37,242 nt of DNA. Origin: Chlorobiota bacterium. Lineage in GTDB: Bacteria > Bacteroidota > Bacteroidia > Bacteroidales > JAADJA01. Positions within the stretch are counted from its first letter, which is position 1; every line of letters starts with the position of its first letter. The notes under the pieces are model-generated. The model was not told where the DNA came from, made no database searches, and saw only the letters and a program-made list of their open reading frames with translations. Shown here one piece after another: positions 1 through 37,242 of this stretch. A program made the position numbers and the translations under genes. Where the stretch lies: contig JAADJA010000083.1 in the NCBI GenBank assembly GCA_013151015.1, positions 1 to 37,242 on the forward strand, given 5' to 3'.

Positions 1-113
1 AAACTGTACATTTTTACGACAAAAGCAATTTGTTGCAGCTTGATGGTGCAATGACCTTCCCGGTTAAAGTTGGTGACAACATCAACTTGGGCAAGGAACC
101 CGACCTGCCATAA
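1..113 (+). CDS. C-terminal end of an unrecognised protein (truncated by window edge)
   Basis: An open frame enters from the left edge (first whole codon at position 3) and ends at TAA 111-113. It reads TVHFYDKSNLLQLDGAMTFP, then VKVGDNINLGKEPDLP. The alternating polar/hydrophobic pattern looks like beta strands. I do not recognise the family. A second, frame-broken copy of the same sequence lies at 220-383, which supports this frame: the copies agree best as protein up to a 4-bp insertion in the second one. The frame could still be a chance reading of a repeat, because only 37 codons are visible. The upstream sequence would settle it. Confidence 0.35.
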   Translation, partial: TVHFYDKSNLLQLDGAMTFPVKVGDNINLGKEPDLP

Positions 114-150
114 GCATCCGTTAGCGTGGACGCTAACTACATGTTAGTTG

Positions 151-219
151 TTAATCCATCCTCTTCCACAAAACCTTGCTCGGTTTTCTTGCCTATGCAA
201 GGATTTCTTTTTCGTTGAC
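151..219 (-). pseudogene. Decayed duplicate of the ssnA 3' end
   Basis: Read on the minus strand, this piece encodes VNEKEILA, a TAG stop, then ARKPSKVLWKRMD and a TAA stop. The intact gene reads VSEKEILAQARKLSKVLWKRMG at the matching place. The CAG to TAG change and the loss of everything upstream show that it is a non-functional remnant of the tandem duplication. It covers only about the last 22 codons. Confidence 0.75.
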
Positions 220-383
220 CTCTTGCCGCCCGTTGGTGTTGTCACCAACGGGACAAATGCCGTTGAAACTGTACATTTTTACGACAAAAGCAATTTGTTG
301 CAGCTTGATGGTGCAATGACCTTCCTTCCCGGTTAAAGTTGGTGACAACATCAACTTGGGGCAAGGAACCCGACCTGTCGTGA
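220..383 (+). pseudogene. Frame-broken duplicate of the unknown gene's 3' end
   Basis: This copy reads PPVGVVTNGTNAVETVHFYD and onward in the frame of the edge gene until a 4-bp insertion near 325 throws it into an early TAA at 334-336. After the insertion, the VGDNINLG segment continues in another frame, and one more inserted G breaks it again. It carries about 15 residues of the unknown protein that lie left of the window in the first copy. A chimeric open frame from 148 to 336 runs through the duplication junction, but it is probably not a gene. Confidence 0.6.
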
Positions 384-389
384 AATTCC

Positions 390-407
390 GTTAGCGTGGA
401 CGCTAAC
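390..407 (-). terminator. Hairpin just after the ssnA stop
   Basis: GTTAGCG-TGGA-CGCTAAC forms a perfect 7-bp stem with a 4-base loop, 13 bp beyond the ssnA stop codon on the minus strand. There is no T run, so an intrinsic terminator is uncertain; it could be a 3'-end stabiliser. The same hairpin occurs in the duplicate at 120-137. Confidence 0.35.
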
Positions 408-420
408 TACATGTTAGTCG

Positions 421-1689
421 TTAACCCATCCTCTTCCACAAAACCTTGCTCAGTTTCCTTGCCTGTGCAAGGATTTCTTTTTCACTGACTTTAAGCAATT
501 CCCGGTCTTTTACTATGAGTTTCCCATTCGAGATTACATGCTGGACATGTTTTGCTTCCAGGCCAAAAATAAAATGGCCATAAAAGTTTTCCTGCGAAAA
601 ACCTGTTCTGGGTCTATAATCCAAAACGACAAGATTGTTGTCGCTATCACCCGTAAATCCATTTGTTTTCAAATAAGTATGTACATTCCTGAAACGTTTA
701 TAAGCAGATGGATAATCAATGGTATCGAAATTTTGCCCGACAAAAAAAGCGGCTTTCGCACTCCTGAGCATATCGCTGTGCATCCCATCGGTTCCAAGCA
801 TGATATTTTGGCCAAGCCCCACCGAATTGAAAAAGCCGACTTTGTTGTTCAAATTGCTCTCCGTATTTTGTACGACCCAGGTTTTTGAATCGCCGACTGC
901 TTTCCGCTCCGCATCATTCAAATGGAGGCAATGGCCGAGTATTGTTTTCGGGCTTTGCAAGGCTTCAAGTTCTTTCATTCGTGTAATAACCCGTTTGTGG
1001 TATTCCTGGAGGTTATATTGTTGGTCGTATTCGTCTTCGGCAACATGGATATGCAGGCCGGAATTGTATTTGCCGGCAATTTCGATGGCTTTCCGAAAAG
1101 TTTCGTCACTCACCGTAAAAGATGCATGAAGGCCAACAAGCCCTTGGTGTTCCTGAAGGTATGAAACGGTTTCTTCCAGGCCTCTCTCCGAAATATCCAT
1201 ACCGTCCCGGTCAGAAGTTTCATAGCACAAAAGATGGGAAACGCCCACTTTGTCAAATGCTTTGGCGATGGTTTCCAAGCTTCCTTCCACCGCAAATGGC
1301 GAAGCATGATGGTCGATGATAAAACTGACCCCGTTTTTTGCACTCTCCATGGCAGTGGTCAGGGCACTTATCTCAATCAATTCTTTGTTGAGGTTTTTAT
1401 CAAGGTTCCACCAAATGTATTTAAGGATTTCATGGAAATTCGATGGTGGTTTTTTTGGTGCTGGCATTCCCATTGCCAATGCCGAATATGCGTGGTGATG
1501 GCCATTGGCAAATGCTTTTGTTACGTATTTCCCTGTACAATCAATGGGCGTACAATCATTTGGAATCCTGGAACCTAAAGGAAAAAAACGAATTCCTTCC
1601 TTGTCTCCTTCTTTTACAAGGATATCGGTTTTTGAAAACTCCAATGTTTTCCAATCGATGAATTCTGCGTTTTGAAGATATATTGCCAT
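421..1689 (-). CDS. ssnA: SsnA-type aminohydrolase (amidohydrolase superfamily)
   Basis: 422 residues, predicted cytoplasmic metal-dependent deaminase/hydrolase of the amidohydrolase fold. Metal ligands are visible: HHH at 64-66 (the HxH strand-1 motif), HIH at 213-215, His253 in GHCLHL and Asp301 in LGTDGMHSD. Segments such as WWNLDKNL, DHHASP, CYETSDRDG, GLHIHVAEDEYD and the C-terminal AQARK..KVLWKRM match my recollection of E. coli SsnA closely; the protein is about 20 residues shorter. In other bacteria ssnA sits with the selenium-dependent molybdenum hydroxylase genes. Here such a dehydrogenase (4224-6782) lies 2.5 kb away on the same strand, which supports a purine-related role. The true substrate is not established. 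The start ATG at 1689 is the only good one. Its tail is duplicated at 151-219. Confidence 0.85.
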   Translation of the reverse strand: MAIYLQNAEFIDWKTLEFSKTDILVKEGDKEGIRFFPLGSRIPNDCTPIDCTGKYVTKAFANGHHHAYSALAMGMPAPKKPPSNFHEILKYIWWNLDKNLNKELIEISALTTAMESAKNGVSFIIDHHASPFAVEGSLETIAKAFDKVGVSHLLCYETSDRDGMDISERGLEETVSYLQEHQGLVGLHASFTVSDETFRKAIEIAGKYNSGLHIHVAEDEYDQQYNLQEYHKRVITRMKELEALQSPKTILGHCLHLNDAERKAVGDSKTWVVQNTESNLNNKVGFFNSVGLGQNIMLGTDGMHSDMLRSAKAAFFVGQNFDTIDYPSAYKRFRNVHTYLKTNGFTGDSDNNLVVLDYRPRTGFSQENFYGHFIFGLEAKHVQHVISNGKLIVKDRELLKVSEKEILAQARKLSKVLWKRMG

Positions 1690-1807
1690 TTTTACTTTTG
1701 TCAGTAATGAATTTATAACTCTCCTTGAAATTTGATTTAATCTATGTAAAAATATTGTCCATTTGAGCGGCAGGGCCGTGAAACATTTGTATCAAAATAA
1801 TCATCCG

Positions 1808-1920
1808 AAATATAGGTGCAGCGCACCGAAACCAGGCATCATTTATATTTCGGTGCGCTGCACCTTTTTTTATTGTTTCATTTTTTCTACAAATGTTATC
1901 GGTGCGCTGCACCTATATTT
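1808..1920. repeat. Three copies of the GGTGCGCTGCACC hairpin repeat
   Basis: The 13-mer GGTGCGCTGCACC (or its complement) occurs at 1815-1827 (inverted), 1852-1864 and 1901-1913. Each copy can fold on itself (GGTGC/GCACC). Copies 1 and 3 are perfect 21-bp inverted repeats of each other (1808-1828 with 1900-1920). Copies 1 and 2 pair over 18 bp. The whole lies between the ssnA start and the stop of the 1950-2945 gene. It looks like a dispersed palindromic (REP-like) repeat family; no other copy is seen in this window. Confidence 0.8.
1814..1871 (+). terminator. Strong hairpin plus T run formed by repeat copies 1 and 2
   Basis: AGGTGCAGCGCACCGAAA (1814-1831) pairs perfectly with 1848-1865, leaving a 16-base loop and followed by seven T residues (1865-1871). 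In form this is an intrinsic terminator on the + strand, but no + strand gene precedes it. It may block antisense transcription into the 1950-2945 gene, or be a by-product of the repeats. Read on the minus strand, it would follow the 1950-2945 gene as a hairpin without a T run. Confidence 0.5.
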
Positions 1921-1949
1921 TGATTTTATAAAATCAGTTGTTTGTCTCC

Positions 1950-2945
1950 CTAATAATAATGCGTTTCGACCATAGGCTCCCAAATTAAGCGATAATTTTC
2001 AATATGACTTCCTTTGCAAGCTTTTTCAAAGATACAGTTTTTATGTTCCGAAAGTTCAATCATGTTGAAAAAAGTACAAGGATCTTTTGAACAGCTATTG
2101 AAATGGCATAAAGGGCTTTCGTTGCAACAGCTCCGGCCCAGCGGCCAGAAAAAATCGTTCATGCTTAAAATACCGTGTCTCGAGGTTTTGGATATTATCT
2201 TAACACTTTCGATACAGGCTTCGCGAATTTCAGAATCTGAACCAAAAACCTCTTTGTTGATTAATTTGCTCTGTGATTCCCGGTCGGTTTCAACGCATCC
2301 CATTCGTAGCAAAACCCTTTGCATATGGTAATCCATGATGGGGATGATGTTCCCCTTGTCTTTTATTTCAAGGGTTTTGGCATCTGTTGCAAGCTTCAGG
2401 AAAAAGGTGATTTTTTTCTTTTTCGGATCGCAAAATGCCTCAAGATTGGCAAGGGATTCATAATAGCCTTTTCCATTATTGTACAAAAGGCCTTTGCTTT
2501 CATCCAGGAACTTGGCCGCACTGTTTCCATAATTCCGATTTAACAAAACAGCCATTTCCTTCAGCATCCTGGCTCTCTCTTCGAGACGGTCGAGGGTGCA
2601 GTTTTCCGGCTGGCCATCATAGGAGAAAAGGCATTTCAAATTGTGGGTGATTTCAGAAATGTTAATTGACGAAAGATATTCGGGTTGGAAAAAACCCGAA
2701 TCTTCCAGGGCAAGTTTCAGAAAAATATCTTCAAGGTATTCCCATCCTGCAAGGTTTCTTGATTTGTCGATCAGGCTGCGGGTTTGATGGCAGATACCGG
2801 CAGCATAGAAATATATCCGAAGTTTGGTTTCACGGCCGGCAATGAGCGATAAAAATGGGCGCTGGAAAAAGGAAGGGCGGATGTGATAGGCTTTTAGGAT
2901 CAGCCCGGTTTTTTCAGATTGTCCTTTATTTACGAAAACTTTCAT
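1950..2945 (-). CDS. Queuosine-salvage (QNG1/DUF2419)-like protein with cysteine-rich C-terminus
   Basis: 331 residues, predicted soluble. The middle and end follow the layout I recall for eukaryotic QNG1 (queuosine-nucleotide glycosylase, a helix-hairpin-helix DNA-glycosylase-related fold). An LEERARMLKE...FLDES segment (121-150) matches VEERHRILNE; KKITFFLKLATDA (177-189) matches its RVSFYKRAQ strand; IPIMDYHMQRVLLRMG (201-216) matches MFADYRLPQVLAHLG with its aspartate (Asp205 here); both proteins end in YY. Unlike QNG1, it carries a cluster of cysteines at 273, 274, 280, 285, 290, 304 and 310. The first part resembles the Fe-S loop of endonuclease III-type glycosylases. The function could be nucleoside/nucleotide base release or DNA repair. 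The family match is by eye and needs a profile search. Divergent from the acyltransferase gene. Confidence 0.5.
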   Translation of the reverse strand: MKVFVNKGQSEKTGLILKAYHIRPSFFQRPFLSLIAGRETKLRIYFYAAGICHQTRSLIDKSRNLAGWEYLEDIFLKLALEDSGFFQPEYLSSINISEITHNLKCLFSYDGQPENCTLDRLEERARMLKEMAVLLNRNYGNSAAKFLDESKGLLYNNGKGYYESLANLEAFCDPKKKKITFFLKLATDAKTLEIKDKGNIIPIMDYHMQRVLLRMGCVETDRESQSKLINKEVFGSDSEIREACIESVKIISKTSRHGILSMNDFFWPLGRSCCNESPLCHFNSCSKDPCTFFNMIELSEHKNCIFEKACKGSHIENYRLIWEPMVETHYY

Positions 2946-3017
2946 TGCATAAAAATAGCATTTTCTTTATAATGGTTCTTCATTTTCTTGTTGATTTCAA
3001 ATTCAGGCATAGGTTTA

Positions 3018-3049
3018 TTTGGACAAGATTCAATAACAGTCTATTTTTG
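3018..3049 (+). promoter_or_regulatory. Bacteroidota-type promoter for the acyltransferase gene
   Basis: TTTG at 3018-3021 and TATTTTTG at 3042-3049 are 20 bp apart and fit the TTTG / TAnnTTTG consensus of the primary Bacteroidota sigma factor. Transcription would begin near 3056, leaving a leader of about 70 nt before the TTG start at 3126. Confidence 0.45.
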
Positions 3050-3125
3050 CCACTTGTTTTACAATTATTCACCGGAGAAAAGAACAACAAATACAGAATA
3101 TCCCATTAATCCAAATACTTAGCAC

Positions 3126-4241
3126 TTGCCCAAGCTTTTTAAATTAAACATAGATTATTCGAAGCGGGTTTTTGGACTTGATATCCTGCGGGCCCTTGCC
3201 ATTATCGAAGTTGTTTTTGTACATGGTGGGATCGTGCTGGGGAATGTGGATGTCGGTTACCCCTGGTTCAGGTTGATCCCGGGTGTGCCGCTGTTTTTTG
3301 TTTTGAGTGGTTTTCTGATTGGCTCGATATTGATAAAAACTTTTGAGGATAACAAAGCAAGTATCCCGGTGATTTTTAATTTCCTGAAAAGGAGGTGGTT
3401 TCGGACGCTCCCAAACTATTACCTGATTTTGTTCCTGAATATAATCGTTGTTTATTTCGGGATTATCAAAGAGGACTTTTCACAGTTTGATTTTTCCTTC
3501 TTTGTTTTTTCACAAAACCTCTTTCAACCTTTTTATGGGTTCTTTTGGGAATCATGGAGTTTAACGGTGGAGGAGTGGTTTTACCTCACCTTCCCGCTCC
3601 TGATAGCTTTTGTCTTTTTGTTTTTTTCTTCCAAAAAACTGAAAACCGTATTTCTCATTGCGACCCTTGTGTATTTATTGGCCCCGTTGATTCTTCGTGC
3701 GATAGACCTGGAGAGCAGTGTTTTGTGGCGCGGCAACATCATTAAGGGAACCGTGGTCCATACGTTGGATTCCATTGCTTACGGTATCCTTGGTGCTTTT
3801 CTTAAAAAGTATTATCCCATTATTTGGAACAAATATAAGTGGCCGTTTTTTGTGATGGGGATGGCCGTGATCGTGTATATTATGAATGTGGACAATATCC
3901 GTTGGGGCGATTATTACAAAATATTTTCCGCCCCTGTTTTAAGCCTGGGCATCCTTTTGGTATTCCCTTTGGCGGATTCCATAAAGACGGGCAATATCCA
4001 TTTGGTGAAGGCCATCACGCATATCAGCGTAATTTCTTATTCCATGTATTTGATTAACCTGGCGTTAGTTGCATCGGTTATCCGCGATAACTTCATGCCT
4101 GTTGGTATTGCCCAGTCCATTGTTGCCTATATTGCTTTTTGGTTGATCGTAATAATTTTGTCCACCGCACTTTATAAGTTTTACGAAAAGCCTTTAATGG
4201 ATTTGAGGGACAAGCCTTTCAGACTACCTTTTCATCGGTAA
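3126..4241 (+). CDS. Acyltransferase 3 family membrane protein (OafA/YrhL-like)
   Basis: 371 residues with about ten hydrophobic helices, predicted inner membrane. Family marks: LDILRALAIIEVVFVHGG near the N-terminus (the conserved histidine is in VHGG), FFVLSGFLIG, an RRWFRTLPNYYL amphipathic segment, and ESWSLTVEEWFYLTFP. This family transfers acyl groups to sugars of lipopolysaccharide, exopolysaccharide or peptidoglycan; the acceptor here is unknown. The start is TTG at 3126: a TAG lies two codons upstream in frame, and there is no ATG before the first conserved motif, so TTG is the only workable start seen. Its last 18 bases overlap the 3' end of the convergent xanthine dehydrogenase-like gene. 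Confidence 0.85.
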   Translation: MPKLFKLNIDYSKRVFGLDILRALAIIEVVFVHGGIVLGNVDVGYPWFRLIPGVPLFFVLSGFLIGSILIKTFEDNKASIPVIFNFLKRRWFRTLPNYYLILFLNIIVVYFGIIKEDFSQFDFSFFVFSQNLFQPFYGFFWESWSLTVEEWFYLTFPLLIAFVFLFFSSKKLKTVFLIATLVYLLAPLILRAIDLESSVLWRGNIIKGTVVHTLDSIAYGILGAFLKKYYPIIWNKYKWPFFVMGMAVIVYIMNVDNIRWGDYYKIFSAPVLSLGILLVFPLADSIKTGNIHLVKAITHISVISYSMYLINLALVASVIRDNFMPVGIAQSIVAYIAFWLIVIILSTALYKFYEKPLMDLRDKPFRLPFHR

Positions 4242-6782
4242 TTTATACCTCCTGATTTTATCAAATTGATAAAGTGCATTTGCCACAGCCCCGGCAGTTG
4301 GGACAAGGCCGATTTCCCCGACCCCTTTGGCTCCATAAGGCCCAATCGGGTCTTTTACCTCAACACCTTTTACGATTATTTCCGGTGTGTCCTTGGCTTT
4401 AAGTATTTTCAGGTCTTTCAGTTTGTCCGAAACCAAATATCCCCCTTTCATGGGTAAATCTTCGGTAAGTGCATAACCCAATCCCATGTGGACTGCCCCT
4501 TCTATCTGACCCTCAAACAATGTTGGGTTCATGATTTTCCCTGCATCGTGGGCGGCAATTACTTTTTCGATTTTTCCCTCCTTGCCCAAAATTACCAATT
4601 GGGTCGCATAGCCATAGGCAAAATGGGTAATCACCTTTTCGACATCCGCTCCCGGTTTGGTTGACAAATCATAAGTATATGAACCCTTGTAAGATTTTCC
4701 GATAAGCTCTTTCAGGGAATGGTTTTTCAAGTCCGCATTTAGCTTTATAGCTCCGTTGATAATTGCGTTCCCAACAAGTGCCGTTGCCCGTGAGGAGGTT
4801 GTCATACCGGTGGGAAGCCCCGCATCTGTCTCAACGGAAACTTTCACGGTTTCAGGCTTGATGCCACATTCCTGGGCAAGTGTTTGAATGGCAATTGTAT
4901 CCACTCCCTGTCCCATTTCTGTCCAACCATGCTGGATTTGTATGTGGTTTTCGGAATGGATCGTAATCAGGATATCACTATAATCGGGCATCCCGTTTCC
5001 AACCCCGGTATTTTTTATCCCACAGGCCAGACCGGCATATTTGGCTTGATAAAATTCTTTTTTCACGGCTTTGAGTGTGGCCCTTAGCCCAACCCCTTTT
5101 TCCAAAACTTGCCCCGTGGCGGTTTGAGAACCTTCCACGACAGCATTCTCATAGCGGAATTTCCATCGGTCGAAATTACCCTGTTCACAAATATCGTCAA
5201 TGCAGCTTTCAAGGGCAAAGGTTACCTGGTTTACGCCAAAACCGCGCATGGCCCCACAAGGGATGTTATTGGTGTAAACGGTTAGGGCTTCAAGGTCGAT
5301 GGCAGGGACATGGTAGCCTCCTGTGGCATGACCGGCCACCCGTTCCATCACTTTGTTGCCAACAGAGGCATAAGCCCCCGTGTCACCGAGTGAATATAAT
5401 TTGACGGCGGTAAGCTTTCCCGATTCATCGGCAGCAACTGTTATGTCCATATAAACCGGATGCCGTTTTGGGTGCATACGGATCGAATCCTGACGGGTTA
5501 GAACAATTTTAACGGGTTTCTGTAAAAGATAAGCGCAAAGGGCTGCATGTCCTTGCACGGTCATGTCCTCTTTTCCCCCAAAACCACCACCGGTTGGGAC
5601 GAGCCGGATATTGATTTTTTCTTCGGGCAAGCCAAGCAAGGGTGCAATCTGTCCACGATCGACATAAACCCCCTGACTGTTTGCATAAATTTCAATTCCC
5701 CCATCTTTCCAAGGCATTGCGATGGCTCCTTCCGTTTCAAGAAAAGCATGTTCGATTCGTTGGGTTTGGTAAATCCCTTTGGAAACGTATTTTGAATTAT
5801 TAATAATTTTATCAATATTTCCACCTCTTCTTACCAGGCATTTGTCCAGGATATTGGATGATGAAGTATGGACTTTTATGGAATTTGCTTTGATGGCTTT
5901 GTGAATATCCGTAACCGGTTCAAGAACTTCATAAGCAACATTTATGTTTTTTGCAGCTTCCGTTGCAATGGATTTTGATTCAGCCACAACCACTGCCAAA
6001 ACATCCCCGATATAATTGGTGGTTTCCCCTTTGGCAATCATCAGGGGCCAATCCTTAAAAATCAATCCCATATTGCGTTCTCCGGGAATATCGCTTGCCG
6101 TGAAAATCTTTACTACTCCCGGAAGTTTTTCAGCTTTGGAGTAGTCAATGTCCTTTACGATTGCACGGGGATGATCCGAAAAACGGAAACTTGCATGGAG
6201 CATCCCATCAAAGCTCATATCGTTTATGAATGGCCTTTTTCCCAATGCGGTTTCGATTGCATCATATTTTGGATAGGATGTGCCCACCTTTCCGCTTGTT
6301 TCCTCAAAAATTACCTGTTCCTTATTCTTTAAGCTTTTAAGTGACGACTCAATTCCATCAATGATTTTAGTATATCCCGTACACCTGCAAAGATTGAGGT
6401 TAAGGGCTTTTTTAATTTCCTCCCGGCTGGCATTTGGGTTTTCTTCAAAAAGGACTTTTGTGCGCATTAAAATGCCGGGTGTGCAAAATCCACATTGAAC
6501 TGCCCCTTTTTTCACAAAAGTTTTTGCAAGGGTTTCTTTTATGTCATCTGGGACACCTTCAAGGGTAACCACCCTGGCATCCTCCAGCTTTTTTATTTTT
6601 GTGACACAGGATAGCTTTGCCCTGCCGTTTATCTCCAACATGCAGGCACCACAAGCTGCCTGTCCCGAACAGCCATCTTTAACTGAAGTTATGCCTTTTT
6701 CATCCCTTAAATAATTTAACAGCGAAAGATCCGGGTCGCCGTTATAGTGGATTGTATTTCCATTTAAATTGAATGTGATCAT
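4224..6782 (-). CDS. Selenium-dependent xanthine dehydrogenase-type molybdenum hydroxylase
   Basis: 852 residues, a fusion of 2Fe-2S and molybdopterin subunits. Cys38, 44, 47 and 59 form the plant-type 2Fe-2S site and Cys97, 100, 132 and 134 (CGFC...CRC) the second. The rest is the Mo-binding part: TGGGFGGKED, CGAMRGFG (conserved arginine), and KGVGEIGL near the C-terminus with the catalytic glutamate. Length and fusion order match the Se-dependent xanthine dehydrogenase family (about 850 residues), whose Enterococcus faecalis member needs SelD, Se and Mo. An ssnA gene nearby fits that pathway. No FAD-binding subunit is encoded nearby, so the electron acceptor is unknown. Selenium dependence is inferred from family and context; no selenocysteine codon is involved, because Se is a cofactor ligand. 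Confidence 0.82.
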   Translation of the reverse strand: MITFNLNGNTIHYNGDPDLSLLNYLRDEKGITSVKDGCSGQAACGACMLEINGRAKLSCVTKIKKLEDARVVTLEGVPDDIKETLAKTFVKKGAVQCGFCTPGILMRTKVLFEENPNASREEIKKALNLNLCRCTGYTKIIDGIESSLKSLKNKEQVIFEETSGKVGTSYPKYDAIETALGKRPFINDMSFDGMLHASFRFSDHPRAIVKDIDYSKAEKLPGVVKIFTASDIPGERNMGLIFKDWPLMIAKGETTNYIGDVLAVVVAESKSIATEAAKNINVAYEVLEPVTDIHKAIKANSIKVHTSSSNILDKCLVRRGGNIDKIINNSKYVSKGIYQTQRIEHAFLETEGAIAMPWKDGGIEIYANSQGVYVDRGQIAPLLGLPEEKINIRLVPTGGGFGGKEDMTVQGHAALCAYLLQKPVKIVLTRQDSIRMHPKRHPVYMDITVAADESGKLTAVKLYSLGDTGAYASVGNKVMERVAGHATGGYHVPAIDLEALTVYTNNIPCGAMRGFGVNQVTFALESCIDDICEQGNFDRWKFRYENAVVEGSQTATGQVLEKGVGLRATLKAVKKEFYQAKYAGLACGIKNTGVGNGMPDYSDILITIHSENHIQIQHGWTEMGQGVDTIAIQTLAQECGIKPETVKVSVETDAGLPTGMTTSSRATALVGNAIINGAIKLNADLKNHSLKELIGKSYKGSYTYDLSTKPGADVEKVITHFAYGYATQLVILGKEGKIEKVIAAHDAGKIMNPTLFEGQIEGAVHMGLGYALTEDLPMKGGYLVSDKLKDLKILKAKDTPEIIVKGVEVKDPIGPYGAKGVGEIGLVPTAGAVANALYQFDKIRRYKLPMKR

Positions 6783-6847
6783 TGTGCAAAATAAAAATTC
6801 CTAAATAGCAGGTAAAGGTACGGAAAAAGTGAATGCAGGCAAGTTTT

Positions 6848-6987
6848 GCCCCTCTAAATCTCCCCTTGTGGGGAGACTGTTGAGCCAGTATGGTTCTATG
6901 GATGCTTTTTTATTCTTTATCCTTTTGTTAATGATTCCTGTAATGCCCCTCTCCCCTCAAAGGGGAGATGTCCGCAGGACAGAGGGG
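6848..6987. repeat. DUF559-associated hairpin repeat, copy A (140 bp)
   Basis: It begins GCCCCTCTAAATCTCCCC and ends GTCCGCAGGACAGAGGGG. The ends are imperfect inverted repeats (CCCCTCT...AGAGGGG). Inside are two hairpins, CTCCCC-TTGT-GGGGAG near the left end and CTCCCCTCAAAGGGGAG near the right end, plus GTCC-GCA-GGAC. The right end directly abuts the stop codon of the DUF559 gene (6988-6990). Confidence 0.85.
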
Positions 6988-7407
6988 TTATTTGTTCTCT
7001 TCCTTTTGTTTTATTGAAACAATATTTACTTTCTTTACAATTTCTTCCAGGGTTTCAGTTAAATTGTATAATACCTGCTCATTTGAGAACCTGATTATTT
7101 TCAAGCCAAGCTGTTCCAACTCTAATGTCCTTCTTGAATCGCGTTCCCTTTGTTCGGTTGTATTATGGATTCCACCGTCAACCTCAATTATCAATTTGCA
7201 TTCGTGGCAATAAAAATCAACAATGAATTTGGCAATTGGATGTTGCCTCCTGAACCTTTTTCCACATACTTGTTTTCTCCTCAAAGCTAACCAGAGGATT
7301 TTTTCAGTTCTGGTCATCCTCTTTTTTAATTCGGATGCCCTCCTGAATATTTCCGGACTGGCACCATGAAACATTGGCAATTCATGGTTTAGCTTTTTTA
7401 GCACCAT
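6988..7407 (-). CDS. DUF559 endonuclease-domain protein (VSR/PD-(D/E)XK-like)
   Basis: 139 residues. The family start MFHGASPEIFRRASELKKRM is visible from Met12, so ATG 7374 is a possible alternative to ATG 7407. The nuclease core is ..RRQHPIAKFIVDFYCHECKLIIEVDGG, giving the D...ExD pattern of PD-(D/E)XK enzymes, followed by LGLKIIRFSNEQVL. DUF559 proteins resemble very-short-patch-repair endonucleases; their biological role is not established. The gene is bracketed by repeat copy A, which touches its stop codon, and copy B, which begins 30 bp upstream of its start. Only this gene lies between the copies, which suggests that gene and repeats move or are maintained together. Confidence 0.85.
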   Translation of the reverse strand: MVLKKLNHELPMFHGASPEIFRRASELKKRMTRTEKILWLALRRKQVCGKRFRRQHPIAKFIVDFYCHECKLIIEVDGGIHNTTEQRERDSRRTLELEQLGLKIIRFSNEQVLYNLTETLEEIVKKVNIVSIKQKEENK

Positions 7408-7804
7408 TGTTTATTGTTTTATTCAGTACTTGATTTTGCCCCTCTAAATCTCCCCTTGTGGGGAGACTATTGAAACAAGGAGTTTCATAGAATGCTTTTC
7501 TTCTTTATTCCTTGTTGTCGTTTTCTGTATTGCCCATCCCTCTTTAGGGGAGATATCCACCTTGTCCCTCAAAGCTTCAGCAAGTAGGAAGGACAGAGGG
7601 ATAAAAGTTCCTGTTCACTATTAAACCTTATTCTATTTTTAAAAATTGAAAGTTATCATTGTGGAATAAATTGGAGAGTAAAAGTAAATAAAAAGTAATT
7701 GTCCTCCTAAATCTCCTTTTTATGGGGAGACTGTTTGAACAGGGTGTTTCATAAGATGCTTTTTCTGTTTATGCAATCTTCTTATTTTTGCGATACCTTC
7801 TCCC
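7408..7804. other. Gene-free stretch holding two hairpin repeats
   Basis: Apart from repeat copies B (7438-7600) and C (7701-7834), there is only AT-rich sequence at 7601-7700. I see no open frame with coding character and no tRNA-like structure. Confidence 0.7.
7438..7600. repeat. DUF559-associated hairpin repeat, copy B (163 bp)
   Basis: Same left arm as copy A (GCCCCTCTAAATCTCCCC, then TTGTGGGGAGACT), a similar middle (TTTCATAGAATGCTTTTC, TTCTTTATTCCTTG), and a right arm CCCTCTTTAGGGGAGATATCC...GGACAGAGGG. The right arm is interrupted by about 25 extra bases between the gatatcc and ggacagaggg parts. That makes it the longest of the three copies. Confidence 0.8.
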
Positions 7805-7834
7805 CTAAAGGGGAGATGTCCGCAGGACAGAGGG
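7701..7834. repeat. DUF559-associated hairpin repeat, copy C (134 bp), overlaps the aroE 3' end
   Basis: Left arm CCTCCTAAATCTCC...TATGGGGAGACTGTTTG, middle TTTCATAAGATGCTTTTTCTG, right arm CTCCCCTAAAGGGGAGATGTCCGCAGGACAGAGGG. It is more diverged on the left than copies A and B, and nearly identical to copy A on the right. The last 30 bases (7805-7834) are translated on the minus strand as the end of AroE. Confidence 0.8.
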
Positions 7835-8575
7835 ATCCCAAATCCCATACGCCCTGTCAGCCTGCAAATGCAACATTTCCAATCCATTTTTTATTGTTGC
7901 CCCTTTTTCTTTTCCTTTTTTCAGGAACAGGCTTTCGACAGGATTGTAAGTTAAATCAAAAAGAAGGTGTTTTTCTGATAGGAATTGGTAGGGTATGTCA
8001 GGAGCGGAATCAATATCAGGGAACATACCCAAAGGAGTGGTGTTGATAATAAGTGTGTGTTCATCCAAAATCCCTTGGTGTAAAATGGAATATCGGATAT
8101 GTTTGCAGCCAGTGGGTTTCCGGGTGACAAAAAGGTATTCGATGCTTAGTTTGTCCAAAGTAAAAGCAACTGCTTTTGCCGCTCCGCCTGTACCAAGGAT
8201 CAGGGCCTTTTTATGATGGGGTTTCAAAATAGGTTTTAAGGAATTCTCAAATCCGAAGGTGTCGGTATTGAATCCGGAAAGATAGGGTTTGTTGTTTTTT
8301 CGTGAAATCTTGATGCAGTTTACAGCCCCTATATTTTTAGCATCTTTATCGATCTCATCCAGATAATTCAGGATAATTTCTTTATGGGGAATGGTAATAC
8401 TCAGCCCAAGTAGATTCGGATGTTTTGCGATAAAGTCCCTGATCCCCAAAATATTTTCCATTTCAAAAATACGGAATTCGGAATTGGGAATATTTTCGCC
8501 AAGGAATTTATCATCAAAATATTTTTTTGAAAAAGAATGGGACAATGGGAAACCGATAATTCCAAAGGTTCTCAT
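7805..8575 (-). CDS. aroE: Shikimate dehydrogenase
   Basis: 256 residues, NADPH-dependent reduction of 3-dehydroshikimate in aromatic amino acid synthesis, cytoplasmic. Visible: substrate-binding PLSHSFS (Ser12, Ser14), catalytic Lys65 in TIPHKE, Asn86 in GAVNC, Asp105 in GFNTDT, the nucleotide loop GTGGAAKA (128-135) and the C-terminal GLEMLHLQAD. Family members usually end soon after the segment that here reads AYGIW. The last nine residues, PSVLRTSPL, and the TAG stop are encoded by repeat copy C, so an inserted repeat has replaced the native end. The gene overlaps the stop of the upstream PopT gene by 4 bp (ATGA), so the two are co-transcribed. Confidence 0.95.
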   Translation of the reverse strand: MRTFGIIGFPLSHSFSKKYFDDKFLGENIPNSEFRIFEMENILGIRDFIAKHPNLLGLSITIPHKEIILNYLDEIDKDAKNIGAVNCIKISRKNNKPYLSGFNTDTFGFENSLKPILKPHHKKALILGTGGAAKAVAFTLDKLSIEYLFVTRKPTGCKHIRYSILHQGILDEHTLIINTTPLGMFPDIDSAPDIPYQFLSEKHLLFDLTYNPVESLFLKKGKEKGATIKNGLEMLHLQADRAYGIWDPSVLRTSPL

Positions 8576-9492
8576 TTTTCGGCTGCTGTTTTTTCAATTA
8601 ACCAAATGGAAACAATCCCGGTTATTGCAAAAAGGATGGCTAAGAGTACTGTGGTGTCAAAAGCCTCGGGAAGGGTTTTTTGATAATGTTCAACAATTTT
8701 TTTACCATGTTTTAAGATAGGTACACCAAGGTTATCAGTAAGGAAAACCGGTTCTTGCCAGGGCCATAATACACTCAGTGAACCCAGGATAAACCCGGTC
8801 AAAAGGGAAATTGTTTGGTTTCTGTATTTTTTAAAGACCCAGGACAGTATATGGGAAAATACTATTAGCCCTCCGGCTGCCCCAATCCCTACCGGGATCA
8901 GGATCCCAAGGTTGCGGTCGTTCACGGCATCTATCATGACCAACTGATAATTTCCCATCAGGATAAGGACAAAAGAGCCTGAAAGCCCGGGGAGTATCAT
9001 GCTGCAAATGGCGACCACACCACAAAGCACAAGATAAATTGTGCTACTGTTTTCCGATGCCGGGTTGAGGATGGAAATCAGGATTGCGAAAATGACACCG
9101 ATAATAAAAGTCGTGATTACTGCTGGATTCCATTTTTCAACGGTTTTCCCCACAAAATAGACCGAGGCCAACACCAGCCCAAAAAAGAAAGACCAAATAT
9201 AAACCGGGTAATTGGTAAAAAGGAAATCGAAAAGTTTTGCAAGGGAAATGATCGCAATGGCAATCCCACCAAAAACAGAAAGCAGGAAATAAAGGTCGAT
9301 ATGTTTGGCGAAATCCTTTAGTTTAAAGGAGAACAATAATTTTACGGCAGTAATGTCAAATGATTTGATGGCATTTATCAAACGCTCAAAAATTCCTGTG
9401 ATAAGTGCGAGCGTACCGCCCGAAACACCGGGGATAACGTTGGCCGCGCCCATGGCAATCCCTTTCAGCACAAGCGTAAAATATTCCTTCAT
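8572..9492 (-). CDS. popT: DUF368 polyprenyl-phosphate transporter (PopT family)
   Basis: 306 residues with about eight to ten hydrophobic helices, predicted inner membrane. It begins MKEYFTLVLKGIAMGAANVIPGVSGGTLALITGI, the hallmark of DUF368, and repeats a related LPGLSGSFVLILMGNY motif in the second half, suggesting an internal duplication. DUF368 proteins were shown to take part in recycling undecaprenyl phosphate across the membrane. Its start directly abuts the stop of the TPR gene and its stop overlaps the aroE start, so the three form an operon. Placement opposite glmM fits a cell-wall precursor theme. Confidence 0.88.
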   Translation of the reverse strand: MKEYFTLVLKGIAMGAANVIPGVSGGTLALITGIFERLINAIKSFDITAVKLLFSFKLKDFAKHIDLYFLLSVFGGIAIAIISLAKLFDFLFTNYPVYIWSFFFGLVLASVYFVGKTVEKWNPAVITTFIIGVIFAILISILNPASENSSTIYLVLCGVVAICSMILPGLSGSFVLILMGNYQLVMIDAVNDRNLGILIPVGIGAAGGLIVFSHILSWVFKKYRNQTISLLTGFILGSLSVLWPWQEPVFLTDNLGVPILKHGKKIVEHYQKTLPEAFDTTVLLAILFAITGIVSIWLIEKTAAEK

Positions 9493-10899
9493 TTATTGCC
9501 TGTTTTTATAAAGTTCGATGATGCGCAGAAGATTATCGTCATCCTGCAATGATTCATCATATTCAAATAATTCTTTGTATGCGCTATAATCCATGATCAG
9601 CGCATCTTCCAAAATGGCGTAGGCTTCATTGAATTGGTGGATTTTCCTGAGGTAAACGAACTTTCGGTAAAACAGGTCGGCATTATCGGGTTGTTCTTTT
9701 ATGCCCTCGTTAATACAATCAAGTGCATTTGTCATATCGAAATCAAAAGCATAGACATGGGAAAGGTCGAGCCAGATATCTTCGTTTTTTGGTTCCAGTT
9801 CGGCCACTTTCCGAAAGGACCCGATTGCTTCATCAAAAAGCTCTTCCTTAAACTGGATGTCGCCCAGCATATAATAAAATTCGGCATTCACAGGCTCAAT
9901 GGTGATGGCTTTTTGCATGAAGCTCATGGCCATTTCATGTTTTTCCATTTCATCGAAAATAATCCCCATTCCCACCCAGGCATCGGAAAGCAAAGGATCT
10001 ATTTCGGCGGCCTTTTGATAGTGCTGGATGGCCTGTTCCTTGTTTTCAAGTTTTTCATAACATTCGCCAATATAGAAATAGGTCATGGCTTCCGGCTCTT
10101 CAAATTCAAAGGTTTCGTGGTAGCTTTCGATGGCTTCTTCATAACGTCCAAGGTTTGCGAGTGAATTGGCTTTGTTGAACAGGGCAGAAGAAAAAGAAAC
10201 ATCTATTGCGAGGGCATATTCATAGGCGTCAATGGCTTTTTCGTACAATTCACTGTTGTTGAACGCGATTCCAAGGTTGAACCAAGCCGCTTTTGAATAG
10301 GGGTTTTTGTCAAGGAAATCAGTAAAGAAACGGATGCTCTTTTCGGTTTGGTTCGATATTTCGAAACAGAATGAAAGTTCGTAAACAACTGCTTCGTTTT
10401 CGGGGTTTTGTGCCAATGCCTTTTCCAAAAACTCAATGGCAAGGTTGTATTTCCCCATGTTTTCATATTCAAAAGCGATATTGGTATAAACCTCCTCCAG
10501 GTCATCCGCCTCTTTTATTGCTTTATTATACTCTTCAATGGCCTTGTCGTATTTTTTCATTTGGCTATAGATGGAAGCCTTGGTCATAAAGATTTCCATA
10601 TTGTCGGGTTCCATGCTTTCCACTTCCTCCAATAATTTCAGTGCTTTGTTTGCACGATTGGACAAATAGAGCAGGCGCGCTTTTCGCAATAAGAAGGAAG
10701 TGTTATGTGGGTGTTGTTCCAGTGCCAGCTTGATGGCCTGTGAAGTTTTGTTAATGTGTTCCTGAATCAAGTAATGATCGATAATGAACTCAAATTCCTC
10801 CACATCAAAATAATAGCTATTGTGCGATTTGACCATTTGATCGAACCGGCTGACCAATGCCTTTATTTTTTCTTCATTTTGTTCAAAGTAATTGTCCAT
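9493..10899 (-). CDS. Tetratricopeptide repeat protein
   Basis: 468 residues from ATG 10899 (MDNYFEQNEEKIKALV). A longer open frame up to 11055 would overlap the glmM leader and has no coding character, so I reject it. There is no signal peptide, and about ten TPR units follow each other from residue 80 to 440 (e.g. EIFMTKASIYSQMKKYDKAI, AWFNLGIAFNNSELYEKAI, AWVGMGIIFDEMEKHEMAM). It is probably a cytoplasmic scaffold. A TPR protein upstream of DUF368 and aroE is a recurring Bacteroidota arrangement as I recall it. The partner is unknown. It is the first gene of the TPR-popT-aroE operon. Confidence 0.88.
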   Translation of the reverse strand: MDNYFEQNEEKIKALVSRFDQMVKSHNSYYFDVEEFEFIIDHYLIQEHINKTSQAIKLALEQHPHNTSFLLRKARLLYLSNRANKALKLLEEVESMEPDNMEIFMTKASIYSQMKKYDKAIEEYNKAIKEADDLEEVYTNIAFEYENMGKYNLAIEFLEKALAQNPENEAVVYELSFCFEISNQTEKSIRFFTDFLDKNPYSKAAWFNLGIAFNNSELYEKAIDAYEYALAIDVSFSSALFNKANSLANLGRYEEAIESYHETFEFEEPEAMTYFYIGECYEKLENKEQAIQHYQKAAEIDPLLSDAWVGMGIIFDEMEKHEMAMSFMQKAITIEPVNAEFYYMLGDIQFKEELFDEAIGSFRKVAELEPKNEDIWLDLSHVYAFDFDMTNALDCINEGIKEQPDNADLFYRKFVYLRKIHQFNEAYAILEDALIMDYSAYKELFEYDESLQDDDNLLRIIELYKNRQ

Positions 10900-10919
10900 G
10901 CAGTATCTGATAATTTCTG

Positions 10920-10927
10920 CAAAACTA
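10920..10927 (-). promoter_or_regulatory. Possible -7 box of the TPR-popT-aroE operon
   Basis: On the minus strand this reads TAGTTTTG, a full match to TAnnTTTG, 20 bp upstream of the ATG at 10899. No convincing -33 TTTG is seen at the usual distance, so confidence is low. Confidence 0.25.
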
Positions 10928-11009
10928 ATAAAACTATACCGATTGATTGTTAGAATTGATAACTTTTTAAAATTCCCCTGTCCGTTTTTATCCATTAAGA
11001 AAAAAGTTT

Positions 11010-11037
11010 TTGAATGTCGCAAAAAAATATACATTTG
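11010..11037 (+). promoter_or_regulatory. Bacteroidota-type promoter for glmM
   Basis: TACATTTG at 11030-11037 fits TAnnTTTG exactly, with TTG at 11010-11012 about 17 bp upstream. Transcription would start near 11044, giving a short leader before ATG 11062. This also argues against translation from the upstream codon at 11014. Confidence 0.45.
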
Positions 11038-11061
11038 CCGCCGAATAAAAAACATGATACG

Positions 11062-12453
11062 ATGACCTTAATAAAATCAATTTCAGGGATAAGGGGAACT
11101 ATTGGTGGAAAACCGGGCGAGGGCCTGAGTCCGTTGGATGTATTGAAATTCACGGCCTCCTTTGCAACTTTCATTAAAAACAGTACCGGGAAACAACGGA
11201 TTAAAATGATCGTGGGACGTGATGCACGTGTTTCGGGCGAAATGGTGAACCATGTTGTTTGCGGTACTTTGATGGGAATGGGCGCCGATGTGGTTGATGG
11301 TGGTTTGTCAACTACACCAACTATTGAAATGGCCGTGATAGAAGAAAAAGCCGATGGCGGGATAATCCTTACGGCAAGCCATAACCCCGAACAATGGAAC
11401 GCCCTGAAACTGCTCAATGGAAGAGGTGAGTTCATTTCAGCTAAAGAAGGTGCATCCGTTTTGAAAATGGCCGATGAAGAAAGCTTTGACTTTTCAACTA
11501 TTAAAGAACTTGGAAATTATCGGCAGAATGATGGGTTTATCGATATGCACATTCAAAAAATCCTGGAGTTGCCTTTGGTGGATGTGAAGGCCATAAAAAA
11601 AGCAAGTTTCAGTGTGGCCATTGATTGTGTGAATTCCACGGGGGGGATTGCCCTTCCGCCTTTGCTCAAAGCCCTTGGAGTGAAGAAAACCCACGAGCTG
11701 TATTGCGAACCCAATGGCAAATTTCCGCATAACCCGGAGCCATTGCCCGAAAACCTAAGCGAGATTTCACAGTTGGTGCAGAAATCAAATGTCGATATGG
11801 GATTTGTGGTTGACCCGGATGTTGACCGATTGGCAATAGTCACCGATGAAGGGGAAATGTTCGGGGAAGAATACACATTGGTTGCCGTTGCCGATTATGT
11901 TTTGCAGAACGATAAAGGGAACACGGTTTCCAATATGTCATCAACGAGGGCTTTGCGGGATGTGACCAATAAATACGGGGCCAGCTATTCCGCTTCTGCT
12001 GTTGGCGAGGTAAACGTGGTGGTGAAGATGAAGGAAACCAATGCCGTTATCGGTGGTGAAGGGAACGGGGGCGTAATTTATCCGGCCTTGCATTATGGAC
12101 GTGATTCGCTTGTTGGGATTGCCTTGTTTTTGACACATTTGGCAAAATCGGGGAATACATGTTCCGCATTAAGGGCAACTTATCCCGATTACTTTATTTC
12201 CAAAAACAAGATTGAACTGTCACCGGAAATGGACGTGGACGATATTTTGAAAAAGATGGCCGAAAAATATAAGGCGCATAAGCCAAATACCATTGATGGG
12301 GTGAAAATTGATTTTGAGAATGAATGGGTGCATTTACGGAAATCCAATACCGAGCCCATTATCCGGATTTATGCCGAAAGCAATTCGGAAACGACTGCCG
12401 AACACCTTGCTCAAAAAATCATCGAGGATATCCGGGATATTGTCCGGGGTTAA
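11062..12453 (+). CDS. glmM: Phosphoglucosamine mutase
   Basis: 463 residues, converts glucosamine-6-phosphate to glucosamine-1-phosphate for UDP-GlcNAc synthesis; cytoplasmic, Mg-dependent. Visible: active-site serine Ser106 in TASHNP, metal loop DPDVDR (251-256), sugar loop EGNGGVI, and phosphate-binding RKSNTEPIIRIYAES near the end. I chose ATG 11062 (MTLIKSISGIRGTIGG), because homologues start here and a promoter box lies at 11030-11037; a start at 11014 would add 16 non-conserved residues. The family also includes phosphomannomutases, so the sugar specificity is by resemblance. Divergent from the TPR-popT-aroE operon. Confidence 0.9.
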   Translation: MTLIKSISGIRGTIGGKPGEGLSPLDVLKFTASFATFIKNSTGKQRIKMIVGRDARVSGEMVNHVVCGTLMGMGADVVDGGLSTTPTIEMAVIEEKADGGIILTASHNPEQWNALKLLNGRGEFISAKEGASVLKMADEESFDFSTIKELGNYRQNDGFIDMHIQKILELPLVDVKAIKKASFSVAIDCVNSTGGIALPPLLKALGVKKTHELYCEPNGKFPHNPEPLPENLSEISQLVQKSNVDMGFVVDPDVDRLAIVTDEGEMFGEEYTLVAVADYVLQNDKGNTVSNMSSTRALRDVTNKYGASYSASAVGEVNVVVKMKETNAVIGGEGNGGVIYPALHYGRDSLVGIALFLTHLAKSGNTCSALRATYPDYFISKNKIELSPEMDVDDILKKMAEKYKAHKPNTIDGVKIDFENEWVHLRKSNTEPIIRIYAESNSETTAEHLAQKIIEDIRDIVRG

Positions 12454-12476
12454 CATGAAATATAGGCAAGTTGCAA

Positions 12477-12523
12477 AACCTTTTGGGTCGAAGAGGGCAT
12501 GAGCGGTGGTGACCCGGAAGGTT
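12477..12523. other. Long imperfect hairpin after glmM
   Basis: AACCTTTTGGGTC (12477-12489) can pair with GACCCGGAAGGTT (12511-12523) over 13 bp including two G-U pairs, enclosing a 21-base loop. The G-U pairs work only if the + strand is the RNA. It lies 23 bp after the glmM stop and is followed by an A-rich tract rather than a T run. It could be a processing or stabilising 3' end, or part of a dispersed repeat. Confidence 0.4.
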
Positions 12524-12733
12524 GAATAAAAAAAGAAAATAAGAAGGCAATACTCATACAGCAAGCGCCCATGCTTGCGGTTAAAATAGATGTTGCCCTT
12601 GCGCTGGCTCTTCCAGGTCTTGTAGACGATGGAAGGTCTTGTCAAACCTTGCTTGTTAACAAGTTTTAAATGCCTTGCTTTTTGACCAAAGGGATTCTTT
12701 CCTATTTTTACTGAAAATTCTGAATCATTGCAT

Positions 12734-12961
12734 ATGGCTGTTTCTTCCCGAAAAAAGCGCAAAAGGAAAATCAAATACCGGACGGTTACCATCAAGTTGT
12801 CGGACAAACAAAAAAAATCGTTGGTGAATTATTGCAAAGCCCGAAAAACGACCCCCAATAAATTAATCAAGAAATCCATCAAGCGCTTCACCACCGGATT
12901 TGATAAGAAAGTCCCGAAGGAGTTTTTTACAACAGAGAATCAGTTGGATTTGTTTGAGTGA
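12734..12961 (+). CDS. Small basic protein, possible ribbon-helix-helix fold
   Basis: 75 residues from ATG 12734 (MAVSSRKKRKRKIKYRTVTI); a TTG two codons earlier is less likely. A very basic N-terminus is followed by YRTVTIKLSDKQKKSLVNYC, then KARKTTPNKLIKKSIKRF and a tail ending ENQLDLFE. A short strand (TVTIKL) followed by two helices is the layout of ribbon-helix-helix DNA-binding proteins, but I cannot confirm this. It converges on recR with only 3 bp between the stop codons. Confidence 0.6.
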   Translation: MAVSSRKKRKRKIKYRTVTIKLSDKQKKSLVNYCKARKTTPNKLIKKSIKRFTTGFDKKVPKEFFTTENQLDLFE

Positions 12962-12964
12962 AAA

Positions 12965-13579
12965 TCAGAGGGTTGATTCAAAAGGCGTACGGTTAATAAT
13001 TGATCTTCCAAGTGTGATTTCATCCGCATATTCCAGTTCGTCGCCAACGGAAATACCACGGGCGATTGTTGTGATCTTGATTTCCTTGTCCTTGAGTTTT
13101 TTGTAAATATAAAAATTGGTCGTATCGCCTTCGATGGTTGTGGAAAGTGCCATCACCACCTCTTTGGCATTTCCAGCCGATACACGGTTTACGAGTGAAT
13201 CAACCGTAATGTCATTGGGGCCGATCCCTTCCATGGGCGAAATTATCCCGCCAAGGATATGATAGACCCCGTTGTATTGCCCGGTGTTTTCGATGGCCAT
13301 TACGTCCCGTACATCTTCTACAACACAGATGGTGTCTTTGTCGCGCTTTTGGTTGCCACAAATCTCACAAACTTCCGAATCGGAAATGTTGTGGCACTCC
13401 TTGCAAAATTGTATGTTCTCACGCATTTCGATGATGGCGGTTCCAAGGTTTTCAGCTATTGCTTTATCTTTTTTGAGCAGGTGGAGGGCAAGGCGCAAAG
13501 CCGTTTTTTTCCCGATACCCGGAAGGCGCGACAGTTCGCTCACGGCATTTTCGACCAGTTTGGAAGAGTATGTGTTCAT
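12965..13579 (-). CDS. recR: Recombination protein RecR
   Basis: 204 residues, normal length. The N-terminal helix-hairpin-helix ([20 protein letters not shown]) is followed by a four-cysteine zinc site ([16 protein letters not shown], within 58-75), the Toprim segment [28 protein letters not shown] with the acidic residues, and the C-terminal [19 protein letters not shown]. It acts with RecF/RecO to load RecA at single-strand gaps. A TAATTTTG box (minus strand, 13591-13584) lies 5 bp upstream of the ATG; it would give a nearly leaderless transcript, so its role is uncertain. Confidence 0.95.
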
Positions 13580-13663
13580 GCGGCAAAATTATGGTTTTTT
13601 TTCAGGGGGATAAATAATTTATGTAGTTTTACGTTTTGAATATTATCACAAAAAACCTTACGT

Positions 13664-14392
13664 ATGTTTAAGAATATCTTGCTTTCTTTTCTGCTTTTCT
13701 CAGTCTCGGGAATCCTTGTTGGGCAAACGCATAACGATACTTTGAACCAAACGGACGATAAGGGGAGAAAACAGGGTTCGTGGATAAAATACAATGAGAA
13801 TGGGATGTTGAAATATAAAGGGCAATTTGTGGACGATGTGCCGAAGGGCGCTTTTGTGTATTACTTCCCCGATGGGATTGTCCAGGCACGTTCAGTCTTT
13901 AGTGAGAACGGGAGGTTTGCCGAAACCACTATATACCACCACAATGGGAAAGTGATGTCAAAAGGTTTCTACAAGGACAAAGTAAAAGATAGCCTGTGGG
14001 AATACTATGACAAGGACAATATTTTGTTGAAAGAGGAATTTTACAGGGACAAAAAGAACAACGGGGCTTGGAAAGTGTATTACAAAAACGGGTCTGTGGC
14101 CGAAGAGGTTCAATGGAAACAGGGGAAAAGAGACGGGCCATGGAGACAATATTTTGAAAATGGGAAAGTAAAGGTGAAAGGAAATTTTGAAAATGACGAA
14201 AAAGAGGGAGAGGTGGTTTATTATTTTGAAAATGGACGGATGAGGATAACCGGCCAATACCAAAATTCCTTGCGTATTGGTCAATGGATCTATATAAACG
14301 AAAAAGGGGATGTGACGAAGAAAGAGATTTATAAGGAAGGCAAATTGGTAGAGTCAATGGATTACTCGAAAGAAAAGGATGGCGGTAAATGA
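13664..14392 (+). CDS. Exported MORN-repeat (YwqK-like) protein
   Basis: 242 residues. An N-terminal signal peptide (MFKNILLSFLLFSVSGILVG, then QTHND) predicts export. The rest is a ladder of about eight MORN-like units of roughly 22 residues, e.g. GSWIKYNENGMLKYKGQF, DSLWEYYDKDNILLKEEFY, GAWKVYYKNGSVAEEVQW, GEVVYYFENGRMRITGQY, GQWIYINEKGDVTKKEIY. Such proteins are often labelled YwqK-family antitoxin, but in Bacteroidota they are typically exported and of unknown role, so I would not infer a toxin system. No toxin gene is adjacent. It stands alone between recR (divergent) and a small conserved gene. Confidence 0.8.
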   Translation: MFKNILLSFLLFSVSGILVGQTHNDTLNQTDDKGRKQGSWIKYNENGMLKYKGQFVDDVPKGAFVYYFPDGIVQARSVFSENGRFAETTIYHHNGKVMSKGFYKDKVKDSLWEYYDKDNILLKEEFYRDKKNNGAWKVYYKNGSVAEEVQWKQGKRDGPWRQYFENGKVKVKGNFENDEKEGEVVYYFENGRMRITGQYQNSLRIGQWIYINEKGDVTKKEIYKEGKLVESMDYSKEKDGGK

Positions 14393-14799
14393 AAAGCTCG
14401 AAAGTTGAAACATGGTGTTTACAAGGTTCTGTGTTAAAATAGTTGTATGTTTGACAATACATCGGTAAATTTTCTCGCGGAATCCCGCACATGCGGGACA
14501 AAGAACGCAACGTATTGATATACAATAATATGATAAAATACTTCTCAGGTTGCAAATATATGGCAATCAACATATTGTAATTGTTTACCGAACTATTGTT
14601 TGAGAGGTCGTGTGTCTATTAAGACTTTAAAATACCGATTTGGCACTTGACTTTTAACACCTAAATTTAGAAATTTAAACCCATAACTCATAACCTTTTA
14701 ACCCATAACCCGTAACCCGTAACCCATAACCCGTAACGCATAACCCATAACCTTCAGCCCTTGATCTTTAACTTTTTAACCCAATAAACAGACCCAAAA
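14393..14799. other. Gene-free stretch with a hairpin and a heptamer array
   Basis: 407 bp without a credible gene. It contains the hairpin TCCCGCA-CA-TGCGGGA at 14483-14498 and the heptamer array at 14678-14752 upstream of the next gene. The rest is AT-rich, and the open frames on either strand look non-coding. Confidence 0.65.
14678..14752. repeat. AACCCAT/AACCCGT heptamer tandem array
   Basis: 14700-14752 consists of seven consecutive 7-mers plus AACC: AACCCAT, AACCCGT, AACCCGT, AACCCAT, AACCCGT, AACGCAT, AACCCAT. A shorter related block (AACCCAT, AACTCAT, AACC) lies at 14678-14695. It ends 47 bp before the ATG at 14800. Copy number could vary by slippage and would change the spacing upstream of that gene, not its frame. 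Confidence 0.85.
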
Positions 14800-15042
14800 A
14801 TGAATATTCCGAAATTACTCAAAGCCCTTGAGCTTGACATTCAGGGAGATTGGGACGGAGCCCATAAAATTGTCCAGGTTCTCAATTCAAAAGCAGCTTA
14901 TCGTGTCCATGCTTATTTGCACCGCAAGGAAGGCGATCAGGGGAATGCCGCCTATTGGTACGCACGTGCCGATTCATCCATGCCTTCCAAAAGCCTGGAG
15001 GATGAAAGGGAAGAACTGAAGATGTGCATTGAAAGGTTATAG
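14800..15042 (+). CDS. Small conserved protein of unknown function
   Basis: 80 residues, no signal peptide or membrane helix. The pattern DWDGAHKIVQ....AAYRVHAYLHRKEGDQGNAAYWYARA resembles a small conserved family I recall from several phyla, with the core HAYLHRKEGD.GNA.YWY. It is probably an all-helical, TPR-like single unit; function unknown. It is followed by a good terminator at 15069-15095 and preceded by the heptamer array, so it is probably transcribed alone. Confidence 0.7.
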   Translation: MNIPKLLKALELDIQGDWDGAHKIVQVLNSKAAYRVHAYLHRKEGDQGNAAYWYARADSSMPSKSLEDEREELKMCIERL

Positions 15043-15068
15043 CAGGGATGGACCAAGCTTCCTTGCAT

Positions 15069-15095
15069 ACCTGTCGGTTCGTACAGGTTTTTTTT
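15069..15095 (+). terminator. Intrinsic terminator
   Basis: ACCTGT-CGGTTCGT-ACAGGT is followed by eight T residues (15088-15095), 27 bp after the stop of the 14800-15042 gene. Confidence 0.75.
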
Positions 15096-15252
15096 ATTTC
15101 AATCCACCAACAAAGCAAAACATATTTGTATAATACAATATTGTTTTAGTCATATTTCCAGATGATTTATATCGATCATTTTGAATATGTTTTGTATTGT
15201 TATTGACATCTGAAACAATGAGGATGAATTCCGGGATGAAAGAGCAATTTGA

Positions 15253-16149
15253 TTATTTGCACCTTTCCCCTATTATTTGCTCCGCATCCTCTTTCCCCAA
15301 TTCTTTCGCCTTGTGCATATCTTTGCAGGCTTGTTCTTTATTGCCAAGATAGAAATTCACAATCCCGATATTGAAATAAATGTTGCCGTCTTCTGGTGTG
15401 AGATTTGCGGATTCATTGTATGATTCGAGTGCCTTATCGTATTCTTTCTTGTCGAAGTATTCATTTCCAATTTCAAAATATACCAGGGCTTGTTTCTCAG
15501 AATTAAATCGTGCACCTAATTCAATGGCTTTCTTCATATCTTCAATTGCCCCGTCAAAGTTTCTCATATGGTATTTGGAAATACCCCTGTTCAAATAGGC
15601 CTCCTTGTAAAAAGATCCTTTTTTATCTATTGATTTTGAATACCGGGCAATCGCCTTTTCGTATTTCTGCTGATCAAAAAACACATTTCCTTTTTCATAA
15701 AAATTGTCCCATTTTGGAATGCTGCTAACTCCGTCAATTCTAAATGCGATTGGCATATTAAATTGAACCCTAACGTTTTTTCCTCTTTGCTGACCCGGGA
15801 TCCAATTGGGCATGTTCTTTACAAGGTTTAGTGCCACTTCGTCGCAACTTCCACCAATACCCCTGAGCAACTTTACATTTGATATCCTACCATCCCCCTC
15901 AACCACAAATGTAATGAAAACCCGACCTTGAATCCCTTTTTCCCTTGCCTCAATTGGATAACGAATATTTTGGCTTAAGTACATAATCCTTGCACTATCC
16001 CCACCGGGGAATTGTGGCATCACCTCAACTACAGTGAAAATATTTGGATTATAAGATACCGTATCATCAATAACCGTGAATAAATCCTGACCATATCCGT
16101 AAGTGGAAATAATCATGGTTAAAATGAGAAATAAAATATTACGATTCAT
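15253..16149 (-). CDS. Periplasmic TonB_C-domain plus TPR protein
   Basis: 298 residues. The signal peptide MNRNILFLILTMIISTYGYG is followed by QDLF. Residues about 40-140 form a TonB C-terminal domain (VVEVMPQFPGGDSARIMYLS, YPIEAREKGIQGRVFITFVV, GQQRGKNVRVQFNMPIAFRI). Three or four TPR units follow (e.g. AYLNRGISKYHMRNFDGAI, IYFNIGIVNFYLGNKEQA). There is no membrane anchor after the signal peptide and no proline-rich spacer, so it cannot act as a classical energy transducer. It is more likely a periplasmic scaffold, possibly a lone TonB_C module that binds receptors. No operon partner is evident. Confidence 0.8.
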   Translation of the reverse strand: MNRNILFLILTMIISTYGYGQDLFTVIDDTVSYNPNIFTVVEVMPQFPGGDSARIMYLSQNIRYPIEAREKGIQGRVFITFVVEGDGRISNVKLLRGIGGSCDEVALNLVKNMPNWIPGQQRGKNVRVQFNMPIAFRIDGVSSIPKWDNFYEKGNVFFDQQKYEKAIARYSKSIDKKGSFYKEAYLNRGISKYHMRNFDGAIEDMKKAIELGARFNSEKQALVYFEIGNEYFDKKEYDKALESYNESANLTPEDGNIYFNIGIVNFYLGNKEQACKDMHKAKELGKEDAEQIIGERCK

Positions 16150-16224
16150 CTTTATTTTTCGGATTTGAATTGCTGGTCAAAAGTACATCTTTTAGTTATT
16201 GTTGGTTTCATAGTTATGTGGTTT

Positions 16225-17235
16225 TCATTGAAGGATTTCTTCTATTGCCCTTTCCATAATATCATCAATCCCTGCGGATTCATGTTCCGGGTCCATCCAA
16301 ACACTTATGTCCGGGGGAACTCCATCTTCAAAGTTTTCGCCGTTGGGCGTAAGGGTTTCTGAAACCGAAAAACGGTAGGACCATCCATTGGGCAGTTCAA
16401 ATCCAGAAGGTGCCCCAAGTCCGCCGCCTGTTGTGTCGCCCACCTGTATCACATGGGGAAAGGCTTTCATGGCCGTACTGAAAAAGGAAGTGGCGCTAAA
16501 ACATCCCCTGTTGGTCAGTAGCATAACGGGTTTCGTATATTGCCTTTGTCCTCTGGGGGCCATATACACTTCCGAGGGTTCTTCAAAATCATTATGGCCG
16601 GGGCCGTTGACCAAAGCCGTGGTATAGATCAGTCTTTTGGTATCTGCAAAACGGCTCCCAAGCGTATGGATATTGGTGACATTGCCGCCGCCATTGCTCC
16701 GCATGTCAAGGATAATCCCATCTGTATTATGGAAACGGCTCAGGACATAATCAATGTGCCATGTACTCACATTGCTCGAAAAAGAACCATAATAAATATA
16801 GCCGATCAGCTTTTCGTCACGCTCGATAAAAGCATTGATAAGCGGGCCCGTAATATTGTAGTCCCATCCGATGTAATTGTCTTTCAACAACCTGAAATTG
16901 AAGTTTTCGGGACTGGAATATTGAAAGGTATAGCGTGAGATGTTAAAGGGTGAAACGAGGTTGGTGTGCCCATCGCGCAATTCGGTGATCATATTTGCCA
17001 GGACAAAGAACAATTCTTCATCATACATATTGTCGTTTATTTTCTGGCGATAAGTGTTGTGGATTTCGTTCCAGTCAATACCCTTGTAATCAAAGAAAGC
17101 ATATTTCTGGTCCACCGTGTTCCAGAGGCTTTCAAAATTCTCAATAGGTGAAATGGCCGCATCCTTTTCTATCATTGCTTTTTCGCAAGAAATAAAAAGA
17201 AAAGGTAATACTAAAAGGTATAATTGTCGTTTCAT
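16225..17235 (-). CDS. S41-family peptidase, lipoprotein
   Basis: 336 residues from ATG 17235; a TTG three codons upstream is less likely. MKRQLYLLVLPFLFISC gives a lipobox with Cys17, so it is membrane-anchored. The C-terminal-processing-peptidase core is visible: DGIILDMRSNGGGN, then LLTNRGCFSATSFF with the nucleophile serine in FSAT, then VGDTTGGGLGAPSGFELPNGW. The N-terminal 130 residues are the helical part (FESLWNTVDQKYAFFDYKGIDW) common to Bacteroidota members; no clear PDZ domain is seen. The substrate is unknown. It follows the beta-barrel gene 17277-18173 after 41 bp on the same strand, probably as one transcript. Confidence 0.85.
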   Translation of the reverse strand: MKRQLYLLVLPFLFISCEKAMIEKDAAISPIENFESLWNTVDQKYAFFDYKGIDWNEIHNTYRQKINDNMYDEELFFVLANMITELRDGHTNLVSPFNISRYTFQYSSPENFNFRLLKDNYIGWDYNITGPLINAFIERDEKLIGYIYYGSFSSNVSTWHIDYVLSRFHNTDGIILDMRSNGGGNVTNIHTLGSRFADTKRLIYTTALVNGPGHNDFEEPSEVYMAPRGQRQYTKPVMLLTNRGCFSATSFFSTAMKAFPHVIQVGDTTGGGLGAPSGFELPNGWSYRFSVSETLTPNGENFEDGVPPDISVWMDPEHESAGIDDIMERAIEEILQ

Positions 17236-17276
17236 GTTAGTCAATATTTTATACTTTATATTTTAGATAAGTGCAT

Positions 17277-18173
17277 TTATTGATTTGATTTGTTGAATTT
17301 AAAAACAAAACTGAAGTTCAAGCCATTTATAGCGCCCTGCACCTCATTTTCCCCCGGTTTGTATTGATGGTATTCCCACAAATAGGATAGTTTTAAGATA
17401 TTGCCATTATGGAGGAAATAGAAAAGTTCAATATCCGATTGGATTTCCAAAAAGGTGAAAATGCCGGAATGCAGATTGTTTGTGTTGAAGATCGATGTTT
17501 CCGGGTCGATAAAATTAAGGATGCTCACATAGTTGGGCCGGTAAATAGAAGTGAATACCGGGACATATAGTTTCCAGCTCAAAAGTAATTGGCGATCGCG
17601 GCGGTGAAGTTTCATCCTAAGGAACTTGAAATCTTTGCCTTTATAACTAAAGGGAAATTCCATCCGGCTCGAAACGCCAATGCCCGCCATATATTCGTAA
17701 TTGTAGAGCGAATTCCCGAATTTATAATTTATCCGTGAAAAGTTTGTGATATTGATTCCAGGGCCAACGTACCATTTGATCTTGTCTTTGGCAAATTGAA
17801 GGACTTTTTGGTTGTGCGTAAACCGGAAGTTGAAATAAAAGCCGTACGCATAACTTCTCGTCAGTCCATAATGTGTATCCTTATTCGTCCTTATTTCAGA
17901 TACGCCGGCCGTGAATTCCACCGTCTTAATCAGTTTGTCGGAATGGACAAGGTAATCCAGGTTGCTCAACAGTGTTGGGCCTGAATATAAAAGGGGGGAA
18001 GTGGCCTTGTCCTTAGCGCTCATCTTGGCAAATCCTATCCCTGCCCCGAGATATTTGTCACGGGCTTTCCGTTCCGTCTTTTTCCGGGTTTTCCTTTCCT
18101 CTTTCGTTTCTTGTGCTTGTACTGAAATTGAAAAGAACAAAGCCGAAATGAAAATCAATAAAAAGTATCGCAT
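17277..18173 (-). CDS. Predicted outer-membrane beta-barrel protein of unknown function
   Basis: 298 residues from ATG 18173 (MRYFLLIFISALFFSISVQAQ, a clear signal peptide). A longer frame to 18326 runs back through the neighbouring terminator and is not credible. A basic stretch (KEERKTRKKTERKARDKY) follows the signal peptide. Then come alternating amphipathic strands rich in aromatic residues to the end (e.g. YAYGFYFNFRF, KWYVGPGINI, LNFSFVFKF), typical of a small outer-membrane barrel. I do not recognise the family. It probably shares a transcript with the S41 lipoprotein, which may process it or depend on it. Confidence 0.7.
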   Translation of the reverse strand: MRYFLLIFISALFFSISVQAQETKEERKTRKKTERKARDKYLGAGIGFAKMSAKDKATSPLLYSGPTLLSNLDYLVHSDKLIKTVEFTAGVSEIRTNKDTHYGLTRSYAYGFYFNFRFTHNQKVLQFAKDKIKWYVGPGINITNFSRINYKFGNSLYNYEYMAGIGVSSRMEFPFSYKGKDFKFLRMKLHRRDRQLLLSWKLYVPVFTSIYRPNYVSILNFIDPETSIFNTNNLHSGIFTFLEIQSDIELFYFLHNGNILKLSYLWEYHQYKPGENEVQGAINGLNFSFVFKFNKSNQ

Positions 18174-18290
18174 ATTATAGAGGTCTTTGTTTTGGACAAA
18201 ACTAAGGAATAAATTTGAAAGCAAGCCCCCGTCATAAATGGCGTGGAAACTCATTATATACCATGAGTTGACCTGATCTTTAGGCCAGGA

Positions 18291-18318
18291 TAAAAAAAGG
18301 CCCGGAAACTTCCGGGCC
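18291..18318 (-). terminator. Intrinsic terminator of the S46 peptidase gene
   Basis: GGCCCGGAA (18299-18307) and TTCCGGGCC (18310-18318) form a perfect 9-bp GC-rich stem. On the minus strand it is followed by seven T residues (the A run at 18292-18298). It lies 33 bp beyond the stop of the 18352-20532 gene. Confidence 0.85.
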
Positions 18319-18351
18319 CTCAGCATTTTATTATAAAGTGATTATCCTTGT

Positions 18352-20532
18352 TTATTGGATAATCGTAAGTTCATCGATCAGGTTTTGTGCACCTGCATAT
18401 TTATCAATGATAAAAAGCACATAGCGGGTATCCACACAAATGGTGCGCTGCAATTCAGGTTCAAAAGCGATATCGCCGCTCATGGCTTCCCAGTTCCCAT
18501 CGAAAGCTAAGCCGATAAGCTCACCATCGCCATTGATAACCGGGCTTCCCGAATTACCTCCGGTAATATCGTTTGTGGTAAGGAAGCACACGATCAGTTT
18601 GCCATCTTTGCCATAACGTCCATAATCTTTGTCCTCAAATAATTTTTTCAATTTTGGCTCCACAATAAACTCATCATTGGTTGGGTCTTCTTTTTCCATT
18701 ACTCCGTATAAATGCGTTACATAATCGTAATGAACAGCATCGGCGGGATAATAATCCTCAACCGAACCATAAGTTAAGCGCATGGTTGAGTTTGCATCGG
18801 GATAATATACCTTGTCTGGGTTCATTTCCCGGAGGCCGGCAATGAACAGGCGTTTCCCGTGTGATAATGAAGATTGTGCATTGCGATATCCGCCCACTGC
18901 GCCCATCATTTCACTCATAATTTCATTGGACAAAACATAGGCCGGGTCTTTGGCCAGTTTCTTTGCATTAGGCTTTTCTAAAAAGGCCTCCACCTTTTCC
19001 TGGCTTGTGAAAAATGATTTTTCATAAACTTCTTTGGCAAGTGCATCGAAATCCCCTTTGTATTTTTTATTCAAATCCGCAAAAAACTTTGGCCATTTAT
19101 TTTGTGGGATATTTTCTGCATATAATTGAAACATTCCGGCAAAGATTTTTTGGTCGGTCCCAACATTATAATCCTTAAAATGGTCAGGGGCGGATTCTTT
19201 CAATTCTTTTGCTGTTTCTTCCGGGGCCGTTGGGTTTTCCTTTTTGTCTTTCAATTGCGCATCAAGTTGTGTAAACTCCTGTGCGTACCCTATAATGTCA
19301 GGCCCCATCAAGGCAAAGTTGATATATAATAATGGGTCGATCATCTCGCTGATGTTTTTATATCCTGCTTCGATTTCGGAAAGTATGCCTCCGTATTTTT
19401 CCTTTCGGGCATCATCAGCGTTCACCCAATTTGTAAAATCGTTTTCAATATTCTTCTTTTTATCGACAACATGTAATTTTTTCAGGCCGCGCATTTGTCC
19501 TATTTGGTTTTTCCAGAAATTTGCAAGACCGGCGTAGGTCGAGGCATATTGGATACGTACCTTTTGGTCAGCATCCATATCTTCTTTCATGATTTCGAGG
19601 CGTTTTCCCAAAATGTCAACAACGTCAGGGCTGAAATACTTTTGGTTGTACTCAACCCCGTAGGAAGTCATGTATCTGTTGGTTCCCCCTGGATATCCCC
19701 AGATCATTGCAAAATCATCCTTCTCGATCCCTTTAATGGAAACGGGCAGGAAATGTTTTGGCTTTAATGGGATATTTTCTTCGGCGTATTTTGCAGAAGA
19801 GCCGTCCGGGGCACTATAAATCCTGAAAATGCTAAAGTCGCCCGTATGGCGTGGCCACATCCAGTTATCGGTATCGCCACCGTATTTCCCAATGGAGGAA
19901 GGGGGAGCCCCAACCAGCCTCACGTCTTCATAAACTTCATAAACAAAAAGGTAGTATTCGTTGCCACCGTAAAAACCTTTGACAACTACATTGTATTTGC
20001 CATCTTCCGAATTGGCTTTTTTCAATCTTTTGCTGATTTTGCGGATTTCTGCTGTTCTTGCACCTTCAGAAAGTGTGTCGGAAAGGAAAGGGACGATGCT
20101 GTCGGTAACATTTTCCATGCGGATCAGAAAAGAAGCAGTTAGATGATCATTAACAAGTTCTTCGCTTTTTTGCATGGCCCAAAAACCATCTTTCAGGTAA
20201 TCGTGTTCAACTGAGCTGTGTTGCTGGATAATGTCGTACCCACAATGGTGATTGGTAAAAAGCAGGCCCTGGTCCGAAACTACTTCTGCAGTGCAAAAAT
20301 ACCCATTTGGTTTGGTACTTCCCGATAAACCAACAATCGCATCTTTCAGGCTCGAATTGTTGATGCTGTAAATCTCTTCAGCAGTAAGGTTTAGCCCCAT
20401 TTCCTGCATATCGACATAGTTCAGACGTTCGACAAACATGGGAAGCCACATTCCCTCATCGGGTGGCGTAAACGCAAATATATTCAACCCGAAGGTGGCC
20501 GTGAGCATTAAGGTAAAAATAAACTTTTTCAT
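18352..20532 (-). CDS. S46-family dipeptidyl-peptidase, DPP7-like
   Basis: 726 residues, normal for S46 enzymes, which release N-terminal dipeptides in the periplasm or at the surface. Signal peptide MKKFIFTLMLTATFGLNIFA. Chymotrypsin-fold marks: LFTNHHCGYD (catalytic His96), DTDNWMWPRHTGDFSIFR (catalytic Asp in HTGDF), and TGGNSGSP (nucleophile Ser661). Eighteen residues after the serine is Gly679 (FDGNWEAMSGD). From the family literature, glycine here goes with DPP7-type preference for hydrophobic residues at P1, and arginine with the acidic-specific DPP11. The specificity call is therefore an inference from one position. It has its own terminator. Together with the M49 enzyme upstream it suggests growth on peptides. 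Confidence 0.92.
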   Translation of the reverse strand: MKKFIFTLMLTATFGLNIFAFTPPDEGMWLPMFVERLNYVDMQEMGLNLTAEEIYSINNSSLKDAIVGLSGSTKPNGYFCTAEVVSDQGLLFTNHHCGYDIIQQHSSVEHDYLKDGFWAMQKSEELVNDHLTASFLIRMENVTDSIVPFLSDTLSEGARTAEIRKISKRLKKANSEDGKYNVVVKGFYGGNEYYLFVYEVYEDVRLVGAPPSSIGKYGGDTDNWMWPRHTGDFSIFRIYSAPDGSSAKYAEENIPLKPKHFLPVSIKGIEKDDFAMIWGYPGGTNRYMTSYGVEYNQKYFSPDVVDILGKRLEIMKEDMDADQKVRIQYASTYAGLANFWKNQIGQMRGLKKLHVVDKKKNIENDFTNWVNADDARKEKYGGILSEIEAGYKNISEMIDPLLYINFALMGPDIIGYAQEFTQLDAQLKDKKENPTAPEETAKELKESAPDHFKDYNVGTDQKIFAGMFQLYAENIPQNKWPKFFADLNKKYKGDFDALAKEVYEKSFFTSQEKVEAFLEKPNAKKLAKDPAYVLSNEIMSEMMGAVGGYRNAQSSLSHGKRLFIAGLREMNPDKVYYPDANSTMRLTYGSVEDYYPADAVHYDYVTHLYGVMEKEDPTNDEFIVEPKLKKLFEDKDYGRYGKDGKLIVCFLTTNDITGGNSGSPVINGDGELIGLAFDGNWEAMSGDIAFEPELQRTICVDTRYVLFIIDKYAGAQNLIDELTIIQ

Positions 20533-20741
20533 TCCATTTGATTTTTTATGTAATTATTTCAGTTGATTGAATTTTTCTTAAACCTTGGCAATTCCCGAAA
20601 ACCATGCCATTTGAAGTAAAGCGCTGTTGCAGAGAATTATCAATATAGTTATTCTATCATTCACAAAGGGGATGTGTTCAAAAACCAACCTCCTGTGTTC
20701 AGTTGCGAACAACTGCATTTAGTTGCAATATCCCCAATTCT

Positions 20742-22409
20742 TTATAAACCTAAAGCTTCAGGTCCCTGGATGAAATAAATATCAACAGGAATACCGGCGC
20801 TTTCCAATCTGTCAAGGTCGGCCTGCAATTCGGGTTTGATTATCCCCGATTCGTCAAGAAGCTTTTTGGTGCCGGCATAATCGCCATCGCCCTGGAGTTT
20901 CAAAATAATTTGCGTTAACTCTTTTGATGCCGATTTCATCTTTTCAATGTCAATGGAATAAGTCCCGTCAGCGTTCTTGATAAAAGCCCCTTTTTCCGCA
21001 AAGAAATTAAAACGCACCATATTTGCTTTTCCGTGGGCACTGGAAAGGCCAAATCGCACGGAACGGAAAATGCCGGCCATGAAAGTCACATAATTGTCCA
21101 TCAGGTCGGTATCGCCAAATTCACCCATCTCGTTCAACCGGGTCACAAGGTAAAGGCCAAGGATGTCGGCTTTCCCTTCTTCCAAAGCTGAGTATTGCTC
21201 TTTCAAAGCATGGCGGACTGTCCCGTTGCCGTCAATGGTGTTTTTTATCCCCATCCCATGGGCAACTTCATGCAGCATGGTATTGGCGAAAAAAGCATCG
21301 AAGGTAATATGTTTTCTCTGGTTTTCTGCAATAAGCATATTTGAAATGGGAACGAGGATATTGTCGAATTTTGCCCGCATGGCATTTTTCAATTGAAGTT
21401 TCCTTGTCCCTTTCTTAAGCTGGACTTCTTCGTCGTTGGGCAGGTTAATGGCGATGGTTTTGCCGGCCATATTGCAATCGCCGCCATAAAATACCACATC
21501 ATAAGCGTTGAGGTCGGCATCCGAACCGGGGACTTCCTTTTTGTATTTTGGGTCAACGGGAAGCTCTGTTTGCAATTGTGGTAAAAAGCTGGCATATTTT
21601 GAGAGTTTATCGCTCCAAACCTTGTCTTTGATAAGGATATAGGATTCGTGGGCTGCTTTGTAACCAAATAATTTATCGGTATAGTTTTCGATGGGGCCAA
21701 TGACCAGGTCCACATTGTTGTTTTTAACATCGAGCCAGGCGAGGTCGCTGGGTTGGTAGTCATCGGTCAAAAGTGCTTCTGACCTCAATTCGAGATAATG
21801 GGCAAATTCTTTGTTACCGGCCAGTTTGGAAGCTTTTAGCAAAAGTCCTGAGGCTTCTTTCACATATTGGCTGAAAGCTTCGTGGTACCAAACGGTTTTC
21901 AATTTGCCATTTTCATCCCTTTTGATAATGGTGTACAAACTCGATTTATTGGGGTCGTCAAAAGCTTCAAATTCTTCTTTGGTCATGTCTTTTGGGTAAA
22001 ACTCCGCGCCAAGGGGTTTTGCGCCATAGCCTTTCACGAAAACCTTTAAATCGTCCATTTCGTCCCAGGGGCCGTAATTGATTTCAGCAAATCTTTTTGT
22101 GGCCGGATCTTTAATGCCGGATAAGAATTCTTCTTTATCGCCTACATTTTCCAACCAGAAAATGTCATCCATGATTTTGGCCGCTTTAAACAGAAGTTTC
22201 AGCATTTCTTTTTCTTTGTCGTTCAGGTGCGAAATGTCCGCAGTAAGTTTAAATGGGGCATATTCGTCAACTTTTTTCTGCATTTCGGAAACTCCGGTTG
22301 TTTTTGTGTCCACAGGTTCTTCTTTTTTTTGTGTATTGTTGCTACAGCTTGTCACGATAACAATAATGCCAAGCAAAATTAAGGGGGCGGTGATTTTTTT
22401 CATTTCCAT
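20742..22409 (-). CDS. M49-family peptidase (dipeptidyl-peptidase III-like), lipoprotein
   Basis: 555 residues from ATG 22409 (MEMKKITAPL); the frame extends to 22571 but the extra part is AT-rich and non-coding in character. The lipobox IVTSC gives Cys22 as anchor. The zinc site is HEVAH at 380-384 with EEGKAD at 410-415. Classical DPP III enzymes have the hexapeptide HExxGH, so this belongs to the group with the shorter HExxH, as I recall for the bacterial Caldithrix enzyme and the Nudix-fused plant forms. Other family-like parts: FYGGDCNMAGKTIAINLPND and FFAEKGAF. It probably cleaves dipeptides or short peptides in the periplasm; the specificity is not readable. Confidence 0.85.
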   Translation of the reverse strand: MEMKKITAPLILLGIIVIVTSCSNNTQKKEEPVDTKTTGVSEMQKKVDEYAPFKLTADISHLNDKEKEMLKLLFKAAKIMDDIFWLENVGDKEEFLSGIKDPATKRFAEINYGPWDEMDDLKVFVKGYGAKPLGAEFYPKDMTKEEFEAFDDPNKSSLYTIIKRDENGKLKTVWYHEAFSQYVKEASGLLLKASKLAGNKEFAHYLELRSEALLTDDYQPSDLAWLDVKNNNVDLVIGPIENYTDKLFGYKAAHESYILIKDKVWSDKLSKYASFLPQLQTELPVDPKYKKEVPGSDADLNAYDVVFYGGDCNMAGKTIAINLPNDEEVQLKKGTRKLQLKNAMRAKFDNILVPISNMLIAENQRKHITFDAFFANTMLHEVAHGMGIKNTIDGNGTVRHALKEQYSALEEGKADILGLYLVTRLNEMGEFGDTDLMDNYVTFMAGIFRSVRFGLSSAHGKANMVRFNFFAEKGAFIKNADGTYSIDIEKMKSASKELTQIILKLQGDGDYAGTKKLLDESGIIKPELQADLDRLESAGIPVDIYFIQGPEALGL

Positions 22410-22759
22410 TGTTTTAATAAATGAATTAAATATCTGTTTAATAACGGCGAAATTAAAGATATTTTCAAACCCCAATTGTAAAAGGCAAATCTTTTTTCGG
22501 GATAATATATCCTTTTTAATTTTGTGCAACTTTTTCAAATGTGTTCTTGTCTTAATCTTATTATTGAACAACAGGGGTTTTTGGACCTGTGTTCAAACGT
22601 TCTTTGACCAGATTATATGAATTTATCCAATGTGAAAATTTGTTGGAACAAAAATTAATTTGTACTTTTACGCCCTTGTCTGTAAGCAGTTTACAGTTAG
22701 ATTGTTACGGAAGTGTCAGAAGTTAATGCCTTTGGGTCGGTTCATATCATCTATTTTTA
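22410..22759. other. Divergent intergenic region before the sigma-factor cassettes
   Basis: 350 bp between the M49 gene (minus) and the first ECF sigma gene (plus). It contains the promoter at 22639-22670 and a perfect inverted repeat CTGTAA-GCAGT-TTACAG at 22680-22696, directly downstream of the predicted start site, which could be an operator or leader hairpin. No gene is seen. Confidence 0.5.
22639..22670 (+). promoter_or_regulatory. Bacteroidota-type promoter of cassette 1
   Basis: TTTG (22639-22642) and TACTTTTA (22663-22670, seven of eight matches to TAnnTTTG) are separated by 20 bp, the same spacing as at 3018-3049. The start would be near 22677, with a leader of about 80 nt. If real, cassette 1 has a basal promoter for the primary sigma factor. 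Confidence 0.35.
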
Positions 22760-23305
22760 ATGTATTCTGAAAAAGAATTGGTAAAAGAGTGCTTGTGCGA
22801 TAATGCAAAAGCACAAGAAGAATTTTACAAGCGCTATGCACCTAAGATGTATGGGGTTTGCCTTCGTTTTGCCAAAAACCGGATGGAAGCCGATGATATT
22901 TTACAGGAAGGTTTTATCAAGGCCTTTGCAAACTTGAAATCATTTCGCAACGAAGGTTCACTTGAAGGTTGGGTCCGCCGGACAATTGTCAATACCGCAA
23001 TCAATCATGTAAAGAAATTCGCCAAATACAAAAAGGATTTGGATATCGATACGGCCGAACCTGTTCAGAAAATGAGTAGTTCAGTGGTTGATACTATTTC
23101 GGTTAATGAACTTTTAAAGTTGATAAAGGATTTGCCCATTGGTTACAAAATGGTTTTTAACCTGAACGTTATGGAAGGTTATACACATCGGGAAATTGCT
23201 TCGCTGCTCGATATTTCTGAGAATACGTCAAAATCACAATTGTCAAGGGCGAGACATACCTTGCAAAGAAAGGTAAATGAACTATATGGAATTGATCGAT
23301 CATAA
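22760..23305 (+). CDS. ECF-type RNA polymerase sigma factor (cassette 1)
   Basis: 181 residues. Region 2 (about 10-90) contains YAPKMYGVCLRFAKNRMEAD, DILQEGFIKAFANLKSF and GSLEGWVRRTIVNTAINHV. Region 4 (about 115-175) contains IKDLPIGYKMVFNLNVMEGY, THREIASLLDISENTSKSQL and SRARHTLQ, the helix-turn-helix. It directs RNA polymerase to an alternative promoter set, not identified here. The gene ends 4 bp before the beta-barrel/anti-sigma-like gene, so the two are co-transcribed and probably act as a pair. The paralogue at 26512-27069 shares both the motifs and the gene order. Confidence 0.93.
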   Translation: MYSEKELVKECLCDNAKAQEEFYKRYAPKMYGVCLRFAKNRMEADDILQEGFIKAFANLKSFRNEGSLEGWVRRTIVNTAINHVKKFAKYKKDLDIDTAEPVQKMSSSVVDTISVNELLKLIKDLPIGYKMVFNLNVMEGYTHREIASLLDISENTSKSQLSRARHTLQRKVNELYGIDRS

Positions 23306-23309
23306 ATAA

Positions 23310-24770
23310 ATGAGTAATAAAGATATAAATATTGATGACCTTTTCAGGAATGCTTTCGAGAACTTCGAAGTAGATCCTCCCGAACATGTATGGGGCAATA
23401 TCCAAAAAGACATGCAAGGGAATAATAGGGGTTCCGGTAAAACCTTCCCAAAAGGTGGGATATTGGGGATATCTGTCATACTTGTTTTAAGTAGCTTGTT
23501 CTTTATTTATCAAACAAACAACTCTGTATCAGAGGTTGTTGATTCTGCAAAAATTGCCTTAAATACGGATATTGACAATATTGAAACCCTCCTACCGGAA
23601 TACAAATCCGGCGAAAATGAAAAAAGCAACATGGCCTCTTTTAATGGACAAAGCTTATCTGAAAAGGGCGTGATCGACATTTCTGTTTCTTCAATCAATG
23701 CTGAAAGCCTTGGAAAAAGGGGAACTGACGCCATGATCGTAAAAGAAAAGCCGATAAAGGAAGTTGCCATGGAGGTTAACAACAACACAGCGTTGAACCC
23801 AAATAACAATGAATTGAGTTCGGGCAATAGTTCAGGTGAAGTTGAAAATGAGTTGGATGATATTGAAGGCGACGAAGGACAAGCTGGATTTGGTGATGAT
23901 TCTGATTTGCTTGCAATGGGCGGGTCAGGCAATGTCCATAGTGATGTCAAGGCTTCAGCGCCGATACCAGAAGAAAGCTTTGAGCAGACGCCTATTGTTG
24001 AAATGCTTGAAACGGAAGAAGCTGACGAGATTGCATCAGGGGATGTTGCAAGCCCTGAGCTGAAAAACGATTATGGAAAAAAGGGGGATTTGTATTTTGG
24101 ATTGTATTTTACGCCAGAAGTTATTTTTTATCCTTCCGATATCAATACAACAAATAAAAGCTATTCTTTGGATTTGAACATGACTTATAAGTTTTCCAGT
24201 TATTTATTGCAAAGTGGGATAGGTGTCATGTCTTCAAGTGATGACGGACAATCGAAGGTTGATTTTGAAAAGTACCTCGGCAGTTATGAAGATGTTTATG
24301 ATATTACGTTCGATACCACGGCCAATGGCGTTGTACCGGTTTACCTAACCAATACGGTTGATGTTTATGATTCGGTACAGCATGTTACGGTTACGCCCAC
24401 AAAGAACAAATACACGTATTTGCAAATACCGGTACTATTTGGTTATACCGAGGAATTCAGGCGTTTTTCATGGTTTGTGAAAGGCGGTCCTTCATTATCA
24501 TTGATGGTGAATGAAGATATATCTTCGGTAAACCTTGAAAACGACAATAACAGGATCGTAAATGTGGACAGTGAGGTGCCTGCAAGGATTAAAATGAACT
24601 GGCAAATCATATTGGCGGGTGGGGTAACCTATAAATTAGGGAACCATGTAAGTATTGGTGTTGAGCCTATGATGCGTTTTTACATGAAATCAGCTTACGA
24701 ACAAAATTCCATACAAACCAAACATCCATATTCGTTTGGGATACGAAGTGGGATAATCGTTAATTTTTAA
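23310..24770 (+). CDS. Putative trans-envelope anti-sigma/outer-membrane barrel protein (cassette 1)
   Basis: 486 residues in four parts. Residues 1-50 are cytoplasmic in prediction (NIDDLFRNAFENFEVDPPEHVW). One hydrophobic helix follows at about 50-67 (ILGISVILVLSSLFFIY). Residues 70-255 are an acidic, Ser/Asn-rich, probably unfolded linker. Residues 258-486 are strand-rich with YFGLYFTPEVIFYPS, SSYLLQSGIGVMSSSDDGQ, YLQIPVLFGY and WFVKGGPSLSLMVN, ending in VNF; the C-terminal phenylalanine is typical of outer-membrane barrels. The N-terminus could bind the sigma factor encoded 4 bp upstream. This role is inferred; no FecR or zinc anti-sigma motif is present. An alternative is an inner-membrane protein with a periplasmic beta domain. 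The paralogue at 27069-28475 has the same layout. Confidence 0.7.
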   Translation: MSNKDINIDDLFRNAFENFEVDPPEHVWGNIQKDMQGNNRGSGKTFPKGGILGISVILVLSSLFFIYQTNNSVSEVVDSAKIALNTDIDNIETLLPEYKSGENEKSNMASFNGQSLSEKGVIDISVSSINAESLGKRGTDAMIVKEKPIKEVAMEVNNNTALNPNNNELSSGNSSGEVENELDDIEGDEGQAGFGDDSDLLAMGGSGNVHSDVKASAPIPEESFEQTPIVEMLETEEADEIASGDVASPELKNDYGKKGDLYFGLYFTPEVIFYPSDINTTNKSYSLDLNMTYKFSSYLLQSGIGVMSSSDDGQSKVDFEKYLGSYEDVYDITFDTTANGVVPVYLTNTVDVYDSVQHVTVTPTKNKYTYLQIPVLFGYTEEFRRFSWFVKGGPSLSLMVNEDISSVNLENDNNRIVNVDSEVPARIKMNWQIILAGGVTYKLGNHVSIGVEPMMRFYMKSAYEQNSIQTKHPYSFGIRSGIIVNF

Positions 24771-24785
24771 GACGGTTTTACAAAA

Positions 24786-26387
24786 ATGATTTTGAGAAAA
24801 ATAAATAATAGAATGACTACAATAGCTAAAGGATTAATCCTCGGTTTATTAATTCTTGTCACTATGGCAAACGGGGCTTTTTCGCAGGGATTTCAGGGAA
24901 AATACGAGATCGTGTTAATTGGTCAGGTTGTTAACGATCAAAACAGTGCGCCCATTAAGGACCAAATGGTACATATCTCTGCCGATTCAAGTTATAACCT
25001 GAATTTTGTGTATAATAAAACCCTGTTTACTGATGGTAAAGGTTTTTTCTATGATACGATCAGCACTGATTTTTTAAAGGGGGGACTTGTTATTTCCACC
25101 AAGGATTACCTGAATGAGAAACACGATACCACAGTATATTTTAGGTTTAAATGGAGTGAGTCAAATACATTGTTTGCCAATTTTGAACTTCCGTTACTTG
25201 ATGCACAAACCGGTTATCAGGCGAACTTCAAATATTTGTGCAATCCATTTAATAACAATCCATTCGACTTTACTTTCATTGATCTTACCAATTCAACGGA
25301 TATTGTTTCCTGGGATTGGAATTTTGGTGATGGGCATTATTCCAATCAAGCAAATCCAAACCATGTATATGTAAATCCGGGTGTTTACAGGGTAACACTT
25401 AAAGTTAAGATTGAAACTACCCCGGGCGCCAAGCCCATTGAATCCTCGATCGAAAGGTTGGTAAATGTAAGGCTGAAGAGTTATTACCATCTTGGCGGAC
25501 ATGTTTTTGCGGGATACTTCCCCGTATCCATTGATACCGGGCTTGTGTATTTGTACAAAGTTGGGGAAAAGGATATCGAACCTATCGATACTGCCAATTT
25601 CAACGAAGACTTAGGGTATTATTCATTTTTCCAGCTTATTGATGGCGAGTATTTTGTAAAAGCTGACATACCCGAATCATCGAATTTGTACATGGAATAT
25701 TTCCCCACATATTACAGCAATGAATTATTCTGGACAGAGGCAGATACGATTTTTCACAATGCCCCCAATTTTGAGTATGACATACATTTAGTGCCAATCC
25801 CTCAAAATGCTTTTGGCTTGGGTTCTATTGGAGGTACTATCCATTTTGACCCTTCGGGCAAGGATTCCTCCCCTGCTAGTGATGCGGAAATCTTATTGCT
25901 GGACGAAAATGGTGTTCCTTTGACCCTCGTTTATTCCAATGAAGAAGGTGAGTTTGGTTTTGATGACCTGGAGCTGACCTCCTTTAAAGTTTTTGCTGAA
26001 GTTACCGGCAAGATTACGGATGCCATTAATGTAATACTTGATGAAGATAACCCTGAAGTGACGGATATTGAAATAGTAATTAGTTCAAATACCGTGAACG
26101 GTAGTGTGAACGGGATTTCGGATTTGGAATGGGGATCGGGTTTTGGGGAAGTGTACCCCAACCCTGTATCTGAAACAGCTTCTGTTCAGATTGTGCTTTC
26201 TGAAACAACCGAAATACAAATTGAACTTTATAATGCCACGGGCCAAATCGTGAAACAAACAACAAAGACTGCTTTTGGAGGGGAAAGTACTATTTCCATC
26301 GACCTGGGTTCACAGAAAAGCGGGATTTATTTTTTGCGCATTTCCGAAGGGGACGGTAATATAATTAAGAAGTTTGTGAAAAAATAA
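24786..26387 (+). CDS. Secreted PKD protein with T9SS sorting domain (one PKD module)
   Basis: 533 residues. Signal peptide within 1-34 (the second Met, at residue 10, is an alternative start). Order: a carboxypeptidase-regulatory-like beta domain (about 40-150), one PKD module with WDWNFGDGHYSNQANPNHVY near 175, a domain with SLYMEYFPTYYSNELFW-like sequence and a YDIHLVPI end (about 235-340), a second regulatory-like domain (SIGGTIHFDP onward, about 350-440), and a type A T9SS sorting domain from EVYPNPVSETAS (about 455) to KKFVKK. It is expected at the cell surface or released. It follows the barrel gene by 15 bp and ends before a terminator, so it is the last gene of cassette 1. Its exact function is unknown; adhesion or sensing is possible. 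Confidence 0.85.
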   Translation: MILRKINNRMTTIAKGLILGLLILVTMANGAFSQGFQGKYEIVLIGQVVNDQNSAPIKDQMVHISADSSYNLNFVYNKTLFTDGKGFFYDTISTDFLKGGLVISTKDYLNEKHDTTVYFRFKWSESNTLFANFELPLLDAQTGYQANFKYLCNPFNNNPFDFTFIDLTNSTDIVSWDWNFGDGHYSNQANPNHVYVNPGVYRVTLKVKIETTPGAKPIESSIERLVNVRLKSYYHLGGHVFAGYFPVSIDTGLVYLYKVGEKDIEPIDTANFNEDLGYYSFFQLIDGEYFVKADIPESSNLYMEYFPTYYSNELFWTEADTIFHNAPNFEYDIHLVPIPQNAFGLGSIGGTIHFDPSGKDSSPASDAEILLLDENGVPLTLVYSNEEGEFGFDDLELTSFKVFAEVTGKITDAINVILDEDNPEVTDIEIVISSNTVNGSVNGISDLEWGSGFGEVYPNPVSETASVQIVLSETTEIQIELYNATGQIVKQTTKTAFGGESTISIDLGSQKSGIYFLRISEGDGNIIKKFVKK

Positions 26388-26415
26388 ATACTGTCAATTA
26401 TTTAAAACAATACAG

Positions 26416-26444
26416 GCCCCGTAAGATGATTGCGGGGCTTTTTT
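26416..26444 (+). terminator. Intrinsic terminator ending cassette 1
   Basis: GCCCCG-TAAGATGATTG-CGGGGC is followed by six T residues, 29 bp after the stop of the one-PKD gene. It separates cassette 1 from cassette 2. Confidence 0.85.
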
Positions 26445-26511
26445 ATAATCTGTTAAATCCACAGGCAACCCTCCCTGATTTGCGGAGTCTGTTTTATCGT
26501 AATAGTTTTTG

Positions 26512-27069
26512 ATGACTGTTGATGAAAAAATAATACAAGGATGTATTGCCGGAAAAAGACGTGCCCAGAATCAATTGTACAAAGCATTTGCCCCGGGCAT
26601 GTTAGGCGTGTGCATGCGTTATTGCATGAACAGGGCCGAAGCAGAGGATGTCTTGCAGGAAGGTTTTGTGAAGGTGTTCAGGTACATTAAGAACTTCAGG
26701 AGCGATGGCTCTTTTGAAGGCTGGATAAGACGGATAATGGTGAATACGGCCATTACGAATTACAACAAAAGAAGCAAGGTGCATCATGAAGAAATCAATG
26801 AAAACACATTGTCATCAGAAGATGAAACTCCCGGTGACAAGGTGTATCTGCCAGTGGACAGGGAAATCTTGATGAGGCTTATCCAACAGTTGCCCGATGG
26901 ATATAGAATGGTGTTGAACCTATATGTTTTTGAAGGTTATAAACACAGGGAGATTAGTGGTATCCTCGGCATTTCTGAGAATACATCCAAATCACAGCTT
27001 TCAAAAGCAAGGAAATACCTGAAAAATGAAATGGAAAAATTAGAAAAAGTTAAAAACTTACAATATTAA
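26512..27069 (+). CDS. ECF-type RNA polymerase sigma factor (cassette 2)
   Basis: 185 residues from ATG 26512; a TTG one codon earlier is unlikely. Region 2 contains FAPGMLGVCMRYCMNRAEAE, DVLQEGFVKVFRYIKNF and GSFEGWIRRIMVNTAITNY. Region 4 contains LIQQLPDGYRMVLNLYVFEG, YKHREISGILGISENTSKSQ and LSKARKYL. It is a close paralogue of 22760-23305: the segments around LQEGF, EGW.RR and ISENTSKSQL are nearly the same. Its stop TAA shares one base with the ATG of the next gene (TAATG at 27067-27071), implying translational coupling with the barrel protein. Confidence 0.93.
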   Translation: MTVDEKIIQGCIAGKRRAQNQLYKAFAPGMLGVCMRYCMNRAEAEDVLQEGFVKVFRYIKNFRSDGSFEGWIRRIMVNTAITNYNKRSKVHHEEINENTLSSEDETPGDKVYLPVDREILMRLIQQLPDGYRMVLNLYVFEGYKHREISGILGISENTSKSQLSKARKYLKNEMEKLEKVKNLQY

Positions 27070-28475
27070 TGGAAGAGGGTTTTAACAATATTGATGATTT
27101 GCTGAGGAATTCGCTTGATGACTATCAGGCACAACCCTCGGCCAAAGTCTGGAAAGCTGTGTCGCGCAGCCTGTTCTTTTCGGGCATGGGGAAGATAATA
27201 ATCCTCATATCGGGTATTGCTGTCCTTTCCGTTGCTGCCTATTTGTATTGGGGTTATTCAAATGTTGGGGAAACTTCAGGTTCCAATGTTGAAGCAACTG
27301 AAATTGGCAGAACACAAAATGAAGATATGGCTTCCAGCGAAACTGCTGTTGAGGGGCAAAACCAAACTCTTGGAAAAGAAGAGGGCATATATTATGAAAA
27401 TGCAGGTTTATCGGAAAATGATGTTACGACAAACAATAATAACCTTTCAGGGAAACCTGATCATGATTTTGGGTCCCCACAGGTTGAGGATGTTCCGCTT
27501 GCTGAAATTTCAACAACGGATAAAACGGGAGAAGTGAACGATGTGATTGTTACAACGATGGTTTCAGCTTCTGTTGCTTCGAATGTCACTATACAAACAA
27601 ATACATCACAAAAGGTTTATCCCGGGCTTCCCCGGCTTTCTGAGGAAAGCCCGATGGAAAGGATGGCAATAAAAACCCTGGATGCAAATTATTTGTTTTA
27701 TCAATACAATCCAATTGGAAATATCAACGAAAGAACCCAATTCAAAGGATTGTCAGGTTTCCCGGACCATGATTATGGAAGGGCTAAATTGTTTTCCTAC
27801 GGTGTTTACGTTTCGCCCGAGGTGATTTTTATGAACGATGAAGCGAAAACCAGGAAACTGCAATTGAATTTTGATGCCGTAACGAACTACAAACCCACTA
27901 AGGATTTTTACCTCCAGGGTGGATTGGGGATTGGGGTTTCACAGGACGATGGCCGTTATAATGTTGATTATGAACAATACGATAGCGTGGGATATTATCT
28001 CGAAGTAAATTCCTATACCATTGATCCGGTTACAGGAAAACCTGTTTTCAAAACATCGATAGAAAATGTGTATGATACCGTTGCATACAATAAATTGTCG
28101 CTTACCGGAAACCGATATACCTATTTGAGGTTGTCAGGGTTTATGGGCTATAGGGTACATTATGCAAAAAGCTTTTCCGTTTTTGTAAAGGGAGGCTTGA
28201 CCTATTCCATATTGGTAAATAGCTACGAACCCAATCCTGAATTTTCAAACGGCGATGCCCTCAACTTGAAAATAACCAAGGAAACAGCCCAACGGATAAA
28301 CGACACATGGCAGGCTTCTGTTGGTGTTGGATTTAATTGTCGTTTATCGAACAGCGTTACCTTGACCGGTGAACCCATGTTCAACTATTATCTAAGGCCG
28401 GTTTATGAACGGGGGTACAATGCGAAGAACCCTTATTCCCTGGGTTTAAAACTGGGCCTGTTGTTTAAATTTTAA
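27069..28475 (+). CDS. Putative trans-envelope anti-sigma/outer-membrane barrel protein (cassette 2)
   Basis: 468 residues with the same plan as 23310-24770. A short cytoplasmic start contains NIDDLLRNSLDDYQAQPSAKVW; a hydrophobic helix lies at about 42-60 (IIILISGIAVLSVAAYLYWG); the linker is long, acidic and Asn/Thr-rich (about 65-240). The beta-rich C-terminus has FSYGVYVSPEVIFMN, FYLQGGLGIGVSQDDGRYNV, RYTYLRLSGFMGYRV, FSVFVKGGLTYSILVN and ends LLFKF with terminal Phe. Conserved points shared by both paralogues: DDL.RN at the start, SPEVIF/TPEVIF, VDYEQY/VDFEKY, VKGG, EPM..Y, PYS.G. Conservation of both the N-terminal tip and the barrel, but not the linker, suggests that these are the two working ends. 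Function inferred. Confidence 0.7.
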   Translation: MEEGFNNIDDLLRNSLDDYQAQPSAKVWKAVSRSLFFSGMGKIIILISGIAVLSVAAYLYWGYSNVGETSGSNVEATEIGRTQNEDMASSETAVEGQNQTLGKEEGIYYENAGLSENDVTTNNNNLSGKPDHDFGSPQVEDVPLAEISTTDKTGEVNDVIVTTMVSASVASNVTIQTNTSQKVYPGLPRLSEESPMERMAIKTLDANYLFYQYNPIGNINERTQFKGLSGFPDHDYGRAKLFSYGVYVSPEVIFMNDEAKTRKLQLNFDAVTNYKPTKDFYLQGGLGIGVSQDDGRYNVDYEQYDSVGYYLEVNSYTIDPVTGKPVFKTSIENVYDTVAYNKLSLTGNRYTYLRLSGFMGYRVHYAKSFSVFVKGGLTYSILVNSYEPNPEFSNGDALNLKITKETAQRINDTWQASVGVGFNCRLSNSVTLTGEPMFNYYLRPVYERGYNAKNPYSLGLKLGLLFKF

Positions 28476-28479
28476 AGTT

Positions 28480-31086
28480 ATGATTAATTTGCGCATAAAA
28501 ATATTGATACTGCTGATTGCTTCCATATTAGGATTGTTGTCCGTGGCCTTTTCACAAATCCCCCTTCATGTAAGTGGAAATATTACAGATGAAACAAGTG
28601 GTGGTGGGATTGCAAATCATCTTGTGGTCGTTTCTGTTGAATCGGGAGGTTGGACAGATTATTTTGAATACTATACCAATGAAGAAGGGTTTTACCAAAG
28701 CGATACGCTTTTTGCCGCCGGGCAGGGCATGGTAGCTGCACTTACTTATGATTGCTACGGAGTTGAGCATTTCCTGACCGGATTTTTTGATCCGGCAAAT
28801 ACGGAGTTTGTTTTTAACTTTGAAATATGTACGGACATGAACCCGCCCGATTGTGAGAACTGGTTTATTTATGATGTCATGGATTATTATACATTTGACT
28901 TTTTTGGTGTTGCAACCCCCGGGCCCGTGAATTATTACCATTGGGAATTTGGTGATGGCAATACGGGAACGGGCCAGGAAGTGACACATACATACCAGGG
29001 GAACCCGGGTGATGAATTCCTTGTTACGCTCACCACAATGTATGTGGATCCGGTGACACAGGATTCATGTTTGGCCGAGTATTCTGAATTTGTTTGGGTA
29101 GGGAATAATTTCGATTGTGTGGCACTTTTTGATTACGAAGCAGCACCTGCTTCATCCACCACAATAAGTTTTATTGATTTGTCAGAGGAAAACCCAACCA
29201 GTTGGTTCTGGGATTTTGGGGACGGTACTTTTTCCGAAGAGCAAAACCCGGTCCATGTGTATGGTTTCGAAGCTCCGTATTTTGTCTGTCTCACAATGGA
29301 AGATTCCGTAACCTCATGCTACGATACGTATTGCGAAGAGATATTCGTTGGTGATACCATAGGGAATATGATTGTTGTAGCCGGTGATGTGTTTGATGAA
29401 ATCGATTCTTCGCTTATTGTTGGCCACGATGTTTATATCAGTATCGACAGCAACAGTTTTTTTCCCGGATATAACAATATAGTTGCAACAGATGAGGATG
29501 GTACATATTCTGACTTTATTGCACTTCCCCCTGAATTTACCGAAGGTGTGGTAAATATTGGGACTTATAATTGTGTTGGGAATTTCATTAATGAAGACCT
29601 GGGATTCTCACAAAATAATTTCTTCCTGATAAAGGATTTTTATATTTGTACTGACAGTGTGCAGCTACAATGTACAGCCGATTTTACTTTTACCCAGGAC
29701 CCTTCCGATCCGTTTACCTTTTTCTTTTTCGATAATTCAAGTGGCAACATTACCGGTTACAATTGGGAATTTGGGGATGGGGATATTTCCACGGAACCCA
29801 ATCCTGTCCATGCTTATAGCTCAACCGGGGATTTTGATGTGTGCTTGGTGGTCGTTTCCGATTCTTTGGGGTATTTCTGCAGCGATACGGTTTGCAAAAC
29901 CATTACGGTCGATTATTTGCTCATGGCCGCTTTTGATTATTCCCTCGATACCTTGTCGGGCAACACCCGCCTTTTTTCCTTTACCGATATGGGCATAGGT
30001 GACCCTGATTCTTATTACTGGGATTTTGGTGATGGGAGCAGTTCCCAGGTTCAGGATCCAACCCACGAATTTGCCGGAGCGGGCGAGTTTACGGTTTGCC
30101 TCCAGGTTGTCCGAAATTTATCGGGGGGAAATGTGATGACCGATAATGTGTGCAAAACACTTGTGGCGCCGGAGTACTACGATTTTGGAGGGCTAACCTA
30201 TCTTGGTGATTACCCTTTGAACAACCCGGTTCCTGAAGGGGATACCGGCATCGCCTATTTGTACCGGAAATATAATAATACTGTTGTGCCAGCGGATACC
30301 AACTTGTTTTATGAGTTTGGATATTACTGGTTTCCGAATACACGTGAAGGGGATTATATTATAAAAGTGGGTTTGACAGACAATTCGACCCATTACAATG
30401 ATTATATGCAGGCCTATTATGTGGATGCACTTCGATGGGACAAGGCCCCTGTTTTTCAGCTTGCAGATACCGGGAATTTTATGACGGATGTTCATTTAAA
30501 AGAGCTTTATGGGACAGGGAATGGAATTGGGATGCTTTCCGGGTACATCCAAATTGAAGGGACTTGTTCAGGTTTTTCGGTGGATGGAACAATTGTCATG
30601 CTGTTCGATAATGACGATAATCTTCTCTCTTTTACCCTCACCAATGAAGATGGTGGTTTTTCCTTTTCAAATCTTGAAATGGGTTTATACAAGCTATATG
30701 CTGAAGAGACGGCCTTGTTTTCATGGGCAACTTCTGCAAACCTTGATAATGGCAATCCGGTGCAGATGGGGATTGAGCTCCAGATGACTTGTGAGGGGAC
30801 TGTTGGCGTGAATACCCTTGCTGAAAGTGGAATTGTCGTGGGGGACATTTTCCCCAATCCGGTAGTTGATGAGATCAATATCAATCTTGATTTAACCGGG
30901 GAATCCGAAGTGTGGGCCGTGGTTTTTGATATGACAGGGAGAAAAACCGAAGAACGTGTTTTTCCGCTTTTTGATGGGAACAACAGATTGAAAATATCAG
31001 CAGATCAATTGCCTAAAGGGATTTATGTCTTGTCTTTGCAATTCCCTGAAAACAAGATGAAATTCCTTAAGAAATTTGTGAAATAA
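28480..31086 (+). CDS. Secreted PKD protein with T9SS sorting domain (four PKD modules)
   Basis: 868 residues. Signal peptide MINLRIKILILLIASILGLL..AFS. Next is a regulatory-like domain (HVSGNITDETSGGGIANHLV, about 28-120), then PKD modules with W(D/E)FGDG cores near 154, 243, 428 and 513, with a further beta domain (DVYISIDSN..) between the second and third. A GGLTYLGDYPLNN domain (about 565-680, with YYVDALRWDKAP and DVHLKE), a second regulatory-like domain, and a sorting domain from VGDIFPNPVVDE (about 787) to KKFVK complete it. Paired cysteines recur in the PKD modules (SCYDTYCEE, FCSDTVC), so disulphides are likely. It starts 4 bp after the barrel gene, in cassette 2. Surface role unknown. 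Confidence 0.87.
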   Translation: MINLRIKILILLIASILGLLSVAFSQIPLHVSGNITDETSGGGIANHLVVVSVESGGWTDYFEYYTNEEGFYQSDTLFAAGQGMVAALTYDCYGVEHFLTGFFDPANTEFVFNFEICTDMNPPDCENWFIYDVMDYYTFDFFGVATPGPVNYYHWEFGDGNTGTGQEVTHTYQGNPGDEFLVTLTTMYVDPVTQDSCLAEYSEFVWVGNNFDCVALFDYEAAPASSTTISFIDLSEENPTSWFWDFGDGTFSEEQNPVHVYGFEAPYFVCLTMEDSVTSCYDTYCEEIFVGDTIGNMIVVAGDVFDEIDSSLIVGHDVYISIDSNSFFPGYNNIVATDEDGTYSDFIALPPEFTEGVVNIGTYNCVGNFINEDLGFSQNNFFLIKDFYICTDSVQLQCTADFTFTQDPSDPFTFFFFDNSSGNITGYNWEFGDGDISTEPNPVHAYSSTGDFDVCLVVVSDSLGYFCSDTVCKTITVDYLLMAAFDYSLDTLSGNTRLFSFTDMGIGDPDSYYWDFGDGSSSQVQDPTHEFAGAGEFTVCLQVVRNLSGGNVMTDNVCKTLVAPEYYDFGGLTYLGDYPLNNPVPEGDTGIAYLYRKYNNTVVPADTNLFYEFGYYWFPNTREGDYIIKVGLTDNSTHYNDYMQAYYVDALRWDKAPVFQLADTGNFMTDVHLKELYGTGNGIGMLSGYIQIEGTCSGFSVDGTIVMLFDNDDNLLSFTLTNEDGGFSFSNLEMGLYKLYAEETALFSWATSANLDNGNPVQMGIELQMTCEGTVGVNTLAESGIVVGDIFPNPVVDEININLDLTGESEVWAVVFDMTGRKTEERVFPLFDGNNRLKISADQLPKGIYVLSLQFPENKMKFLKKFVK

Positions 31087-31249
31087 TCTTCAGGTCAGGC
31101 AACCTTTCCGAAATACTTAGTCTTCAAAAACAATAACGTTGATCAAGTTCTTTTAAATTGCAATTTGAATTAAATTCATCGGGCAATCATCAAAACTGTT
31201 ACACCTTTATTAAAAGAATTAATCTATTAACAACTAAAAATTTAAGAAA

Positions 31250-34200
31250 ATGAAAAAACTATTTATTGCATTTGTGATTATGTTTCTGATGGTTCCAGCG
31301 ATATGGGCCCAGGGTACTTTATTGAATGTTAGTGGGCATGTGACCGATGATGTTGCCGGTGCCCCGATCCAAAACCACCTTGTTGTTGTTTCCGTGACTG
31401 GTGGTGGCACATTGCTGGATTACGAGTTATATACAAATGATGCAGGCTTTTATCAGGGCGATTCGATTTTTGTGGATAGCCAGGGTATGGTCATTGCCAC
31501 GACTTATGATTGCGTGGGTGAGCCATATGTGCAAGAAGGATTCTTCAATCCGGGGAATTATACGTTCGTATTTGATTTTGCCATCTGTAGCGATAGTATC
31601 CCACCAACGGATTGCGAGAACTTTTTCTGGTTCGAGACCATGGACAACCTCACCTTTGATTTTATGGGCGAAGCCGTGCCGATGCCTGCCGATGTCTATT
31701 CCTGGGACTTTGGTGATGGTTCAACAGCCAATGGCCAACAGGTTTCCCACACCTACGATGCAAACAACGGAGGGTTTTATACGGTCAGCCTAACCACCGT
31801 TTCGTACGATCCTGCAATGGGCGATTCGTGTAGTGCAACTTCAAGTCAGGAAGTATGGGTCGGAAATGGCGGTGGTGGGGAATGTCAGGCGGCATTCTCC
31901 TATGTGATGGACTCAACGCCCAATGGTTCCAACTTTGTGCAGTTTACAGATGAATCGATCGGCGACCCGGCATATTGGTTTTGGGATTTCGGGGATGGTG
32001 GCAACTCAGAAGAGCAAAACCCACAGTATGTTTATCCCGAAGATGGAACCTATCTCGTGTGCCTGACAATTATGTCCGATTCTGCAAATTCGTGCTATGA
32101 TACCTATTGCGAGGAAATTGTAATCGGAAACGGTGGTGGCGGAAACGATTGTGCTAATTACTTCTGGTATGAAACCTGGGATAATTTGACTTTTGATTTT
32201 ATGGGCGAGGCCATGCCAATACCTGCCGGTTCCTTTTCATGGGATTTTGGTGATGGGACGACCGGTAACGGACAAAGTGTTTCACATACCTATGATGCAA
32301 ACATGGGCGATATATTTACCGTCACGCTCTCCACTTTTGCATTTGATCCGGCAAGCGGTGATTCCTGTATGGCCGTGTCTTATCAGGATGTCTGGGTTGG
32401 AAACGGTGGAGGTGGCGATTGTGTGGCTGCTTTTTCTTATGAATACGATACGGTTCCGGCAGGCCCTTATGCCTTGATTTTTACCGATGAATCCATTGGC
32501 GACCCGGCATTTTGGATGTGGGATTTCGGCGATGGGGAATATTCCGAGGAACAAAACCCAAACCATACCTTTTATGAAGAGGGGACTTACCTTGTTTGCC
32601 TGACCATCATGTCCGATTCGGCAAATTCATGCTACGATATGTATTGTGAAGAAATAGTGATCGGAAACGGTGGAGGCGGAAACGAATGTGAAAGCTGGTT
32701 TGCCTATGAAGCACTTGCCACTAACTTCATGCACTTTTACGGGTTTAGTTTCCCTCAGGAGGCCGATACCTACGATTGGGACTTTGGTGATGGGAATTTT
32801 GGTTCCGGTCAGGAAGTTGAGCATCAGTTCGACCCCAACCTTGGCGATATGTTTTTGGTAACGCTCACAACTACCACGACCCTGGATTCCATTGGAGAAA
32901 CCTGCACGGCCACTTATACTGGGGAAGTCTGGGTTTCCAACGGTGGCGGAAACGATTGTGAAAACTGGTTTTGGTACGATACCTGGGATAACCTTACCTT
33001 TGACTTCTACGGTGAATCCTATCCAATGGCAGCCGATTATTATTCGTGGGATTTTGGTGATGGAACAACAGCTACAGGTTCAGAAACAGAACATACATTT
33101 GATCCGGCCAATGGGGATATCCAAATGGTCACATTGATGACCTACAGTTACGATCCCATGAGCGGCGATTCATGTGTGGCTGTTTCAATGCAGGAAGTTT
33201 ATGTCGGAGATGGATATGGGAACGATTGTGAAAACTTCTTCTTGTATCAATCCGATGGTAACCTTACCTTCGATTTTTATGGGGAAGCCATCCCTGTCCC
33301 CGCCGATGTTTATATGTGGGAATTTGGTGACGGAACAACCGCCGAAGGTCAGGAAGTAAGCCATACCTTCGATCCGAACCAGGGAAATGAATTTACGGTT
33401 TGCCTTACTACCTATTCATCCGATCCGATAATGGGAGACAGTTGCTATGCGGTTTCTTGCCAAGAGTTGACCATTGGTGGGCAAATGGGACAGGAGCTTT
33501 CAGGGACTGTTTCGATGGGGGATATGCCGGTTGACTTTGCACTTGTTGGTTTGTTTGGAATGGGAGATGATGGCTCGTTCATCTATGAATTTACCATGAC
33601 GGTTCCCGGGACAGGGTTCTATTTCTTCGAGAATGTCCCCAACGGGGAATACTATATTCTTGCCAGCCTTACACCTCAATCCCCGGAGTTTACAGAGTAT
33701 TTCCCAACCTATTACGGTGATGCCCTCTTCTGGTTCGATGCGGATTTGGTCAGTCTTGGTGTTGCGGCCAACCCATATGACATTCATTTGTTGGCTATTG
33801 ATGGCTTCAATGCAGGTTCTGCTGTAATTAATGGAACTGTAACTATTGGGACTGAAAAAGGCGGTGCCGCTGAAAATATCAACGTACTGCTGATGGATGC
33901 CGATGAGAATGCACTGGATTATGTTCTTAGTGACAATGAAGGTGTTTTTGATTTCTCAGGTTTGGATTACGGGACCTACAAACTGAAAATCGAGGTTCCC
34001 GGCGTTACATCTGAAATAGCAACTGTTGTCCTTGATGAAGAAAACCAAAGCATGGATATTTCATTTGTCCTGAAAGGGAGCAGTGCTTATTTATCGGTTG
34101 GCGATAGAAATGCAATTATCGAAAATATGGGCGAAATTTATCCGAACCCGGTAGCGGGCAATGCAAAAATGGAAATCAGTTTGCTCAGGTCTTCCAGCGT

Positions 34201-34378
34201 AAACCTTGCCATTTACAATCAAATGGGACAGGCGGTTTATACTTCCGATTTGAGTTTGCTGGCCGGTGCGCAATTGATCGACCTGAAAACATCTGATTTA
34301 AAACAAGGTGTTTACACCGTGAATTTGACCGATGATAATGGAAAAACCAGGAGAAAGAAATTTGTGAAAATCAAATAG
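31250..34378 (+). CDS. Secreted PKD protein with T9SS sorting domain (seven PKD modules)
   Basis: 1042 residues. Signal peptide MKKLFIAFVIMFLMVPAIWA. A regulatory-like domain (VSGHVTDDVAGAPIQNHLVV) is followed by seven PKD modules with W(D/E)FGDG near residues 151, 245, 330, 423, 509, 600 and 689. They alternate in two kinds: A (GQ.V.HTYD.N.G, then DSC.A.S.QEVWVGN) and B (SEEQNP, then YLVCLTIMSDSANSCYD) in the order A-B-A-B-A-A-A, joined by GNGGGGN-type linkers. Then come a PTYYGDALFWFDAD...YDIHLLAI domain, a second regulatory-like domain and the sorting domain from EIYPNPVAGNAK (about 960) to KKFVKIK. It lies 163 bp after the previous gene, so it may have its own promoter, but none is clear. 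It ends before a terminator. It is the largest member of this local paralogue set. Confidence 0.88.
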   Translation: MKKLFIAFVIMFLMVPAIWAQGTLLNVSGHVTDDVAGAPIQNHLVVVSVTGGGTLLDYELYTNDAGFYQGDSIFVDSQGMVIATTYDCVGEPYVQEGFFNPGNYTFVFDFAICSDSIPPTDCENFFWFETMDNLTFDFMGEAVPMPADVYSWDFGDGSTANGQQVSHTYDANNGGFYTVSLTTVSYDPAMGDSCSATSSQEVWVGNGGGGECQAAFSYVMDSTPNGSNFVQFTDESIGDPAYWFWDFGDGGNSEEQNPQYVYPEDGTYLVCLTIMSDSANSCYDTYCEEIVIGNGGGGNDCANYFWYETWDNLTFDFMGEAMPIPAGSFSWDFGDGTTGNGQSVSHTYDANMGDIFTVTLSTFAFDPASGDSCMAVSYQDVWVGNGGGGDCVAAFSYEYDTVPAGPYALIFTDESIGDPAFWMWDFGDGEYSEEQNPNHTFYEEGTYLVCLTIMSDSANSCYDMYCEEIVIGNGGGGNECESWFAYEALATNFMHFYGFSFPQEADTYDWDFGDGNFGSGQEVEHQFDPNLGDMFLVTLTTTTTLDSIGETCTATYTGEVWVSNGGGNDCENWFWYDTWDNLTFDFYGESYPMAADYYSWDFGDGTTATGSETEHTFDPANGDIQMVTLMTYSYDPMSGDSCVAVSMQEVYVGDGYGNDCENFFLYQSDGNLTFDFYGEAIPVPADVYMWEFGDGTTAEGQEVSHTFDPNQGNEFTVCLTTYSSDPIMGDSCYAVSCQELTIGGQMGQELSGTVSMGDMPVDFALVGLFGMGDDGSFIYEFTMTVPGTGFYFFENVPNGEYYILASLTPQSPEFTEYFPTYYGDALFWFDADLVSLGVAANPYDIHLLAIDGFNAGSAVINGTVTIGTEKGGAAENINVLLMDADENALDYVLSDNEGVFDFSGLDYGTYKLKIEVPGVTSEIATVVLDEENQSMDISFVLKGSSAYLSVGDRNAIIENMGEIYPNPVAGNAKMEISLLRSSSVNLAIYNQMGQAVYTSDLSLLAGAQLIDLKTSDLKQGVYTVNLTDDNGKTRRKKFVKIK
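31865..33480 (+). repeat. Internal PKD-coding repeats, roughly 260-280 bp each, alternating pairs of about 535-540 bp
   Basis: The A-B pair starting at about 31609 is repeated from about 32149, and A-type modules recur to about 33480. The two B modules are almost identical in protein, but their DNA differs at many third codon positions. The duplication is therefore old and kept by selection on the protein rather than recently copied. Confidence 0.7.
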
Positions 34379-34402
34379 TGTTTTTTTTCATTAACACGAT
34401 TG

Positions 34403-34437
34403 GGGGCAGTTTCCGAATAGGGCTGCCCCTTTTTTTT
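34403..34437 (+). terminator. Intrinsic terminator ending cassette 2
   Basis: GGGGCAG (34403-34409) and CTGCCCC (34423-34429) form a 7-bp stem, followed by eight T residues, 24 bp after the stop of the seven-PKD gene. Confidence 0.85.
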
Positions 34438-34547
34438 ATTTTATACCAAATGAACATCAAAATGACCAATAAATTAGCTTTTCCAGTTTTATCGTACTTG
34501 AAATTGAAATTGTTTACTTTTGTTTGCCGAATGGTATCTTAAATTGA

Positions 34548-36035
34548 ATGAAGAAGCAGCTTATTTTAATCCTTAGTGTTGGGACGATTATCATCTTGTC
34601 TTTTTTGCTTTTTTCATCGGCATTTTATCCATTGTTCAATTCTGATGATGGAGTTACGGTTTTAATGCTCCATTATTTTAAATTGCCAAGGGATTTATAT
34701 TTTTGGAACCAGGATAGGTATGGGTCGGTTGTCCCGCTATTGGGCCAAGTTTTTTATAAGGGCCTTGGCATTTCATCGTTATGGTCGGAATCGCTCACCC
34801 ATTATATCATACTTGTTTTGGGCTATTTGTCTTTTTCCTCTTTGTTGAAGTCGTTAAGCACAAAAATCGCTTTTGCCATCGTTTGGTTTTTCCCGATCGT
34901 TTATTTCCACCATGGATTATTGAGAAATGCTTTTGGGCTTGAATATAGCTTTATTGGCATGGGGATTTATTTGATGAATTGCTATCAGAAATCTATTGAT
35001 GCTCCTTTGGGAATGAGAACAGCGGTTTTGGCATTGTTGTTTCTGATATTTACGACTGCGGTCTGGGTAGCGGACCCGGCGATTATTACTGTTTTTATTA
35101 TCATTTCCATTTCGGCATATTTTATATTTAGAAGGGATAAAAGCTTGAAAAACTTATTGTTAAGCTTTGAATCCTGGTTTTTATTGGTCGGGGGTCTGTT
35201 GGGCATCCTGCTTATTTTCTATTTTAAAAGTATCGCCGGGAAGTTTGTTATAACAACATACGGTTTTCAGATAAACTCGATAAGAGAATCATTTTCAGCC
35301 TTGCACATTGTTAAAGAAGTCCTTTTTGATGTTTTTGCTTTTAAGATTCCCGACACAATGGTCAGTGCCTATGCCTATTTGGTTTTGATCCTGATTGTCC
35401 TTGCGGTGTTTTTTAGGCCGGGGAAAAATGATTTTCCAGATAATGACAGAAAATGGATGTGGGTTTTCGTGCTTGACGGGCTTGTTTTGTTCCTTATTGT
35501 CCTTATGTCCCATTGGGCTTTGCTCAATGGTGTGGCGCGACGGTATTTCACAGGCCTCTATATTGTGTTTTGGCTTGCCTACCTTATTTATTTCGACCTG
35601 TCACAAAAGACAATGCTTAAAAAGATTGCCTGTTGGCTCATACTGGCAACGGTTGTCCTTGGGGCCATTGGTACAGTTTATAGCTTTAAATATGTGTATC
35701 CCAAAAGGCTTACACCGAAAGCGGAAATTGTCAGGGAATTTGAGCAATTGGGGAAGATCGGCCTTATTTCGGAGTACTGGAATTCCTATGGTACTTCTTT
35801 TGTAAACCCTGATTTGATTAAAGCCACGCCGCACGATAGGAGCGATGTGCGGAATTATGATTTGGTCGATAGTGTATTTAACCAACCGAGAATCTATATA
35901 ATAAAGGATATGTGGATGGATTCCTTCCTTGATACCTTAAATCAATTCGACCACACATTGTTGAGAAAGGGTGATGGATTTCGTATTGGGGGTTGCTGGG
36001 TTTGTGAATATGAAAAAATCATGGGAAAACAATGA
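34548..36035 (+). CDS. GT-C-like polytopic membrane protein, possible glycosyltransferase
   Basis: 495 residues with about ten or eleven hydrophobic helices and a soluble C-terminal part of about 100 residues (AEIVREFEQLGKIGLISEYW onward). After the first helix, the loop AFYPLFNSDDGVTVLMLHYF carries an Asp-Asp pair (33-34), the position of the catalytic acidic motif in lipid-sugar-using GT-C glycosyltransferases. YFWNQDRYGSVVPLLGQVFY follows, also typical of that group. I do not recognise the exact family; the donor and acceptor are unknown. The ATG at 34548 precedes the first helix directly. It stands alone between the cassette 2 terminator and the convergent butyrate kinase gene. Confidence 0.65.
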   Translation: MKKQLILILSVGTIIILSFLLFSSAFYPLFNSDDGVTVLMLHYFKLPRDLYFWNQDRYGSVVPLLGQVFYKGLGISSLWSESLTHYIILVLGYLSFSSLLKSLSTKIAFAIVWFFPIVYFHHGLLRNAFGLEYSFIGMGIYLMNCYQKSIDAPLGMRTAVLALLFLIFTTAVWVADPAIITVFIIISISAYFIFRRDKSLKNLLLSFESWFLLVGGLLGILLIFYFKSIAGKFVITTYGFQINSIRESFSALHIVKEVLFDVFAFKIPDTMVSAYAYLVLILIVLAVFFRPGKNDFPDNDRKWMWVFVLDGLVLFLIVLMSHWALLNGVARRYFTGLYIVFWLAYLIYFDLSQKTMLKKIACWLILATVVLGAIGTVYSFKYVYPKRLTPKAEIVREFEQLGKIGLISEYWNSYGTSFVNPDLIKATPHDRSDVRNYDLVDSVFNQPRIYIIKDMWMDSFLDTLNQFDHTLLRKGDGFRIGGCWVCEYEKIMGKQ

Positions 36036-36118
36036 CCTAAACAAAAACTTGCATTTTGCAGACCATAAACTTGTCCAAAATGCTATCAGGTCATTTACGT
36101 TTAGTAGATACGAACAAT

Positions 36119-37198
36119 CTACCCATAAACCTTCAAATCCGCTTCGCCCCTTATAATTCTCAGGCCATTAAAAGCAAGGGCACGCATTTCGTCTTCTCCC
36201 GGGTAAACATGGGTCGGGGCAATTTTATGGACACGTTCAACAATGAGGTTCACAAACCATTTACTGTTTGCCACGCCGCCTGTTATCAAAATACCGTCAA
36301 CCTCTCCCCGAAGGACAGTTCCCATGGCGCCCACCTCCTTGGCAACCTGATAGGCCATAGCTTCCAAAACCTGTTTGGCCTCCATATCGCCGGATGCGGC
36401 TCGTTTTTCAACATCGTAAGCGCTGTTGGTGCCGAGATAGGCAGCCATTCCACCTTCCCCTTTTATCATTTTCATGATTTGTTTTTGAGAATATTCACCA
36501 CTAAAGCAAAGCCGCACAAGATCGCCAACGGGCAATGTTCCCGAACGTTCCGGTGAAAACGGCCCTTCGCCGTCCAGGCCCTGGTTCACGTCTATCACAC
36601 GGCCTTTCCGGTGTGCGCCAACGGTTATCCCCCCTCCAAGATGTACCACGATAAGGTTCAGTTCCTCATAGGTTTTCATAATGGATTTGGCATGTTCACG
36701 GGCAACGGCTTTTTGGTTCAGGGCATGGAAAATGGAAATCCGTTTGAACTTAGGGTGACCGGCAAACCTGGCTATGTCATCCATCTCGTCAACGACAACC
36801 GGGTTGGCGATATATGCCTTGGCATCTTTTAGCGATTGGGCAATGTCATCGGCAATCAATCCACCGAGGTTGCTGGCATGTTCACCAAGCGGACTGTTCC
36901 GTAAATCATGGATCATCGCCTCGTTCACCTCATATACTCCCGACTCGATGGGTTTCAGCAAGCCGCCGCGGCCAACAACGATCTGTATTTCTGAAAGTGG
37001 GATTTCTGCCTCTTCCAATTGCGATAAAATGAGGTTTTTCCTGAACTGGAACTGGTCGGTGATTTTGTCAAATTGTTCAAGCTCCCCGGTGGAATGCTTG
37101 ATGTTTTTCAGGAATACAGGGATTTCACCTTCATACACAGCTATCTTGGTGGATGTGGATCCGGGGTTGATTGCTAATATGAATTGGCCATGGTGCAT
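36119..37198 (-). CDS. buk: Butyrate kinase
   Basis: 359 residues, normal for the family; interconverts butyrate plus ATP and butyryl phosphate plus ADP (or acts on branched-chain acids), cytoplasmic. ASKHA-fold marks: FILAINPGSTSTKIAVY at the N-terminus, VVGRGGLLKPIESGVYEV, SIFHALNQKAVAREHAK, LIVVHLGGGITVGAH, and GILITGGVANSKWFV. The only good start is ATG 37198. Its usual partner, phosphotransbutyrylase (ptb), would lie upstream on the minus strand, beyond the right edge, and is not visible. It supports a fermentative or branched-chain-acid metabolism. Confidence 0.93.
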   Translation of the reverse strand: MHHGQFILAINPGSTSTKIAVYEGEIPVFLKNIKHSTGELEQFDKITDQFQFRKNLILSQLEEAEIPLSEIQIVVGRGGLLKPIESGVYEVNEAMIHDLRNSPLGEHASNLGGLIADDIAQSLKDAKAYIANPVVVDEMDDIARFAGHPKFKRISIFHALNQKAVAREHAKSIMKTYEELNLIVVHLGGGITVGAHRKGRVIDVNQGLDGEGPFSPERSGTLPVGDLVRLCFSGEYSQKQIMKMIKGEGGMAAYLGTNSAYDVEKRAASGDMEAKQVLEAMAYQVAKEVGAMGTVLRGEVDGILITGGVANSKWFVNLIVERVHKIAPTHVYPGEDEMRALAFNGLRIIRGEADLKVYG

Positions 37199-37224
37199 TA
37201 TTATTTAATTTATTGGAACGCAGG

Positions 37225-37242
37225 GAGGCACGGCCGTGCCTC
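37225..37242. repeat. Perfect palindrome cut by the window edge
   Basis: GAGGCACGGCCGTGCCTC is an 18-bp perfect palindrome ending exactly at the last base. The preceding CGCAGG may continue the symmetry beyond the edge. It lies 26 bp upstream of the butyrate kinase start and is of the REP/palindromic-unit type. Confidence 0.6.

Follow-up and report, generated by a model that had tools for sequence, protein, structure and literature searches.

Twice in tandem, the DNA analysed here carries genes for an ECF sigma factor, for a protein ending in a putative β-barrel and for a secreted PKD-domain protein with a sorting domain of the type IX secretion system (T9SS), which raises the question of whether such units represent self-contained systems adjusting transcription to the state of the cell surface. 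The window, i.e., the whole stretch of DNA under study (37,242 nucleotides), is an entire contig (G000:C8) of the 4.32-Mb draft genome of a Chlorobiota bacterium, whose named close relatives (L048 and L091) are both uncultured Bacteroidales. In FecI-FecR-FecA signalling, an ECF sigma factor is informed of the state of the outer membrane by a relay across the periplasm. Dma anti-sigma factors are encoded beside ECF21 sigma factors (Das) in Bacteroides thetaiotaomicron, where the deletion of Dma2 most strongly induces its own operon and a surface glycan has been proposed as the trigger of Dma (PMC13088901).

Gene organization and conservation of the tandem units

The two units of sigma, barrel and PKD/T9SS genes and a third PKD/T9SS gene are located between 22.7 and 34.4 kb, all on the plus strand (Table 1). 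An identical three-gene order in both units had been the core of the original prediction, and was recovered gene by gene, together with the tight coupling inside the units (gaps of 4 and 15 bp in unit A, a 1-base TAATG overlap followed by 4 bp in unit B) and a terminator-like hairpin with a T tail between them. Note that a hairpin scan yielded no more hairpins overall than shuffled sequences, the two listed in Table 1 being the longest ones found. The start of sigma B is given as the TTG at 26509, with the ATG at 26512 being equally possible. The gene for cargo C falls inside the region covered by the original prediction, beyond its two three-gene units.

Table 1. Features of the tandem sigma-barrel-cargo region; positions refer to the window.
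Feature	Position	Strand	Description	Basis
Conserved TTAATTTGTANTTTTAC element upstream of unit A	22655..22671	+		Upstream regions of 13 genus members
Sigma A	22760..23305	+	ECF sigma, 181 aa	Sigma70_r2 2.5e-16, Sigma70_r4_2 1.7e-14
Barrel A	23310..24770	+	Dma-like dual membrane-spanning putative anti-sigma, 486 aa	AlphaFold2 model, relatives' alignment
Cargo A (PKD/T9SS A)	24786..26387	+	533 aa; order: N-terminal hydrophobic helix, beta-sandwich, PKD, un-named domain, CarboxypepD_reg-like, type A sorting domain	Pfam/NCBIfam domains, structure model
Un-named beta domain of cargo A	25482..25835	+	~115 residues, 'Y.PTYYG..L.W..A'	
Terminator-like hairpin between units	26414..26440	+	11 pairs, T tail	
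ECF-type promoter motif GGCAAC-N16-AGTCT	26464..26490	+	18 bp before sigma B	
Sigma B	26509..27069	+	ECF sigma, 186 aa	Sigma70_r4_2 5.8e-17
Barrel B	27069..28475	+	Dma-like dual membrane-spanning putative anti-sigma, 468 aa	
Cargo B (PKD/T9SS B)	28480..31086	+	868 aa, 4 PKD domains, type A sorting domain	
Second ECF-type motif GGCAAC-N15-AGTCT	31098..31123	+	Upstream of cargo C	
Cargo C (third PKD/T9SS gene)	31250..34378	+	1042 aa, 7 PKD domains, type A sorting domain	
Terminator-like hairpin after cargo C	34402..34430	+	11 pairs, T tail	

The proposed family identities were borne out by searches against Pfam/NCBIfam, in which ECF sigma regions 2 and 4, PKD and Por_Secre_tail/TIGR04183 were all found above cut-off. 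The sigma factors of the window are placed by generic ECF domains, while ECF21 is the label of the Das partners from Bacteroides. All three gene classes are paralogous between the units, as had been proposed, with Z values from 52 to 80: sigma A and sigma B share 79 of 177 residues (Z 80), the barrel proteins 132 of 504 (Z 52), and cargos A and B 121 of 399 (Z 59). Cargos B and C are related as well (315/1058 identical, Z 100).

The barrel protein is present in all 17 genomes of the genus that were searched, mostly in both copies at a distance of about 3.6 kb, and the order sigma-barrel-cargo/sigma-barrel-cargo-cargo is kept in most of them. Tandem units also occur in three further lineages (L050, L059, and L084). 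The double unit is a real and conserved gene system, beyond chance.

The barrel proteins as candidate anti-sigma factors

A structure of barrel A was predicted by AlphaFold2 from an alignment of 35 relatives. The model consists of two N-terminal helices (residues 8-15 and 25-35), which are of modest confidence (pLDDT about 50-72), a single transmembrane (TM) helix (50-70), a long disordered stretch (72-254) and a C-terminal β-barrel (260-486) with pLDDT values mostly above 80-90. The barrel resembles the small eight-stranded outer membrane barrels of NspA, OmpA, and OmpW (TM-score of 0.73 to NspA by target length), and a pattern NID.L...P...W is conserved in the N-terminal regions of its relatives. 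This succession of helices, TM segment, tether and barrel is the layout of the Dma proteins, and both barrel genes also adjoin an ECF sigma gene, with a 4-bp gap in unit A and a 1-base overlap in unit B. Across the class, Dma-like matches were found in 73 of 119 evenly drawn genomes, and an ECF sigma gene of the same type is located directly upstream of 39 of the 40 full-length Dma-like genes considered (one per genome). Genes with an apparent N-terminal TM segment, located behind the loci L165, L170, L171, and L174 of the un-named cargo domain (see below), were also considered as Dma candidates and rejected, since they really code for a sugar transferase and Lnt-like proteins.

The barrel proteins are most likely anti-sigma factors of the Dma type, in which binding and release of the sigma factor would follow the Dma precedent. 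They could in principle be ordinary outer membrane proteins without any anti-sigma role, as Pfam/NCBIfam yields OMP_b-brl matches below cut-off and a weak PorG match. We regard this as very improbable, because, in place of a simple signal peptide, they have cytosolic-type helices, then a TM helix inside the chain and a long tether, and because barrel and sigma genes are so strictly paired across the class. No FecR or TonB-dependent receptor domains were detected in the unit proteins by Pfam/NCBIfam, which sets them apart from Fec-type systems.

T9SS cargo in the neighborhood of sigma-Dma pairs

All three cargo proteins of the window carry a T9SS sorting domain (TIGR04183 scores of 60.4, 31.3, and 42.7 bits at a cut-off of 23), and the SprA translocon is encoded in the same genome (2573 bits versus a cut-off of 200). 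The model of cargo A contains an N-terminal hydrophobic helix followed by a chain of β-sandwich domains, with adhesins and pilins among the best structural matches of these. With at least 150 sorting-domain ORFs in the genome, some T9SS genes might come to lie behind sigma genes by mere chance. The check suggested with the original prediction, a search for the three-gene order in other genomes, was performed with 80 named loci picked solely by sigma similarity, which are closer kin than random loci; in 23 of them, a Dma-type protein is followed by a complete co-directional gene. This gene codes for a T9SS cargo in 17 of the 23 cases (74%), compared to 31 of 573 background ORFs (about 5%; p = 9e-16), and still in 15 of 21 when the genus of the window is left out (p = 8e-14). 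Moreover, the gene order is kept in the genus and recurs in tandem in other lineages, sigma B and cargo C have a promoter motif in common (see below), and a sigma gene of this type lies within about 8 kb at only one of 20 other T9SS loci of the genome. A chance neighborhood is thus refuted in practice.

Among Dma loci drawn from the whole class, a T9SS protein is encoded by the next gene in a significant minority of 7 out of 29 (p = 0.04) and within the following genes in 11 out of 29 (p = 4e-4), each against a background of 6 out of 79. The remaining 18 of these 29 loci with a downstream gene lack a T9SS neighbor, and 11 of the 40 class-wide loci have no co-directional gene downstream at all; in other lineages, the third position is taken by a lipoprotein gene, an unrelated gene or nothing. 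Because of this lower share, T9SS cargo should be regarded as typical of the clade of the window, and as a frequent but not general companion of Dma loci. By the same token, the many Dma loci without a T9SS neighbor imply that cargo cannot be the signal for every Dma protein.

The un-named domain of about 115 residues (Table 1) is matched three times in this genome, namely in the three cassette cargos, which would have been compatible with a domain exclusive to sigma-Dma cassettes. This was rejected on the class-wide level, where only 9 of 40 loci with the domain have such a sigma gene within about 8 kb, the other 31 being T9SS proteins without one. It is therefore a general surface domain rather than a marker of the cassettes.

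A private promoter motif at unit B and cargo C

The upstream regions of the genus share a two-box, ECF-like motif, CAGGCAACC-N15/16-AGTCT, before sigma B and upstream of cargo C, with a spacer of 16 nucleotides at the former and 15 at the latter. It precedes sigma B in 14 of 14 units of the genus, 11-23 bp away depending on where the ORFs are taken to start, and was likewise found upstream of cargo C in 9 of 10 cases. The exact form GGCAAC-N15/16-AGTCT occurs just three times in the 4.3-Mb genome, two of which are those at sigma B and cargo C, while 0.05 occurrences were obtained in shuffled windows. Motifs of related form were also seen in front of sigma genes and of secondary cargo genes from several other genera, and a motif form was found at 20 of 30 T9SS-linked sigma genes versus 11 of 90 others (p = 3e-8, counted over all loci and uncorrected for kinship). 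Read most simply, the motif means that sigma B (or an orthologue) transcribes its own operon and more cargo, which would constitute an autoregulated cargo regulon. As an output of the circuit, the cargo is well supported, and the notion of a self-contained system adjusting transcription gains strong support from this private, conserved promoter.

No ECF-type motif was detected at unit A in the upstream regions of the genus, so the support for self-control is confined to unit B. The TTAATTTGTANTTTTAC element in front of unit A looks like the -7 box of the Bacteroidota housekeeping promoters, for which a consensus TAnnTTTG has been published (PMC9723704), and unit A may accordingly be read by the housekeeping sigma factor. 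A scan for generic sigma-70 promoters performed no better than on shuffled sequences.

Natural fusions of putative anti-sigma factors and sorting domains

The protein encoded right behind the sigma gene has, at 12 of the 80 loci, an anti-sigma-like N-terminus and a TM segment, but a T9SS sorting domain at its end where the others have a barrel. The sorting domains are of type B at L066, L074, L075, L077 (the isolate Fluviicola chungangensis), L078, L081, L087, L095, L102, and L107, and of type A at L054 and L064. Nine of the fusions were checked against Pfam and NCBIfam, with CHU_C or Por_Secre_tail scoring above the curated cut-off in eight and below it in that of L102. The sigma tree requires at least six changes of the sorting-domain label, of which at least two are forced by well-supported branches, suggesting that sorting-domain anti-sigma factors arose at least twice. 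At L064 and L054, anti-sigma region, TM segment, PKD domain, un-named cargo domain and sorting domain are united in one chain, which corresponds to the second gene of the cassette minus its barrel joined to the third gene. A protein of L103 (11394-11966) consists of the anti-sigma region, a TM segment and the un-named domain alone, while four loci of Flavobacteriales type code for the anti-sigma factor, a barrel-type protein and a type B cargo in separate consecutive genes. Searches of the literature yielded no paper that connects anti-sigma factors with T9SS sorting domains.

In the fusions, domains of cargo type lie at the sensing end, which is the best argument for regarding cargo as more than an output. 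The fusions suggest that these bacteria may sense the state of their secreted surface proteins from outside and pass it straight to the DNA.

Discussion

We favor, with moderate confidence, the view that each unit is a trans-envelope cassette which reads T9SS surface cargo and controls its expression. The N-terminal helices of the Dma-type barrel protein would hold the co-encoded ECF sigma factor at the inner membrane, its single TM helix together with a disordered tether of about 180 residues would bridge the periplasm, and the small barrel of about eight strands would sit in the outer membrane. The product of the third gene would be exported by the T9SS as a surface protein of multiple PKD/Cna-B-like domains, and its state at the outer membrane, be it arrival, amount or a bound partner, would be relayed via barrel and tether, thereby freeing the sigma factor for transcription of its own operon and further cargo. 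The gene set, its conservation, the promoter shared by unit B and cargo C and the fusions of the relatives are read from sequences, and the anatomy of barrel and tether is predicted; that the cargo may be an input signal as well is an inference.

Alternatively, the cargo may serve as output only. In this case, the sigma-Dma pair would act as a switch for envelope stress or for a ligand, its barrel would respond to something other than the cargo, and the PKD proteins would just be the main regulon of the pair, included in the operon for co-expression. We assign this alternative somewhat less than an even chance: the promoter motif marks cargo C as an output, the genes behind dma2 of Bacteroides are among the most induced ones and dispensable for the vesicle phenotype (PMC13088901), and the third gene codes for a lipoprotein or something unrelated in other lineages. 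What it leaves unaccommodated are the anti-sigma factors ending in a T9SS sorting domain or in the domain set of the cargo, which put domains of this kind at the sensing end. The units might also monitor T9SS function, if cargo backed up in the periplasm touched the Dma tether or barrel and freed the sigma factor as an export-fault alarm. SigP of Porphyromonas gingivalis indeed ties an ECF sigma factor to the T9SS, with the sorting-domain protein PorA feeding the pathway (PMC7712824), and the sorting-domain anti-sigma factors could themselves engage the T9SS; nevertheless, we consider such a monitor unlikely, because the private pairing of A with A and B with B, a regulon composed of cargo rather than T9SS machinery and the rarity of the exact motif in the genome favor cargo-specific signalling.

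The original prediction had recognized no described system of this composition, which holds for the T9SS link; its sigma and trans-envelope barrel half matches the Dma/Das systems (PMC13088901). As in B. thetaiotaomicron, a sigma gene adjoins that of a protein combining anti-sigma domain, TM segment, disordered tether and C-terminal barrel, and the own operon is among the main targets, as judged for unit B from its promoter motif. In contrast, the window contains a third gene for a T9SS-exported PKD protein, a tandem duplication and a promoter adding another cargo gene, whereas dma2 of Bacteroides is followed by DUF4943/DUF4858 genes, with no T9SS link described. The PorXY-SigP system of P. 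gingivalis with PorA shares the connection of an ECF sigma factor to the T9SS and a sorting-domain protein acting from the surface, but is under two-component control without a Dma-type anti-sigma factor, and SigP drives genes of T9SS components rather than a private cargo operon (PMC7712824). Type B sorting-domain proteins on PorP-like barrels likewise represent T9SS proteins that attach to an outer membrane barrel of their own, but involve neither sigma nor anti-sigma factors (PMC9143113); this anchoring serves as a model of how sorting-domain anti-sigma factors may reach the outer membrane. With FecI-FecR-FecA, the units share the relay from outer membrane to periplasm to ECF sigma factor, but that system employs a separate anti-sigma factor and a TonB-dependent receptor, while a single protein is predicted to span both membranes here. 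The new element is the T9SS link, which most likely makes this a Dma-type trans-envelope circuit specialized for T9SS surface proteins.

A co-encoded and co-regulated T9SS cargo, together with the natural fusions, provides a concrete candidate signal for Dma-type anti-sigma factors, which can be tested in culturable relatives such as Fluviicola (L077). If the proposal is true, T9SS bacteria, which display very many cargos, could control single surface proteins by their display. Rather speculatively, and with more doubt than belief, the Bacteroidota may even contain a whole family of ECF circuits that sense by means of a T9SS-exported surface domain at the outer end of their trans-envelope anti-sigma factor, either in trans, with cargo beside a Dma barrel as in the window, or in cis, with a sorting-domain anti-sigma factor that the T9SS pulls across the outer membrane, such that one polypeptide would extend from cytosol to surface and secretion itself would set transcription.

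The genome contains two further loci of related composition: a sigma-barrel pair without cargo on contig C32 (L007), and a barrel gene at the edge of contig C191 (L008), which is followed by genes for a type B and a type A T9SS protein.

Variant arrangements of sigma, anti-sigma and cargo genes

In two loci of related genomes (L089 and L121), the system occurs in a split version, encoded by four consecutive genes. At other loci, the anti-sigma region is fused to cargo-type domains. The longer fusion proteins from L064 and L054 share one domain chain, in which an anti-sigma N-terminus and a TM helix are joined to a PKD domain, the un-named ~115-residue beta domain of the window's T9SS cargos, a CarboxypepD-like domain and a T9SS sorting domain of type A. 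An ECF sigma gene immediately precedes both. The smallest form (190 residues, L103) consists of anti-sigma region, TM helix and un-named cargo domain, and its gene follows a second sigma gene downstream of a sigma-Dma-cargo-cargo unit (Dma, predicted dual membrane-spanning anti-sigma). Anti-sigma proteins of ~300 residues with a C-terminal type B sorting domain are found in Crocinitomicaceae/Flavobacteriales (L077, L074, L075, L078, L081, L087, L095), and most of the sigma genes at these loci are preceded by a GCAAC-N17/18-GTCT motif.

Further loci and neighbouring genes

The source genome (G000) contains further combinations of sigma, Dma or T9SS genes on contigs C32, C191 and C199. The only exact copy of the window's promoter motif in this genome, besides the two in the window, lies on contig C125, and no downstream gene was seen within the short locus L227. 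In other lineages (L243, L244, L253), Dma is followed by a gene for a repeat lipoprotein ending in "..FDVIP.N..LM.IG.DGLYQYDY..", which is another recurrent partner. The gene divergent from unit A in the window is of the Peptidase M49 type.

Coordinates of the variant loci and neighbouring features
Locus	Positions	Feature
L089	10001-13526	Sigma, short anti-sigma, separate barrel-type protein, type B T9SS cargo
L121	9983-13128	Same four genes
L064	8639-10273	Long fusion
L054	10538-12220	Long fusion
L103	11394-11966	Smallest fusion
L077	10521-11456	Anti-sigma with type B sorting domain
G000:C32 (L007)	7802-9791	Sigma-Dma pair without cargo
G000:C191 (L008)	2307-7079	Dma barrel at contig edge, then type B (CHU_C-like) and type A T9SS proteins
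G000:C199 (L205)	5346-12591	Two large T9SS cargo genes, directly followed by another ECF sigma and short anti-sigma
G000:C125	910-936 (-)	Third promoter-motif copy
Window	20742-22571 (-)	Peptidase M49-type gene
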